From contig NZ_AXVL01000006.1 in NCBI RefSeq assembly GCF_000482505.1, positions 92,641-156,640 of the forward strand: a DNA stretch of 64,000 nt, given 5' to 3'. The stretch is from Leptotrichia trevisanii DSM 22070 (GTDB lineage: Bacteria; Fusobacteriota; Fusobacteriia; Fusobacteriales; Leptotrichiaceae). This document shows positions 1 to 64,000 of the stretch, one piece after another (positions within the stretch are counted from its first letter, which is position 1; every line of letters begins with the position of its first letter). The position numbers and the translations under genes are program-made. The notes under the pieces were generated by a model, which ran no database searches, was not told the origin of the DNA, and saw only the letters and a program-made list of their open reading frames with translations.

Positions 1-965
1 GTCGTTATTACTACATTTTTAACCTTTTCCTTTAAATTATTCAATATATTTAAAACTTTTTTATAGTCACATTTCCAAATATTTTTCCCATTTACAACTC
101 CTGCAAATAAAACTTTATCTTTTGGAAATCCCTTTTCAGCTATTAATTTCTCAGTTTGTCTTCCCTCAGCAAAATCAAGACCTATCCCATCAAAATCAAG
201 TTCTGTTATTGTCTTGTAGCAATCTCTCACATCTCCAAAATATGTTTGAAGTAATACTTTTACATCTTTCTTATTTTTCAAAATCTCCATATAAATTTCT
301 TCAAACAAATTAATATCTTCCTCTGTCTGATCTGTTACCAATTGCGGTTCTTCAATTTGAATCCACTCGATATTTTTTTTGTTACACTTTCTCAACAATT
401 CTACATAAGCATTGACAATATCATCTAAATAATCTTTTTTATCTTTATTTCCAGTTGTTTTAGCCAATTTATAAAATGTAAATGGTCCAATCACTGACGG
501 ATGAGTATTCACTCCTAATTTCTCAGCTTCCTCAAGTTCATTAAATATTTTATCTGAATTTAACTTAATTTCTGCATAATCATCCAGTTCAGGCACTATA
601 TAATGATAATTTGTGTTATACCATTTTCTCATTGAAAGAGCCTTTACATCTCCTTTTTCCCCTTGATAACCTCTAGCAATTGCAAAATATGTATTCAGTT
701 CATTTAACCCTAAATCTCTATAATGCTTTGGAATCGCATTCAATAAAATTATTGTATCCAATATTCCATCATAAAATGAAAATGTATTTCCTGAAATAAA
801 TGAAATTTTCTCTTCCTTCTGTTTTAACCATTGATTTTTTCTAAGCTCTTTCGCTATTTTCAAAAGTTCATTTTCTGTAATTTCATTTCTCCAATATTTT
901 TCTATTGCAAATTTTAATTCTCTATTTTCCCCAATTCTAGGGTATCCAACAATTGCTGTTTTCAT
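1..965 (-). CDS. metE: Cobalamin-independent methionine synthase (MetE), N-terminal part, truncated by window edge
   Basis: Transfers a methyl group from 5-methyltetrahydropteroyl-triglutamate to homocysteine in the cytoplasm, the last step of methionine synthesis. I translated about 321 residues from ATG 963-965; the rest, including the C-terminal zinc site, lies beyond the left edge. The start of the protein has the MetE signature GYPRIGENRELKFAIEKYW, and further on there are IQIEEPQLV and DFDGIGLDFAEG, both typical of the N-terminal barrel. The ribosome binding site AAAGGAGATG at 971-980 fixes the start. A LysR-type regulator gene lies directly upstream in the same orientation, with a candidate operator and promoter in the 205-base gap, so control by that regulator is likely. 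The assignment is firm; completeness cannot be judged. Confidence 0.93.
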   Translation of the reverse strand, partial: MKTAIVGYPRIGENRELKFAIEKYWRNEITENELLKIAKELRKNQWLKQKEEKISFISGNTFSFYDGILDTIILLNAIPKHYRDLGLNELNTYFAIARGYQGEKGDVKALSMRKWYNTNYHYIVPELDDYAEIKLNSDKIFNELEEAEKLGVNTHPSVIGPFTFYKLAKTTGNKDKKDYLDDIVNAYVELLRKCNKKNIEWIQIEEPQLVTDQTEEDINLFEEIYMEILKNKKDVKVLLQTYFGDVRDCYKTITELDFDGIGLDFAEGRQTEKLIAEKGFPKDKVLFAGVVNGKNIWKCDYKKVLNILNNLKEKVKNVVIT

Positions 966-1087
966 AATCTCATCTCCTTTATTATAGTAATATCTGTCCT
1001 TTTCAAAAGTTTATAAAATTATATCAGCATAACACCTTTCAATTTTAAAATTCTAATTTAATATTACTAACTATTTTTGATGAAATT

Positions 1088-1116
1088 ATTATATACAAAT
1101 ATTTAATTTCTGTAAA
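1088..1116 (-). promoter_or_regulatory. Predicted sigma-70 promoter of metE
   Basis: On the minus strand, TTTACA (1111-1116) and TATAAT (1088-1093) are 17 bases apart. Transcription would start near 1081, giving a leader of about 115 bases before metE. Confidence 0.6.
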
Positions 1117-1136
1117 ATATATTTATTTTTCAGTTT

Positions 1137-1157
1137 GTTATAACTTTAGTTTATAAC
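1137..1157. promoter_or_regulatory. Candidate LysR-type operator upstream of metE
   Basis: A perfect inverted repeat, GTTATAA, seven bases, TTATAAC, lies between the LysR gene and metE. Its centre (1147) is about 66 bases upstream of the predicted metE start point, the usual position of the activator site of LysR regulators. The core TATA-N9-TATA has the same layout as the streptococcal MetR/MtaR box as I recall it. It lacks a following T-run, so it does not look like a terminator. The role is inferred from position and symmetry. Confidence 0.55.
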
Positions 1158-1170
1158 AATCTATTTAAAT

Positions 1171-2085
1171 TTATGGAATTTCTGTATATTTCAAATGCTC
1201 CTTCAAAGCCTCAACATAAACTTTCCCATAAACACTCAGTTCAATATTTTTCTGCATTATAATTCCAACTTTCATATACTCGTCCACTTCCAGTGGTTTT
1301 GCAATAATATTTTCCCCATTCAGCTCTTTACTGATTATTCCTGTACTTACCGTATACCCATTAAGCCCAACTGCCAAATTAAACAAAGTCGCTCTGTCTC
1401 TCACTTTTATATTTTTATCCCTGTCAAGTGTACTCAATATTTCTTCTGAAAAATAAAAAGAATTATAATCTCCCTGTTCAAACGACAAATATGGATATTC
1501 CTTCAAATCCTCAAGGCTAATGCTTTCCTTTTTTGCTAACGGATGATTAAAGCTGATGAAAACATGTGGTTTTGCTGTAAACAGTTCGACAAATTTCAAG
1601 TTATTTCTTTTTATCATTTTCTCAATCACAGTTTTATTCGCTCCCGAAGTGTACAAAATTCCAATCTCACTTTTCCTCTTGCTCACATCCTCAATAATCT
1701 CATTAGTCTGCGTTTCCCGAAGCGTAAAATCATACTTATTCTCTCCAAACTTCTTAATCACATCCACAAAAGCATTCACTGCAAAGGAATAATGCTGAGT
1801 TGATACCGAAAATCTCCGAGTTATCTTATTCCCCTTCTTATACTCTTCCTCCATCAAATTTGTCTGCTCTAGAACCTGCCTTGCATACCCAAGAAACCTA
1901 TCTCCCTCAAGAGAAACAATTACTCCCTTATTTGTTCTGTTAAAAATAGTTATATTCATTTCATCTTCCAGCTCTTTTATAGCTTTAGTCAATGCTGGCT
2001 GTGAAATAAACAGCTCTTTTGCCGCATCACTTAATGTTCCTTTTTCAGCGACTGTAACTACATACTTTAACTGTTGCAATGTCAT
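1171..2085 (-). CDS. LysR-family transcriptional regulator, probable methionine/sulfur regulator
   Basis: DNA-binding regulator of 304 residues, the normal size for the family. Residues 1-60 form the winged helix-turn-helix (LQQLKYVVTVAEKGTLSDAA, then SQPALTKAIKELE); residues from about 90 to 295 form the effector-binding domain. The segment LSFEQGDYNSFYFSEE resembles the CpsY/MtaR group, which controls methionine and sulfur genes, but this is from memory. ATG 2083-2085 has AAGAAGGAGG directly upstream. The gene sits immediately upstream of metE on the same strand, with a palindrome centred near -66 of the predicted metE promoter, so activation of metE is the simplest hypothesis. Family assignment is firm; effector and targets are inferred. 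Confidence 0.88.
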   Translation of the reverse strand: MTLQQLKYVVTVAEKGTLSDAAKELFISQPALTKAIKELEDEMNITIFNRTNKGVIVSLEGDRFLGYARQVLEQTNLMEEEYKKGNKITRRFSVSTQHYSFAVNAFVDVIKKFGENKYDFTLRETQTNEIIEDVSKRKSEIGILYTSGANKTVIEKMIKRNNLKFVELFTAKPHVFISFNHPLAKKESISLEDLKEYPYLSFEQGDYNSFYFSEEILSTLDRDKNIKVRDRATLFNLAVGLNGYTVSTGIISKELNGENIIAKPLEVDEYMKVGIIMQKNIELSVYGKVYVEALKEHLKYTEIP

Positions 2086-2110
2086 TTTAACCTCCTTCTT
2101 AAATACAATA

Positions 2111-2136
2111 AAAAGCCAGCTTTAATGCCGACTTTT
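2111..2136 (-). terminator. Predicted terminator after the NmrA-like gene, overlapping the LysR promoter
   Basis: On the minus strand AAAAGTCGGC, six-base loop ATTAAA, GCTGGCTTTT forms a 10-bp stem with two G-T pairs, followed by a T-rich stretch. The predicted start point of the LysR gene falls inside the first arm, so only transcripts reading in from upstream would form the full hairpin. Confidence 0.55.
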
Positions 2137-2137
2137 C

Positions 2138-2167
2138 ATTATCTATTTACGTAGTTTGATTTGTCAA
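2138..2167 (-). promoter_or_regulatory. Predicted promoter of the LysR-family gene
   Basis: On the minus strand, TTGACA (2162-2167) and GATAAT (2138-2143) are 18 bases apart. The start point would be near 2131, giving a short leader of about 45 bases that contains the strong ribosome binding site. Confidence 0.6.
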
Positions 2168-2332
2168 ATTAATACTAAAATTCCATTTAAAAAATAATGT
2201 TTATTTATCCAAAACTGAATCAATCCTTTACTAAAAATAGTATGTTATTCAAGATTTATAACAATTCTGCTACTTAAACAAGGAATAGTATAAATTGCAA
2301 AAATTTATTAAATTATTTTATTATTTTTTTAA

Positions 2333-3169
2333 CTACAATTGTTTCAAATATTCCATCAATGAAGTCGCCTTACGTCCCAAAACTTTTTCAATATCATTTG
2401 AAATTCCAGCTTGTTCACCTTCAGCGATTGCCGTATAAGTTGAAACCCACGAATCGTATTCCCATTGTTCGGCTTTCCAGATTTTACGTGACTCATAAGC
2501 CTCATCTACTGTTTCAGGAATATACTTAATTTCTTTACCTAAATATTTACTTACAAGTTTTGTAATTTCCTCCATAGTCAATTCCTCAGGCCCTGTCATA
2601 TTCAAAGCCTGATTTTCCCATTTTTCTGGATTTTCCAAAATTTTAGCAGCCACTTCTGACACATCCGAACGTACCACAACCGAAACTTTCCCATTTCCAG
2701 CAGGCCCTTTTATTTCTCCATATTCTCTATATAGATTTACAAAGAAATCCGCATAAAAATTATCCCTCAAAAATGTATATTTGAAACCATTTTCCTTAAT
2801 ATACTCTTCTGTTGCAAAATGATCCCTAGCCAACGTGAATACAGAATTTTTTGAAGCATTATAAAACGAAAGATAAATAATGTGCGAAACTCCTGCTATT
2901 TTAGCCACATCAATAAAATCCTTATGCTGCTGAATACGATTAGGATTTTCTGAACCCGACACCATAAAAAGCACATCAATTCCTTCAAGCGATTTTATAG
3001 TATCTTCTGACTTGTCGTAACTTGATTTAAAAACATCAGAAAATCCCATTTTTTCAGCTTTTTCCTTATTTCTAGCCAAGTTTCTCACTTTTATGCCATT
3101 TTCTTTGCATAATCTTGAAACCATTCCACCTAAATTCCCTGTCACTCCAGTTACTGCGATTTTAGCCAT
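2333..3169 (-). CDS. NmrA-family NAD(P)-binding oxidoreductase (atypical SDR, quinone-oxidoreductase type)
   Basis: Atypical short-chain dehydrogenase/reductase of 278 residues, like the NAD(P)H:quinone oxidoreductase 2 (YtfG) group. The Rossmann dinucleotide motif TGVTGNLGG lies at residues 7-15, followed by VRNLARNKEKAE, typical of the adenine-ribose contact region. The C-terminal half (EWYD-like segments, GKEIKYIPETVDEAYES) resembles NmrA-like proteins that reduce quinones or sense the NADP redox state. No membrane segment or signal peptide is seen, so it should be cytoplasmic. The start has AGGAG upstream. It follows leuS by 23 bases on the same strand and is probably co-transcribed with it. 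The natural substrate cannot be read from sequence. Confidence 0.82.
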   Translation of the reverse strand: MAKIAVTGVTGNLGGMVSRLCKENGIKVRNLARNKEKAEKMGFSDVFKSSYDKSEDTIKSLEGIDVLFMVSGSENPNRIQQHKDFIDVAKIAGVSHIIYLSFYNASKNSVFTLARDHFATEEYIKENGFKYTFLRDNFYADFFVNLYREYGEIKGPAGNGKVSVVVRSDVSEVAAKILENPEKWENQALNMTGPEELTMEEITKLVSKYLGKEIKYIPETVDEAYESRKIWKAEQWEYDSWVSTYTAIAEGEQAGISNDIEKVLGRKATSLMEYLKQL

Positions 3170-3192
3170 TTTATTTTCTCCTCTTTTTCCAT

Positions 3193-5871
3193 TTATCCCT
3201 TTACAACAATATTAACCAGCTTATTAGGCACAACAATTACCTTAACAACTTCCTTCTCATCAGTAAATTTCTGAACTTTTTCCGAAGAAAATGCTAATTT
3301 TTCAGCATCATCTTTTGAAATTCCAATTTGTGCAGGAATCATATCCCTAACTTTTCCATTTACTTGTAAAACCAAGTTAAAGTTGTTTTCCACAGTTAAT
3401 TTTTCATCAAATGTTGGCCATTCTTCCTCAAAAGTAAGAGTTGTATTTCCTAAATCACTCCATAATTCATCCGCCACGTGCGGTGCAAAAGGTGCAATTA
3501 GTAAAATCACTTTTTCAAGAACTTCATGCCATACTTTTTTACTTTCTGATGAAATATCATTTTTATCAATTACATTTTGCTTGTAAGTTGTCATATCGTT
3601 TAGAAGTTCCATTATTGCGGCGATTGCTGTGTTAAAGTGGAAATCGTCCTCAATGCTGTCTGTAACTTTTTTTACAGTCTGATGTAATTTTTTCTGAATT
3701 TCCTTATCTTTTTCACTTCTCGCATCTAAATTAATTCCATAATTATCTTCCTTTGATGCATTTTTATCAGCAAAATCAGCTGTTGATGAAATTAACAGAT
3801 AAAGTCTGTTTATGAATCTGTAAGCCCCTGCAAGTCCATTCATATTCCATTCCAATTCTTTTTCAGGCGGTGCAGCAAATAATGTGAAGACTCTTGAAGA
3901 GTCAGCTCCATATTCCTTCACGATTTCTTCAGGATCTACTCCGTTGTTTTTAGATTTACTCATTTTTTCAACTTTTGTTGCCAATTCTTCTCCAGTTTCC
4001 TTAGAAACAGGTTTTCCATCCTTCATCTCTACTTCTCTTGGGAACAAGTATCTTCTTTCATTTTGAGAATAATAAGAAGGCCCTAAAACCATTCCTTGTG
4101 TCAATAAACGCTTAAATGGCTCATTTGTGTCAACATATCCTAAATCTCTTAATGATTTGTGGAAAAATCTTGCATAAAGCAAGTGCATTACTGCATGCTC
4201 AATTCCACCTATATATTGATGAACTGGTGTCCAGTTATCTGCATCTTCCTTTTTAAACGGCTCTTTATCATTGTGAGAATCCAAATATCTCAAGTAATAC
4301 CATGAAGAATCAACGAAAGTATCCATTGTGTCAGTTTCTCTTCTACCTTTTTTCCCATTTGGCAAAATTACATTTTTAAATTCCTCAGAAGTTTCAAGCG
4401 GATTTCCTTTTCCGCTAAACTCAATATCTGTAGGTAGTTTCACAGGCAAGTTTGCTTCCTCTTCCAAGTAAATATTTTCATCTTCATCATAAATCACAGG
4501 AATCGGAGTTCCCCAATATCTTTGTCTACTAATCAACCAGTCATGAAGTCTATAATTCACAGTTTTCTTACCAAGTCCAATTTTTTCCAATTTTTCAGTA
4601 ATTTTCTCTTTTGCTTCATTACTATTTAATCCATTAAATTCTTCTGAATTTACTAATACTCCAGAATTTGTCAACGCATTTTCCATTTTTTCAACAGAAA
4701 CTTCTTCCAAATTACCATTTTTATCAACAGGATTTACAACAATTTGCAAATCTAAATTATATTTTTTAGAAAACTGAAAATCTCTTTCATCATGTGCCGG
4801 CACTGCCATTACTGCTCCAGTCCCATAATCCATTAACACATAATTTGCAATCCATAACTGCACTTTTTCACCATTCACAGGATTAATCACATACAATCCA
4901 GAAAATACTCCTTCTTTTTCCTTATCTTCCGCTGTACGTGCAATTTTATCTTCATTTATCATTCTTTCAACAGCTTCTCTTATCGAAGGATTTTCTTTCA
5001 GAATAACTTCCTCAACCAACGGATGTTCTGGTGCAACAGTTGCATACGTAACCCCATAAAGCGTGTCAGGCCTTGTCGTAAACACAGAAATTACAACTTC
5101 TCCCTTGTCATTCAATTTTAAATGTGAATTTCCATCATTTTCAAATTTATAATCTAAAATAAAGTCAACTTCAGATCCTGTTGATTTTCCAATCCAGTTT
5201 TTCTGCATTGTCAATACTTGCTCTGGCCAATGTCCTCTAAGTTCTTCATGCCCTTGCAGTAATTCTTCTGCATATTCTGTAATTTTGAAATACCATTGTG
5301 AAAGTTCCTTTTGAATTACGTCAGTTTTACTGTGACGCCAACATTTTCCACCTTCAACCTGCTCATTCGCAAGCACTGTATTACAGTCAGGACACCAGTT
5401 TACATAAGATTTTTTCTTGTAAACAAGCCCTTTTTTATACATTTCAATAAAAAACTTCTGATTCCACTTATAGTATTCTGGAGTATAAGTGCTAAGTTCC
5501 CTGTTCCAGTCATAAGAAAGTCCCATAAGCTTCATCTGTCTTCTCATATTGTCAATATTCGCTTTAGTCCATTTCCCAGGATGAGCCCCATGATCAATCG
5601 CCGCATTTTCCGCAGGTAACCCAAAACTATCCCATCCAAACGGATGCAACACATTAAACCCTTTCATCTTCTTATATCTAGCAATCGCATCACCAATCGC
5701 ATAATTTCTCAAATGTCCAACATGTAATTTCCCTGACGGATACGCAAACATCTCAAGCACATAATAATTCTCTTTCCCCTCAATCTTATTTTCCGATTTA
5801 AAAACATCTTTTTGTGCCCATTTGTCTTGCCATTTTTTTTCAATTTCATTAGGATTATATTCCTTAATCAT
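3193..5871 (-). CDS. leuS: Leucyl-tRNA synthetase
   Basis: Charges tRNA-Leu with leucine in the cytoplasm. The 892-residue class I synthetase has the HIGH-type motif HVGH near residue 51 within FAYPSGKLHVGHLRNYAIGD, a zinc-type insertion (NWCPDCNTVLANEQ), the CP1 editing domain (TTRPDTLYGVTYATVAPEHP and the MAVPAHDERDF segment), and the KMSKS motif (KVEKMSKSKNNGVDP). Length and domain order are those of bacterial LeuRS. ATG 5869-5871 has GAAGGAG upstream. A predicted promoter at 6074-6102 would give an unusually long leader of about 195 bases. I looked for T-box hallmarks there and saw none. Confidence 0.98.
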   Translation of the reverse strand: MIKEYNPNEIEKKWQDKWAQKDVFKSENKIEGKENYYVLEMFAYPSGKLHVGHLRNYAIGDAIARYKKMKGFNVLHPFGWDSFGLPAENAAIDHGAHPGKWTKANIDNMRRQMKLMGLSYDWNRELSTYTPEYYKWNQKFFIEMYKKGLVYKKKSYVNWCPDCNTVLANEQVEGGKCWRHSKTDVIQKELSQWYFKITEYAEELLQGHEELRGHWPEQVLTMQKNWIGKSTGSEVDFILDYKFENDGNSHLKLNDKGEVVISVFTTRPDTLYGVTYATVAPEHPLVEEVILKENPSIREAVERMINEDKIARTAEDKEKEGVFSGLYVINPVNGEKVQLWIANYVLMDYGTGAVMAVPAHDERDFQFSKKYNLDLQIVVNPVDKNGNLEEVSVEKMENALTNSGVLVNSEEFNGLNSNEAKEKITEKLEKIGLGKKTVNYRLHDWLISRQRYWGTPIPVIYDEDENIYLEEEANLPVKLPTDIEFSGKGNPLETSEEFKNVILPNGKKGRRETDTMDTFVDSSWYYLRYLDSHNDKEPFKKEDADNWTPVHQYIGGIEHAVMHLLYARFFHKSLRDLGYVDTNEPFKRLLTQGMVLGPSYYSQNERRYLFPREVEMKDGKPVSKETGEELATKVEKMSKSKNNGVDPEEIVKEYGADSSRVFTLFAAPPEKELEWNMNGLAGAYRFINRLYLLISSTADFADKNASKEDNYGINLDARSEKDKEIQKKLHQTVKKVTDSIEDDFHFNTAIAAIMELLNDMTTYKQNVIDKNDISSESKKVWHEVLEKVILLIAPFAPHVADELWSDLGNTTLTFEEEWPTFDEKLTVENNFNLVLQVNGKVRDMIPAQIGISKDDAEKLAFSSEKVQKFTDEKEVVKVIVVPNKLVNIVVKG

Positions 5872-6073
5872 TATTTTTTCTCCTTCATTTTTCAGTATTT
5901 ATAATTTTGATTTTTTATTCATTTTACAAATCTGTAACTAAACTCCGTTGTTTTAACAGTACATAATGCAAATTACTACTTCAATTCATTTCACAATTCT
6001 ATTCTCCTAATTATTAATGAATAAAATAATTTTTAAAATTTAAAGCATATGTATTTCCTATTTTTACCTAATA

Positions 6074-6102
6074 ATTGTACTATATTTTGAAATTTTTGAC
6101 AA
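6074..6102 (-). promoter_or_regulatory. Predicted promoter of leuS
   Basis: On the minus strand, TTGTCA (6097-6102) and TACAAT (6074-6079) are 17 bases apart, about 200 bases before the leuS start. It lies just past the end of the helicase gene; no clear terminator separates the two, so read-through into leuS is possible. Confidence 0.5.
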
Positions 6103-6147
6103 TTATTTTTCAATTATTTACTTTAAAATATTTTATACATTTACCTA

Positions 6148-8265
6148 TCATTTTCTAATTTCTAAAAAATTTTTAACACCTTGAACATCAAGTTTATTAT
6201 CTATAACATATTTAATTTTTAAATTATCTGGTACTAAAAGCATATATTTATTTGAACTTAAGTAAGCATCTACTAAACTTATTTTTTCTAACTTCCTTGA
6301 CTCTTTTATATCATTTTCAAAAAAATTCACAATTTGTGTTTCATTTATCCCACTTTTTATAATATTGTTTATAGCTTCTTCTATAACATTATCATTTGAT
6401 TGAATTGTATCATTTAATTCCCTAAAATCTTTTAAATCTAAAAAAATCAATAATAATATCATCAAAGTTCTGTCTATTTTAGTACTTCTAAATGTTTTTA
6501 TATCTTTTCTATTTTTATCTAAATAAAAATAAATTTTTTGTTTTAAAATAAGATTTTTTGAAATAATTTCCAAATTTTTTCTTATTTTTTCAGAATATTT
6601 TTCCCAATTTTTTTTATCGAATAAAATTTCCTTCATTTCTTTTCTTAATTCATCAGTAATTTCTCCCTCTTCTCCCAAAAATCTAGGTGCTTTCCCATCT
6701 GTTGCCTTTTTTACAAATATTTTCTTTACCTTTTCATCTACTTTTTTTATTTTCCAAATTCCTGCGGCCAAATATATATTATCATCTATATTTACTCTTA
6801 TACCTAGTGGAAGTTCCCCTACTTTATTTTGATTATTGTATACTGAATACATATCCTCTACTTTAAATTGAGTGTAAAACTCTGCTTTTTTTAACAATTT
6901 CTCAAGATTAATTCCTGCGATAACATTATTGTCCAATATTTCAATATATTTCTCTTTCAAAAGATAATTACATATATTTGAAAACTCTTCGTATTCAATA
7001 TTTTTCCAAGTTTGATATTTTTCTCTCAATTTTTTAAATTCTGATAAATTTATTTCACTCTTTTCAACTATTAAAGATAATATTTGATGAGCCATTACAT
7101 CATAAGGTTTTTTCACAACATCTATTTTATCAACTTTTCCTTTTTCATAAATTGAAATCGCTGCCAATCCTTGCAATAAATTCCATTTTTCATCTGAAAT
7201 AAAATGCAAATTATTTATTCCTATTCTTCTTCCACTCCTACCTAATCTTTGAGCTAATGATGACACCGAATAAGGAGCATTGTATTGAACTATGCTATCA
7301 ACAGCTCCTATATCTATACCCAATTCAAGTGTTGATGTACAACATATTGTAAATAAATTTTTATTAAATTCTTTAGCAAAATTTTCTACCATTGTCCTTA
7401 TGTTTTTGCTTACTGAAGCATGATGAGAAAAATAACTTATATTAATTTTTTCTTTTTGAGCTTTTTTCTTCAGATTTGCCGCTATCATTTCTACATTTTG
7501 TCTTGTGTTCGGAAAAACTAACATTGTTTCAGTTTTAGAATATTCATAAATCTTATTTAATGCTTCTGTTTCATCAGAATAAAAATTATAATCTATTTTT
7601 AGTTCATTTCTTCCTTTATCTCTAATTATTTTTGTTGTTCTTTCATTTTGAAAAATTTCTTTTAAGTCTGAATAATTTTCTTCTGATACTGTTGCAGACA
7701 TTCCAATAATCCTAGGATTATTATTTTCTATATACGAGTTCATTCTCTCCAGTAAAGATTTAAGCTGAATTCCTCGATTAGAACCAATAAAACTATGAAT
7801 CTCATCTACAATTATATTTTCAATACTGTAAAATAACTTTTTCACTCTATCTGATTTTGTTACAAATAATGCTTCCAAACTTTCAGGAGTTATTAATAGT
7901 ATTCCTTTTGGATTTTTTAAGATACTCCTTTTTTTACTTTGTGAAGCTTCTCCATGCCATCTAGTAACAGTTATTTCCATATATTTACATAATTCTGAAA
8001 TTCGATTAAACTGATCATTAATTAATGCAATTAATGGAGAGATATATACTATTTTTACACCTTCTTCCCAATTTTTAATACTGTTAATTGCAGGTAAAAA
8101 AGCCGCTTCTGTTTTTCCTGAGGCCGTAGGTGCAATTAAAATTAAATTGTCTTTACTTTCGTTATAAAGTTTTATAGAATGAGTTTGTATTTTAGTAAAT
8201 TGTTGCCAATTTTGATCATAAATGTATCTTCTGATTTCTTTTTTTAACATATTATAAATATCCAT
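6148..8265 (-). CDS. sngC: SF2 DEAD/DEAH-box helicase, Shango-like component SngC
   Basis: ATP-dependent nucleic-acid helicase of 705 residues with a complete superfamily-2 set: motif I APTASGKTE (about 45-53), motif II DEIH (154-157), motif III SAT (190-192) and motif VI QRLGRSGR (339-346). The C-terminal 350 residues have no motif I recognise. It resembles Lhr-type and BREX BrxHI helicases. Its ATG overlaps the stop codon of the upstream ATPase gene by one base (TAATG), so the two are translationally coupled. Together with that ATPase and the TerB protein it matches the three-gene Shango anti-phage system (TerB protein, ATPase, helicase). The helicase call is firm. The Shango role is inferred from family and gene order. 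The gene is rich in Lys/Asn/Ile and A/T-ending codons, more so than leuS. Confidence 0.85.
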   Translation of the reverse strand: MDIYNMLKKEIRRYIYDQNWQQFTKIQTHSIKLYNESKDNLILIAPTASGKTEAAFLPAINSIKNWEEGVKIVYISPLIALINDQFNRISELCKYMEITVTRWHGEASQSKKRSILKNPKGILLITPESLEALFVTKSDRVKKLFYSIENIIVDEIHSFIGSNRGIQLKSLLERMNSYIENNNPRIIGMSATVSEENYSDLKEIFQNERTTKIIRDKGRNELKIDYNFYSDETEALNKIYEYSKTETMLVFPNTRQNVEMIAANLKKKAQKEKINISYFSHHASVSKNIRTMVENFAKEFNKNLFTICCTSTLELGIDIGAVDSIVQYNAPYSVSSLAQRLGRSGRRIGINNLHFISDEKWNLLQGLAAISIYEKGKVDKIDVVKKPYDVMAHQILSLIVEKSEINLSEFKKLREKYQTWKNIEYEEFSNICNYLLKEKYIEILDNNVIAGINLEKLLKKAEFYTQFKVEDMYSVYNNQNKVGELPLGIRVNIDDNIYLAAGIWKIKKVDEKVKKIFVKKATDGKAPRFLGEEGEITDELRKEMKEILFDKKNWEKYSEKIRKNLEIISKNLILKQKIYFYLDKNRKDIKTFRSTKIDRTLMILLLIFLDLKDFRELNDTIQSNDNVIEEAINNIIKSGINETQIVNFFENDIKESRKLEKISLVDAYLSSNKYMLLVPDNLKIKYVIDNKLDVQGVKNFLEIRK

Positions 8266-9581
8266 TAAAATACCTCTATTTCATCATCAAGATTATTTTC
8301 ATCCTTTTCCACTTTATTCATTTTTCCTAATTTTGCTTCTATTATTGCTATTACTTTTTCATTTGGATTCTGTCTTATTAAATCTAAAATTTCGATATAA
8401 TCCTTTATTACTGCTCTTGGTGTTAAAAATTCATCTGCTCCTGGAAGATTTAATTTTCCTTCCATATATAATTTTATTTCGTTTGTATCTAGTTCTATAG
8501 AAGTTTTATAATTTACATTGTAAATATCTCTCAGTCTTTCTAAAAGAATAAATATCTCTTCATTGCTCAAAGGTTTTAATAATAATACAGATTTCTTCGT
8601 ATTAATTAAATTTGATAAATCATCATTTTCTGTTCCTAATCTCCCTTTTAATGCTTCATAACTTGACATTCCTCTAACTTTATCATATACTGTTTTTTTA
8701 GTTGCACCAAAATTTATAAACATTCCCCTCGCCTTATTAGATTTACATTCATTAAAAATATTCAATATCTTTTCATAATTTTTTTCTCTAGTTTGTGATT
8801 GAGGTATCTTGTATAAATTAACTAATTCATCAAAATTAACTACAAAACCCGAGTATCCCATATCTAAAATTAATTCTCCAAATGTTTTCAAGGCCTCATA
8901 CCAGTTATCATCATTGATTATCTTCCCAATTCCTAATTCTCTTTTTGCTTCGGTTTTCGTTTCAATATTTCCTCGAAGCCATCTTAAAGCTTTTTCCTTT
9001 TTCTCATAGTCATCTTTTAATATTCCTCTATAATATTGAATAATTGCTTGTCCAAACTCATAAGATATTGATGATGTTGTAAACGAAGAAGTTAAATTTA
9101 GTATTTCTTTTTCAATAAATTGTGGATTTTCATTCAGTTCTTCTATTCTCAAATTTTTATTATTTACAATTTGATTCTTAACTTTTTCTATCCAAGTTTC
9201 TATTATTGTATTTATAGCTCTTCCATTTTGAGCAGTCTGAACTACTATATTATCTATTATTTCACTGTAAAGAGCCTTTGATTTCCCGTCTGTTGAATAA
9301 AATCTTCTTGTAGGATTCAAGTCAACTGTAGAAACAGCAAAATTCTTTTGTAAAGCAATAGATTCTATTGTTCTTAACATAAAACTCTTTCCTGAACCAA
9401 AATCTCCCACCCAAAATTTTATTTCACTGTCTCCTTCGCTTATTTTATCCAATATTTTTACTATTTCTTGAACTTCATTATTTCTTCCAACTAATAAATG
9501 CTGTATTCCTCTTCTAGGAGTTATCCCTCCTTCTATTGCCTTAATTACACTATCTGCTTCTTTCAAATTTATTTTAACCAT
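8265..9581 (-). CDS. sngB: P-loop ATPase of the BrxD/DUF2791 type, Shango-like component SngB
   Basis: ATP-binding protein of 438 residues. The Walker A motif GDFGSGKS lies at about 59-66 after an ORC/AAA-like opening (GGITPRRGIQHLLVGRNNEV), and a Walker B motif (VVNFDELVNL, Asp251-Glu252) follows. This is the BrxD/DUF2791 type of ATPase that accompanies SF2 helicases in BREX type 2 and TerB-linked DNA-processing loci. The start overlaps the end of the TerB gene by 8 bases and the stop overlaps the helicase start by one base, which indicates a tightly coupled operon and probably a stoichiometric complex. No pglX, pglZ or brxC is present, so it is not a BREX locus. The ATPase assignment is firm; the defence role is inferred from context. 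Confidence 0.83.
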   Translation of the reverse strand: MVKINLKEADSVIKAIEGGITPRRGIQHLLVGRNNEVQEIVKILDKISEGDSEIKFWVGDFGSGKSFMLRTIESIALQKNFAVSTVDLNPTRRFYSTDGKSKALYSEIIDNIVVQTAQNGRAINTIIETWIEKVKNQIVNNKNLRIEELNENPQFIEKEILNLTSSFTTSSISYEFGQAIIQYYRGILKDDYEKKEKALRWLRGNIETKTEAKRELGIGKIINDDNWYEALKTFGELILDMGYSGFVVNFDELVNLYKIPQSQTREKNYEKILNIFNECKSNKARGMFINFGATKKTVYDKVRGMSSYEALKGRLGTENDDLSNLINTKKSVLLLKPLSNEEIFILLERLRDIYNVNYKTSIELDTNEIKLYMEGKLNLPGADEFLTPRAVIKDYIEILDLIRQNPNEKVIAIIEAKLGKMNKVEKDENNLDDEIEVF

Positions 9582-11472
9582 TTTCTTTCAGCCACTCCTT
9601 CATATCATCAATATAAAATTCATCTATTTTCACCTTATTATTTTCAAAAATTACTACCTGATCATTAACAACATCATACACTTCTTTATTTATAAAATCT
9701 ATATAAGCATTTAATGACATATTTTTTTCTTTAGCATAATTTTTTAAATCACTTTCTTCCATTTTTTGAGTTTCTATTATTATTTTCAATATTTCTTTTA
9801 TTTTATTATCTTGAAAATTTTCTATTTTTTCTTCTTCTTTATTCTCAACAACTATATCTTTTTGTTCTTCATTATAAATTTTACCAATATCATCTTCTTC
9901 ATTTTCTTCTTTTAAATATTCTTCTAAAATATTAACTGTTTCAGCAAATTTCTCTTTTGTCACTTTTACTTTTTCTAAATTCAAATCTATTTTTTTCATT
10001 TTCTGAAACTTTAATAATTTTAATTCCTCGTATATTTTTTGAGTTATTTCATTATCTTTGTCTAATAGTTTTTTATAATCTTGAAATCTATCAGCAGATA
10101 TTATTTTTTCTAACATTTTTACTTCAGTTTTTTTCAATTCTCTATTTCTATTCAATAGAAATAAATAAAATAATTTATAGTCACTATTTTTTTCTTTTTT
10201 CAGTAATTCTTTTATTATTTTTTCCAAATTCTCATCATTATTAAATCTTATTATTAAATTTATTTTTTTCTCATTGAATAATTCTATGTATCCTAATTTT
10301 AATTTCCAATCTTTAGGATAGTTTTTTATCTCATAAGTTATAATTGATTCAATTTTTTCTTTGGATAACTTAAAATTTTCAATATTTTCTAATAATTCAT
10401 TTAACATTGATTTAGGAAAAAATTTTTTTATACTTTCTAATTCTTTTTCTGTTTCAAGTATTTTGTAATTTGGTATAAAGCTTCTAATCTTGTTTTCAAC
10501 TATTTTTAAAATTGCGTATAATCCTTCTATTTCATTATATTCAAAATAACCATAATCTTGTAAATTTAAAATAGCATTTATAATTTTTTTACTTTTCTTT
10601 TTTAGTTTTTCTTCAGTTTTTACTCTTTCTTCTATAATTTTCCATTCATCCAAATATAAAAGAATCATTTGCTTCTTAGCTTCATAATTATTCCAAATTT
10701 TAGTTTGCCTAAAACTAGTCCTTTCCAATATTCTTTTTTCTAACTCTGACAAATTATATTCTTCTCTAAATTTTCCATCTTTATCCCAATATCTATAAGG
10801 CAAACCATTTGGTGTTAAATTGTAATATTCAATAATTTCATTATTTAATCTAGGCAATTTTTCTAAATATTTATTTATTTCATCTATTACAACTTTACTT
10901 GTATCTTCTTCTAAAATATCCCAAAAATCTTTAAAATAATAATTATTTATATCTATTTCATTTCCTCTATATTTACTATTTATTATTCGTATTGCTCCAT
11001 AAAAAATATTCTTAAAAGTTTCTCCTCTAAAAATATAATTTTTTCCTTCAAATTTTGCAATTTCTTTGACTAATATCTTATTTTTATTTTCCAATTCAAC
11101 ATTTGAAATTTCACATATTTTATTATAAAGATCTAAAATTTTTTCTCTTAAAAAAGGAACTTTTAATTCACTAAAACGATAGTATTCCATCCTACCTAAT
11201 TTAGATTTCCAATTATTAACAATCTTTATATTTTCATTTCTAAATTCAGTATAGTCTATCTTTTCTTTTTTAAAGTTCGTAACATCTATTATATTATCTT
11301 CTTTACTATAAAAACTATCTTTTTTCTTATTCTCACTATTATTTATCAATTTTTTTTCAAAAATCTCATTTTTCAAAGTATAATTTTTATTCTTTAAAGA
11401 TTTTTCTTCATTATTCTTAAACTTTATAATTTTAGTCATTTCTTTTATTAAATCTAAAATATAATTTTTCAT
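9574..11472 (-). CDS. sngA: TerB-N/TerB-C domain protein, Shango-like component SngA
   Basis: A 632-residue Lys/Glu/Asn/Ile-rich protein. The middle (about 90-290) resembles the TerB-N region, ending in LTPNGLPYRYWDKDGKF and the LYLDEWKIIEERVK helix. The last 70 residues (MEESDLKNYAKEKNMSLNAY, then DVVNDQVVIFENNKVKI) fit the TerB-C domain, which is normally followed by a short beta tail. The stretch between is low in conserved motifs. TerB-N/TerB-C proteins are known from tellurite-resistance-related stress loci and as the first gene of Shango. Its ATG overlaps the stop of an 18-codon upstream ORF (ATGA) and has only a weak ribosome binding site of its own, suggesting translational coupling. 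The TerB assignment rests on pattern recognition without alignment. Confidence 0.7.
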   Translation of the reverse strand: MKNYILDLIKEMTKIIKFKNNEEKSLKNKNYTLKNEIFEKKLINNSENKKKDSFYSKEDNIIDVTNFKKEKIDYTEFRNENIKIVNNWKSKLGRMEYYRFSELKVPFLREKILDLYNKICEISNVELENKNKILVKEIAKFEGKNYIFRGETFKNIFYGAIRIINSKYRGNEIDINNYYFKDFWDILEEDTSKVVIDEINKYLEKLPRLNNEIIEYYNLTPNGLPYRYWDKDGKFREEYNLSELEKRILERTSFRQTKIWNNYEAKKQMILLYLDEWKIIEERVKTEEKLKKKSKKIINAILNLQDYGYFEYNEIEGLYAILKIVENKIRSFIPNYKILETEKELESIKKFFPKSMLNELLENIENFKLSKEKIESIITYEIKNYPKDWKLKLGYIELFNEKKINLIIRFNNDENLEKIIKELLKKEKNSDYKLFYLFLLNRNRELKKTEVKMLEKIISADRFQDYKKLLDKDNEITQKIYEELKLLKFQKMKKIDLNLEKVKVTKEKFAETVNILEEYLKEENEEDDIGKIYNEEQKDIVVENKEEEKIENFQDNKIKEILKIIIETQKMEESDLKNYAKEKNMSLNAYIDFINKEVYDVVNDQVVIFENNKVKIDEFYIDDMKEWLKENG

Positions 11473-11525
11473 ATTTTTTTACTCTTCAAAATTCCTTTTC
11501 CTAAATTTTTAAATTTTATTATCAT
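11469..11525 (-). CDS. Short leader ORF coupled to the TerB gene
   Basis: An 18-codon ORF (MIIKFKNLGKGILKSKKI) starts at ATG 11523-11525 behind an excellent ribosome binding site, AAGGAGG. Its TGA overlaps the ATG of the TerB gene. The TerB start has only GAAGAG nearby, so translating ribosomes probably reach it by re-initiation. The peptide is small and basic with no recognisable function; the ORF may matter only for translation. No homologue search was possible. Confidence 0.5.
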   Translation of the reverse strand: MIIKFKNLGKGILKSKKI

Positions 11526-11568
11526 AGTTTTTCCTCCTTTCTTACATCCCGTTTATCACTCGTTCAAA

Positions 11569-12453
11569 TTATTTCTTCAACTTCACAACTTTTTTCGATT
11601 TTGCCCCAGTTTTTTCCCCTAATTTACTGTAAGCCCAGAAAACATACATGCTCGTTCCAAACAAATATTCATTATCTGATAACGAGAACATAAGTTCATC
11701 GGTTGTAAAACGTCTGTATCTCATATCACTTATTTGGTTAAGATAAATGTCACCTCTATCATTCATTATATCTTTAAAGAATTTTTTTATTCCTTTCACA
11801 TTTTTTTCAATTTTTTTCAAATAATTCGCCGCTTTAGCGGATTCTCCTTTTTTAAAATAAAGAACTGAAAGTGGAAGCAATATTTGTACTTCATCATGCC
11901 CACCGTATTTTTTATAAAGTTTTAAAGCATTTTCTTCATCTTCAAAAAAAGCATAAAGTGACATTAGTCTAAATCGTACTCCCATATTATCGTTTTCATT
12001 TAACTTTAAAATCTCTTCATATTCTTTAATGGCTTTTTTCATCATTCCATTTTCCACTAAAGTATTTGCGTAGCTACACTTTATTCTCATATATGGACGA
12101 GTTTCAAAAATTCCCCAGAAATGTCCAATATTTTCTTCATCAAAGTATTTTTCTCTTTCCATTATTTCATTCCCGTGCTTCATTACTTTTTCCAATTTCT
12201 TTAACATTTCAAGTGAATCTGCTGAAGTTGCACTAGCTATTAAATATTCAGCATCCAAATTATCTTTATCCAATTTTAATACTTTTTTTGCATATTTTAC
12301 TCTTTCGCTATCAGTATCCGCCTCAAATGCCAAATCTAAATAGTCGTACACAATTTCTTTTTCATTTTCACTAAATTCTTCTTTTCTCAGAAAGTTTTCA
12401 TCATATTGTTCTTGAAATTCATTTATTAATTGTTCTATTTCTTTTTCAGTCAT
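11569..12453 (-). CDS. Tetratricopeptide-repeat protein of unknown function
   Basis: A 294-residue acidic cytoplasmic protein without signal peptide. It contains TPR-like helical pairs: KYAKKVLKLDKDNLDAEYLI (about 58-77), MMKKAIKEYEEILKLNENDN (about 136-155), and FEDEENALKLYKKYGG. The segment GHFWGIFETRPYMRIKCSYA is well formed and looks family-specific. Such proteins usually act as protein-binding scaffolds; the partner is unknown. The gene lies 43 bases upstream of the Shango leader ORF on the same strand and may be co-transcribed with it, but it is not a known Shango part. A 25-codon ORF overlaps its start. The ribosome binding site AAGGAA is inside that small ORF. Confidence 0.75.
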   Translation of the reverse strand: MTEKEIEQLINEFQEQYDENFLRKEEFSENEKEIVYDYLDLAFEADTDSERVKYAKKVLKLDKDNLDAEYLIASATSADSLEMLKKLEKVMKHGNEIMEREKYFDEENIGHFWGIFETRPYMRIKCSYANTLVENGMMKKAIKEYEEILKLNENDNMGVRFRLMSLYAFFEDEENALKLYKKYGGHDEVQILLPLSVLYFKKGESAKAANYLKKIEKNVKGIKKFFKDIMNDRGDIYLNQISDMRYRRFTTDELMFSLSDNEYLFGTSMYVFWAYSKLGEKTGAKSKKVVKLKK

Positions 12454-12523
12454 TCCTTCCTTGTAAGCGTTTTTTCATAAATTTTTCAAATTCTTTGTGC
12501 ATCTTTTCCATTTTTCCAAGCAT
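12446..12523 (-). CDS. Possible 25-residue ORF overlapping the TPR gene
   Basis: ATG 12521-12523 is preceded by AAAGGA at 12536-12541. The ORF runs 25 codons to TGA 12446-12448, overlapping the start of the TPR gene by 8 bases. The peptide is charged (MLGKMEKMHKEFEKFMKK at its start) and could form an amphipathic helix. It may be a real small protein or a coupling leader like the one before the TerB gene. No homologues could be checked. Confidence 0.35.
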   Translation of the reverse strand: MLGKMEKMHKEFEKFMKKRLQGRND

Positions 12524-12567
12524 AATTTACTATTTTCCTTTCAACAAATAATTTTATTTCTATTTAA

Positions 12568-13269
12568 TCAATACCCAAAATTCGGATTTTCAATCATCCA
12601 TTTTCCATTCTTCTTGTTAGCCTCTAAAATTTCTTTTCTTCCCACATATTTCCCGTTTTTCGTCATTTTAGCCATTTCTTCATCCATAATTTCCATTTGA
12701 ATTTCGCCCATTATTTTAAAATATTTTTTCATTGCTTTTTCATCTTTTTCTGAAATTGACTTTGTATATTCTTCCATTGTTTTTCCTGTTCTTTTCTTAA
12801 AGGCCGCCTCAAGTTTTTTAGAACTCTCCTCGGCTTTTTCTAGCATTTTATCAATACTGCCCATGCTTTTTATTTCATCCATATTAATAGGAATTCCCAA
12901 TTTAACTTTTACATACGCTTTATTTTCAGAAATATAATTTATCTTTTCTATTTCAATTTTATAATATTTAAACATCATATCCATCATTTTAGAAATATAG
13001 TCTTCTCCAAAAAAACCATTCATTAATTCTTTTAAGTCATTTCCCTCATTTTTCCCTTGAACAGAAGCTCCGTTCATCATTTTATTCATAATTCCAAACA
13101 TTTCTTCTTTTGAATATATTTTACTAACTTCCTTTTCAATTTGAGAATTATAGCTCTGAACAACATTTTGAGATATTTTTGCAGATGGCTCTATTTCCAC
13201 TTGATATTTTTCCTGCGTAAAAGTTGATAAACTTAGCAATACAAATAAACCTAAAATTATTTTTTTCAT
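12568..13269 (-). CDS. Secreted or periplasmic protein of unknown function
   Basis: A 233-residue protein with an N-terminal signal peptide (MKKIILGLFVLLSLSTFTQ), then a charged, mostly helical body with many Lys, Glu and Met residues (GIMNKMMNG, MMDMMFKYYKIEIEKI). There is no lipobox cysteine, so it is probably released to the periplasm. I chose ATG 13267-13269, since the upstream in-frame GTG at 13276-13278 overlaps the ribosome binding site region. The fold resembles small bacterial proteins with a beta-rich domain before a long helix, but I recognise no family. It follows cbiE by about 75 bases on the same strand. Confidence 0.7.
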   Translation of the reverse strand: MKKIILGLFVLLSLSTFTQEKYQVEIEPSAKISQNVVQSYNSQIEKEVSKIYSKEEMFGIMNKMMNGASVQGKNEGNDLKELMNGFFGEDYISKMMDMMFKYYKIEIEKINYISENKAYVKVKLGIPINMDEIKSMGSIDKMLEKAEESSKKLEAAFKKRTGKTMEEYTKSISEKDEKAMKKYFKIMGEIQMEIMDEEMAKMTKNGKYVGRKEILEANKKNGKWMIENPNFGY

Positions 13270-13344
13270 ATTATTCACTTCTTTCTTTTTTCATAAATTT
13301 GACTTTATTATTGAAAAAATTTATTTTTTTATTTTTTTCACTCA

Positions 13345-13983
13345 CTATTTCTTCTCGTCCCAATAAATCACAACTACATTCATCTCAAATTTCTCCTCAA
13401 TCTTTACCATTTCTTTTGCTGAAAGTTCTAAAATCTTCTCATTTTCATAAGACAGATTTTCACCAACAAAAATAATAGCCTCTCCCATTCCATTTTCAAT
13501 CAGTATTTCCGCTATCCTCTGCGGCGTATTTTTGTTATCTGTTAAAAGTCCGATTTTTCCAAATTCACGCAATTTTTGAACATACTCAACTTCTCGGCCG
13601 TGAACACTTGATACAAAAGCATCATTCCAATATTCAGAAATTCTGGCAAACATATACTGGATCGAAGAAATTCCAGGTATTACATTAAGTTCTTCTGCTT
13701 CAAAATGTTTTCTCATAAATGTGAGCATGCTGTAAAAGCCCGTGTCGCCAGACAGTATCAATGATATTTTTTTATTTCGATTTTCTTCAATAAAATCCAG
13801 AACTCTTTGCAAGTCAGCCTTTATATAGCAATATTCCTTATTTTCAGCATATTTTCCAAGACTTTCGATGTGTCGTTTTCCGCCAATTATTATATCCGAT
13901 TTTGCAATTTCTTTTAGTACAACTGGCAAAGTATAGTCCAAATTTCCCGGCCCCAAACCAAGTACATTTATTTTATTTTTCAT
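13345..13983 (-). CDS. cbiE: Cobalt-precorrin-7 (C5)-methyltransferase, CbiE type, orphan
   Basis: SAM-dependent tetrapyrrole methylase of 212 residues. CbiE methylates cobalt-precorrin at C5 in anaerobic cobalamin synthesis. Visible family motifs are the N-terminal GLGPGNLDYTLPV (9-21), the SGDTGFYSML loop, and VIPGISSIQYMFARI; the C-terminal part ends as in stand-alone CbiE, with no CbiT (decarboxylase) fusion. ATG 13981-13983 has AGGAGAAAA upstream. No other cob/cbi gene lies nearby, which is odd for a pathway normally encoded in one cluster, and no cobalamin riboswitch is visible. The rest of the pathway may lie elsewhere, or the enzyme may act on scavenged intermediates. A -10 box TATAAT lies at 14022-14027, with a weak -35. 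Confidence 0.85.
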   Translation of the reverse strand: MKNKINVLGLGPGNLDYTLPVVLKEIAKSDIIIGGKRHIESLGKYAENKEYCYIKADLQRVLDFIEENRNKKISLILSGDTGFYSMLTFMRKHFEAEELNVIPGISSIQYMFARISEYWNDAFVSSVHGREVEYVQKLREFGKIGLLTDNKNTPQRIAEILIENGMGEAIIFVGENLSYENEKILELSAKEMVKIEEKFEMNVVVIYWDEKK

Positions 13984-14171
13984 TTTTCTCCTAAATAAAT
14001 TTTACATTATTTTATGTGTCTATTATACCCTAAATACGTGAAAAATTAAAGAAAAAATAATTTTAAAAACCTATTTTTATACTTACTTTAATCCTCTCAA
14101 AATCAAATTGAAATATCAAAATAAATCTAAAATTTGAATAATTCTATCACGTTCAACTTTAAAACGGCAAC

Positions 14172-14200
14172 AAAAAAAGACTGATTTTTACAGCCTTTTT
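14172..14200. terminator. Predicted terminator after the SemiSWEET gene
   Basis: AAAAAGACTG (14174-14183) and CAGCCTTTTT (14191-14200) form a 10-bp stem with one mismatch around a seven-base loop, with a T-run on the minus strand (A-run on plus). It lies 55 bases past the SemiSWEET stop. Confidence 0.65.
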
Positions 14201-14254
14201 AAAATTAACTTAAAATTTAAACAATATCTTATTCGTAATTTTTTTATTATTTAT

Positions 14255-14518
14255 CTAAATAGCGGTAATGAAAGTCAAAAATCCTAATATTACTCCTGCC
14301 GCATTTGGCACAATTAAAATATAATCTTTTTTAGGTTCTTTAGTCCATCCGTAAATTACCCATATTAAACAGGAAACTGAGGCAGTAAGTGGTTGCCATG
14401 GCTGTGCTTTTTCTCCACCTATATTAGCAATAATTTGAGGAATATATGTTATAAATACAAATATACCTATAAATGCTCCTATTGAGCCAACGATTGTGTT
14501 AATTTTCTTTTTGTTCAC
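14255..14518 (-). CDS. SemiSWEET sugar transporter
   Basis: An 87-residue inner-membrane protein with three hydrophobic segments (about 10-28, 42-58, 66-86), the size of a SemiSWEET half-transporter, which works as a homodimer to move sugars down their gradient. The PQ-loop motif is present as TYIPQII (about 24-30), followed by AQPWQPLTASVSCLIW, typical for the family. The gene starts with GTG (14516-14518), set by AAGGAGG five bases upstream. It diverges from glpK, and the two promoters lie back to back, so they may share control. The transported sugar is unknown. Confidence 0.88.
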   Translation of the reverse strand: MNKKKINTIVGSIGAFIGIFVFITYIPQIIANIGGEKAQPWQPLTASVSCLIWVIYGWTKEPKKDYILIVPNAAGVILGFLTFITAI

Positions 14519-14567
14519 TTTTTCCTCCTTGTATTTAAAAAATTTAGTAATTTTTGCTATATTTTAT

Positions 14568-14596
14568 ATTATATCACAGATTCCATCATTTTACAA
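14568..14596 (-). promoter_or_regulatory. Predicted promoter of the SemiSWEET gene
   Basis: On the minus strand, TTGTAA (14591-14596) and TATAAT (14568-14573) are 17 bases apart. Its -35 box is only nine bases from that of the diverging glpK promoter. Confidence 0.65.
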
Positions 14597-14601
14597 ATTA
14601 A

Positions 14602-16170
<1,569 letters not shown>

Positions 16171-16308
16171 TTTATTAATCTTTGCAATACCCAATTTTCT
16201 TAACTTGAACTAAAAAAAGCTTTAATTTCATGAATTTATTTCTACTATTTAAATGGAAAATAATATTCGACAATATCAAGGTTTAAATAAAATAGCTTTA
16301 TATCTAAA

Positions 16309-16350
16309 AAAGAACAGTGAAACTTCAAATCTCACTGCTCTTTATTTTTT
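16309..16350. terminator. Bidirectional terminator between glpK and the first autotransporter
   Basis: AAAGAACAGTGA (16309-16320) and TCACTGCTCTTT (16332-16343) form a 12-bp stem with one mismatch. It is followed by TATTTTTTT on the plus strand and by a T-run on the minus strand, so it can serve both converging genes. Confidence 0.8.
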
Positions 16351-16392
16351 TAGTAAATTTTTGATTCAAATTATCTAAATTAATAATCAGAA

Positions 16393-19300
16393 TTAGTAAA
16401 TAGCCCTAAATCCTATTCCACCCCTCACATTCTTACCTTTAGTATCATAACCACCATTTACCGTTACTCCAAATTTTATGTTATCCACTCCAATGTTCAA
16501 ATCAAATTTACCATTTCCTTTTCTGTCATCCTTTTCACCTCTGATTCTAAACCAGTCTGCTGTCGTATATCTCACTCTTGCCCTGTTGTTTACATCTCCA
16601 ACTTTTCCCAACTCATTTTCATAGACAACTGTAAGTCCTACTGTCAAGTTTGTTCTTACTGCAAGTGGTTGCACATATTTGAATTCCATTCCAACTTCAG
16701 GCTTAACTGAAAAGTAGTCGTTTCCTTTTACCTCTAATCTTATCTGTCCTGAATCTTCTTTTATGTCATTAAATCTGCCATATTCCATCTTCAAGGCTCC
16801 ATAAGGACGGAAATGCGTTCTCTCACTTAATCTTACATCGTATCCTAAATCTGTTTTTAATGCAGCACCATAAGAATGATAGTCAGATTTTGCTTCAAAA
16901 ATATCATCTACAACCAGGAATTTACGTTTCATATCATTAATTCCCACAAATACATCTCCACCGATTGTCCATTGCAATGCTCCATTATGATCAGCTTTTG
17001 GTGACATTGTTTTGAATATTCCAGCTTTAAGTATTGTTTGGTTTTCTTTCGATTTTCCGATGTCTTTAAATTTAAATCTGTTTGTTACAGTACCTGCATA
17101 CCATCCACTTGAGTTACCCATCTTGATTTTTTCATCCTCATGAACATAGGCTACACCATAAGCATTGCTTGTATAGTCAATGATTCCTGCTGTATTAGTA
17201 TTATATTCATCTTTCATACCAAACACTTTGATTTTATTGTTTTGTTTAGATGGATTTCTCCAGTCGTGTTTTAGATATTTAAACTCTTTGTCCAGTAAAC
17301 TTCCTGTTGCGTTGATTCTTTGCTGCACATTGGCATATTGTTTTCCTTTCATTTCATCAAAGGCCTGTGCTAATAAAATTGATTCATTCTTTCCTATACC
17401 ATTTAATTTTTGGAATACTTGGTTTTCTCTGCTTCCTAATGCTTCGACTCCGTATCTTTGTTCCAGTCCATCTGTGAAAGGATAGCTATATGAGTCTGAT
17501 TTCTTTATAAAATTTGTATAAGGAATTTTTGCCATAATTGCATTTTCCATTCCATCTAAATTCATTTTTGCTGTCGCTGTCCAAGTTAAAGAGGCAGAAT
17601 ATATTTGCCATTTCTTCCCTGTTGCTTGCGACATTGCATCATTATATGGTTTTAAAATCTTTTCTCCTATTTGAATTACTTTTGCATTTGTATACTCTGC
17701 TGCTTCTATTCCAAAAATTAAATCCACTTTTATTTTAGGACTTAATAAATTCAAATTTTGAATAGGATTAGTATAATTTACTCCCGAAGTATCTACATAC
17801 ATTCCGATAGAATCTATTTTTCCATTATTTTTTCTATTTGTTGTAAATTTATCTTCTATACTTTTTTCTCCAGGATTTACTGAAAGATAATCTGGATTTG
17901 TTGCTGAATTAGTATCAACTTTTGTTGGTGATACAACTTTTCCATTTATTTCTACTTTCGTTGGATTTTTCTTAGTTTCAATTTTTACAGTAGGATTTCC
18001 TGTTTCATCAACTACTGTCTTTTTTGTTTCGTTACTTGCTGTTCTGCTGTAATGCTTAGTTCCTGCTTTAACTGTTCCTGTTTGTCCTCCTGAAGTTGCA
18101 TTATCTTCAGTAATTGAATCTTTTCCGCTATAAGTTCCGATACTTCCTGCTGCTGGCAATAATTTTATTTGACCATAGTTTTTAAATCTGGCTCCATTCA
18201 TGGCAACTGCTCCCACTGCCCCTATTGCATCAACCGTTGCTTCGATAGTACCATAATTTTCTCCTGTGGCATGCTGATCTAAATACATTCCAATGGAGCG
18301 TGCACCTATCAATTTAATATGTCCCCTATTTACAGCTTTAGAACCATAACCTGTGGCATACATTCCTATTCCATGTTCTCCATGCACTTCAATATTACCT
18401 GTGTTTTCTATGTTTCCTATATTTACAAGAGTTTTAGTGTCAGTGTTATAGTATCCTCCTGCCATACCGATGGAGTAATTTTCTCTCGGCTGTGAAGCAC
18501 CTACATAAATATTACCGGCATTTTTTACAACCCTGTCTTTATTTGTACTGTATAGCCCCACATTTCCTTTTCCATTTCTAAAATCAATACTTCCATAGTT
18601 AGTTGCAGTCCCTGATGAATAAATTCCATAGTTTTGATCCCCATTACTTCTTAATGCAGTATAGTTTATTATGCTTCCAGAATTATCTTCCGAATACATA
18701 AACATATTTCTATTATTTAAAGTTACCTGATTCACTGTGGAAGTAATTGTTTTATTTTTCCCGATATTTACAAGTCCAAAAGAATCATCACCAAGAGTAA
18801 CATTAGAAAATTTATATGCTACATTTTGTGCAGAGTTTCCTACTAAATATACTCCCTTAGCTTCTTTAGCTCCAATTTTTAAATCTCCATCCAAGTCTAA
18901 ATTACCTTTACTTGAATAAACTCCTATTCCCGAATCTCCGACAGTAATTTTAGAAGTATTTGTAGTGGTAATTTGATACCCATACAATCCTACTGTATTT
19001 TTCCCACCTGTAACATTTCCACTATTTTGAATAAGTGTTTTTTCATTTTTAGAAAATATTCCTATATTTGCATTTATTAAAGAAGAAGCATTTCCTAAAA
19101 CAATTCTTCCTTTATTTTCAGTTAAATAATTTCCATTTCCTTCTGCAAACATCCCTATTGAATGTTCTCCTGATAACTGAATAAGTCCTGCTGATTCATT
19201 TATATATTTCTTATTATTTGTTGCTGCCACATTATCACTGTTAAAATACATTCCTATTGTATTTTTAGAAGAAGATAAAATATTTTTTAAATTATATACT

Positions 19301-22300
19301 CCTCCAATAGTATTTGCATTAGAACCTGTAAAGACATTTCCATCCTTATCTTTATCACTGTAATAAATCCCAATAGAACCTTTACCCAATGAAATATCCC
19401 CAAGATTGCTTGCCTTTCCTCCTGTTGTTGTAGCTTCATTATCTTCTAACAGATACATAGCAGCTGATTTTTTCCCAACTGATATTTTTCCTGTGCTATC
19501 ATTTAAAAGTATTCCTCTTTTTCCATATATTCCAGTTGATTTATCCCCTGTCAATTGGATATTTCCTTTATTAGTCAAAGAAACTTTATCAGCATTTTTT
19601 GTACTTCCATTTTCCTGTGCTATTGCAACCTGTTCCAATTTCGTTCCTGCTATTGTTTTTTCATTTACAATAGAAGATTGGGTAATTTGCATTTTATTAT
19701 ATGAATCTGTATTTGAATCTAAATCAACATCTCTATCAACTTTTAAATTACTTTCAATTAAAGAATATGGAATATAGTTTAAAGAACCTGTAATTTCCAA
19801 TTTCCCAGCTAAACTGCTTAACGCCCCTGAACCAAAATCCATACTTGGAAGAGACGTTAAATTAACTTTTCCATTAGCAAGAAGTAACACTCTTCCTCCT
19901 TCTCTCATATTTAAAGTTAATTTCTTACCGGCACTATGATTAAAGTTTGCATTATACCAGCTTACAAAATCAAAGTTTCCACTATCTGGCAATTTATAGT
20001 AAAAAGCTGTTCCATCTTTTTCTATTTCTGCTCTAAGGTTTCCTTGAATATTAAATTTTCCATCAGCTACTCCATTTTCATAACCTGTCAAAAATGTAAG
20101 AGCATTCTTTTTTGTAAATAAGACATTATTATCTCCAAAATTAATTATTCCTGACTTATTGGCAACAGCATTGATAGCTCCATCTTCTGCTATAACTTTA
20201 GCATTAGATATTGTAATTTCAGGACTTATATTATCCTTTGCCTGACTTGAAAACAAGCCTACAGATTTTTTATCTTTAACACGGATATATGTCACTCCAT
20301 CTGATATAATCTTTCCTCCATATTTAGCATTCATTCCATAAGAACCTCTTTCAAGATATTTGCTAAAAAACTTCACTTTAGTTGAATCATTAGGATCATC
20401 TCCATAATATTCAGCATATCCTTTATAATGTCCTCCATAGAATAAAAAATCTCCATGATTTGTTAAAGTTGCCTTATTATTTGACAAAAATCCTCTCATT
20501 CCTTTTCCAGCTTCTGTCAAATCTTCTGGTTTCATATCATTTATGGATTTTGTGCTTATATTTCCAGTCATTACTAATTTTCCTCTATTAGTCAAATTAG
20601 AATCCGCCCTTTTGCTATTTTGAATTGTTATCCCTATAACATTATCTGAATTAAAAACACCCATTTCCATCTTTTCATGAATTTTAACATTAGTGGAATC
20701 ATGTGCAGTAATCAAACGACTTTTCCAACCTTTTTCATTTTTCATCAATAGGTTATGATACTGTCCATTTCCACCTAGGTTAAAATTGTCTACTCTTTCT
20801 AATCTAATCAATGTATTATTTTTAGCATTCTCTGAAATAATATCAACACTATCAATATTAAAATTTTTATGGCTATCTAAGCTATAATTAGTCCTTGCTT
20901 GTGCAAAATATAAGGCTGTATTCTCCTCACCCGACATATGAATACGGAAAATAGATTTTTTTACATTATTCGGATTATATCCTGCTTCTCCCCTAGGAGC
21001 CATAATTTCATAAGAACCTTTATTTACAATAGTTCCTTCAGTATAAAAATTCTTTCCTATATTATAGAATGTCATTCCATAGCCATCTTTTCCTAAAAGT
21101 TTTATAGGTTTATTAAACTCATAAATTTCTGTTCCTTGACTATTGCTTGTGAAGAAACCAAATTGTCTATATCCTCTTAATTCAAAAATTCCATTTTGAA
21201 TAAAATGATATCCACTTTTAGTATTTCCACCTGCAATCTTACGCACAAGTCCAACATTCCCACCATCCCCTACAAATTCTCCTCTTTTAATTTTTAAATA
21301 ATCTTCTTCTGTTGTCGGTAAATGTCCACCTCCAATAATTTTACCTGTTGTAGCATTTTCAACAATAGGATGAAGATTTTCTGGAGGGTTATCTGGATAT
21401 AAAAAATCTATTGCACTACCTTTTTTCCCTGTTACTTCTATCGTTCCTTTATTAACTAAATTCCCATATCTTCCTTTGAATGTATTAAAAAGAATTGTAC
21501 TCCCATTAGTTTTTTGAAATATTTTAGTATTTTCTCCTATGGTTAAAGTTGTTATTTTATTAGGTGCAGAAGCTCCAGTAGAAAAATAATCACCTTCTAT
21601 TGAAATAGCACTTCTCAAAAGTGCAGAATTTTTTCCTCCCACTGTAATTGTAGTATTATTAATACTAAAATCATTATGTCCCATAACATAGTTAATAATT
21701 GAAGCATAATTTTTATATTTAAACTTTTGGGAATTATGAGTATGATTTGAGTAAGTAAAATTTGTTGTTCCTCTAGTTTTTCCTACAAAATTTACTCCCT
21801 GAGTATTATACTGCATTGTACTGTTTTCTTCATCAATTTCTTTGTTACCACCTACAGTCTTAATTTTCCCGTCAAAAGTAATATCTATCTTACCATTGGA
21901 AATATCTGTATTTTGTATTGGAGCAATAGTTTCATCCTTTGCTTGTGGTCCTGTTACTACTCTAGGGGTTAAATTTTTACTATTAAGAACACCTGCTCCA
22001 AAATTAGGAATTTCATCTCCACTACTAGGAGTAGTTTTTCCTGTTATTACTTTTTCATCTGGAACTTCAAAATCTGGAAGTTCTGGTACTGAAAAATTCA
22101 AATTATGATTTATTCCTATTGTTAATGGTTCCATTTTCTTTGGCTGTCTTGGCTTTACTCCCGCTGACACTTCCACTTCTACTATTGGTTCCTCTACCAT
22201 TCGTAAATCAGTTGTTCCAAAGTGTAAAACATTTTTTCCATTTAGGTTGGAGCTTGCTTGTGTAGAATCATTTCCTGTAGCTAGACTTGAATAATGTGTA

Positions 22301-22749
22301 CTTGATGTGTGAATGCTTCTTTGAAAAATATTATTACTTCTAGTGAATATACCTCTGTAATATTCCTTGTCTCCACGTCCTTTAAAAGTCCTATTCCAAT
22401 TGTTACTAAAATAATTTACACCATATTGCCAGTTACTCCACGGAGATTTTACCACATGCTCCCCTTGTTCCATAAGCTGAATGAGTTCCAGATTTGTATT
22501 TTTCAATAACTTGTCATTTTCCATTTTTGTTTTTTTCAAATTTTTATGAATATCCTTAATTGATATTGAAATTGTTTGTCTTTGAATTTTTAGATCTGAA
22601 TCTTCTGTTTCTGAAAATGAATTATTTGTAGAAAGGAATGTGCCTGTTATTAGAAACGTAATTAGTGCAGAATCAGTATATTTAAAATTTTTACATCTTT
22701 TTGCAAAGGAACACAGATCCTTTTGCAATTTTCTAAGATTATTTGTCAT
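16393..22749 (-). CDS. Large fusobacterial autotransporter (2118 residues)
   Basis: Type V secreted outer-membrane protein. The N-terminus has a basic stretch (LRKLQKDLCSFAKRCKNFKY) before a hydrophobic secretion segment (about 27-45), the autotransporter-associated N-terminal type found in Leptotrichia, then a helical region ending in LIQLMEQGEHVVKSPWSNWQ. Residues of about 190-290 are Pro/Lys/Thr-rich. The passenger (about 300-1750) is built of short beta-helix repeats of the form (S/T)xGxY...NxGxI. The last 300 residues or so form the beta-barrel, ending in GGIGFRAIY with the terminal aromatic residue needed for outer-membrane insertion. The barrel and N-terminus closely match the second autotransporter in this window; the passengers differ. 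Likely an adhesin, but the ligand is unknown. Confidence 0.9.
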   Translation of the reverse strand: MTNNLRKLQKDLCSFAKRCKNFKYTDSALITFLITGTFLSTNNSFSETEDSDLKIQRQTISISIKDIHKNLKKTKMENDKLLKNTNLELIQLMEQGEHVVKSPWSNWQYGVNYFSNNWNRTFKGRGDKEYYRGIFTRSNNIFQRSIHTSSTHYSSLATGNDSTQASSNLNGKNVLHFGTTDLRMVEEPIVEVEVSAGVKPRQPKKMEPLTIGINHNLNFSVPELPDFEVPDEKVITGKTTPSSGDEIPNFGAGVLNSKNLTPRVVTGPQAKDETIAPIQNTDISNGKIDITFDGKIKTVGGNKEIDEENSTMQYNTQGVNFVGKTRGTTNFTYSNHTHNSQKFKYKNYASIINYVMGHNDFSINNTTITVGGKNSALLRSAISIEGDYFSTGASAPNKITTLTIGENTKIFQKTNGSTILFNTFKGRYGNLVNKGTIEVTGKKGSAIDFLYPDNPPENLHPIVENATTGKIIGGGHLPTTEEDYLKIKRGEFVGDGGNVGLVRKIAGGNTKSGYHFIQNGIFELRGYRQFGFFTSNSQGTEIYEFNKPIKLLGKDGYGMTFYNIGKNFYTEGTIVNKGSYEIMAPRGEAGYNPNNVKKSIFRIHMSGEENTALYFAQARTNYSLDSHKNFNIDSVDIISENAKNNTLIRLERVDNFNLGGNGQYHNLLMKNEKGWKSRLITAHDSTNVKIHEKMEMGVFNSDNVIGITIQNSKRADSNLTNRGKLVMTGNISTKSINDMKPEDLTEAGKGMRGFLSNNKATLTNHGDFLFYGGHYKGYAEYYGDDPNDSTKVKFFSKYLERGSYGMNAKYGGKIISDGVTYIRVKDKKSVGLFSSQAKDNISPEITISNAKVIAEDGAINAVANKSGIINFGDNNVLFTKKNALTFLTGYENGVADGKFNIQGNLRAEIEKDGTAFYYKLPDSGNFDFVSWYNANFNHSAGKKLTLNMREGGRVLLLANGKVNLTSLPSMDFGSGALSSLAGKLEITGSLNYIPYSLIESNLKVDRDVDLDSNTDSYNKMQITQSSIVNEKTIAGTKLEQVAIAQENGSTKNADKVSLTNKGNIQLTGDKSTGIYGKRGILLNDSTGKISVGKKSAAMYLLEDNEATTTGGKASNLGDISLGKGSIGIYYSDKDKDGNVFTGSNANTIGGVYNLKNILSSSKNTIGMYFNSDNVAATNNKKYINESAGLIQLSGEHSIGMFAEGNGNYLTENKGRIVLGNASSLINANIGIFSKNEKTLIQNSGNVTGGKNTVGLYGYQITTTNTSKITVGDSGIGVYSSKGNLDLDGDLKIGAKEAKGVYLVGNSAQNVAYKFSNVTLGDDSFGLVNIGKNKTITSTVNQVTLNNRNMFMYSEDNSGSIINYTALRSNGDQNYGIYSSGTATNYGSIDFRNGKGNVGLYSTNKDRVVKNAGNIYVGASQPRENYSIGMAGGYYNTDTKTLVNIGNIENTGNIEVHGEHGIGMYATGYGSKAVNRGHIKLIGARSIGMYLDQHATGENYGTIEATVDAIGAVGAVAMNGARFKNYGQIKLLPAAGSIGTYSGKDSITEDNATSGGQTGTVKAGTKHYSRTASNETKKTVVDETGNPTVKIETKKNPTKVEINGKVVSPTKVDTNSATNPDYLSVNPGEKSIEDKFTTNRKNNGKIDSIGMYVDTSGVNYTNPIQNLNLLSPKIKVDLIFGIEAAEYTNAKVIQIGEKILKPYNDAMSQATGKKWQIYSASLTWTATAKMNLDGMENAIMAKIPYTNFIKKSDSYSYPFTDGLEQRYGVEALGSRENQVFQKLNGIGKNESILLAQAFDEMKGKQYANVQQRINATGSLLDKEFKYLKHDWRNPSKQNNKIKVFGMKDEYNTNTAGIIDYTSNAYGVAYVHEDEKIKMGNSSGWYAGTVTNRFKFKDIGKSKENQTILKAGIFKTMSPKADHNGALQWTIGGDVFVGINDMKRKFLVVDDIFEAKSDYHSYGAALKTDLGYDVRLSERTHFRPYGALKMEYGRFNDIKEDSGQIRLEVKGNDYFSVKPEVGMEFKYVQPLAVRTNLTVGLTVVYENELGKVGDVNNRARVRYTTADWFRIRGEKDDRKGNGKFDLNIGVDNIKFGVTVNGGYDTKGKNVRGGIGFRAIY

Positions 22750-23166
22750 TTTTAACTCCTTTGTGTCTCATTTGTTTAATTTTTTTTATTTGTTACAATT
22801 ATATCATATAAAATGAAAAAAAATTTATAAATATAATCGTTTTTTATATCACTTTTATAATATTTTCATACTATTTCCCATTTAAATAGTAAAAAACAGT
22901 TAAAACCATTTTTTACAAGATTTAGTACAAATATATAAAATTTAATTTTTATTTTTTAATTAAATTTAGTATTAAATTATTGTATTATTTATAATAATAT
23001 ATATAATTTTAAAACATTTTATTATAAATATATTATACCATTAAAAATAAATAAAGCAATATTTTTTATGATTTTTATTCTAATTTTAAAAAATCCAAAT
23101 AAAAAGAACAGCAAAACCTAAGTTCTACTGCCCTTTTATCCATTTTCAAATAACCTCTCCCTCACA
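22750..23166. other. Intergenic region upstream of the first autotransporter
   Basis: A 417-base, very AT-rich gap. It holds the autotransporter ribosome binding site (AAGGAG, about 22757-22763 on the minus strand), a TATAAT-like -10 box near 22797-22803 with no convincing -35, and the terminator of the ClC gene at its far end. No ORF or RNA gene is seen in the middle. Confidence 0.5.
23101..23136 (-). terminator. Predicted terminator after the ClC gene
   Basis: On the minus strand AAAGGGCAG (23128-23136) and CTGTTCTTT (23103-23111) form a 9-bp stem with two G-T pairs, followed by TTTTT. It lies 30 bases past the ClC stop. Confidence 0.6.
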
Positions 23167-24849
23167 TTATTCCACTATCTTCATCCCTTTTTCCTTCAAT
23201 TCCCCTGCGTATTTCTGTGCCGTCGTATAATCAGTAATAATTACAAGCTGGCTCCCGCTCTGAATCAATGTATCTCCACGTGCAATGCTGTCCTTTCCAG
23301 CTTTACGTACACTCACAATCAGCAGTTTCTCTGGCAAATGCAATTCTTTCACTGTCTTATTGTCAAATTCTGAATTTGCGCCCACTGGAATTAAAAGAGT
23401 AACTATCTTGTCTTCCAAATTTTTCCTGTTTGATTTCACGCCAATATCAATTTTTTTATTTTTCCACCATTTCTCAAGTATTTCCAGCCTTTTGGCACGT
23501 TTTTCATTTTCACTGTTTTCTTTATCTTCTGCCAAAATCTGTTTGTGAAACATATTGAAATAAAGCCGTTCGTAAATTGGCTCCATTTTCAGTAATTCTG
23601 TAAAAATATAAGTTATTGTACAGACAATTATTAACATATACAAATATGAAAAGTTTCCAGTCATTTCCAAAATCAATGTAATTCCTGTAATTGGTGCCCT
23701 TACAACAGCTGTAAAATAAGCCGCCATTCCCAATAGCATAAAATGTACAATTATATCATTCGGAATTGAAAAATAATGGTTTAATATCTCTCCATACACT
23801 TTTCCTGTCAAAGCCCCTATTACAAGCATTGGCAAGAAAATTCCACCTGGTGCCCCTGTTGCATAGCAAAGCATTGTATAAAAGAATTTTAGAACTAAAA
23901 TTATAATAAGTGTTCTAAGAAGCACATTCTTACCAAACATTTCCTCAATAAGCTCATGCCCTCCACCTGTTATATCGCTAAAAAATACCGCTATAACATA
24001 AGCCAGTATCATAAATATCGCCATTTTCACATATTTATTCAATTTTATTTTTCTGTAACGTCTTTGAATAAGCAATAAAAAATAGCTGAACGCCTTTCCA
24101 GTAATTGTGATTATAATGCAGAAAATAACTGTTATAAGTGCAAATATATAATATGGTATGTCTTTTGGAAGTATAAAATTGTATTGAAAGGAAGTTTGTG
24201 AGCCTAAAATCATTCTGGAAACAAAATTTGAAGTTCCACTTGCCACAAGAGTACAGATTAATAATAACGGCGAGAAAAATTTGTGAAGTTCTTCAAGCGA
24301 AAAAATCACTCCTGCAAGCGGTGCGTTAAATGTTGATGAAATCCCGGCACTTGCCCCACACGTCACCAAATATTTTTCTTCCACTTCTGAACGCTTTGTA
24401 ACTTCCTTGACTCCAGAACCAACCAAAGCTCCCAAATGCACCGAAGGCCCTTCACGCCCCATAGACATTCCAGCTCCAATTGCCAAAATTCCTCCCACAA
24501 ATTTTGTAATCAGTTCCCCAAACCATTTGAATTTCACTTTTTTAGTAAGCAGCCCGCTAACCTGGGGAATTCCGCTCCCGCTGATTAACGGATATTTTGA
24601 CAGCATAAACTGTACTGCCATTCCCATCAGAATGAAAACGGTTATCCCGATAACTATTTTTGAAAATTCAAGATTTGTTGTAAAAAATCCCCTAAATATT
24701 GACATTTTTTTTAATAACAATGTATAAGTTCCAACAATTATTCCTGAAAAAATTCCTACAAGAAAACATAAAAATATCAATATCACATTATTCCGTCGTG
24801 ATTTTAACGAATTTATATCTCTTAATTCATGTAAAACATCTTTTGCCAA
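23167..24849 (-). CDS. ClC-family H+/Cl- antiporter with C-terminal TrkA-C domain
   Basis: Inner-membrane chloride/proton exchanger of 560 residues with about ten or more hydrophobic helices. The selectivity motif GSGIPQ lies at about 91-96. GREGPSVHLG (131-140) carries the external gating glutamate, Glu133. The EE pair in SLEELHKF matches the internal proton glutamate of bacterial exchangers, which favours antiport over a channel. GAPGGIFLP is also present. Residues of about 480-560 form a TrkA-C/RCK-C regulatory domain (VKELHLPEKLLIVSVRKAG, then GSQLVIITD). The gene starts with TTG (24847-24849), set by AAAGGAG nine bases upstream; no in-frame ATG lies nearby. It follows the ApbE-like gene and may share its operon. 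Confidence 0.93.
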   Translation of the reverse strand: MAKDVLHELRDINSLKSRRNNVILIFLCFLVGIFSGIIVGTYTLLLKKMSIFRGFFTTNLEFSKIVIGITVFILMGMAVQFMLSKYPLISGSGIPQVSGLLTKKVKFKWFGELITKFVGGILAIGAGMSMGREGPSVHLGALVGSGVKEVTKRSEVEEKYLVTCGASAGISSTFNAPLAGVIFSLEELHKFFSPLLLICTLVASGTSNFVSRMILGSQTSFQYNFILPKDIPYYIFALITVIFCIIITITGKAFSYFLLLIQRRYRKIKLNKYVKMAIFMILAYVIAVFFSDITGGGHELIEEMFGKNVLLRTLIIILVLKFFYTMLCYATGAPGGIFLPMLVIGALTGKVYGEILNHYFSIPNDIIVHFMLLGMAAYFTAVVRAPITGITLILEMTGNFSYLYMLIIVCTITYIFTELLKMEPIYERLYFNMFHKQILAEDKENSENEKRAKRLEILEKWWKNKKIDIGVKSNRKNLEDKIVTLLIPVGANSEFDNKTVKELHLPEKLLIVSVRKAGKDSIARGDTLIQSGSQLVIITDYTTAQKYAGELKEKGMKIVE

Positions 24850-24894
24850 TTTATTTTTCTCCTTTCCAATTTATTTTTTATGTCCTAATAAAAT

Positions 24895-25863
24895 TTAAAA
24901 ATATTTCTCCATATTAAAATAAAAAATCTCCCCATCCTTATCAATCAAAAATCCAGAAATTTCCATTTCCTCAGATAATTTCTCCATAATTTCATAAAAT
25001 TTATGGGGAGTCTGGTTATATAGCCCTGTCGAAATAATATCACCAAAAAAGGCACTTTCTGTAATTACTCCAACTTGCTTATTTTGTGCTGGAAAGCCTG
25101 TTTTCGGGCTTATGATATGTCCATATTTTTCATTGTTTATCAAAAGATAAGTATTTTTCTGATTAGAAGTTGAATAACTTCTATCTTTTATTTTTATTTC
25201 AAATAAATCATTGTATTCATCATCGCCAGTATATTTATTCTGCGATATTTTAACTGGTATGCCTTTTTCGTTTCGTATTATTTCCCTTTCCTCCTCAGGA
25301 TTTTCAGCGATAATCCCCCATTCGTCAATGACAATGATACTGCTCCCTCCAGCATTCACAATCGCATCCTTTATCCTGATTTTTCTCATTTCCTGAGCCA
25401 TTTTTTCTATTGCGTATGCCTTTATAAATGAACCTGTTATAATTTCCTGATTTTTTTCAATTTTCACCCGCTTTTTCTTTTTATCAATAATTATTTTTTT
25501 ATAATCCACAAGCTTTCTAACTTTTTTTATTTCTTCTAAAGACGGCAAAATGGGATTTTGCTTATAAAATCCCCAGAGCCTTATGAGAGGCATTATTGTA
25601 ATGTCATACTCTCCACCAATAACATTTGACAAATGAATAATTTTACTCAAAATATTTATAGTTTCATCGTTTACTTTTACAAAATGCCCATTATTTTTAT
25701 TTATTTTATCAATGTACGAATTTTTGGTATAAGAATTATACTTTTCATTCACATCTTCCAAAATTCCAAATAATCTGTCAAAAACAGAATCATCATAAAT
25801 TTCAGGTATTTTTATTTTTATATCCGAATGAAATAAAAAACGCACTTGAACTTTATACATCAT
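24895..25863 (-). CDS. ApbE-like FAD:protein FMN transferase
   Basis: A 322-residue member of the ApbE family, which attaches FMN to threonine residues of target proteins. Matching segments are GSFIKAYAIEKMAQEM (around 150, the Lys-containing flavin site, here lacking the usual GG-x-KG form), NAGGSS, YSTSNQKN, KYGHIISPKTGFPAQ with the conserved His, and FFGDIISTGLY with the catalytic Asp and Thr. There is no signal peptide or lipobox, so it should act in the cytoplasm, whereas many ApbE proteins are periplasmic lipoproteins. The glycine-poor Lys site and NAGGSS in place of NAGGD are deviations, so activity is not certain. No target flavoprotein is evident nearby. Confidence 0.8.
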   Translation of the reverse strand: MMYKVQVRFLFHSDIKIKIPEIYDDSVFDRLFGILEDVNEKYNSYTKNSYIDKINKNNGHFVKVNDETINILSKIIHLSNVIGGEYDITIMPLIRLWGFYKQNPILPSLEEIKKVRKLVDYKKIIIDKKKKRVKIEKNQEIITGSFIKAYAIEKMAQEMRKIRIKDAIVNAGGSSIIVIDEWGIIAENPEEEREIIRNEKGIPVKISQNKYTGDDEYNDLFEIKIKDRSYSTSNQKNTYLLINNEKYGHIISPKTGFPAQNKQVGVITESAFFGDIISTGLYNQTPHKFYEIMEKLSEEMEISGFLIDKDGEIFYFNMEKYF

Positions 25864-25891
25864 ATTTTTTCCACCCGCACTTATTTAGCTA

Positions 25892-26446
25892 TTAATTTTT
25901 CTCACTGGAAGAAGTTGTCTTTTTTTTATCTGATTTCGGTTTATCAAGTTTGTACTTATTTTCAACATTTTTATTTTTTTTGATTTTTAATTTTTTAGCA
26001 TCCTTTTGTTTATGTGCAGGTTTCTCAGGTTGTTGTTTTGGGTTTTCTGGATTTTCTTTTTTCTTTGAATCATTTCCAGTTGACGAAGTTGCACGTTCGC
26101 TATTCTTGGTTTCAGCTACGATATTCTGCTTTGTATCAGTATTTGATTTATTTTGTGTCTGTTCAGCTGAAACTGGCTGTAGCTGAGATTTTGGAACAGA
26201 CTTTACTTCTGCCATAACTTCAGTATTTTTAGCATTTTGATTTGCATTATTTCCTGCAGATGAAGTTGCTTTCTCGCTGCTCTTACCTTCTTTAGATGTT
26301 CCGCCTTTGGAAGATGTGGCTTTTTCACTTTTTTTCTCTTCAACTGTCGTTTTCCCGTTGTTATTCTTTACAAACCTTGTATAATTTCCAAAGGCAACTA
26401 ACATAACCGCTCCCAAAAACAATAGTACCTTCTTTTTATTGCTCAT
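25892..26446 (-). CDS. Lys/Ser/Thr-rich membrane-anchored low-complexity protein
   Basis: A 184-residue protein. An N-terminal segment (MSNKKKVLLFLGAVMLVAFG) looks like a signal peptide or anchor; the remainder is low-complexity, rich in Lys, Ser, Thr, Asn and Gln. It contains three copies of SE(K/R)ATSS (SEKATSSKGG, SEKATSSAGN, SERATSSTGN) and a very basic tail. I start at ATG 26444-26446, since AAGGAGAG stands seven bases before it; an upstream in-frame ATG at 26483 has none. The gene precedes the ApbE-like gene by 28 bases. Function unknown; such tails can bind nucleic acids or the cell surface, which is only speculation. Confidence 0.65.
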   Translation of the reverse strand: MSNKKKVLLFLGAVMLVAFGNYTRFVKNNNGKTTVEEKKSEKATSSKGGTSKEGKSSEKATSSAGNNANQNAKNTEVMAEVKSVPKSQLQPVSAEQTQNKSNTDTKQNIVAETKNSERATSSTGNDSKKKENPENPKQQPEKPAHKQKDAKKLKIKKNKNVENKYKLDKPKSDKKKTTSSSEKN

Positions 26447-26521
26447 TATTTTCTCTCCTTTTTTTATTTTATTTAAACAAATCACTATGTGTTCCTGTCA
26501 GACACAACTAAAGTTATTATT

Positions 26522-29500
26522 CTAATTAATCAGAATTTCTGCCATAAAACAAGCCAAACTTAATATCCGTTCTGGAACTTCCTTTAGTTTCAAGAATTTT
26601 GCATTATGATTTTTAGAGGATTTTTCAAGTTGAATTGATGTGCTGTCTTTTAAAAATAATATTTTTTCTATTTGCAATGTTTTTGTATATTCGCCAGGAA
26701 AAAATGAATTTGTTAAAATCATTATACTTATATTTGTCTTTTTATCATAGTAATAACTTCCATATCCCAACTCATCATTTCCATAACTAATCTTAAAGCC
26801 CAATTTTTCAGCTTTTTTTCTCATTTTATTAACTAAAAATTCCTTTTTATTATAATCCAGAATTTCTATTTTTTCCTGATTTTTTTCTGTGATTTTATAA
26901 ACAGGGATATTAATCTGATTTATTGGCTGTTTTATTTTATCATTCTCCAGATTCTTTTCCCAAAGTTTTTGTTCCTCTTCTGAAGATTCAGGAAAATATA
27001 ATAAACATATAAAGCTGTTTTCATTTAATTGACATTCCTGATTTTGAGCCGTTTTAAAAATTCCATCTTCCGTATATCTGAACGTCTTTATTAATTTGCC
27101 ATTCTCATCAGTTTCCTTCCATATAAGCTGAATGGCAAACGCCTGCATAACTGGATTATGGATAAAAGTTTCAATCCATTTTTTCACTTGCCATTTCCGA
27201 TCCAAAAATAACGCATTTAAAAGATTGTCCGTCTGTGAAACTGTAATTTCCTTTAACAGTTTTTTTATATGTTTTATTTCTCTTCTGTATTCTTCGACTA
27301 TACTTTCCACATCGTTAAATTTTTTACTTGCCTTAGGAAGCCCCTTTAATATCTTTTCATTCTCATCATAAGCAGTAATTTTGACAGGCATACTCATAAC
27401 ATCAAGTTTTGCCTTGATTTTTCTTTCACCATAATCAAAAATTCTTATTCTATCCTGCCCAAATCCAAAATCAGGAACTAAAATATCATCCAATTCATCA
27501 CGTGCAATTTCACTATTTTGTGCAATCATGTCAAGTGACTGCTCGGCAGCCATTTTTATTCGCTTATCCTTATAATTATTAAAAAAACCTTTTACTAGTA
27601 TCCCGATTTCCCTCGTTTCACTTCTTAATGCAAGAACCCGTATTCCATAAGCTGCAACTGCCACTTTATTGTACTCGCTTACAAGTACATCAACAATATT
27701 TATCATATCGTGAACCTGTTTCATATTAGCCGTCATTATTAAAGGAATAAAAATATTTTTATATTTCGGATTAAATCTCTGTTCCTTCCATTTTTCAAAA
27801 ATCTTTGCAATAAAATTTTTTAAATCGCTTTTATCAACTATTTGCTCAATTTTATTACAAACTTCAATAAGTTTTATATCTTTTGCCAAAATATACTCTG
27901 AAATATAAAATTTCATTAACTTTTCAGGAACTTTTTCCTCACTTTTTCTTATTCTCACCATTCCATAATCAACTAAATTACTAAATATGGCATTTTCTTC
28001 GTGTTTTTCCAGACAAATATTTTCAGAATATTCAAAAATTTCCTTAGGATCCGTCAAGTTTTTTAATTCCTGTTGTGCTTCCACATTGTCCCAATATCTA
28101 ATTAAATTTTTGGCAACTTGTGACGCTGGTGTAAATTCCCTTTCCAGCAGTTTTTCCACTTCTTCCCTTATTTCAGCTTTTTCTCTTAAAATTTTTTCGA
28201 TTTGCTGTCCTGTCTGTTTATCTGCCTTTAACAATAATTTTGGCAACTTAAAATAATCAAAGTTATTATTTTTTAAATATAAGATTTCCACATACTTTTC
28301 AACACTTTCAGCTGACTCGACATTATTTTCAAAGCTCGCATACAGTTCCTTCTCGTGCTTATGCAAAAATTCCATCCAGATTTTATTATTTTCATCATCA
28401 AAATTCGTTTTTGCAATATATTCAAAATATTTTTCATTTATAAAATTAATTGATAAATTATAATTCCACATTTCATCCAATATTAATTTTAAATCATTCG
28501 TATCATAAATTACATTGTACCATTCAATAATATCTTCAAATAATTCTATTTTCTTTACCCCGTTTACAAAAAACTGAAAGATTTTCTTGTATGTTTCAGA
28601 ATACTTTAGTAATGAAAAAATTATTTTATCCTTACATATCACTACCTTTTCTGACTTGTTTCTCAGACATTGCACCTGAATATTTTCCCAATTAATATTA
28701 CTTTTTTCCAAAAATTCAAGATTTTTAAATTCCCTTGGTTTCCATCTCCACACTTTTGCCTTAAATAATTTTTTCAAATCACCAATTAGCATATTTTCAG
28801 CTTTTATAATAAATTTAGATTTTTCCTTTTCATTAATCAAATTATATTTTATTAAAAAATGAAGTAAAAATAAATATACTACCTTATTCCCTTTCAAACT
28901 ATCCTTTAAAAATGCCTTAGTATTTGCAACATTTTCTTTTATTGTATCTAAAAATAAATCGTACATTTTTTTTGAATAATCAAAGTTGTAAAAAATAACA
29001 TTTGTCCCGTAATTAACAAGCATATAAAGTTTCTGTCCATGTGAAAATGAATATTTTTTAAAAAATTTTTTTAAATTGTCAAATATTTTATTTCTATAAT
29101 AGTAATTATTATTTGTTGATGAAAATTCTATTTCAGAAAACATAATAAAAAGTTCAATCCCCTCAGAAATAATTATGGACATATCTGTATTCTTTTTCAG
29201 TACCCCAAAAAAGACTTTTTCAATATATTTTCTAGATTTTTCTAAACACAGCTCTTCCACATCCTCAAAATATTTCCTAAAATTTCCCTTATCCAAATAT
29301 TTTTCAAATATTTTATTTATATCATATTTATTAATCTTATTTTTAATATAATTTATAAATATATTTTCCAATTTCTCTATTTCTTCACTATTTTTTTTAT
29401 CAATATTTCTAATAATTATTAAAATTCCAATTTTTAATAAACGGTTATTGCAATATCTCCTATAATTTTGTACATATCCATCTGCCAGATTTTTGAAATA

Positions 29501-29896
29501 ATTCAAAAAATATTCACAACTTTCAACAAAAACTTCTTTATTCCTCATTTCTAAATTATTTTCAAAATCCTCTTTTACAAAATCCTCTGAAAAGTTTAAC
29601 ATTTTAAATATTTTATATTTTAATGGAAAATTTGAAAACTGATAACTCAGCTCACCAGGAAAATTATTGTACATGTATTGAAAATATTTTAACAATACTT
29701 CCCCCGCTTCACTTTCAAAAAATTCATCTTTTTCCATAAAATCTTCCATTTTAAAATTATTAACAAATTTCAAATCTTTTTTATTAATATCTAAAAAATT
29801 ATCTATCTCCCCATTTAAAAACTTTTTAATCCTGTTGCGGTGGGACTCTTCCCCTACTTCACCAACAAGGTTTCCAATCACCTCATTTTTCGTCAT
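26522..29896 (-). CDS. Large DUF4132-domain protein, function unknown
   Basis: A 1124-residue protein without signal peptide or clear membrane segment, so cytoplasmic. The C-terminal region, from about residue 800 to 1000, fits the DUF4132 domain of the E. coli YehI/MolR group: LVPDFGFGQDRIRIFDYG, LPKASKKFNDVE, FIHNPVMQAFAIQLIWKE, and CLLYFPESSEEEQKLWE. The first 700 residues are helical, Lys/Asn/Phe-rich, with HEAT-like segments but no motif I recognise. The family has a loosely suggested link to metal or stress responses; I claim no function. It lies 75 bases upstream of the low-complexity gene, between two autotransporters, and was perhaps inserted as a unit with the three genes downstream. 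Confidence 0.72.
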   Translation of the reverse strand: MTKNEVIGNLVGEVGEESHRNRIKKFLNGEIDNFLDINKKDLKFVNNFKMEDFMEKDEFFESEAGEVLLKYFQYMYNNFPGELSYQFSNFPLKYKIFKMLNFSEDFVKEDFENNLEMRNKEVFVESCEYFLNYFKNLADGYVQNYRRYCNNRLLKIGILIIIRNIDKKNSEEIEKLENIFINYIKNKINKYDINKIFEKYLDKGNFRKYFEDVEELCLEKSRKYIEKVFFGVLKKNTDMSIIISEGIELFIMFSEIEFSSTNNNYYYRNKIFDNLKKFFKKYSFSHGQKLYMLVNYGTNVIFYNFDYSKKMYDLFLDTIKENVANTKAFLKDSLKGNKVVYLFLLHFLIKYNLINEKEKSKFIIKAENMLIGDLKKLFKAKVWRWKPREFKNLEFLEKSNINWENIQVQCLRNKSEKVVICKDKIIFSLLKYSETYKKIFQFFVNGVKKIELFEDIIEWYNVIYDTNDLKLILDEMWNYNLSINFINEKYFEYIAKTNFDDENNKIWMEFLHKHEKELYASFENNVESAESVEKYVEILYLKNNNFDYFKLPKLLLKADKQTGQQIEKILREKAEIREEVEKLLEREFTPASQVAKNLIRYWDNVEAQQELKNLTDPKEIFEYSENICLEKHEENAIFSNLVDYGMVRIRKSEEKVPEKLMKFYISEYILAKDIKLIEVCNKIEQIVDKSDLKNFIAKIFEKWKEQRFNPKYKNIFIPLIMTANMKQVHDMINIVDVLVSEYNKVAVAAYGIRVLALRSETREIGILVKGFFNNYKDKRIKMAAEQSLDMIAQNSEIARDELDDILVPDFGFGQDRIRIFDYGERKIKAKLDVMSMPVKITAYDENEKILKGLPKASKKFNDVESIVEEYRREIKHIKKLLKEITVSQTDNLLNALFLDRKWQVKKWIETFIHNPVMQAFAIQLIWKETDENGKLIKTFRYTEDGIFKTAQNQECQLNENSFICLLYFPESSEEEQKLWEKNLENDKIKQPINQINIPVYKITEKNQEKIEILDYNKKEFLVNKMRKKAEKLGFKISYGNDELGYGSYYYDKKTNISIMILTNSFFPGEYTKTLQIEKILFLKDSTSIQLEKSSKNHNAKFLKLKEVPERILSLACFMAEILIN

Positions 29897-30052
29897 TTAG
29901 ATACCTCCATTTATTTAAAAAATACTTTATAATTTTTATTTATTTTTTTAATAATTCAATCTGTTAAATTTATTATAAAAAAACTTTTATTATATTATAC
30001 ACCATTTTTAATTTTTTTTCATTAACATTTTTTTAAAAATTATATAAATAAA

Positions 30053-30090
30053 AAGAAAGAGTTATATCATTTATTTTGAAATAACTCTCT
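30053..30090 (-). terminator. Predicted terminator after the second autotransporter
   Basis: On the minus strand AGAGTTAT and ATAACTCT (30081-30088 and 30058-30065) form an 8-bp perfect stem followed by TTTCTTTTT. It lies about 70 bases past the stop codon. Confidence 0.65.
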
Positions 30091-30156
30091 CTCATATAAA
30101 TATATTTTTTTATTTATCAGTTTATGAATAATAGTTAAGATTAAAACAGAATAAAA

Positions 30157-33100
30157 TTAGTAAATTACTCTAAATCCGATTCCACCTCTTACATTTTCAC
30201 CTTTTGTATCATAACCTGCATTTACTGTTACACCAAATCTTGTGTTTTCAATTCCAAGGTTCAAGTCAGCTTTTCCGTTTCCTCGTCTGTCATCCTTTTC
30301 ACCTCTTATATCAAACCATCCAGCTGTTGTATAACGAACTCTTCCCTGATTGTTTACATCTCCAACTTTTCCCAGTTCATTTTCATAAGCAAGTCCCAAT
30401 TTAGCAACAAAAGTTGTTCTTACTGCCATTGGCTGTTGATATTTGAATTCTATTCCAACTTCAGGTTTTATTGAATAATAGTCATTTGCTTTTACTTCCA
30501 GACGCATTTGCCCAGTATTTTCTTTTATTCCATCAAATTTTCCATATTCAAATTTTAGGCTTCCATATGGCGAAATACTTGTTCTTTCACTTGTTCTAAT
30601 ATTTTTTCTAAGTTCATTTTTTAATCCAAATCCATATGAACGGTATTCAGATTTTGCTTCAAATATATCATCAACAACAAGGAATTTTCTCTTCATTTCA
30701 CCAGTTCCTACAAATCCTTCCGCTGAAACAGTCCAGTTCAAGTTGTTATTATGATCTTTTCCAAGCGGCATTGATTTAAATATACCTGCTTTTACAATAT
30801 TCTGATCTTCTTTAGATCTACCTATATCGCTAAAGTCAAATCTATTTCTTACTGCCCCTGCATACCATCCTGTCGATTCTCCAAGTTTAACAGTTTCATT
30901 TTCATTCAAATATGCAAATCCGTAGGCTTTATTTTTATAATCAATGATTCCAGCTGTATCTGTCTTATATTCGCCTTTCATTCCAAACGCTTTTATTTTA
31001 TTTGAATTTTTTGATTTTGTATCCCATTCATTTCTTAAGTATCCAAATTCTTTATTTAATAAATTACCTGTTTCAAAGATTCTTTGCTGTACATTCCCAT
31101 ACTGGTGTCCCATCATTTCGTCAATTGCTTGAGCCAATAATGCTTCTTCGCTATTTCCGATTGTATTTAATTTATTAAATAATTCTTTTTCCCTCGAATC
31201 CAGGCTGTTGACATCATATCTCTGTTCCAGCCCATCAGTAAAGTTATATTCATTTGTTTTTCTATCCACAAAGGCTGTATAAGGGATTTTTGTCATAAGT
31301 ACACGTGAAATTTGCTGTGTAGCTGGATCCACTTCAGGTGTTGCTATCCAAGTTAATGAAGCTGAATACGGAGTAAAGTTAAATATTCCAGAATTTATCT
31401 GATTTAAGAACGGCTGCAGTATTTTTTTACCAATAATTACATTTTTAGAATTTGTAAGTACCGAAAATTCTGTTCCGATTAATAAATCACTGTTAATTCC
31501 AAGAGAATTTGCCCCATTTATGTTAATTGGACGTGTTCTTCCCAATGTATCCACATACACTCCAAAGTTTGAGAAAGCATAGTTTGTCTGAGGAGTAGTA
31601 TAATCTAGTGTTTGAACTTGGCTATCATTCAATGTTACACCATTTTTCTGAATTGCAAGCCGTCCATTTGGCAATTGAACAATTCCTACTCCACCGACAG
31701 TTTTACTTGGATCTGTTGGTGCATAATAATCTTTTGCTCCATTTCCAGAGGTAATACTTCCAGCTCCAGAGTTCAATGCTGGTAACACATTTCCAGGAGT
31801 TGCATTAGCTGCTATTGGTAAATCTCCAGCTGTTCCTTGAGAATTTCCGTCATATCTTACTCCGTAAGATTTGGAACCATTTATGTTAATTTCTCCATAA
31901 TTTTTAATTATAGATTTATTGGTTGCAGTACCTTTTATCAGCACGCCATAACTGCTGTCCGCATCAATATTTATCTTTCCGTAATTTTCAAGCGTACTTC
32001 CATTTAATACGGCTACTCCCACAAGTCCCTGAACATTGCTATTTCCGTGATAAGAACCTGTTGTAGTAATATTTCCTCTATTTACAAATTTTGCTCCATT
32101 ATTTACAAATACTCCCATCATTGTCTGAATTTTATCAGAAGCTGTTGCTTTTGAAGCATCCAAATATATATTTCCAGAGTTTCTCAATGTTGTTCCCCTA
32201 TCATCTCCGTACATTCCAATGCTTAAATGTCCTGAAACATAAATATCTCTTTCATTTGAAATGCTTGCTCCGCCTACAGCTGCCATTCCGATTCCATAAA
32301 CAATGTTATTTGGATCAGATTTGTCAGTTTTCCCAACTTTTATTATTCCTTTATTTACAGCATTAGACGCCCCTGTTACAAAAATTCCCTGATTTCCGAT
32401 TCCTTGCGACAAGTCAATTGTTCCGTTATTTACAATATTTGCTCCATCTTTTCCATAGATTGCAATAATTTTTCCATTTGTTCCAGATGTAATTGTTGCA
32501 TTATTTATAACTTTTGAGGCTCCTTCTGTATAAATGAATGTTGCTTCTTTCCCTAAAGTTACATTTGATGAAGCTGAATTTGAATAAACATTTGTTTTAT
32601 TCATTCCTGGATTTGCCAAAATTACACCGTAAGATTTATCTCCAACAGTAAAGTTTGATGTCGTATCATTAATTGTAACTCCGCTTGTTCCATAAACTCC
32701 CACAGGCTCACTATTGGCACCTGTCGCCACATGATTTGCAACATTGACTGTTCCGCCCACATTAACATTTCCACCTTTTTTATACACACCGATAGCCTTG
32801 TCTACAACATTAATTACAGAACTTCCTGTAGTTTCCACATTTCCATTTTCACTAAGTGAATAAACTCCAAATGAAGCCTCTCCAACATTTATTGTTCCAC
32901 TGTTTTTGATATTAATTACTGATCCATTTTGTGCATAAATTCCGACAGTAGAATCATTTTTAACAGAAGTTGCAGTTCTATCCACATTTATTGTTCCACT
33001 GTTTTCAAATGTCTGATCCGATGTTCCTTCCAGATACGCCGCAATCGAACGTTTTCCAGTAATATCAATATTTCCGCTATTTACAATCGTCTTTGCCGCA

Positions 33101-36100
33101 CCTGATTTATTTTGTGAAAAAATTCCAACTGAATCATCATTAGAGAATTTCATATCAGCTTTGTTTGTGACATTTGAATTTATTGAAACAATTCCTTTTG
33201 CCTTATTAGATACACCTGTTATTTTCTTACCATCTATTGCAGCATTTGAATTATCCACATAAATTCCAGTAGAACCGTTATTTAGAGTCATATTATTCCA
33301 TCCGCCGAAAGTAGATGTTCCAGCCATATAAATTCCAGTTCCTTTTGAAGATACAACAATGTCATTATTATTCATTTGTGCCTTACTGTTAATAAGGTAT
33401 AACATTGGCTCAGAAGAAGTTGTCAATGTTCCAGCATTATTATAATTCAACACTGCATTATTTTCCAAGTATGCTAGACTTCCATTATTTGCAAAGTTGT
33501 AATTTCCACCATTTACAGTCAATGTCGAATCATTTCCATATAATGCAAATCCTTTATTTCCAACTGTTATATTTCCAGTAGTAGTCAAATTAGTTTTATT
33601 TTTTACAAATATTCCAACCGAAGTAGATTCAACACTACCACCAGAATTGAATGTAGAATCTCCAACCGTAATATTTCCACCATTTACAACTGTTGCATTT
33701 GAAGCATTTGTAGTTTCCGGCGCAATATAAATTCCTGCCGCTCCTTTTCCTAAAGTGATATTTCCTTCATTTACAACATTTATCACTTTACTGCTTGTAG
33801 CCGTATTTTTAGCATAAATTCCGACTGATTTGTCCTTACCGGCTATTTCCCCTTTATTTTCAACCTTATCATATCCAATTGAGTAAATGGCGGAAGATTC
33901 ATCTCCAATTGTTATTTTAGAATTTGCTGTTGTGGTAATTGTCCCTATATTTACAGTTCCTGCTGGAGCAGCACTATAAACTGGCGTTGTATTTTTATAA
34001 ATTCCATAAATTCCAGTTGATTTATTTCCTACAAGAATATCTTTCGAGTTAAGCCCTCTTGCTGAATCAAGGTACATCGCCGTACTTGTTTCGGCATTTG
34101 ACAAATCCAGTTTTCCTTTATTTTCAGCATCATATCCGGCAGTTCCAACCCAACTTAATGAAGGATTGCTGTTACCATCCGCCATAAGCCCGATGATATT
34201 CTTAGTTGCAGGTTTTGCCTCAACTGTAACTCCTGTTTGTAAAATAGCTTCTCCATTTATAACGTGTGAAAGTATATTTCCAGTATCCAGTGCATTTCCC
34301 GCTGCTACTGTCAAATTTTTTGAAGTTACGGAACTTCCTTCAGTAACCCGTGTTCTTTCCACAGAATGTCCGTTAGTAACCAATGTTCCACCGTTATCAT
34401 TAATAATGGCTCCCTTTTGCCCAAAAATACCTACTCCATCGCCACCAAATTCAATTTTTGCACCACTTTCAAAATTAATTGTCGCTTTAGTAGTAGCTAT
34501 CGCTCCAACTCCATTTTTTCCATTTAACTTAATGTCCGCACCACTGTCAATTGTTACAGTTGAAGCCTTCGTTCCATCACCGCCATTTCCAACATAAATA
34601 CCAGTTCCAGCAGTCCCATTAGCTCCAATGTTCATAGTTCCTGTATATTTTATATGGCTACTATTTTCAGCAAATAATCCAACCCCATTTGATCCTGTCG
34701 TAATAGCAGTCGATATTACTTTTGGAGTTCCAGAAGTCCCCTGTCCATCAGTATAAATTCCTATTGCATAAAAATCTTTTAATCCGCCTATTACAGAATC
34801 TCCGACTTTTATACCTCGGTTATAAGCTGAAATATCAGCAGTGGCACCTTTCATAAGAAGTCCGATTAATCCATTTCCATTCATTCCATTGACAGTATAA
34901 TCCAATTTAGAAGTATTTGCGTCTAAAATTCCACCATCAAGATAAATTCCGACTCCATAGCCTTTCACCTTACCGATATTTCCTCCATAAAGAGCTCCTG
35001 TATCAGCACTTCCTGTACCTTTCACATAATATGCAACCTGATTTTGAGATGCATTGTTCAAGTCGATTTCCCCTGTTGAAGTATCAGCTTTTGCAGTATC
35101 AGACAGATAAACAGCCACAGAAGAATCTGCGTTATTATTTAAGTTTATTTTCCCAACTTTCTGTATATCAGATTTTGGAGTATAAATTCCAACTGTATTT
35201 TTTGTATTTTGATTTATTGTTCCTTCATTTTTTACAACTGAATCTGTCAAACTTCCAGGATTTTTTGTAAACATCCCCGTAGAACGTTCAGATTCTATAT
35301 TAATTACACCATCCGCTGTATTTGTCAAACTAATTTTCTTCCCAGCCGCACTTGCTGAACCAAACATTCCAACTGAATTTTTAGAAGTTGATGTTAAATT
35401 TATAGTTCCTGAATTTTCTGCTTTCGCATCATCTTTTGAGAATATTCCTGTTGATTTTTCACCAGATAATTCGATAGTAGCATCTTTTGCGTTTACAACT
35501 GCTGTCCCATCATCTACACCGTACACTCCAATTACTGATTCTGCAGTTCCTTTTATCTCTTTTTTATTTGTTACTTTAGCTTTATCAGTTGCAAGCATTC
35601 CAGTACCTTTTTTACCTTTTACAGTAACAGTCCCTTTGTTTACACCTTCTGTAATTTTTGATGTCGCTGTATTTTTTCCAGTTGCATAAATTCCTATGCC
35701 GCTTTCACCAGTACCTGTAATTTCAATTTCTGCACCTGAATCATTTGTTATTAATGAACCATTTTTTCCATACATTCCAGTTGATTTTTTATTATTTACT
35801 ATTATTTTGTCTTTATTATTTGCAAGCGAGTTATCTGAAAGCATTCCAACTGATTCTTCTGAATTCACTTTAATTTCTTTTTCGTTATTTGAAACTAAAT
35901 TATCCCTGTTATTAGTTGCATTTGCCCCAAATATTCCAACTGACTGTTTCATGCTGACATCTATTTCATTTGTATTAGTTATTGTCAATTTCTTAGTTGT
36001 CGAATCATCAAGTTCTCCGTAAATTCCTGCACTTTGTACTTGTCCAGACGTTGCACTCAAAATAATTTTACCATTATTTACTATTGTATTATTTTCTGTT

Positions 36101-39100
36101 GCATCTTTTGTAAACTTACCATAAATTCCTGCTGAAGCTCCTTTATCCACAGTTATTTTACCCGCTGCTGCATTTGTAGTGTTACTATTTTCCAGATAAA
36201 TTCCAGCCGACTCCTGTTCTTTCATTTCTATATCTTTATTATTAGTCACTTCTGAACCAGATTTACCATAAATTCCTGCTGATTTTTTCCCGTTCATCGT
36301 AATTGTTCCGCTGTTGTCAACTGTACTTTTCACTGCTGAAATTCCAATTGATTCTTCCGAATTTACTGTTATTTTCCCAGTAGAACTATTTATAGCCTCT
36401 ATTTTATTCACACCATTATTAACATTATTTGAAGCAAATATTCCCACAGATTTCAAACTTCCAGCAGCAATATTTATTTCATCATTGTTTTGCAATGTCA
36501 ATTTATAATCTATACCACCTTCAGTTTCACCATACATTCCAACATTTCTCAAGTCGCTCTGAAGATTTATTTTCCCTTTGTTCAATATTGTATAATCTTT
36601 TGTTGCCGCTCTAATTATTGGTGTCGCATTTTTGGTTAATTTACTATACATTGCAGCTGATCCATTATCATTAGAGCCAGAACCTGTTACTGTTATCGTA
36701 ATAACTCCATTTGCTTCATTTACTGCTCCCGAATTTATTGCATACATTCCAGCCGAATTTTTATGTGAAATATTTATATTTTTATTATTAGTTATTTCAG
36801 AATCGTTAATTCCATACATTCCTGCTGAATTTCCATCTTTTACATTTATTACATTATCATTTTGTCCAATAGCATTATCTGTAAAAATTCCAACTGTACT
36901 TGCAACATTCAAATCAATTATACCAGTTGTAGCATTATTTACAGCTTTTCCTTTCGTATTTGCATTACCTTGAGCATTTTTTACAAACATTCCTGCTGAT
37001 TTTTCCTGCCCTACAGTTATTTTGTTCTGATTATCCAATGTTGTAATTCCAGCAGCTCCACTTCCAATTTCAGCATACATTCCTGCCGATTCTGATGAAG
37101 AAGGTGTAGCACTTCCTGGTTTCAATTCAATAGTTCCAGTATTTATAATATTACGGGTAACATTATCTGTAATTTTAGCAAAAATTCCTGCTGATTTGTT
37201 ACCTTCAACATTAATAGTTCCAGCATTTGAAGATGTTGAATTTTCTGCATAAATTCCTGCTGATTTGTCACCTTCCATTGTTACAGTTCCTGCATTGGAA
37301 AGCGTTGCCCCATTTTGTCCTAAAAGTCCTGCTGAAGCTCCGCCTTTTACTGTAATCGTACCAGTGCTTGTATTTGCCGCTTTACTATTATCCGCAAGTA
37401 TTCCCACTGAGGCTGAATCACTCTTTGTATTTTGAAGTAAAATATTTCCTGAATTTTCAATTTCGGATTCATTTTTTCCATAAATTCCTACTGATTTCTT
37501 TCCTGCAAGTTGTATCATTCCATTTGGTGTAGCATTGGTAACCTTAGCTTTTTCAGCCATTATTCCTATTACTCCCTCAACTACACCAGAAGTTATATTT
37601 CTTTCATTTGTTATTGTTAATGTTCCAGTAGCATTCTTCCCATAAATTCCTACAGAATTTGCCATTTCAACTTGTATTTCCTGCTGATTTGTTACACTTA
37701 AAGTACCACTGTCATTAGTTTGTGCATAAATTCCGACACCTTTAGTTTCAGTAGTCCCGCTCATTCCAATATTTATCGCTCCTTGATTTAACACACTGTT
37801 ACCGTTACTATTGTTAGAAACAGCATAAATTCCTGCTGAACTACCTTTTTTAGCAAGTATTGTTGCACCCGAGTTGTTTGTCACATTACTGTTATCAGCA
37901 TAAACTCCAGCTGAATCTGTTTCTTCTGTAGTTATCTTCCATTCATTTGTTATTGTTGAATTATTTTTCCCATAAATTCCTGCTGAATTTGTTCCATTTG
38001 TTGTTATTATCCCATCTGTTGTTATTGTACCTGTCTTTTTTTTGTTTTTCACTGTACTATTATCAGCAAATATTCCTACTGATTTATTTCCAGAAGTTGT
38101 TATCACATTATTATTTGTTAATGTTGAACTTGCTTTTCCATAAATTCCTACAGAGCTTTTATTAGCAGTTGTTATTGTACCTGTATTTGCAATAGTTGAA
38201 TTATTTAAATAAAAACCTACCGCTTCATCTTTTCCAGTTAATGCAAGGGTTCCAGCATTTGTTATTGTTGAATTTTTTAACCCTGAAACAGTCGTCTTCA
38301 AATTTGAAGTTATTGTTTTTCCTGTGTCAATTTTTGCAGTCCCTTTATTCATTACTAAAAATTGGGCACTGTCACTTAAATTACTATATTTAGTTGTAAT
38401 CGGAATATCTGTGTCTATGTTTAATTTTGAACCTTCATCTCCGTAAAGTATTGCACTGTTATCCCCCATTTTTGTAACAGTTATATTTTGTAATACTTCT
38501 TTTGTTCCTGCAAAAGTTGTTCCAGCTCCAGCATAAGCAAGTACAGCTCCATTGTCAAGACTTGCTTCTAACCCATTTACTACAAAAGTATCTTTTAGTT
38601 TATCAGGATTAGCAGAGTAAAGCCCTACAGTTTTAGGCCCCAAAGTCAGTTTAGCTCCACTATTAAATGTTGTTACAGAATTACCATCAGAATACACACC
38701 TATACCTGTTTTATCCGTAGAACCATTTACTTTAATCTCAGATGAAATAGTTCCTGTTGTTCCTGAGCCAATCGTATAAATACCAACGGCTCCTGCTCCT
38801 GCTGTTATCTTTTTACCACTTCCAGTATGTGTAAATTTTGAACCATCCTGAGCATATATTCCAACTGTTCCGGCTGTATTTACTGTTATATTCCCTGTAT
38901 TGTTGAATGTCAAAGTTTGTGTTGCTGTTGGAGTTGTTCCACTTCCTGTATTTTGTAAAACAACAGCATGGCTTTCTTCTCCAGTTGTTGTTATAGTTCC
39001 GCTATTTTCAAATTTACCTTTATTTCCATAAAATCCTAGTGAATTTTTAGCATTTACAGTTATATTTCCAGCATTTGAACCTTCTCCTTTAAGTAAAACA

Positions 39101-41481
39101 TATCCAAGTGATCTATTCCCGTTTACTAGGATATTTCCATCACTTGTAATATCAATTCTTCCTACTTTATTTTCTGTTGTTCCAGCTCCGCCTGTTCTCT
39201 TATTTCTAATATAATTATTTCCATCAACTACAGCACCATAATTCTCTTCAGCACCAGAGTCTATTGTAATATTTCCTTTTACAGTTACCGATCCTTCTTT
39301 TTGGATTCTAGCTCCAGCACTTTTTGTCGCATATTGTCCTATATTAACATTTCCGTCTAATTCAATTCCGTGTGTTCCAACTATAGTTCCTTTATTTTGT
39401 CTTGCATAATCATCATATTCATTCGTATCTACTGGTGTCGTCTGAACTTCTGCATAAACTCCTATCGCTCCATCAACTTTTCCAGTAGTAGCTGTTTTTG
39501 TTCCAACTTTTTCATAATTATTATCAGTTAAAGTTGTTGGATTTACTGTACCAATATTTATAACCCCTTGTGATGTATTGTAAACTCCCTGTATATTATG
39601 AAGTAATCCAATCCCAATAGAAGTATCACTATTTACATTAATAGTTCCAGAATTTACAATTTTACTTTCAAACTTAGAATCTTTTGTACTTGCAAATTTT
39701 CCACCTCTTCCAACTATAGTTCCTGCATCAGAATTAGCTTTATAATTATCATAAGTTACAACTGCTGTTTGTCTTGGGTTTCCTACAGTAGTTATCCCAT
39801 AACTTCCATAACCATTCAATGTTATTGTTCCACCTACATTAGTCCCCGCCATCATATTCAATCCAGATGTTTTATCATTTAAATCTTGATTTGAATTTTC
39901 AGGTTTTAATTGAATACCTGCACTTTCAATCCCAGCTATTACTATTTTCCCTTTATTTATTATTTCATTTCTAGTATTATTACTTGATTTATCATTGTTA
40001 TTAAATCCAAATCCTACTTGATTTTTTAAAACATTATTTACAGAACCTTTTCCAAATCCAATAATATTTCCATTTTCTCCATTTATAATTTTTATATTTG
40101 CAACTTTATCAATATTAGAAAATTCAGAGCCTGTATTTACACTAGTTGATGGAGAGTATCTCGTATGAGTTCCCTGGACATCTATTCCAACTGTTGCATT
40201 ATTTTTTAAATTTATCGTTCCAGAAAATGTAAACGGTGCATAATTACTATCGTCAACTCCTTCATCTATATCAAAAGCTCTTGTATTTGTTCCAGTTACA
40301 TTTACTGTTACTTTCTCAAATTTATCAAGATTTTTTACATATCCCCAACTGGAAATCCAATCTCCTGTTGGAAATCCAGTTGCTGCAGGATTTCCATTTG
40401 TAGTAACCTCAATTGTTTTATTATTTAAAGTATTGTCATAACTTCGACTATGATATTTACGGCCTGGTTCACTACTTTCTCCCGCTGCTCCTATACTAAA
40501 GTTTACCGGATTTACTGCATCAAATTGTGGTGTATTAACAGTTACTGCTTTCGGTTTAGTTACACTTATTGTACTAACTTCTGAAACATTTGGAGCATCA
40601 ATGTTCAATGGGCTCACAGACGGAGTTGGTGGAGTAATTGACAAAGTTAATTCTGGAGGTGTTATATTTACTCCTATCGTCGGTGCTGACAAATTCATTG
40701 AGATAGTCGGTACTGTCACTGTAGGTGGTGTATCGGGTTCCTGTGGATTTGGCACTTCAATTTTTACAGGATTGAGTGTAGGCAGTATAATTGAAGGTGC
40801 TGTTATCGGTGTAGTCACACTCAAATTAATCGCAGGACGCACTACTTCCCTTGGCATATCAATTTGTGGATTAATTGCTATTTCCTCTTTTGTAACAGAT
40901 TTTGGACGTACATTTGCCATTATCTGAATTTCCACTTCCGGTTCCTGAACGTGTAACAATGAAGCCAGCCCATAAGCTCTTGAATCCACATTTGAAGAAT
41001 TTAATGCCGCTTTCCCAAATCCTTTACGTCTATTTGACAAAATTCCATTATCTGCCCAGTTTCCACGGGTAAAGATTCCATTAAACGGATATTTTGTAGC
41101 TTTATCTCCTCTACCTTTGTAAGTTCCGTTGCTATTTGATATAAAAGTATTTGCCCCAAATTGCCATGAAGCCCATTTTGATTTTACAACCTGATCCCCT
41201 TGTTCCATTAATTGAACCAATTCTAAATTTAAGTCTTCTATTGCCTCTTCATTCGCTTTTTTCTTTTTCTTAATTGCAGTACGTGTCTTATCAGCCGACA
41301 TTACCAGCTCCTTGTTCATACGCTCATAAAGAACATTTGAAGATGTGTTCAAACCAATCGAAAACGTTATCATCCCTGTTATCAAATACGAAAACAGCAG
41401 TGATTCCGTGTATTTTACATTTTTTGCCCTTTTCGCAAAGGCTTTCAAATCTTTTTTTGCCTGTTTTAAATTGTTACTCAT
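30157..41481 (-). CDS. Giant fusobacterial autotransporter (3774 residues) with repetitive passenger
   Basis: Type V secreted surface protein of exceptional size. The basic N-terminus (LKQAKKDLKAFAKRAKNVKY) precedes a hydrophobic secretion segment (about 26-48) and the conserved LVQLMEQGDQVVKSKWASWQ region. Residues of about 180-330 are proline-rich with repeated TPP and P(T/S)xxxP spacing. The passenger from about 340 to 3400 is a long beta-helix of 20- to 25-residue repeats such as SAGIYGKNxSxITNxGxI. The last 300 residues or so form the barrel, almost the same as in the 2118-residue protein, and end in GGIGFRVIY. ATG 41479-41481 has AAAGGAG upstream. No frameshift or stop interrupts the reading frame. 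Probably an adhesin; ligand unknown. The passenger repeats could vary by slippage or recombination. Confidence 0.9.
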   Translation of the reverse strand: MSNNLKQAKKDLKAFAKRAKNVKYTESLLFSYLITGMITFSIGLNTSSNVLYERMNKELVMSADKTRTAIKKKKKANEEAIEDLNLELVQLMEQGDQVVKSKWASWQFGANTFISNSNGTYKGRGDKATKYPFNGIFTRGNWADNGILSNRRKGFGKAALNSSNVDSRAYGLASLLHVQEPEVEIQIMANVRPKSVTKEEIAINPQIDMPREVVRPAINLSVTTPITAPSIILPTLNPVKIEVPNPQEPDTPPTVTVPTISMNLSAPTIGVNITPPELTLSITPPTPSVSPLNIDAPNVSEVSTISVTKPKAVTVNTPQFDAVNPVNFSIGAAGESSEPGRKYHSRSYDNTLNNKTIEVTTNGNPAATGFPTGDWISSWGYVKNLDKFEKVTVNVTGTNTRAFDIDEGVDDSNYAPFTFSGTINLKNNATVGIDVQGTHTRYSPSTSVNTGSEFSNIDKVANIKIINGENGNIIGFGKGSVNNVLKNQVGFGFNNNDKSSNNTRNEIINKGKIVIAGIESAGIQLKPENSNQDLNDKTSGLNMMAGTNVGGTITLNGYGSYGITTVGNPRQTAVVTYDNYKANSDAGTIVGRGGKFASTKDSKFESKIVNSGTINVNSDTSIGIGLLHNIQGVYNTSQGVINIGTVNPTTLTDNNYEKVGTKTATTGKVDGAIGVYAEVQTTPVDTNEYDDYARQNKGTIVGTHGIELDGNVNIGQYATKSAGARIQKEGSVTVKGNITIDSGAEENYGAVVDGNNYIRNKRTGGAGTTENKVGRIDITSDGNILVNGNRSLGYVLLKGEGSNAGNITVNAKNSLGFYGNKGKFENSGTITTTGEESHAVVLQNTGSGTTPTATQTLTFNNTGNITVNTAGTVGIYAQDGSKFTHTGSGKKITAGAGAVGIYTIGSGTTGTISSEIKVNGSTDKTGIGVYSDGNSVTTFNSGAKLTLGPKTVGLYSANPDKLKDTFVVNGLEASLDNGAVLAYAGAGTTFAGTKEVLQNITVTKMGDNSAILYGDEGSKLNIDTDIPITTKYSNLSDSAQFLVMNKGTAKIDTGKTITSNLKTTVSGLKNSTITNAGTLALTGKDEAVGFYLNNSTIANTGTITTANKSSVGIYGKASSTLTNNNVITTSGNKSVGIFADNSTVKNKKKTGTITTDGIITTNGTNSAGIYGKNNSTITNEWKITTEETDSAGVYADNSNVTNNSGATILAKKGSSAGIYAVSNNSNGNSVLNQGAINIGMSGTTETKGVGIYAQTNDSGTLSVTNQQEIQVEMANSVGIYGKNATGTLTITNERNITSGVVEGVIGIMAEKAKVTNATPNGMIQLAGKKSVGIYGKNESEIENSGNILLQNTKSDSASVGILADNSKAANTSTGTITVKGGASAGLLGQNGATLSNAGTVTMEGDKSAGIYAENSTSSNAGTINVEGNKSAGIFAKITDNVTRNIINTGTIELKPGSATPSSSESAGMYAEIGSGAAGITTLDNQNKITVGQEKSAGMFVKNAQGNANTKGKAVNNATTGIIDLNVASTVGIFTDNAIGQNDNVINVKDGNSAGMYGINDSEITNNKNINISHKNSAGMYAINSGAVNEANGVITITVTGSGSNDNGSAAMYSKLTKNATPIIRAATKDYTILNKGKINLQSDLRNVGMYGETEGGIDYKLTLQNNDEINIAAGSLKSVGIFASNNVNNGVNKIEAINSSTGKITVNSEESIGISAVKSTVDNSGTITMNGKKSAGIYGKSGSEVTNNKDIEMKEQESAGIYLENSNTTNAAAGKITVDKGASAGIYGKFTKDATENNTIVNNGKIILSATSGQVQSAGIYGELDDSTTKKLTITNTNEIDVSMKQSVGIFGANATNNRDNLVSNNEKEIKVNSEESVGMLSDNSLANNKDKIIVNNKKSTGMYGKNGSLITNDSGAEIEITGTGESGIGIYATGKNTATSKITEGVNKGTVTVKGKKGTGMLATDKAKVTNKKEIKGTAESVIGVYGVDDGTAVVNAKDATIELSGEKSTGIFSKDDAKAENSGTINLTSTSKNSVGMFGSASAAGKKISLTNTADGVINIESERSTGMFTKNPGSLTDSVVKNEGTINQNTKNTVGIYTPKSDIQKVGKINLNNNADSSVAVYLSDTAKADTSTGEIDLNNASQNQVAYYVKGTGSADTGALYGGNIGKVKGYGVGIYLDGGILDANTSKLDYTVNGMNGNGLIGLLMKGATADISAYNRGIKVGDSVIGGLKDFYAIGIYTDGQGTSGTPKVISTAITTGSNGVGLFAENSSHIKYTGTMNIGANGTAGTGIYVGNGGDGTKASTVTIDSGADIKLNGKNGVGAIATTKATINFESGAKIEFGGDGVGIFGQKGAIINDNGGTLVTNGHSVERTRVTEGSSVTSKNLTVAAGNALDTGNILSHVINGEAILQTGVTVEAKPATKNIIGLMADGNSNPSLSWVGTAGYDAENKGKLDLSNAETSTAMYLDSARGLNSKDILVGNKSTGIYGIYKNTTPVYSAAPAGTVNIGTITTTANSKITIGDESSAIYSIGYDKVENKGEIAGKDKSVGIYAKNTATSSKVINVVNEGNITLGKGAAGIYIAPETTNASNATVVNGGNITVGDSTFNSGGSVESTSVGIFVKNKTNLTTTGNITVGNKGFALYGNDSTLTVNGGNYNFANNGSLAYLENNAVLNYNNAGTLTTSSEPMLYLINSKAQMNNNDIVVSSKGTGIYMAGTSTFGGWNNMTLNNGSTGIYVDNSNAAIDGKKITGVSNKAKGIVSINSNVTNKADMKFSNDDSVGIFSQNKSGAAKTIVNSGNIDITGKRSIAAYLEGTSDQTFENSGTINVDRTATSVKNDSTVGIYAQNGSVINIKNSGTINVGEASFGVYSLSENGNVETTGSSVINVVDKAIGVYKKGGNVNVGGTVNVANHVATGANSEPVGVYGTSGVTINDTTSNFTVGDKSYGVILANPGMNKTNVYSNSASSNVTLGKEATFIYTEGASKVINNATITSGTNGKIIAIYGKDGANIVNNGTIDLSQGIGNQGIFVTGASNAVNKGIIKVGKTDKSDPNNIVYGIGMAAVGGASISNERDIYVSGHLSIGMYGDDRGTTLRNSGNIYLDASKATASDKIQTMMGVFVNNGAKFVNRGNITTTGSYHGNSNVQGLVGVAVLNGSTLENYGKINIDADSSYGVLIKGTATNKSIIKNYGEININGSKSYGVRYDGNSQGTAGDLPIAANATPGNVLPALNSGAGSITSGNGAKDYYAPTDPSKTVGGVGIVQLPNGRLAIQKNGVTLNDSQVQTLDYTTPQTNYAFSNFGVYVDTLGRTRPININGANSLGINSDLLIGTEFSVLTNSKNVIIGKKILQPFLNQINSGIFNFTPYSASLTWIATPEVDPATQQISRVLMTKIPYTAFVDRKTNEYNFTDGLEQRYDVNSLDSREKELFNKLNTIGNSEEALLAQAIDEMMGHQYGNVQQRIFETGNLLNKEFGYLRNEWDTKSKNSNKIKAFGMKGEYKTDTAGIIDYKNKAYGFAYLNENETVKLGESTGWYAGAVRNRFDFSDIGRSKEDQNIVKAGIFKSMPLGKDHNNNLNWTVSAEGFVGTGEMKRKFLVVDDIFEAKSEYRSYGFGLKNELRKNIRTSERTSISPYGSLKFEYGKFDGIKENTGQMRLEVKANDYYSIKPEVGIEFKYQQPMAVRTTFVAKLGLAYENELGKVGDVNNQGRVRYTTAGWFDIRGEKDDRRGNGKADLNLGIENTRFGVTVNAGYDTKGENVRGGIGFRVIY
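33000..38350 (-). repeat. Dense degenerate tandem repeats in the giant autotransporter passenger
   Basis: The plus strand shows many near copies of CCATAAATTCCTGCTGA (encoding the reverse SAGIYG), for example near 36120, 36270, 37185 and 37255. Each copy is spaced about 60 to 200 bases apart. The repeats are degenerate at the protein level (SAGIYG, SVGIYG, STGMYG, SAGMYA). Boundaries are approximate; similar repeats occur more sparsely outside. Confidence 0.75.
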
Positions 41482-42078
41482 ACTTTCTCCTTTTTTACTT
41501 TATTTTTCAAAATTAGACAGAAAAACACATAATTTTCTAATTATTTCACTATCTAATTTATCATTTTTAAATTTTTAAATTTTTAAATCTTTATGACTCT
41601 GTAATAATTACAATCTAAAATGTTTACATAATTATAGCCAATCAATCTAAAATATTTAATAGTGTATCCAACTTTATTCAAAATCATGCAAAAAATAAGG
41701 AAACTATGAATTTGAGCAAAGTTGCATAATAACTTATGAATTTATACTAAAATTATTTTAAAACTGAACTCAAAAATTGTAAATTAAGTCCTAAATTAAT
41801 ATGATTTTGTGTTAAATTAATTTTAAAATATTCAAAGTATATTCCAAAAGTTTTACTATAATAATTTTAAATTGATTGACTTTTTAAATTATATTATTTT
41901 AATTTTCAATTATAATTCAAATTTAAATCTAAAATTTGTTTCGTTTTCGTACTATTATAACATTTTTTTATTTCTATTACAACAAAAAAATCTCTCTTTT
42001 TATATAAATTTTAGAGAGATTTCTTTAATATTGTTATTTTTTAACTGTATATTACATTATTTTTTGATTATAAGACGT
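41482..42078. other. Intergenic region between gpmI and the giant autotransporter
   Basis: A 597-base AT-rich gap. It holds the ribosome binding site of the autotransporter, a short direct repeat AAATTTTTAAA near 41566-41590, a TATAAT-like box near 41629-41634 without a good -35, and the gpmI terminator. The centre, about 41650-41940, contains no ORF or structure I can support. Confidence 0.5.
41984..42022 (-). terminator. Strong terminator after gpmI
   Basis: On the minus strand AAATCTCTCT and AGAGAGATTT form a perfect 10-bp stem (42013-42022 with 41988-41997), followed by TTTTTTT. It lies 57 bases past the gpmI stop. Confidence 0.85.
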
Positions 42079-43614
42079 TTATTTTATAATTAATGTACTT
42101 CCATCCATTTCAGCCGGTTTTTCCAATCCTAATAAATCAAGCATTGTTGGAGTGATGTCAGCCAATTTTCCGTCTGTTCTCAATTTTGCATCTTTCATAT
42201 CATTTGTAATGAAGATAAATGGAACTGGATTTACAGTATGTGCTGTGTGAGGTTCTCCAGTTTCAGGATTTACCAATAAATCAGCATTTCCGTGATCCGC
42301 AGTAATTAATACCGCACCATCAAGTTCCAGCACTTTCCTTACAATTTGTCCCGTACAATTATCCACAGCTTGACAAGCCTGAATAACAGCATCAACATTT
42401 CCTGTATGTCCAACCATATCAGGATTTGCAAAGTTTAATACAACTGTATCAACTTTTCCAGTATTTAACTCTTCAATTAATCTTTCTTTAACTTTGTAAG
42501 CACTCATTTCAGGCTGCAAGTCATAAGTTGCAACTTTTGGTGAATCAGACAATAATCTTATTTCCCCTGGATATGGTTCTTCTTTTCCACCGTTGAAGAA
42601 GAATGTAACGTGTGCATATTTTTCAGTTTCTGCTGTTCTTACTTGAATCAATCCAGCTTCTGATACCACTTCCCCAAATCCGTTTACAATTGTTTCAGGC
42701 GGGAATGCCACTGGTGAACTGAATGTCGCATCATATTGAGCCATTGTAGCAAAGTTCACTTTAGGATAAACTTTTCTTGCAAATCCAGTAAACTCAGGAT
42801 CAACAAATGTTCTAGTCAACTGTCTAGCTCTATCAGGCCTAAAGTTTGCAAAAATTACACCATCCCCATCTTTAATCAATCCATTGTCTTTTGAACCAAT
42901 TTTCACAGGTTTTACAAATTCGTCTGTAATTCCTTCTGCATAGGAGTTTCTAATGGCTTCATCAGCAGTAGCAGCCAAGTTTCCGTCTCCAGAAGTCAAG
43001 GCATTGTAGGCAAGTTCCACTCTGTCCCAGTTATTATCCCTATCCATTGCATAGTATCTTCCAACAACTGTAGCGATTTTTCCTACACCAAGTTCATCCA
43101 ACGCTTTTTGCAACTGTGCCAAGTATTCCACTCCACTTTCAGGGGCAGTATCTCTTCCATCCATAATCGCATGAACATAAACTTCTGTAAGGCCTTTTTT
43201 CTTAGCCATATCAACTAATCCAATTATATGGTTAATGTGACAATGAACCCCACCATCAGAAGTCAATCCTGTAATATGTAAAGCTTTTCCGTTCGCTTTT
43301 GTAGTTTCCATAATATTTGATAACACTTCATTCTCTAAAATTGTACCTTCTTTAATAGCCTTTGAAATTTTTGGCAGCATTTGATAAACTACTCTTCCCG
43401 CACCAATATTTGTATGCCCAACTTCTGAATTTCCAAACTGTCCCTCAGGCAGTCCTACAAATTCTCCATCTGCTCTCAATTCAGTATGAGGATACTCTTT
43501 AAGATAATTGTTAAAATTAACTGGATGTGCCAATTTCACCCCATCAACTTCATTATCATGATGGTTCATTCCCCATCCATCCAAAATTATTAAAACCACT
43601 GGTTTTTTCTTCAT
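42079..43614 (-). CDS. gpmI: 2,3-bisphosphoglycerate-independent phosphoglycerate mutase
   Basis: Interconverts 3-phosphoglycerate and 2-phosphoglycerate in glycolysis; a manganese-dependent member of the alkaline phosphatase superfamily. The protein is 511 residues, normal for GpmI. Markers: VVLIILDGWGMN near the start (metal Asp), the phospho-serine site NSEVGHTNIGAGRVVYQ, MDGRDTAPESG, VVGRYYAMDRDNNWDR, NFANPDMVGHTG and ITADHGNAD with metal-binding Asp and His. I start at ATG 43612-43614, nine bases after AAGGA; two upstream ATGs are too close to that site. A promoter lies at 43663-43691. Assignment is firm. Confidence 0.97.
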   Translation of the reverse strand: MKKKPVVLIILDGWGMNHHDNEVDGVKLAHPVNFNNYLKEYPHTELRADGEFVGLPEGQFGNSEVGHTNIGAGRVVYQMLPKISKAIKEGTILENEVLSNIMETTKANGKALHITGLTSDGGVHCHINHIIGLVDMAKKKGLTEVYVHAIMDGRDTAPESGVEYLAQLQKALDELGVGKIATVVGRYYAMDRDNNWDRVELAYNALTSGDGNLAATADEAIRNSYAEGITDEFVKPVKIGSKDNGLIKDGDGVIFANFRPDRARQLTRTFVDPEFTGFARKVYPKVNFATMAQYDATFSSPVAFPPETIVNGFGEVVSEAGLIQVRTAETEKYAHVTFFFNGGKEEPYPGEIRLLSDSPKVATYDLQPEMSAYKVKERLIEELNTGKVDTVVLNFANPDMVGHTGNVDAVIQACQAVDNCTGQIVRKVLELDGAVLITADHGNADLLVNPETGEPHTAHTVNPVPFIFITNDMKDAKLRTDGKLADITPTMLDLLGLEKPAEMDGSTLIIK

Positions 43615-43662
43615 AAGCATTCTTCCTTCCATTTTTTTAAATAACTTTCTTTTTCTATATCT

Positions 43663-43691
43663 ATTATACAGATTTTTTAGAAATTTATCAA
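43663..43691 (-). promoter_or_regulatory. Predicted promoter of gpmI
   Basis: On the minus strand, TTGATA (43686-43691) and TATAAT (43663-43668) are 17 bases apart, about 50 bases before the gpmI start. Confidence 0.7.
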
Positions 43692-43875
43692 GGAATTTGA
43701 ATAAAAAATTTCTCTCTATCTATTTATATATTTTAGTAAAAAAATTTTAGTAAATAAATGTTTTTTCTATAATTTTTATGTTTTTCTTTTTTATAAAGTA
43801 AGGAAAATCAATCGCCATTTTAATTCACTTATGAACAATTATTTTCAATTAAAATTATAATTCTTTATTTAATAA

Positions 43876-43944
43876 GCAAAATTTCGTTAGAAGAAAGTTT
43901 TGCGTTAAGCGGGGATGCAAGGGCATGGCGTCTGATGCCCTTGC
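43876..43944. repeat. GC-richer tandem hairpin element
   Basis: Two adjacent hairpins stand out in A/T-rich DNA. The first (43876-43903) pairs GCAAAATTTC with GAAAGTTTTGC around GTTAGAA. The second (43917-43944) pairs GCAAGGGCAT perfectly with ATGCCCTTGC around GGCGTCTG. No T-run follows on either strand, so they do not look like simple terminators. This may be a dispersed REP-like repeat or a small structured RNA; both are inferences. Confidence 0.55.
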
Positions 43945-44031
43945 GTTAAAATAAATTAAAATATAAAGGAAAAAATACTTATTAATCAAAATAACTTTTA
44001 ACAGAAAACAGAAAAATTTATTCTTTATAGC

Positions 44032-44060
44032 TTGATTTTTATTGAAAAAAATGATAATAT
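44032..44060 (+). promoter_or_regulatory. Predicted promoter of rpsT
   Basis: TTGATT (44032-44037) and TAATAT (44055-44060) are 17 bases apart. The start point near 44067 gives a leader of about 67 bases. Confidence 0.55.
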
Positions 44061-44133
44061 ATTGTGTAATTTGCATATATTGAATTATATAGCATTTTAT
44101 TTCATAAATAAAAATTATTGAAAGGAGAAATAA

Positions 44134-44400
44134 ATGGCACACTCAAAATCATCTAAAAAAAGAGTTTTTATCGGTGAAAGAAATGCAGCTAGAAACCAAG
44201 CTATTAGAAGCAGAACTAGAACTTTCGTAAAAAAAGTGCTTACTGCTGTTGAAGCTAAAAATGTCGACGAAGCTAAATCAGCATTACAAGTAGCATATAA
44301 AGAATTAGATAAAGCTGTAACAAAAGGTGTTATTAAGAAAAACACTGCATCAAGAAAAAAATCTAGATTAACATTAAAAGTTAATTCATTGGCAAATTAA
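44134..44400 (+). CDS. rpsT: 30S ribosomal protein S20
   Basis: An 88-residue, highly basic 16S rRNA-binding protein of the small subunit. The opening MAHSKSSKKRVFIGERNAA and the ending GVIKKNTASRKKSRLTLKVN are those of bacterial S20. AAAGGAG precedes the ATG. It is a single-gene unit with its own promoter and terminator, as in many bacteria. Confidence 0.96.
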   Translation: MAHSKSSKKRVFIGERNAARNQAIRSRTRTFVKKVLTAVEAKNVDEAKSALQVAYKELDKAVTKGVIKKNTASRKKSRLTLKVNSLAN

Positions 44401-44451
44401 TTTCTTTGCCATTGATTGATTTTAAAAAAATTTTTTTAAGATTAACAAAAC

Positions 44452-44488
44452 AAAAGACTATCCTTCAACCTCTAGATAGTCTTTTTTT
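44452..44488. terminator. Terminator after rpsT, also usable by the converging gene
   Basis: AAAAGACTATC (44452-44462) and GATAGTCTTTTTTT (44475-44488) form a 9-bp or longer stem with a T-run. A short A-run on the other side allows termination of the minus-strand flavodoxin operon as well. Confidence 0.82.
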
Positions 44489-44499
44489 ATTATATAATT

Positions 44500-45129
44500 T
44501 TAATTACTCTTCCTAAACAATTCTCTTATCCTCAAATTATTTTTTCGTGCTTTCAAAATCCATGAAATTGAACCTTGTAAAAAATATAAACTTCTTAGCC
44601 AGTTTGGATTTATATAAATATCTTTTTCACTTTTTAAAGTTAAAATATTGCTGGAAAATTTGGTTAGTGCATTTCCTAAGTTTTTGAGCGGCCCTTGTCC
44701 CAGCGTATATTTTTTCAAATATGGCAATAATTCTCCTGCACCTATGCCAATACCTTGCCCCCATTTTGCTTTGACTTTCTCACACCAGTTTTTCATCTGC
44801 AAAATTGCCAAACGATTTTGTTTCCCTTCATAAAAACCATTATTAACCACACAGTAAACACTAGTTTCCGGATTTACTACTTTTTCCTTCTCAAGTTCTA
44901 CAAGTAATTTTAATAAATTGGAAGGGAGGCCATCAACATACAAGGGAAAAAGAAATATTAAAACATCGCTATTATAAATTTCACTTTTAATCTTATCATT
45001 TAACTTAAAGGAAATTGAATAATATTTTTTTATTTCATTCTCTTTAAGCAGGGATAAAAGATAATTTCCTAATATTTCAGAATTACTTTTAACTGCTTTT
45101 GGACTCCCATTTATTATACTAATTTTCAT
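44500..45129 (-). CDS. Flavodoxin-fold NAD(P)H-dependent oxidoreductase
   Basis: A 209-residue flavodoxin-fold protein. The N-terminal INGSPKAVKSNSEI (5-18) is the FMN-phosphate loop typical of NADPH-dependent FMN reductases. FLFPLYVDGLPSNLLKLL (about 60-77) is the second FMN-contact region. The C-terminal part (KKYTLGQGPLKNLGNALTKF) is seen in small clostridial and fusobacterial family members of unknown substrate. It lies 15 bases after the previous gene and belongs to a TetR-led operon, so it is probably induced by a toxic or redox-active compound. The exact substrate is unknown. Confidence 0.78.
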   Translation of the reverse strand: MKISIINGSPKAVKSNSEILGNYLLSLLKENEIKKYYSISFKLNDKIKSEIYNSDVLIFLFPLYVDGLPSNLLKLLVELEKEKVVNPETSVYCVVNNGFYEGKQNRLAILQMKNWCEKVKAKWGQGIGIGAGELLPYLKKYTLGQGPLKNLGNALTKFSSNILTLKSEKDIYINPNWLRSLYFLQGSISWILKARKNNLRIRELFRKSN

Positions 45130-45144
45130 ATCTTATCATTCTCC

Positions 45145-45684
45145 TTAATTTTCAAAAAAAGAAACCTTAAAATTTTTCACATTCAAATTTATACTGTTAG
45201 CCTTTACTATTTCTTTAGCAACTGCCCTTTCGTTTTGCGTCAAATTTTTTCCGTAAAAATAGACATTCAAGCCAAATTTCGTTTTGTTCCGTGTAATATG
45301 GTGCATTTCCCTATTTTTAATCTTGAAAAATGGCAGTAAATACGGGATTGTCCTGTCCAACACATTTTTTACGAACGGGCTGTAGGAACCGTAAAAACAT
45401 TGACTTATAATAATGATTTTTTCCACTTCTGAGTATAATTTTCCCAAACTTTCATATCCATCCCTAATTTTGCACTTCCCTGGTGTTTTAACCCAGCATT
45501 CAAAACACCCCATACAACTTTTTATTTTTTTGTTATCACAAATTATGGACACATCTTCGTCAATTATTATTTTATCTTGATTTATACTTTCCTTTATTTT
45601 ATCTATAATTTTCTCTTCTCTTTCGATTTCACACTTTAATTTTTCTAATTTATTATCAGTTAAATCGTGTATAATTAATTCCAT
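45145..45684 (-). CDS. Flavodoxin-family protein with iron-sulfur-type cysteine motif
   Basis: A 179-residue flavodoxin-like protein. The motif SCMGCFECWVKTPGKCKIRD (about 55-75) is the CxGCxxCxxxxxGxC pattern found in NADPH-dependent FMN reductases of the iron-sulfur flavoprotein group. IIIISQCFYGSYSPFVKNVLDR follows, the usual flavin-binding loop. The usual N-terminal GSPR phosphate loop is not evident; the opening (MELIIHDLTDNKLEKL) is shortened or changed, which is odd for the family. I start at ATG 45682-45684 after GGAAGG; a GTG three codons earlier overlaps that site. The gene follows the TetR gene and precedes another flavodoxin-fold protein; the two may form a complex. Confidence 0.7.
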   Translation of the reverse strand: MELIIHDLTDNKLEKLKCEIEREEKIIDKIKESINQDKIIIDEDVSIICDNKKIKSCMGCFECWVKTPGKCKIRDGYESLGKLYSEVEKIIIISQCFYGSYSPFVKNVLDRTIPYLLPFFKIKNREMHHITRNKTKFGLNVYFYGKNLTQNERAVAKEIVKANSINLNVKNFKVSFFEN

Positions 45685-45763
45685 ACTGCTCACCTTCCAT
45701 CGTCAATACTCACATTTATTTTAAAAAACAAATCTCAAACTTGAATAATTTTTAAGTTTAATT

Positions 45764-46372
45764 TTAAAGAGGGGCTATTATACAAACTGAGCTTATTATT
45801 TCTTCCACCTTTTTCTCCCAGCTTTCAGAATAATTTATATTATTTGTAATTACTATCGTTGCTAATCCCTGCACTAACGCCCACATTGCTATAATTTTAT
45901 CTTGTATGGCCTGATTTGATACGCCTGCCTTTTGCAACACTTTAGTTGCTTCAACTTTTAATATGCTAAAAGCGTTTTGGTTATTATTTTCCGTTTTTGA
46001 AAATTCTGACAATAAATCTATTTTTGTATTATTTCTTGAGATTATAAAATGATAATACCTATGATTTTTACAAAAAAACATAACATATGTTTTTCCTAAT
46101 TTTACCAATAAATCCTCTCTATTTTCATATTTTTTTCTTGTTTTATCCAATTCCATTGCCAATATTTTCCAAATATGATCACTCATCGCATAAAGCAAAT
46201 CACTTTTTTTCTTAAAATACGTGTAAGGTGCCGCATTGCTTACTCCACACATTTTAGCCAATTCTCGCAGAGATAACTTTTCTTCCCCTACTTCATTTAT
46301 CACTTCTATCCCCTTTTCAATTAGTTCTTCCCGTAGATTCCCATGATGATAACTCTTTTTAAATTTTTCCAT
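45764..46372 (-). CDS. TetR-family transcriptional regulator
   Basis: A 202-residue repressor-type regulator. Residues of about 5-60 form the helix-turn-helix (KKSYHHGNLREELIEKGIEV, LSLRELAKMCGVSNAAPYTY), with the HHGNLREELI start typical of the TetR group carrying the WHG effector domain. The remainder is the helical ligand-binding domain. I start at ATG 46370-46372 behind GGAAGG; a GTG start 15 codons earlier would lie within the promoter -10 region. The gene leads an operon with two flavodoxin-fold proteins. A 13-bp inverted repeat covers its own promoter, so autorepression is likely. The inducing compound is unknown. Confidence 0.88.
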   Translation of the reverse strand: MEKFKKSYHHGNLREELIEKGIEVINEVGEEKLSLRELAKMCGVSNAAPYTYFKKKSDLLYAMSDHIWKILAMELDKTRKKYENREDLLVKLGKTYVMFFCKNHRYYHFIISRNNTKIDLLSEFSKTENNNQNAFSILKVEATKVLQKAGVSNQAIQDKIIAMWALVQGLATIVITNNINYSESWEKKVEEIISSVCIIAPL

Positions 46373-46398
46373 ATTTCCCATCCTTCCACTCATCTTAT

Positions 46399-46433
46399 CA
46401 CTGTAAAGATTATACACCTTAATCTTAACAGTG
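46399..46433. promoter_or_regulatory. Candidate TetR operator over the flavodoxin operon promoter
   Basis: On the minus strand, CACTGTTAAGATT, nine bases, AATCTTTACAGTG form a 13-bp inverted repeat with one mismatch. It overlaps the end of the -35 box, the spacer and the -10 box of the operon promoter, the ideal place for a repressor. Binding by the TetR protein is inferred from position. Confidence 0.72.
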
Positions 46434-46437
46434 TCAA
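46409..46437 (-). promoter_or_regulatory. Consensus promoter of the TetR-flavodoxin operon
   Basis: On the minus strand, TTGACA (46432-46437) and TATAAT (46409-46414) are 17 bases apart: a perfect sigma-70 consensus. The start point near 46402 leaves about 30 bases before the chosen TetR start, which supports that start over the upstream GTG. Confidence 0.85.
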
Positions 46438-46465
46438 GTTTATTTTTAAAATTTTTTTACGAAAC

Positions 46466-46504
46466 AAAAAAAAGACTGTTTTATAAAATTACTTTATAAG
46501 ACAG
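46466..46504 (-). terminator. Terminator after glmM
   Basis: On the minus strand CTGTCTTATAAA and TTTATAAAACAG (46493-46504 with 46476-46487) form a 12-bp stem with one G-T pair around a five-base loop, followed by TCTTTTTTTT. Confidence 0.82.
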
Positions 46505-46528
46505 CCCTTTATACAAATAAAATTTTTA

Positions 46529-47890
46529 TTAACAAAGAATCTCTTCTACTTTTTTACTTAATTCTTTTACATATTTATCCACGGTTTTTTGACTTTCTGC
46601 CTCAACCATTACTCTTATAAGCGATTCTGTTCCAGAAGCTCTTACTAGAATTCTACCTTTTCCAGCGATTTCTTTTTCTTTTGCCTTGATGAAGTCAATT
46701 AATTCCTTATTTGTTTCCCAAGTCGCTTTTTTCTCTTTTGCAACAAAGATATTCTTAGAATCTTGAGGCCACAATTTAATTCCTTCTACAAGTTCATGTA
46801 AAGTTTTTCCACTTTCCAGAATAGCTGCAACAAGTTGAATTGACGATAAAACTCCATCTCCAGTTGTATTATAATCCAGCATTAAAATATGCCCGGATTG
46901 TTCTCCACCAATGTTTAGTCCATATTCCTTCATTTTTTCAAGAACATATCTATCTCCAACATTTGCACGGATTAATCCAATTCCTTTTTCATCCAGATAT
47001 TTTTCAAATCCCATATTGCTAAGAACAGTTGTTACAACCTTATTATCATTTAAAAGCCCTCTCTTTTGCATATATTCAGCAATAATCGCAATAATCAGAT
47101 CTCCGTTTATAATGGCACCCGTATTATCAACAGCAATCAATCTGTCGGCATCACCATCATAAGCAAGCCCTAAATCAGCCTTATAAACCTTGACAACTTC
47201 CTGAAGCAGCTCTGGATGAGTAGATCCGCAATTTACATTAATATTTTTCCCATTTGGAATATTGTTAATTACAACAACATCTGCTCCCAAGGCTTGAAAA
47301 ACTTTTGAAGCAACTCTATAAGCCGCACCATTTGCTGTATCAATTACAATTCGTAATTTTGAAAAATTAGTTTTCACAGTAGAAGTCAGATAGTCCAGAT
47401 AAATTCTCATATCATCTTCCACATACTTAAATCTTCCTAAATCATCTCCTGGCACCTGATGTTTTAAAAGTTCATCCTTTTTCTCCATTAATTTTTCCAG
47501 TTCCTCTTCGACTGAATCAGGCAATTTATAACCATTTTGACTGAATATTTTTATTCCATTGTCCTTTACGGGATTATGTGAAGCTGAAATCATAATTCCT
47601 GCATCAGCCTTTAATTTTCTAGTTAGATAACAAACTCCTGGAGTAGGCAGCACTCCTACAAAATCAATATTTACTCCCATAGAATTTAGTCCAGCTGTAA
47701 GTGCAGAACGAATCATATAACCTGAAATTCTTGTATCAGTTCCAAGAATAATTTTTGGCTTTCCAGCTTTTTTTCTATGTTTTTTTAAATAATATCCAAG
47801 GGCAAGCCCTAGACGTGTTACCAAGTCGATTGTCAAGTCTTTGTTGGCTTCCCCTCTCATTCCGTCAGTTCCAAAATATTTTCTAGCCAT
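46529..47890 (-). CDS. glmM: Phosphoglucosamine mutase
   Basis: Converts glucosamine 6-phosphate to glucosamine 1-phosphate for UDP-GlcNAc, needed for peptidoglycan and LPS. The protein is 453 residues, the usual GlmM size. Markers are KYFGTDGMRGEANKDLT at the start, the phospho-serine loop ISASHNPVKDNGIKIF, the magnesium motif DGDADRLIAVD, the sugar loop GGEQSGHI, and the phosphate site RASGTESLIRVMVE. Its ATG overlaps the stop of the histidine-kinase gene by one base (TAATG), so glmM is translationally coupled to a two-component system, linking that signal to cell-wall precursor supply. Confidence 0.97.
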   Translation of the reverse strand: MARKYFGTDGMRGEANKDLTIDLVTRLGLALGYYLKKHRKKAGKPKIILGTDTRISGYMIRSALTAGLNSMGVNIDFVGVLPTPGVCYLTRKLKADAGIMISASHNPVKDNGIKIFSQNGYKLPDSVEEELEKLMEKKDELLKHQVPGDDLGRFKYVEDDMRIYLDYLTSTVKTNFSKLRIVIDTANGAAYRVASKVFQALGADVVVINNIPNGKNINVNCGSTHPELLQEVVKVYKADLGLAYDGDADRLIAVDNTGAIINGDLIIAIIAEYMQKRGLLNDNKVVTTVLSNMGFEKYLDEKGIGLIRANVGDRYVLEKMKEYGLNIGGEQSGHILMLDYNTTGDGVLSSIQLVAAILESGKTLHELVEGIKLWPQDSKNIFVAKEKKATWETNKELIDFIKAKEKEIAGKGRILVRASGTESLIRVMVEAESQKTVDKYVKELSKKVEEILC

Positions 47891-49488
47891 TATTTTTCCT
47901 TCCTATTCTTTTTTCTTTTATTTTCTTTTTCCCGTTCTTTTTTTAAAAAATTGAAAACGACTTTTTTTTCTGTCTTATCTCTTTTAACAGTTTTTGCTGT
48001 TTCTTCTGATGCGGTTTTGATAATATTTCCGATTGGCAGTACAATTGAAATTTCCGTTCCTTCATTCATTTTAGAGTCAATTTCAATTTTTCCATTGTGA
48101 ATTTCTACAATCCGTTTTACAATTGCAAGTCCAAGTCCAGTTCCACCAGTTGCCTTTGTTCTTGACAAATCAACTCTGTAAAATCTGTCAAATATTCTTT
48201 TTGCATCCTCGTCAGAAATTCCGACACCTTCATCCCGGATGGAAATTCTTCCAAAACCATCTTTAATAACAGATTTAATATAGATATTTGTATGTGGTTC
48301 AGAATATTTTGTAGCATTTTCTATTAAAGCTCTAATTGCTTGCTGCAACAGTGTTTCGTCCCCTTTAATCTTATAATTTTCGCCCATTTCCAGATAAAAA
48401 TTATGAGTTTTGGTAGAAACTACAGTGTCAGAATGAATTTGATGAACCATTTCATTTGCGTCAATATCTATAAATTTTGTATTAATTTTCGTAATTTCAC
48501 CTTTAGCCAGAAATAAAAGTTTTTGGATTAAATTACGCATATTGTCGGTTTCACTGATTATTGAATCAATTGATTCCACAAAGATGTCAATGTCTGTAGT
48601 TCCACGTTTTCGTATAATTTCCGCATAACCTTTTATTATTGCAAGTGGTGTACGTAATTCGTGCGAAGCATCTGATACGAATTTTGTCTGATTTTCAAAT
48701 GAAGTTTCCAGCCTATCCAGCATTTCATTTATAATAAGTGTCAAATTCTGTAATTCATCTTCCCCCTTCGGAACTTCTATTCTTTTACTCAAATCGTCAG
48801 TTGAAATACTTTTTGCTGTTTTTATTACGTTATTAATTGGCTTTAAAATTCTTCTGCTCATTACTTTTGATACAATAATCGTTATAACAACACCAATTAT
48901 TGTAAATAAAATAACAAGATATTCCAATCTTTTATAAATTTGATTTTCCTGCGTCACATTTTTTAAAGTATAAATATTAAATTTGTAATTTTTAATTTCC
49001 CTGCTGACTTTAAAGACAAAATATTTATTTTTTTCAATATTTATTATCTTTCCTTCTGAATCATTGTCTTCTAAATGAAAGGTTTCAAGTAACTTTACCA
49101 TTTTTTCATTAGTCATGGAGGCTTCTTCCGTATCAGTGTCCCCAAGTGTATTAATCGGGATTACAGAATCTTTATTTTGCTTTATTTCCAATACGTATAA
49201 ATAGTTATCCTCTCCTGGATTAAATGGCTTTACGTGAATAACTTTTTTCCCTTCAATAATTTCAGGATTAAAATCAAGCGTAAGAACATTTGTCTTATCA
49301 GAAAAAATCCCAACTTTATCCAAAAAACTGTTTATTTCATCCATTTTATTACTGGCTGAAAGCTCACGTACTTTATTGGACTGCCTTTGCAGTGAATAAA
49401 CAAGAATAATATTAGAAACTAATATTAATACCAAAAATAGAAGAGCGTAATTCGCTGAAATACGATCTTCTAATTTCAAATTTTTCAT
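47890..49488 (-). CDS. Membrane sensor histidine kinase
   Basis: A 532-residue two-component kinase. A first membrane helix (about 13-32, YALLFLVLILVSNIILVYSL) and a second (about 187-208, LVILFTIIGVVITIIV) flank an extracytoplasmic sensor of about 155 residues. A HAMP linker (RRILKPINNVIKTAKSIS) follows, then HisKA with SHELRTPL carrying the phospho-His (about 279), and HATPase_c with the N box (LIENATKYSE), DEGVGISDED, FDRFYRVDLSRTKATGGTGL and GLGLAIVKRIV. The last 45 residues are a highly charged Lys/Arg tail. The layout resembles ArlS-type kinases. It is preceded by its response regulator and followed, with a one-base overlap, by glmM. Confidence 0.94.
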   Translation of the reverse strand: MKNLKLEDRISANYALLFLVLILVSNIILVYSLQRQSNKVRELSASNKMDEINSFLDKVGIFSDKTNVLTLDFNPEIIEGKKVIHVKPFNPGEDNYLYVLEIKQNKDSVIPINTLGDTDTEEASMTNEKMVKLLETFHLEDNDSEGKIINIEKNKYFVFKVSREIKNYKFNIYTLKNVTQENQIYKRLEYLVILFTIIGVVITIIVSKVMSRRILKPINNVIKTAKSISTDDLSKRIEVPKGEDELQNLTLIINEMLDRLETSFENQTKFVSDASHELRTPLAIIKGYAEIIRKRGTTDIDIFVESIDSIISETDNMRNLIQKLLFLAKGEITKINTKFIDIDANEMVHQIHSDTVVSTKTHNFYLEMGENYKIKGDETLLQQAIRALIENATKYSEPHTNIYIKSVIKDGFGRISIRDEGVGISDEDAKRIFDRFYRVDLSRTKATGGTGLGLAIVKRIVEIHNGKIEIDSKMNEGTEISIVLPIGNIIKTASEETAKTVKRDKTEKKVVFNFLKKEREKENKRKKNRKEK

Positions 49489-49498
49489 CCTTTACTCC

Positions 49499-50179
49499 TT
49501 ATTTAAAAATAAATCCAATTCCTCTTACAGTCTGAATAAATTTTCTTTCATAAGGTCTGTCAATTTTATCCCTCAAATATTTAATATACAAATCAAGAAT
49601 ATTGTCATTTCCGATATAATCAAATCCCCAAACTTCTTCCAAAATTTTATCTCTCGATAAAACAATCCCTTTATTTAACACTAAAAAGTCAAGAAGTTCA
49701 AATTCTCTTTTTGATAATTGAATCAAATTTTTTCCGTAATCTCTGAATACTTCATAAGTTGAGTAGTTGATTGTTAAATCTTCAAATTCAAATACACCTT
49801 TGTGAACAACAGATTTTTTAGTTCTTCTAAGAAGAGCCTTTATTCTTGCAAGCAATTCTTCATTTGAGAACGGTTTTGTCATATAGTCATCTGCTCCATA
49901 GTCAAATCCTACTACCTTGTCGCTAATTTCATCTTTTGCAGTAAGCATGATAATAGGTACTTGCGATGTTTCCCTTATTCTTTTACAAACTTCCATTCCA
50001 CTCATTTTAGGAAGCATTACATCCAGAAGGATAATATCATATGAGCCATATTTAGCCATATTCAACCCTTCCTTACCATCATAGGCAAAAAATACATCAA
50101 ACCCTTCAAATTTTAATTCAATTTCTAATAATCTTGAAATTTTAGGATCATCTTCAATTACTAATATTTTTTCTCTCAT
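49499..50179 (-). CDS. OmpR-family response regulator
   Basis: A 226-residue DNA-binding response regulator. The receiver domain (1-120) has the acidic pair EDD (8-10), the phosphoacceptor Asp in IILLDVMLPKMSG (about 51), Thr in MLTAKDE and the Lys in YMTKPFSNEEL. The C-terminal winged helix (about 130-226) has LSKREFELLDFLVLNKG and the FIQTVRGIGFIF ending. I start at ATG 50177-50179 behind GGAGA; an ATG four codons earlier overlaps that site. It partners the histidine kinase 10 bases downstream, probably with glmM among its operon mates. It resembles ArlR; the targets are unknown. Confidence 0.94.
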   Translation of the reverse strand: MREKILVIEDDPKISRLLEIELKFEGFDVFFAYDGKEGLNMAKYGSYDIILLDVMLPKMSGMEVCKRIRETSQVPIIMLTAKDEISDKVVGFDYGADDYMTKPFSNEELLARIKALLRRTKKSVVHKGVFEFEDLTINYSTYEVFRDYGKNLIQLSKREFELLDFLVLNKGIVLSRDKILEEVWGFDYIGNDNILDLYIKYLRDKIDRPYERKFIQTVRGIGFIFK

Positions 50180-50269
50180 AATTATCTCCAATTCTATTTT
50201 TAATTTTTAGATTTATAGTTTTCTACTCTTCTTATTTTAAAAAATAAAAAGTGTTTAAACATATAGATA

Positions 50270-50298
50270 ATTATAACCTATTTTTTTTGATTTGTATA
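50270..50298 (-). promoter_or_regulatory. Possible promoter of the response regulator - kinase - glmM operon
   Basis: On the minus strand, TATACA (50293-50298) and TATAAT (50270-50275) are 17 bases apart. The -10 is perfect but the -35 matches only four of six bases, so the promoter may need an activator. Confidence 0.45.
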
Positions 50299-50425
50299 GT
50301 ATTTTATCTTTCTTTTTTAACAATTTTTGATAAATAAATAATTTATTTAACATTAAAAAAAGCTGGTTTTTATTCTGAATACTTTTTATTAGTTAAAGTA
50401 AAGATTAAACTATTATTTATATTTT

Positions 50426-51694
50426 TTAAAACTCAGTGGTGTCCATATCGCTGTCAGACTGTCCTTCAGGCAGTTTTATTCTGATCAGATCCATTGGCCC
50501 CATTTCCACATCTGTTTCGATAATAGCGATTGTATTTGGATTTACATATTCCTGAAGTTCGTCATTCTTTGTATTTAAAAAGTTTTCCACCTTGAATTTG
50601 ATGGCATCTCCAATTGGACGTACCAGTTCCAAAGTTTCTGTTGCGTAAACTTTATTTCTTATTTGAATTTTGTATTTATTTGTATCAACTTTTTCAAGTA
50701 CATTTGCGACAAGTCTGTAAGTTTGGCTATAAGACAACCCAGTTTCGTAATTCTGATCCTTTTCAGAAGTTGGCCCTAGATAAAATCCGTTTGAATATTG
50801 TCTGTGACTAATAGTTTTAAGCTCTTTTAACCAGTCTGGATTGTATTCGTAATTTCCAGAATAGTAGTTATCCAATGCTCTTTTGTATTGTTTCACGACA
50901 GTCGAGTTATAGTAAATACTTTTCATTCTTCCTTCAATTTTTAATGAATCCACACCAGTTTCTAGCACTTTGTCAATAAATTCGATAGAACATAAGTCTT
51001 TTGCATTAAACATATATGTTCCTTCCTCATTTTCAACAATGTCGTGAGCCCCAGTTTCCTCATGCCCTTCCGCAATCACTTTATAGTTCCAGCGACAATC
51101 CTGTGCACAGATTCCACGGTTCGCATCACGGTTTGTAAAGTAGTTACTTAGTAAACATCTTCCTGAGTAAGCCATACACATTGCTCCGTGGATAAATACT
51201 TCTATTTCCACATCCGGTACTTTTTCACGGATAGTTTTTATTTCTTTTAGTGACATTTCTCTAGCCAGAATAACCCTCTTTGCACCCATATCCTTCCAAG
51301 TTTTCACACTCATCCAGTTTGTGTTGTTTGCCTGTGTACTTACGTGAATTTTAAGATTTGGAGCGTGCTGTCTAACCATCTGGAAAACTCCCAGATCAGC
51401 CACAATTACTGCATCTACGCCAAATTCATCCAGTTTCTTTATAAATCTTGGCATATATTCGATTTCTGTATTGTGTGCAAAAATATTTAGTGTAACGTAT
51501 ATTTTCTTCCCTAAACTGTGAACATAATCCACAGCCTCCTTTAATTCCTTATTTTTAAAGTTTGAAGACATTCCTCTTAAGTTAAAGGCACTTCCTCCAA
51601 CAAAACAGGCATCAGCTCCAAAATGAAAAGCAGTTTTCAGCTTTTCCATATTTCCAGCCGGTGCCAATAATTCTACTCTTTTTTTTGTTTCCAT
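50426..51694 (-). CDS. U32-family protein, probable tRNA hydroxylation protein (TrhP/YegQ type)
   Basis: A 422-residue member of the U32 peptidase family. Family landmarks are ELLAPAGNMEKLKTAFHFGA (8-27), GSAFNLRGMSSNF, IYVTLNIFAHN, the signature EVFIHGAMCMAYSGRC, and the Cys-rich loop NRGICAQDCRW, which supplies further metal or cluster cysteines. Members such as TrhP are now linked to 5-hydroxyuridine formation in tRNA, others to rRNA (RlhA) or ubiquinone (UbiU/V), so older names such as collagenase are misleading. I prefer TrhP on length and the C-terminal domain (YNPDWLKELKTISHRQYSNG), but the subfamily needs a tree. It lies downstream of dnaB on the same strand. Confidence 0.85.
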   Translation of the reverse strand: METKKRVELLAPAGNMEKLKTAFHFGADACFVGGSAFNLRGMSSNFKNKELKEAVDYVHSLGKKIYVTLNIFAHNTEIEYMPRFIKKLDEFGVDAVIVADLGVFQMVRQHAPNLKIHVSTQANNTNWMSVKTWKDMGAKRVILAREMSLKEIKTIREKVPDVEIEVFIHGAMCMAYSGRCLLSNYFTNRDANRGICAQDCRWNYKVIAEGHEETGAHDIVENEEGTYMFNAKDLCSIEFIDKVLETGVDSLKIEGRMKSIYYNSTVVKQYKRALDNYYSGNYEYNPDWLKELKTISHRQYSNGFYLGPTSEKDQNYETGLSYSQTYRLVANVLEKVDTNKYKIQIRNKVYATETLELVRPIGDAIKFKVENFLNTKNDELQEYVNPNTIAIIETDVEMGPMDLIRIKLPEGQSDSDMDTTEF

Positions 51695-51731
51695 TTTCTA
51701 ATTTTCTCTCCTTAATTTTTCTTTATTTTTA

Positions 51732-53168
51732 TTATTCAGCAGGCGGTATAAATTCATCATCCACAACGTTTACAAACTGCTGATAGCTTGGCCTGAATCC
51801 TAATTCTATTGTTCCTGTAGGCCCACTTCTATGTTTCCCAATTATGAGTTCCACTTTCTCAAGTTCATTTTCATTATCTTTCGGTGGTTCCTGTGGAGCA
51901 CTTAAATATTTTTGTGGAACATTCATATTATCCACTTCGGGAGCGGTATCCTTGTGATAGTATTTCTCACGGTATAAAAACATTACCATATCAGCATCCT
52001 GCTCGATTGCCCCTGATTCCCGCAAGTCTGATAGAATTGGCCTTTTATCCACTCTCTGCTCCACTCCACGTGATAACTGTGAAAGTGTTACAATGGGAAT
52101 ATTCAGCTCTTTTGCCAATATTTTTAATGAACGTGAAATTTCCGATATTTCCTGTTCCCGACTCTTTCTTGAATTTTCTGACGGGCTGATTAGCTGCAAG
52201 TAGTCAATTAACATAAAGTCCAGTTTACCCTCGGCTTTTAGTCGCCGTGCTGTAGCCTTTATTTCCAGCATTGTTACACTTGAAGAATCTGAAATATAAA
52301 TTGGCATTTCAGAAAGCCGCCCCAGTCCATTTCCAAGATTTACAAGTTCCTCCGGCGACATCGTACTGTCTTTCAAAGCCTTTAACCGTATTTTTGCCTC
52401 ACTTGCCACAAGCCTGTCAAACAGCTGTTCATTCCCCATTTCCAGACTGTATATGAGCACACCTTTCCCCTGTCGTGCCACGTTAATTGCAAGATTTAGG
52501 GCAAAGGCCGTTTTCCCCATGGCTGGACGTGCCGCCAGAATTAACAAGTCTGAACCATGAAATCCGCTCGTTATGCTGTCATATCTGTCAAATCCCGAGG
52601 AAATGCCTGTTATCTTCCCTTTACTCTCACTATAGTTGTCCATTTGTGTAACTTTACTTTGAACTAGCTCAAATAAAGGAACAATATCCTTTTTCTGCTT
52701 GGATTCAGCAATTTTAAAAATCATACTTTCAGATTTATCCAGCATTGTATCAATTTCTTCGTAACCACGCATGGCCATTTTGACAATTTTTTCCCCAATA
52801 CCTATTAATTGTCGCTGAACAGACTTATCCTTTATAATTTGTGCATAATTCATGGCGTTTGCCGCAGTCGGCACAACTTCTGTCAAATCGTAAATGATGT
52901 CCTCGCCACCGACTTCTTCCATCAGTTCCTGCTTTTTCAGCGATTCAATAATTAAAAGCACATCAATTATTTTCCCGACATTATAAGCCTTTACCATCTC
53001 AGAAAAAATCAGCTTATAATTATTTTTGTAAAAGTCCTCAGATGTTATAATATCAATAACATCTCCAATAACGTTAGGATTTATAAAGACAGAGCCAAGC
53101 AGCGCCTCCTCAGCCTCAATACTGAAGGGTTTGCTGTTTTCCTCTTCTTCCAAATCATATAATCCCAT
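51732..53168 (-). CDS. dnaB: Replicative DNA helicase DnaB
   Basis: Hexameric 5'-3' helicase of the replication fork, 478 residues. The N-terminal domain (about 15-115, PFSIEAEEALLGSVFINPN) binds primase; the RecA-like C-terminal domain has Walker A AARPAMGKTAFALN (about 215), IYSLEMGNEQLFDRLVA, Walker B LDFMLIDYLQLIS and VTLSQLSRGVEQRVDKRP, with SGAIEQDADMVMFLYREKYY near the end. Normal size and order. It is preceded by dnaX and rplI on the same strand, the common replication-gene neighbourhood. Confidence 0.97.
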   Translation of the reverse strand: MGLYDLEEEENSKPFSIEAEEALLGSVFINPNVIGDVIDIITSEDFYKNNYKLIFSEMVKAYNVGKIIDVLLIIESLKKQELMEEVGGEDIIYDLTEVVPTAANAMNYAQIIKDKSVQRQLIGIGEKIVKMAMRGYEEIDTMLDKSESMIFKIAESKQKKDIVPLFELVQSKVTQMDNYSESKGKITGISSGFDRYDSITSGFHGSDLLILAARPAMGKTAFALNLAINVARQGKGVLIYSLEMGNEQLFDRLVASEAKIRLKALKDSTMSPEELVNLGNGLGRLSEMPIYISDSSSVTMLEIKATARRLKAEGKLDFMLIDYLQLISPSENSRKSREQEISEISRSLKILAKELNIPIVTLSQLSRGVEQRVDKRPILSDLRESGAIEQDADMVMFLYREKYYHKDTAPEVDNMNVPQKYLSAPQEPPKDNENELEKVELIIGKHRSGPTGTIELGFRPSYQQFVNVVDDEFIPPAE

Positions 53169-53340
53169 TTTTTAAATTTCTCACTTTCTATATTCTATTA
53201 AATAATTACATTTTAAAACCAAACGTAAAAATTATGACTATTTCATAAAAAACTCCCAAAATATTTAATTTTAGCAGCTCAATATTCAATATTAAATAAT
53301 ATTAAGTATATTTTGCATACAGTTTGATTTTAAGTTTAAA

Positions 53341-53793
53341 TTATTTAGCTTCAACTCTAACTTTCAAATTTGCCTTAACTTCAGAATGAAGTTTTAACTC
53401 CACATTATGCAGTCCAATTTCTTTAACTTTTGAGTTAGCAGAAACTTTCTTTTTATCAATATCCACATTCAATTGCTCTTTTAACGCTTCCACAATTTCC
53501 TTTGCCCCAATTGAACCAAACACTTTATTATTTTCCCCGGCCTTCACTTTTAATACAATTTCCTTTCCAACCAAAAATTCTTTTAGTTCATTTGCATTTT
53601 TCACGTCTTTATCATGATTTTTTTGAATTTTTTCATTTTTTGCCTTCAATTTATTAATGTTTTCAGGAGTCGCAAGTATTGCCTTATTTTTATTTAATAA
53701 AAAGTTATTTGCATATCCGTCTTTTACTTCCACAATTTCATCTTTTTTCCCGACACCTTTTATAGTTTCCTTCAAAATTACTTTAATCTTCAT
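53341..53793 (-). CDS. rplI: 50S ribosomal protein L9
   Basis: Binds 23S rRNA domain V in the large subunit. The protein is 150 residues, with MKIKVILKETIKGVGKKDEI at the start, VKDGYANNFLLNKNKAILAT (the conserved YARNFLIPKG region in variant form), and the central helix and C-terminal domain (LKVKAGENNKVFGSIGAKEI). I start at ATG 53791-53793 behind AAAGG; an upstream in-frame ATG overlaps that site. It lies between dnaX and dnaB, a common arrangement. Confidence 0.95.
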   Translation of the reverse strand: MKIKVILKETIKGVGKKDEIVEVKDGYANNFLLNKNKAILATPENINKLKAKNEKIQKNHDKDVKNANELKEFLVGKEIVLKVKAGENNKVFGSIGAKEIVEALKEQLNVDIDKKKVSANSKVKEIGLHNVELKLHSEVKANLKVRVEAK

Positions 53794-53840
53794 ATTTATC
53801 ATCCTTTCTTCGTTTAAAAATTTTGTTCAATATTTTAACA

Positions 53841-55427
53841 TTATTTTTTTTCTAAAATTTCTCCATCAAAAAACTTGACTGCATTTTGCAAAAATTTATC
53901 CTCTTCATTTTGGGAATCTTCACTTTCGAGAAAAGTCTGTATTGTAATATCCGAATTACAAATCTGATTAATAACTTTTTCAATTTTTGGTTTTTTCTCC
54001 GGCAGTAAAATTTGCTCGCTGTGAAATTTATGATCTTTTGGGAATTTTATGTATAAAACTCCATTTTCCACCCTATCTGGACGGCTTTCAATCGCCAATG
54101 CCCCCAGCATAACACTTTCCTTTTTTATTCCAGTCAAAACTTTTTTCCAGTTATCATAAAAAATCGAAATATCGTAATCTTTTACAATTTTTTCAGTTTT
54201 CTCACTATTTTCAGGTTCAGCAATTTGGGTAATGCTGGCTTTTGGGCTTATAATATTAACATTTTTTGTAACTTGGCTCAATACTTTTTCATAAATGCTG
54301 TTTGACATTTTTTTCATATAATTTTTGTCAATAGTAGCTGTGTTTCTACCAGAATTTCCACTTTCTGAAATTTTATTTTCATTTGATTTTTTTCCCTGAT
54401 TTTTGTAAAGTTCGTGGATAAGCACATAACCAAGTAGCCTTTTATCCTCTTCATACTTAAATTCGTTTAATGTAAAAAAAATCGCACTTATCGTATCCAG
54501 CAAAAAATTTACCGGCAAATCAGCCTTTTTCTTGAACTGCTCTTTCAGATAATAGGAAAAATCCTTTAAAAAAGTTTCGATTATAAGTCCATCTTCCCAG
54601 ATTTTATCAATAAACTCAACCAATTTTTCCTTATTGCTTTCCTTTACCAGATTTAAAAATTCCTCCAAAATAACGTCAGGCACCACTCCCAAAGCCTTTT
54701 GAGCCTTTGCAATATCAATTTCTTCATTATTAAAGTTTGACACAACTTGCTCAAAGATGGAAAAGCTGTCCCTTGCACTTCCTTCTGACTTTCTATAAAT
54801 CAAGTCCAGACTTGCGTCATCAATCGTAATGCTTTCCTTTTCAGCCACATTTTTCAGCAATTTTTTTATATCTTTCTTATCAATTGGCAAAAAATCATAC
54901 CGCTGACATCTGGAAATAACTGTATCCGGAATTTTGTCAATTTCGGTAGTCGCAAGAATAAATATCACGTGTGCAGGCGGTTCTTCCAGTGTTTTCAAAA
55001 GTGCATTAAAGGCCTCTTTTGTAAGCATATGAACCTCGTCAATTATGTATATTTTTTTTCTTCCCTTTACAGGCTGATAATTTATTTTCTCCTTCAGCTC
55101 ACGAATTTCATCAATTCCACGATTGGAAGCCGCATCAATTTCAATCATATCCATAGAAATCCCTTGAGAAATTTCACGGCAGTTTTCACATTCTCCGCAG
55201 GGATTATCTGTCACATCCTTACTGCTCAGACAGTTTACGCCTTTTGCAATCAGTCTAGCAATAGTTGTTTTACCAACTCCACGTGGCCCTGTAAACAAGT
55301 ACGCATGCGACAGCTTATTTTCCCTCAAGGAGTTTTTTATCGCCCGTAGCACAAATTCCTGTCCAGCAATTTCATCAAAATTCTGAGGCCGATATTTTCT
55401 ATATAAAGTAATATTCAATGTTCTCAC
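53841..55427 (-). CDS. dnaX: DNA polymerase III subunit gamma/tau
   Basis: Clamp-loader ATPase of 528 residues. LYRKYRPQNFDEIAGQEF opens the AAA+ domain. GPRGVGKTTIARLIAKGVNC (Walker A) follows. Four cysteines (CLSSKDVTDNPCGECENC) form the zinc site, then DEVHMLTKEAFNALLKTLEE (Walker B), ATTEIDKIPDTVISRCQRYDF (sensor 1) and GSARDSFSIFEQV (sensor 2). The C-terminal third is low in recognisable motifs, as usual for tau. The start is uncertain: GTG 55425-55427 is shown, but TTG 55416-55418, which is the start of MNITLYRKYRP-like sequence behind GGTGA, is equally likely. A promoter lies at 55449-55477. Confidence 0.94.
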   Translation of the reverse strand: MRTLNITLYRKYRPQNFDEIAGQEFVLRAIKNSLRENKLSHAYLFTGPRGVGKTTIARLIAKGVNCLSSKDVTDNPCGECENCREISQGISMDMIEIDAASNRGIDEIRELKEKINYQPVKGRKKIYIIDEVHMLTKEAFNALLKTLEEPPAHVIFILATTEIDKIPDTVISRCQRYDFLPIDKKDIKKLLKNVAEKESITIDDASLDLIYRKSEGSARDSFSIFEQVVSNFNNEEIDIAKAQKALGVVPDVILEEFLNLVKESNKEKLVEFIDKIWEDGLIIETFLKDFSYYLKEQFKKKADLPVNFLLDTISAIFFTLNEFKYEEDKRLLGYVLIHELYKNQGKKSNENKISESGNSGRNTATIDKNYMKKMSNSIYEKVLSQVTKNVNIISPKASITQIAEPENSEKTEKIVKDYDISIFYDNWKKVLTGIKKESVMLGALAIESRPDRVENGVLYIKFPKDHKFHSEQILLPEKKPKIEKVINQICNSDITIQTFLESEDSQNEEDKFLQNAVKFFDGEILEKK

Positions 55428-55448
55428 CCTTTTTCATTACTGTTTGAT

Positions 55449-55477
55449 ATTATAACATTTTTACTATGATTTGTGAA
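55449..55477 (-). promoter_or_regulatory. Predicted promoter of dnaX
   Basis: On the minus strand, TTCACA (55472-55477) and TATAAT (55449-55454) are 17 bases apart. The start point near 55442 leaves only about 15 to 24 bases of leader, which suits the TTG start at 55418 better than the GTG. Confidence 0.65.
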
Positions 55478-55684
55478 CTACTGAAAATGCAACAGCAAAA
55501 TAAAAATAAAATATTTGACTAATAAAAAAATATATGATTAAATCTTATATGGTTAAATCACTTTCATATTAAACTCAAAAGTTATGGTTATTCTACGGAA
55601 TATTCCAAAATTATTTAATCTTATCAATTTGATATTAAAGGAATTTGAGTACGATATATAAATTTTTATAAGTTGGAGGATCAT

Positions 55685-56428
55685 ATGAAAAAACCTATTA
55701 TCGGAATTTCGAGCAATGTATTTGAATTGGAAAAAGGGCTTTTTGCTGGCTATAAAAGAGCTTATGTGGATATTTCATATATAAATGCTGTGATAAATGC
55801 TGGAGGTGTGCCACATTTGCTGCCTTTAAATGAACATGAGGAAATTATTGAGGAATTTGTAAAAAATGTTGATGGTATTGTTTTGACGGGAGGAGCTGAT
55901 GTATTTCCGCTATTATACGGGGAAGAGCCAAAGGAAAAACTGGGAGAAATATTTCCTGAAAGGGATAAATTTGACTCATTATTAATCCGTTTTGCAATGG
56001 CTTATAAAAAGCCTATCCTCGGAATTTGCCGTGGAATGCAGATAATAAATGTCGAATGTGGTGGCTCACTTTATCAGGATTTGTCCTACAATGAAAATAT
56101 TGCAATCAAGCATTTTCAAAAAGCCAGATCACACACACCTACCCACTCAATTAATGTTGCAAGTAATAGTTTCCTGACTGATATTTATCCTGAAGGTGTG
56201 GGATTTATAAACAGTTACCATCACCAAATTGTAAACCAGTTAGCACCAGGATTCGTTGTAACAGCCAAAAGTGCAGATGGAGCAATTGAAGCAATTGAAA
56301 ATATTTCAGACGATACGTTTGTTATTGGTGTGCAATGGCATCCTGAAATGATGGCAGTAAATGATGAGGCAGCTCAAAAATTATTTAAAAAGTTTATAAA
56401 CGAAGTAAATTCAAGAAAAAAATATTAA
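55685..56428 (+). CDS. Class-I glutamine-amidotransferase-like gamma-glutamyl hydrolase (peptidase C26, PuuD-like)
   Basis: Cytoplasmic hydrolase of 247 residues. PIIGISSNVFELE opens the domain. VLTGGADVFPLLYGEEP is the PuuD-like substrate region. The nucleophile is in ILGICRGMQIINV (Cys), and the His and Glu of the triad are in GVQWHPEMM near the C-terminus. Relatives cleave gamma-glutamyl-GABA in putrescine use or other gamma-glutamyl amides; with no putrescine genes nearby the substrate stays open. I start at ATG 55685-55687, since GGAGG lies five bases upstream; an in-frame TTG four codons earlier precedes that site. Single-gene unit with its own terminator. Confidence 0.9.
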   Translation: MKKPIIGISSNVFELEKGLFAGYKRAYVDISYINAVINAGGVPHLLPLNEHEEIIEEFVKNVDGIVLTGGADVFPLLYGEEPKEKLGEIFPERDKFDSLLIRFAMAYKKPILGICRGMQIINVECGGSLYQDLSYNENIAIKHFQKARSHTPTHSINVASNSFLTDIYPEGVGFINSYHHQIVNQLAPGFVVTAKSADGAIEAIENISDDTFVIGVQWHPEMMAVNDEAAQKLFKKFINEVNSRKKY

Positions 56429-56448
56429 AATTTTAAATATACTAAAAA

Positions 56449-56486
56449 AAGCTGTTTCGTATAAATGATACAGCTTGATTTTTTTA
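56449..56486. terminator. Terminator between converging genes
   Basis: AAGCTGT (56449-56455) and ACAGCTT (56470-56476) form a 7-bp stem, followed by GATTTTTTT on the plus strand and a T-run on the minus strand. It serves the C26 hydrolase and possibly the spherulin-like gene, whose stop codon lies at its edge. Confidence 0.7.
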
Positions 56487-57851
56487 TAATATTAAAACAT
56501 TCCATTTTCTTCTTAAATCAATTTTAAAATTACCAAATCTATCTTTTATTTTATACGACATCTCAGCAACAAATTCATTTAAAATATCAAATCCAAAGTC
56601 AAAATCATTATCAAGTCTATCTTTTGAATTATTTTTCAAATTACTTTTATAATGACTATTTAAAAGTTCCCACAAATCAATACTCGAAATATATAAATTT
56701 CCTGAAATACTGTATTTTTGAGATGAATTAAACTGATAAGAGTCAGTTTTATTATTTTCCATTATATTTTCAGTTAATATGGATGTTTTCACATCGGAAA
56801 TTTCTGATTCTAATATTTCTGGCTCAAGTTTTGAGTTCCTATTCAAATCGTCATTAATATTTGAAAGGATGTGTGATGTCGAGCTATTTATTGATAATAT
56901 CAGATTTTCAAAATTTTGTGGCAAATCTTCGTAGGGAACGTTTGGAACATCCGTTGTTATCATTAAAAAACCTGCATTACGCTCCTTTGACAGCTTTAAA
57001 AGTGTTTCATACTGATCAGGAGTTGCAGAATGAATAACATGAACGATACGATTTGCATTTTCAGGATTGTTCTCAAAGTTGTAACTTCTTGGTGTCCAAT
57101 GATTAATATAGTTATCAGCGGATAATTCGCTTGTTAGCCATAAATCAGAATATTTTGACATTTCATCTGTGATGGTTCCACCGGGATTGGCAACAACGAT
57201 TGACTCCGGATATTTTGTTTTGACATAACTGTATAATTGTGCCATATATTCAACTTCTAAAGGATTTTTCCCTGATGAAATCTCATCAAAAAAAATACCT
57301 GAAATATTGTCAGAACCATATAACTGTATGTATTTATCAATTTCAGAATATATTTTTTTTATACTTTTTGTATATTCATTTGTAGTTACATATCCAAGAT
57401 TTCTAATTCCTAGTTCCTTATTTTTTTTCATTTGAACAATGTAGCTGTAATCGGCTTTGTCAGATGGCCCGTTTGCAGGGTTGATTATGACATAGGGAAT
57501 TGTCGCTTCAGATTGAGAATTTTCTAAATCAGACGTATCAGCAGCTTCCTGATTGTAAAGATTGTTATTAACCTTGCTTTTGCGAAATCCGTCAGTATAG
57601 CCAAAATCAACTTTAAATTCTGTTTCATTTTTTAAATTATTTTTTATAATATCAAAAATTTCATCATTTTTGGAAAAATTAAACTTGTTTTCTGAATTTA
57701 ATTTTTTTATATTTTTAGAATCTATAAAACTTGAAGTTTGAACTGATGAATCATTGTTTGTAGAATGTATGGTTTTTTCATAACCTAATCCTGTTACACC
57801 CGCTAAAAAAGATGGAATTAAAAAACTGTTATTTTTTAACTTTTTCTTCAT
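56484..57851 (-). CDS. Secreted spherulin-4-like glycoside-hydrolase-type protein
   Basis: A 455-residue protein with a weak N-terminal hydrophobic segment (SFLIPSFLAGVTGLGY, about 8-24), so probably exported. Residues of about 105-320 resemble the spherulation-specific family 4 TIM-barrel group: PYVIINPANGPSD, NKELGIRNLGYVTTN, GIFFDEISSG (acidic pair likely catalytic), IVVANPGGTITDEMSKYSDL and GFLMITTDVPN. These proteins are thought to hydrolyse polysaccharides; relatives (GH114/GH166-type) act on galactosaminogalactan, so biofilm or glycan cleavage is possible. The C-terminal 130 residues (DLWELLNSHYKSNLKNN...) are not recognised. ATG 57849-57851 has AAAGGAGGTAG upstream. Confidence 0.72.
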   Translation of the reverse strand: MKKKLKNNSFLIPSFLAGVTGLGYEKTIHSTNNDSSVQTSSFIDSKNIKKLNSENKFNFSKNDEIFDIIKNNLKNETEFKVDFGYTDGFRKSKVNNNLYNQEAADTSDLENSQSEATIPYVIINPANGPSDKADYSYIVQMKKNKELGIRNLGYVTTNEYTKSIKKIYSEIDKYIQLYGSDNISGIFFDEISSGKNPLEVEYMAQLYSYVKTKYPESIVVANPGGTITDEMSKYSDLWLTSELSADNYINHWTPRSYNFENNPENANRIVHVIHSATPDQYETLLKLSKERNAGFLMITTDVPNVPYEDLPQNFENLILSINSSTSHILSNINDDLNRNSKLEPEILESEISDVKTSILTENIMENNKTDSYQFNSSQKYSISGNLYISSIDLWELLNSHYKSNLKNNSKDRLDNDFDFGFDILNEFVAEMSYKIKDRFGNFKIDLRRKWNVLIL

Positions 57852-58424
57852 CGACTACCTCCTTTCAGCATATATTTATACTGCCCAAAAAATCATTTTG
57901 CAGTTTCCTATATACTTAAACAGCTTTCAAATCATAAATTGCGTAAATTAGTAAGTTGTATTTTGATTTTCTTTAAAGCGGTTAATTGTATTGACCAATA
58001 AAAATTTTAATTCTGGAATTTTTTAAACCCATTTTAGCAATATATATTATCATTTTTTTTTTATAATTTCAAGAACTTTTTTATAAAGCATCCTAAAATT
58101 CTGTTAAAAATTGGTTTCTCTAAATGAACAAAAATAGCAGCCACTAAATGACATTGACTGCTTTTCATAATTTTAAATCGGACAGTAAATTAATGTTTTC
58201 TGCTTTTTTTCAAACTAGATTTTCTAATTTGATTTTTCTCTTGACAAATATATAGTATCATTTAATTTTGTCAAAATTATGTAAATTATATGTTTTTTTT
58301 GTGAGATTTTGGATTTAATTTTTATAGATAATTTTAAAAATAAATTAAAAAATAATTGACAAAAATATAAAAATATAGTATTATAAGTTAAAATTAAAAT
58401 AAGATTAACAAAAAAGGAAGGAAA
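57852..58424. other. Intergenic region between the spherulin-like gene and the J-domain gene
   Basis: A 573-base gap between divergent genes. It holds the strong ribosome binding site of the spherulin-like gene, a weak short stem near 58131-58164 (AGCAG with CTGCT), and the promoter of the plus-strand cluster (58356-58384). A second TTGACA (58241) has no matching -10. I see no other ORF or RNA gene. Confidence 0.5.
58356..58384 (+). promoter_or_regulatory. Predicted promoter of the J-domain/FHA/PP2C cluster
   Basis: TTGACA (58356-58361) and TATTAT (58379-58384) are 17 bases apart. The start point near 58391 leaves about 34 bases before the J-domain gene, which has the ribosome binding site AAGGAAGG. 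Confidence 0.7.
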
Positions 58425-58859
58425 ATGGATTATTACAAAATACTGGAAGTGCCTGAAAATACGGATATTTCCGAAATAAAAAAGAAATATAGAAAATTGG
58501 CAATGAAATATCATCCTGACAGAAATGCAGGAGATGAAAAAGCTGCAAAAAAATTTCGAGAAATAACGGAGGCTTATGAAGTTCTTTCAAATGAGAAAAA
58601 AAGAAAAGAGTATGATTGTAAAAGGAAAAATGGGAACAATCAGCCAAAAAATAAAAATAATAAGGAAAATTTTAAAAGTAAATCTTCTCAAAATAATTTT
58701 ACTTTTGGAAAAGAATTTTTTAAGAGTGCAGCTGAAATGAAAGGAATGTTTGAAAACAGTTTTGGGCTAGATAAAATGAGGAAGAATAAAGCAAAATCTG
58801 AGAAGGAAAGTGTGAAAAGCAGGTTTGAGAGTTTTTTTGATATGAAAGAGAAAAAGTAA
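58425..58859 (+). CDS. Short J-domain (DnaJ-like) protein
   Basis: A 144-residue cytoplasmic protein. Residues 1-65 are a full J-domain, with HPD at 30-32 within [14 protein letters not shown], so it can stimulate an Hsp70 (DnaK). The rest is Lys/Asn/Ser-rich and has no zinc-finger or C-terminal substrate-binding domain, so it is not classical DnaJ. It is the first gene of a cluster with two FHA proteins and two PP2C-like proteins, and it ends 16 bases before the membrane FHA gene. This suggests it delivers Hsp70 to that signalling complex. Its partner is inferred. Confidence 0.9.
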
Positions 58860-58875
58860 GAAGGGGAAATTAGAA

Positions 58876-59703
58876 ATGTTGTGGGGAATCAGAAGAAGTT
58901 TTACAAATTGGAGAAATATTTTTAAGCGTCCATTTGGGCGTGGAAGCATTTACAGGTTGGAACGACTTAGAAGTGTGGCACGACTTGGAAAAAATAGAGA
59001 AAATGGAAAAATTAACGATGAAAAAAATAAAATTAGTGTGGATAAAGGAATTAAAAAATATGAAAAACGGAAATTGAATGCAAAAAATCAAAAAAGTTAC
59101 AAATTTTTAAATATAAAAAATATTTTGATAATGATAGTTTTAATATTTACATTCATTTTTGTCCATCTTTCAGGATATTCTACAAAAAGCCTTTATTTTT
59201 CGATTTTTATTTATATCGGAGTTACACTTTACCTGCTCATTGTGGAAAGATTTTTTGAAAAGGTGGAAGTTGAGGAGGAAATCAAAAATATAAAGAATGA
59301 GAGGGAAAAGGAGCATAATGTGTTTTTAGAGAGGGTAAAGGAAATAGAGGATTTGGTGAAAAATCAGATTGAGCATATATTTTTGAAGGATTCAGAAGAC
59401 TATGATATGAAAATTTGGAAAATTGGGAGGGCAACATCACTTCTCATTGGGAAGCAATCACCAAGAAACAGGGTGGATATAGATGTGAGCGAAGGAATTT
59501 ACTCAAATTTAGTCAGCAGGGCTCACGGAATCTTAAATCGTGTCAACGGAATCTGGTATTATGAAGATTTAGGCTCACAAAATGGAAGTGGAATTGAGCG
59601 AAATATTGATAAACGGAAAATAAAACTGAAAAAAAATATCCCAGTAAAAGTCGAATCTGGAGACATAATTTATTTGGCGACTACAAAAATACTATTAAAA
59701 TAA
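58876..59703 (+). CDS. Membrane-anchored FHA-domain protein
   Basis: A 275-residue inner-membrane protein. A basic N-terminus is followed by two hydrophobic helices (about 82-99 and 105-122), a charged coiled-coil-like stretch (about 123-170), then an FHA domain (about 180-260). The phosphothreonine-binding residues are all present: GR in WKIGRATS, S and R-x-H in SNLVSRAHG, and NG in GSQNGSGIER. So it is likely to bind phosphothreonine on the cytoplasmic side. ATG 58876 has AAGGGGAAA upstream. No kinase is in the window; one may lie beyond the right edge. Confidence 0.88.
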   Translation: MLWGIRRSFTNWRNIFKRPFGRGSIYRLERLRSVARLGKNRENGKINDEKNKISVDKGIKKYEKRKLNAKNQKSYKFLNIKNILIMIVLIFTFIFVHLSGYSTKSLYFSIFIYIGVTLYLLIVERFFEKVEVEEEIKNIKNEREKEHNVFLERVKEIEDLVKNQIEHIFLKDSEDYDMKIWKIGRATSLLIGKQSPRNRVDIDVSEGIYSNLVSRAHGILNRVNGIWYYEDLGSQNGSGIERNIDKRKIKLKKNIPVKVESGDIIYLATTKILLK

Positions 59704-59746
59704 ATCTATAAATTTATAAAATGAAAAAAGAAAGGAAAATTTTAAA

Positions 59747-60391
59747 ATGAAATTGGATAGATGTAAAAATGGGCATATATACGATGTTTCAAGATACAGC
59801 TTATGCCCCTACTGTAAATCTGAAGGACTGGAAACGGAAAACTTGGATGATAAAATTAATCTAGTTGAAGAAATGAAAGATGAGGACAGAACAACAGCCT
59901 ATTGGTCTAAAGACAGCACTGTAGATCCAGTCGTGGGCTGGCTTACGTGCATTGAGGGGCATGATAAGGGAAAAGACTACAGGATTGTGAGTGAACGCAA
60001 CTTTGTTGGGCGTGGAGAAAATATGGATATACAAATTTTAGGAGATACCATGATTTCTAGAAAAAACCATTGTTCAATAAGTTATAATCCCAAACAGAGA
60101 AAATTTATGCTAACTCCTGGAGATTCCAATGGACTTATTTATTTAAATGGAGAAGCAGTTTACAACACAGTAGAATTACGAGCTTATTCAGTAGTGGAAA
60201 TGGGGGAAAGTAAGTTTGTATTTGTGAATCTGTGCGGAGATTATTTTGACTGGGAAAAGGAAAAGTCGAGAGAGGAAAGTGTGAAAAGGAAATATGAAAA
60301 TTTAAATGATGAAAAAATTGTGAAAAATACGAATTTTCAGAATAAAAATAATGATTTAGAAGTAAAAATCGAAGATTATGAAGAAATTTAA
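59747..60391 (+). CDS. Zinc-ribbon FHA-domain protein
   Basis: A 214-residue cytoplasmic protein. The N-terminal RCKNGHIYD and LCPYC supply Cys6, His10, Cys20 and Cys23, a small zinc knuckle. A segment VVGWLTCIEGHDKGKDYR leads into the FHA domain (about 63-165), with the phosphothreonine contacts in FVGRGENMD, ISRKNHCSI and SNGLIYLNG. LCGDYFDW ends the domain, and a Lys/Glu/Asn tail follows. This architecture is familiar from Firmicutes, where it appears with PP2C phosphatases and Ser/Thr kinases (recalled, not searched). AAAGAAAGGA precedes the ATG. It lies 43 bases after the membrane FHA gene. Confidence 0.9.
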   Translation: MKLDRCKNGHIYDVSRYSLCPYCKSEGLETENLDDKINLVEEMKDEDRTTAYWSKDSTVDPVVGWLTCIEGHDKGKDYRIVSERNFVGRGENMDIQILGDTMISRKNHCSISYNPKQRKFMLTPGDSNGLIYLNGEAVYNTVELRAYSVVEMGESKFVFVNLCGDYFDWEKEKSREESVKRKYENLNDEKIVKNTNFQNKNNDLEVKIEDYEEI

Positions 60392-60782
60392 TAAATTTAT
60401 ACTAAATCCAATATTTTCAAATGATTTAAGATATAATTTTTATTTTTTAAACAGGATTGAGTATAAATTAATCCGTCGGAGCATTTTTATGTGCTGGCAA
60501 AACTGTCTGAGCATAGCGAGTTTTTTGTCAGTGCAGAAAAATGTCGTAGACTAGCCATAAGTGGTAGGATTTGCGGCGATGAGCAATCCTACGAAAATAA
60601 AAGAAAAAATATAATATAAAATAGAAAAAACTGTTATTAAACAAAATAATCTAATACTAAATCTTATTAGAAAATAGAATACAATTCAAAATTTATTAGA
60701 TATTAACCTTTTTAATGGGGAATAGTATAAAAATATATTTTATAAAGTTGAATTAATAAAAAATAGAGGGAGAAATTGAGAA
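60392..60782. other. Intergenic region within the FHA/PP2C cluster, with a structured element
   Basis: A 391-base gap between same-strand genes. It contains a GC-richer structured element (60472-60592), then A/T-rich DNA with a poor TATAAA-like box near 60730-60735 and the ribosome binding site GAGGGAGAAATTGAGAA for the PP2C gene. I see no ORF of note. Confidence 0.6.
60472..60592. repeat. GC-richer structured intergenic element (long hairpin plus second hairpin)
   Basis: Arm GCATTTTTATGTGCTGGC (60481-60498) and its continuation pair with the region of about 60520-60545 (GTTTTTTGTCAGTGCAG...), giving about 22 pairs with one clear A-G mismatch. The other differences are G-U wobbles, as expected of a selected RNA fold. 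A second hairpin (60564-60592) pairs GTAGGATTTGC with GCAATCCTAC around GGCGATGA with one bulged T. No T-run follows. It may be a dispersed repeat or a small RNA; which is unknown. Confidence 0.6.
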
Positions 60783-63152
60783 ATGAGGAAAGATGAGGCA
60801 AAATTTATTACGGAATTTTTGAGCGAGGCTGGGACAAAGGCTGAAAATAATGATTATTTTGGGTATGTTTTGCTGGATAATTATGCGATTTGGGCTGTGG
60901 CGGATGGATTTGATGAGGAAGAAGGGGCAAAAGTTGCGGCAAAGATTGCGGTAGAATCTGCGATTGAATATTTTATGCTACGTCCACGATTTAACTATGA
61001 TGTAATAAAGGAAATGATGGATTATGTCAATCTGAAAGTTAAGGAAAAGCAGGAAGAAACTCAGAAATATTCTCTTATGCACACTTCCCTTTTAATCGTT
61101 ATAAGCAATTATAATTCAATTTTATATGGAAATATCGGAAATACAAGGTTTTATCATATTAGAGGCGGATATATCATTTCTCAAAGCAGAGATGACACGA
61201 TAGCACAGCTTTTGGTGGACGAAGAGGCATTGAATATATCGGATATGAGATTTCACAGGCAAAGAAATGATTTGCTGCAGGCAATTGGGGATTTTGGGAA
61301 AATTAAGCCAAATATTATAAAAAAACCTGTGGAACTTATGGAAAAAGATGTTTTTTGCTTGACGACTGTAGGATTCTGGGAAAATATTGATGAGCATGAT
61401 ATGGAAAACGACTTATCCAGATTTGAGGATAAGAAGCAATGGTTAAATTCATTGGAAAAACGGATACTTGCTTCGCTTAGGGATAATATTGAAAATTATA
61501 CGATTGCACAGGTAGAAGTGGGTGCTGTAGCAAGTCCAGAGCCGATGGAAAAGGACAAAAGGAAATTTATTAAAAAAATAATACTTGTAATGCTGATTAT
61601 TGTTGTAATTATTTTGTTTGTTGTAATTTGGAATGTGAAAAGGCGAAACGGTATTTTGCAGGCGGCAACGCAGTATGAAAAGTTGGCGGATGAAGAGATT
61701 TTAAAGAAAAATTTTAATAATTCAATTGATAATTTGAAACTTGAAATTGGAGAATATGAAAAATTAAAGCCAAAAAGCAGGGGAATAATAGGATTTCTTA
61801 CAAATGCTGAGAAAAAGAGAGCTGATGCAAGTAAGAAAATTGATGAAATAAATAAGAAAATTGGAGAAACTGAGAAGATTAAAAAGGCATTTTCAGATAT
61901 TAATGAGGGAAATGAGCTGTTTAACAGCGGGAATTATGACGAAGCGAACGTAAAATATCAGCAGGCTAAGTATAACCTGAATGACAACAGTTATAAACGG
62001 GATGAACTGAACACGGAAGAGATTTTAACTACATTGGATTCACGGATAAATTCAACTGTGAAATTAAAGGAAGCTAAGGCTTTGGAAACGGCTGGAGATA
62101 CGGCGGTTAATGAAGGAAGCTACAATTTAGCAAAGGTTAGTTATAAAAATGCGGCTGATATGTATTTGGAAAATGGAAGGGCAGATTATGTTTCGCAAGT
62201 TGAGAAAAAGCTGGAGGAAATAACGGATAAGGAAAAAACAGCATATAATGGGGCAATGCTTGCTGAAAATAAAGGGGATTCGCTGGCACAAAGCAATATT
62301 AATTCTTCAAAAGAGGCATATTATCAGGCACGACAGATGTATCAGACACTTGGAGATACTGTGAAAGTGGGAGAAATTGACAATAAGATACAGGAACTTA
62401 ATTCCCAGCAAAACGCTGATTTGCAGACTGCCAATAATCTTGTTCAGGAAGGACTTTCGCAAATAACTGCTAATAATCCGGCACAAGCAATAAATATTCT
62501 AACGCAGGCTAAAAATATTTATCAGAAGATGAAAGATACAAATAATGCAAATGCCGTGGACAAATACATAAGCCAGGCACAGGAATTTATTAAATTTGAA
62601 AGCCAGAATGCTGAAAAATTAAAAACGCAGGAAATGGAATATTCGGAAAGGTTAAGGCAGCAGGAAATCCAAATGCAGCAGCAACTGCAAATAAAAGAAG
62701 CTGAAATCAGGGCACAGCAGGAAGAACTGGAGCGGGAGCGGCAAAGACGTGAAGAAATAACAAGGAAAATGGAAAATGCGTCAAATCTGGAAACGCAGGC
62801 TGATCAGCTGGCTATAAATGAAAGATTTGAAGAAAGTATTTCAAAATATGAAGAAGCGAAGAAACTTCTGGAAGAGGTGAATACAGATGGAAATTTTGGA
62901 AATCAGATGTCCAAAATTGAGGATTTGAATAAAAAAATTGAAAAAAATGAGGGATATTTATTGAAGAAAAAAGCAGAAGATGATTTTAAGAATAAAAAAT
63001 GGAAGGAAGCTGTGGAAAAATTTACGCAGGCGAAGGAAAAGCTGGAAAAAAGCAGCACTAAGCAAAATGAAATAGGGGAAATTGAAAAAAAACTGAAAAA
63101 GGCTGAGAAAAAGGCGAATAAAAAATGGTGGCAGTTTTGGAAAATTTTTTAA
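60783..63152 (+). CDS. Degenerate PP2C-like membrane protein with long repeat/coiled-coil C-terminus
   Basis: A 789-residue protein. Residues of about 10-250 form a PP2C fold: WAVADGF (Asp41), TSLLIVISN, GNIGNTRFYHIRGGY, RNDLLQAIGDFG. But the usual SDG site reads TTVG (194-197), and the final DN reads EN (237-238), so two metal-binding aspartates are missing. A single membrane helix (about 263-286) places the rest outside the cytoplasm if the N-terminus is inside. That part (about 290-789) is helical, with TPR-like units such as AAGDTAVNEGSYNLAKVSYKN and a long Glu/Gln coiled coil (EERRQ-type stretch near 640-690), ending KKWWQFWKIF. It may be a sensor or scaffold rather than an enzyme. AGAGGGAG lies upstream. 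Confidence 0.8.
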   Translation: MRKDEAKFITEFLSEAGTKAENNDYFGYVLLDNYAIWAVADGFDEEEGAKVAAKIAVESAIEYFMLRPRFNYDVIKEMMDYVNLKVKEKQEETQKYSLMHTSLLIVISNYNSILYGNIGNTRFYHIRGGYIISQSRDDTIAQLLVDEEALNISDMRFHRQRNDLLQAIGDFGKIKPNIIKKPVELMEKDVFCLTTVGFWENIDEHDMENDLSRFEDKKQWLNSLEKRILASLRDNIENYTIAQVEVGAVASPEPMEKDKRKFIKKIILVMLIIVVIILFVVIWNVKRRNGILQAATQYEKLADEEILKKNFNNSIDNLKLEIGEYEKLKPKSRGIIGFLTNAEKKRADASKKIDEINKKIGETEKIKKAFSDINEGNELFNSGNYDEANVKYQQAKYNLNDNSYKRDELNTEEILTTLDSRINSTVKLKEAKALETAGDTAVNEGSYNLAKVSYKNAADMYLENGRADYVSQVEKKLEEITDKEKTAYNGAMLAENKGDSLAQSNINSSKEAYYQARQMYQTLGDTVKVGEIDNKIQELNSQQNADLQTANNLVQEGLSQITANNPAQAINILTQAKNIYQKMKDTNNANAVDKYISQAQEFIKFESQNAEKLKTQEMEYSERLRQQEIQMQQQLQIKEAEIRAQQEELERERQRREEITRKMENASNLETQADQLAINERFEESISKYEEAKKLLEEVNTDGNFGNQMSKIEDLNKKIEKNEGYLLKKKAEDDFKNKKWKEAVEKFTQAKEKLEKSSTKQNEIGEIEKKLKKAEKKANKKWWQFWKIF

Positions 63153-63167
63153 AAGAAAGGAGGAAAG

Positions 63168-64000
63168 ATGGTAAAAAATATAAAGTTAAATACTTTCTTT
63201 TTTAAGGAATATGCACAAATTACGGAAAAAAGCTCTTATTCGGCATACATTCCGAATGGAAGCAAAGGAATATGGTGTATTGCTGCCTTTAATGAAAAGA
63301 TAGATGAAAAAATGCAGGAAAAGTCAGAAATATCTCAAAAATTTGAAAATAGTAATGTTGAAAACAAGAAAATTGATAAGATAAATTTAGCAAAAATTGG
63401 AGTTCATAAAATTATTGAAAAATATTTGGAAAATAATGAATTTTCGCTAGAAAATATAGAACAGATAATACAATCTTCCATTGATAAAGTGGTTTTTGAG
63501 AAAACAAAATTATATAAATTTCATAAAGCTGAAAAAGATTTTGATTTAAAAAATTTTTATTCACAAATTGTTATTATTATTGAAAAAAATAATATGATTG
63601 TAGGAAATATGGGAAAAACGAAATTTGTTCTGTATAGGAAAAATAAAATTGTGGAAAAGATAAGTGGTGAGCAAGTCAAAAAAATAAGACTTAAAAAACA
63701 TGATTATTTGCTGGTTGGGAGTCCTGAATTCTGGAAGATTATTAATGAGAATGAAATTGAGGAAGTATATGTTGACAAGAAAAGTAAAGAAAATATTGAG
63801 CAAAGTTTAAGCGAACAGATAAAACTTGCTGAGAAAAAATTGGGTAAAGTGATACCATTTTTGTCGATTTTTGTTGAAGATATTGAAATGGAAAAGAATT
63901 ATGAATTATTAGAAAGTGAAGTTAGCAAGAAAAATCAAAAGCGTGAAATGGCTGTAAAGTATATATTTTTATCGGCAATGTTTGCATTTATGCTTGTTTC
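63168..64000 (+). CDS. Second PP2C-like membrane protein, truncated by window edge
   Basis: I translated 277 residues from ATG 63168-63170, which follows AAAGGAGG; the 3' end lies beyond the window. The layout parallels the preceding protein: GSKGIWCIAAFNEKI stands where active PP2C proteins have VADG, MIVGNMGKTKFVLYRKNKI matches the GDSR-type strand, and HDYLLVGSPEFWKII stands where SDG should be. None of the usual metal-binding aspartates is visible. A hydrophobic helix begins at the edge (YIFLSAMFAFMLV). It is therefore likely to be a PP2C-derived, catalytically inactive protein. Confidence 0.65.
   Translation, partial: MVKNIKLNTFFFKEYAQITEKSSYSAYIPNGSKGIWCIAAFNEKIDEKMQEKSEISQKFENSNVENKKIDKINLAKIGVHKIIEKYLENNEFSLENIEQIIQSSIDKVVFEKTKLYKFHKAEKDFDLKNFYSQIVIIIEKNNMIVGNMGKTKFVLYRKNKIVEKISGEQVKKIRLKKHDYLLVGSPEFWKIINENEIEEVYVDKKSKENIEQSLSEQIKLAEKKLGKVIPFLSIFVEDIEMEKNYELLESEVSKKNQKREMAVKYIFLSAMFAFMLV

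What the first reader, a model, noticed from the sequence alone, without database searches (positions are those of the whole stretch)
6148..11525. Shango-like TerB / ATPase / helicase anti-phage cassette
Three minus-strand genes encode, in order, a TerB-N/TerB-C protein, a BrxD-type P-loop ATPase and an SF2 helicase with intact motifs. The gene ends overlap by 8 bases and by 1 base, and a leader ORF precedes them. This is the gene order of the Shango defence system. The genes look richer in A/T, Lys and Asn than the flanking leuS. Seen: motifs and overlaps. Known: Shango uses TerB, ATPase and helicase. Inferred: anti-phage activity here.
Basis: partly seen in the sequence, partly recalled or inferred. 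Interest (0 to 1): 0.6.

Follow-up and report, generated by a model that had tools for sequence, protein, structure and literature searches.

The report
Shango defence cassette at leuS hotspot
Three bacterial genes here form a known type of anti-virus defence system (Shango), parked just upstream of an essential gene at a spot where related species carry a different defence cassette or nothing, and a tiny "leader" gene in front of it appears to be a leftover of that other cassette.

Summary
Window 6148-11472 (-) encodes a TerB-C protein, a BrxD-type ATPase and an Lhr/BrxHI-like SF2 helicase, overlapping by 8 and 1 bases. PADLOC's Shango profiles hit all three: SngB 474 bits, SngC 600 bits, and SngA only weakly (48 bits, part of the protein). 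TerB-C passes Pfam's cut-off, but no TerB-N was found. This is a Shango locus with a diverged, fast-evolving SngA.

The locus is patchy. It occurs in 4 of 13 species of the genus, always directly upstream of leuS; all four copies except the window's have a broken gene. Three other species hold a PD-T4-4-like OLD-type ATPase plus small-protein pair at the same place; six have no cassette there, and two of those give a near-exact empty site.

The 18-aa "leader ORF" is very probably a scar. Its first 26 nt equal the start of that ATPase gene. With up to 2 mismatches the string occurs 4 times in 13 genomes, always at this site, and the other Shango copies lack it.

So: an ordinary member of a known system at a defence hotspot that I found no report of, with a visible trace of cassette replacement. 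Anti-phage activity and mechanism here are inferred, not shown.

The parts
9574..11472 (-). sngA: TerB-C protein, 632 aa, diverged, no detectable TerB-N
   Evidence: PADLOC SngA 48.1 bits over residues 227-628; Pfam TerB_C 33.6 bits; no TerB_N; dN/dS about 0.35
8265..9581 (-). sngB: BrxD-like AAA+ ATPase, 438 aa
   Evidence: PADLOC SngB 474 bits against BrxD 156 bits; Pfam BrxC_BrxD 406 bits; dN/dS 0.08-0.10
6148..8265 (-). sngC: SF2 helicase of the SngC/BrxHI group, 705 aa
   Evidence: PADLOC SngC 600 bits against BrxHI 383 bits; Pfam DEAD, Helicase_C, weak WH_Lhr; motifs; dN/dS 0.11-0.19
11469..11525 (-). 18-codon leader ORF MIIKFKNLGKGILKSKKI; probable 5' scar of a PD-T4-4_A-like ATPase gene, overlapping sngA as ATGA (translational coupling inferred)
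   Evidence: first 26 nt identical to the ATPase start in G011 and G012 and 1 mismatch in G005; no other hit in 13 genomes at up to 2 mismatches; absent from the Shango loci of G008, G013, G015
6111..11551 (.). extent of the foreign segment; G014/G016 are homologous up to 6110 and from 11552 on, with about 94 bp between in G016
   Evidence: empty-site comparison
6074..6102 (-). probable leuS promoter TTGTCA-17-TACAAT, conserved in the occupied copies and in empty sites; left edge of the cassette site
   Evidence: alignment, consensus scan
3193..5871 (-). leuS, core gene anchoring the hotspot in 13 of 13 species
11569..12453 (-). TPR-repeat protein gene flanking the site; intact in G014/G016, only a C-terminal remnant in G008/G013

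Best explanation
A complete Shango (SngABC) anti-phage operon occupies a defence hotspot between the leuS promoter and the genes upstream of it. Shown: gene content, order and motifs; patchy occurrence at one fixed site; another predicted defence pair at that same site in other species; purifying selection on sngB and sngC. Inferred: the BrxD-like ATPase SngB, of the ORC/Cdc6 AAA+ class, loads or activates the Lhr/BrxHI-like translocase SngC on invading DNA. The TerB-C protein SngA, the most variable part, senses the invader or couples the pair to it, and phage replication is blocked. Cassettes at the site are swapped by homologous recombination through the flanking core genes. One swap left the first nine codons of a PD-T4-4-like ATPase gene in front of sngA, where they now form a short leader ORF that may be coupled to sngA.
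For: Shango profiles hit all three genes. Same gene order in Hymenobacter, Paenibacillus and Roseovarius plasmid loci and in Erysipelothrix. Present in 4 of 13 species of the genus and absent from the rest, always next to leuS. Empty site in G014/G016. PD-T4-4_A-like pair at the same site in G005, G012 and, broken, G011. Unique 26-nt scar. Mosaic flank identities: leuS 3' part 95% to G008 but 79% to G013, while 12500-14499 is 98-100% to G013. dN/dS 0.08-0.19 for sngB and sngC among close relatives. Shango protects P. aeruginosa from phages (PMC10250203). The helicase-loading idea for the BrxD/BrxHI pair is proposed in PMC12839542; SngC and BrxHI share a defence helicase clade in PMC12278908.
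Against: SngA matches its profile weakly and only from residue 227 on, and lacks TerB-N. No phenotype data exist for this copy, and no mechanism is established for any Shango in the papers found. The other three copies in the genus have broken genes, so selection to keep the system may be weak. The SngA structure model was too poor to help (mean pLDDT 43).
Confidence: 0.85

Rival explanations
1. The three genes are a remnant or satellite of a type 2 BREX (Pgl) system, of which only the brxD-brxHI pair is left.
For: Both proteins also match BrxD and BrxHI models, and BrxD-BrxHI is a linked dyad in type 2 BREX (PMC12839542).
Against: SngB and SngC profiles score far higher than BrxD and BrxHI (474 vs 156, 600 vs 383 bits); BrxD stays below NCBIfam's cut-off (155 vs 350). 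The partner is a TerB-C protein, and the flanks are leuS, cbiE and glpK with no PglX, PglZ or PglW.
Confidence: 0.04
2. A housekeeping DNA-repair helicase operon (Lhr-like) with an ATPase and a helper, not a defence system.
For: The helicase's best solved relatives are ATP-dependent DNA helicases of bacteria that I take to be Lhr-type.
Against: Absent from 9 of 13 species of the genus and from 93 of 98 genomes of the phylum; sits at a site shared with another defence-like cassette; broken in three relatives.
Confidence: 0.06
3. The leader ORF is a functional regulatory leader peptide of the Shango operon, not a scar.
For: Good ribosome site (GGAGG) and ATGA overlap with sngA.
Against: Absent from the three other Shango copies of the genus; its start is a unique match to the start of the ATPase gene found at the same site. 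Scar and present-day coupling do not exclude each other.
Confidence: 0.1

Closest known systems
Shango (SngABC) of Pseudomonas aeruginosa PA14 and E. coli (PMC10250203)
   Same: Three genes TerB-like protein, BrxD-like ATPase, SF2 helicase, in that order; chromosomal defence hotspot beside core genes; PADLOC profiles match all three
   Different: SngA is diverged, shows no TerB-N and matches only from residue 227; site is leuS; no phenotype shown here
BrxD-BrxHI dyad of type 2 BREX (PMC12839542)
   Same: Homologous ATPase and helicase as adjacent genes
   Different: No PglW, PglX, PglZ or BrxC beside it; a TerB-C protein instead; scores clearly favour SngB and SngC
PD-T4-4 / WonAB-type OLD-ABC ATPase plus nuclease pairs (PMC12137116)
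   Same: The pair that replaces Shango at the same site in G005, G011 and G012 matches PD-T4-4_A; its 5' end survives as the leader ORF in the window
   Different: Not present as a working system in the window; the 226-aa partner matches no PADLOC or Pfam family, though it carries a visible IELKSK (ExK) motif

Membership tests
Shango | SngB: BrxD-like ATPase matching the SngB profile | tested here: met
   474 bits, residues 3-433
Shango | SngC: SF2 helicase matching the SngC profile, intact motifs | tested here: met
   600 bits over 3-701; motifs
Shango | SngA: TerB-like protein matching the SngA profile | tested here: met
   48 bits, E 3e-13, residues 227-628 only; TerB_C above cut-off
Shango | TerB_N domain in SngA (common in the family, not universal, so not a defining feature) | tested here: not met
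   no hit at E up to 10; also not detected in Hymenobacter and Erysipelothrix SngA
Shango | Gene order SngA-SngB-SngC as one operon | tested here: met
   overlaps of 8 and 1 bases; same order in plasmid loci
Shango | Protection against phages | not testable with these tools
   no experiment
Type 2 BREX | PglX, PglZ and PglW beside BrxD and BrxHI | tested here: not met
   flanks are leuS, TPR protein, cbiE, glpK
Type 2 BREX | BrxD above NCBIfam equivalog cut-off | tested here: not met
   155 vs 350 bits

The most novel reading that the evidence does not exclude
The site upstream of leuS is a genus-wide defence hotspot where whole cassettes (Shango, PD-T4-4-like pair) replace one another by recombination in flanking core genes without an integrase, and a replaced cassette can leave a start-codon fragment that becomes a translationally coupled leader of its successor.
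Probability: 0.6. Interest if true: 0.45.

Novelty: new member of a known kind. Interest (0 to 1): 0.35.

Why it matters
It extends Shango to a Fusobacteriota genus (phylum inferred) with a SngA lacking a recognisable TerB-N, which narrows what the sensor part needs. It also marks a small, simple defence hotspot where occupied, swapped and empty states can be compared base by base, so the way defence cassettes are exchanged without a visible mobile element can be studied directly.

Tried and rejected
TerB-N in SngA: not found by Pfam at E up to 10, nor by profile comparison with four other SngA proteins, where only 43 C-terminal columns align, at low probability. SngA structure prediction from a 3-sequence alignment failed (mean pLDDT 43), so no fold search was run. 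SngB and SngA relatives in viral contigs: none; SngB in phage records: none; SngA in plasmids by tblastn: none, although SngB relatives are there. Rfam: no hit in the window. BREX membership: considered and rejected. A literature search for a leuS defence hotspot found nothing, and one for Shango with Leptotrichia found only a detection-method paper that I did not read; the library holds open-licence papers only. Gene breaks in relatives as sequencing errors: the G013 sngB break is a 5-base deletion and looks real; the G015 sngA breaks are mostly single A's in homopolymers, and leuS itself is broken in G010, so some may be assembly errors.

Full report
What is there. Three intact minus-strand genes at 11472-9574, 9581-8265 and 8265-6148 overlap by 8 and 1 bases. 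PADLOC's Shango profiles are the best hits of all three: SngA 48 bits (residues 227-628 only), SngB 474 bits, SngC 600 bits; the BREX relatives BrxD and BrxHI score much lower. Pfam finds TerB_C in SngA (above cut-off), BrxC_BrxD in SngB, and DEAD plus Helicase_C with a weak Lhr winged helix in SngC. ATPase and helicase motifs are intact. The segment has 20-26% GC against 33-35% in leuS.

Correction on TerB-N. No TerB-N is detectable in this SngA even at E = 10, while the same Pfam model hits SngA proteins of Paenibacillus and Roseovarius plasmids strongly; Hymenobacter and Erysipelothrix SngA also lack a detectable one. Only the C-terminal part of the window's SngA aligns to those proteins by profile comparison. 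SngA evolves faster (dN/dS about 0.35) than SngB (0.08-0.10) and SngC (0.11-0.19) among the close relatives.

Distribution. SngA, SngB and SngC are found in 4 of 13 species of the genus, and SngB and SngC (49-64% identity) in one genome of another genus of the family. In the whole phylum set SngB is in 5 of 98 genomes. Outside, the nearest found are an Erysipelothrix metagenome assembly (61% SngB) and plasmids of Hymenobacter, Persicobacter and Paenibacillus (under 45%). No phage record or viral contig was found to hold it.

A hotspot at leuS. In all four species the cassette sits directly upstream of leuS. Its left edge is a conserved promoter-like sequence TTGTCA-17-TACAAT (6102-6074) that is also kept in empty sites. 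G014 and G016 are homologous to the window up to 6110 and again from 11552, with about 94 bp between in G016: an empty site. G006, G007, G009 and G010 also have no cassette there. In G005 and G012, and broken in G011, the same place holds a two-gene unit: an AAA_15/AAA_21 ATPase whose best PADLOC hit is PD-T4-4_A (229 bits) and a 221-226-aa protein without family hits. PD-T4-4 and WonAB are ATPase/nuclease defence pairs (PMC12137116). Within the genus neither unit was found elsewhere at the thresholds used. So 7 of 13 species carry a defence-like cassette at this spot, never both. Identity along the flanks is a mosaic, as expected if exchange runs through the core genes; no tRNA is in the window, and none of the neighbouring genes I scanned is an integrase.

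The leader ORF. The ORF 11525-11469 (MIIKFKNLGKGILKSKKI) begins with 26 nt identical to the first 26 nt of the ATPase gene in G011 and G012 (1 mismatch in G005). With up to 2 mismatches this string occurs only 4 times in the 13 genomes, each time at this site; the reversed control string never occurs. The three other Shango loci lack it. The simplest reading is a scar of a replaced ATPase cassette. It keeps a ribosome site and ends in ATGA on the sngA start, so it may now couple translation to sngA; that is an inference.

State of the copies. Only the window's copy is intact. G008 has a 1-base deletion in sngC, G013 a 5-base deletion in sngB and an in-frame stop early in sngA, G015 several frame breaks in sngA. 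Some single-base breaks may be assembly errors.

How it likely works. Shango protects P. aeruginosa from many phages (PMC10250203). I found no paper that gives a mechanism. BrxD is an ORC/Cdc6-type AAA+ ATPase proposed to load the BrxHI helicase (PMC12839542), and SngC groups with BrxHI, DruE and DpdJ in a defence helicase clade (PMC12278908). By analogy SngB loads or activates SngC on invading DNA, and the variable SngA supplies recognition or control. This is inference, perhaps 50% for the loading step.

Verdict. An ordinary member of a known defence system with a reduced-looking SngA, at a hotspot I found no report of, with a clear trace of cassette replacement.

Noticed in passing
L033 9822-11912 (G005); L035 2792-4852 (G012); L036 (G011, broken): PD-T4-4_A-like ATPase plus 221-226-aa partner without family hits, replacing Shango upstream of leuS; the partner shows an IELKSK (ExK) motif that could fit a PD-(D/E)xK nuclease.
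   Followed up: partly
G008 and G013, between the 236-aa gene and sngA (L014 6024-6215; L015 9140-9304): Only the C-terminal remnant of the TPR gene (window 11569-12453) is left, so the right edge of the site is also eroded.
   Followed up: partly
window 30157-41481: A 3774-aa ORF without any Pfam hit, with a 69-base tandem repeat at 37171-37300; a 2118-aa autotransporter lies at 16393-22749.
   Followed up: no
window 26522-29896: 1124-aa protein with DUF4132, next to the giant ORF.
   Followed up: no
window 47890-49488: 532-aa protein with a partial PADLOC PDC-M43B hit (54 bits, residues 380-477).
   Followed up: no
L029 (G010): leuS of a single-contig relative has a frame break, a warning that single-base breaks in these assemblies may be errors.
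   Followed up: no
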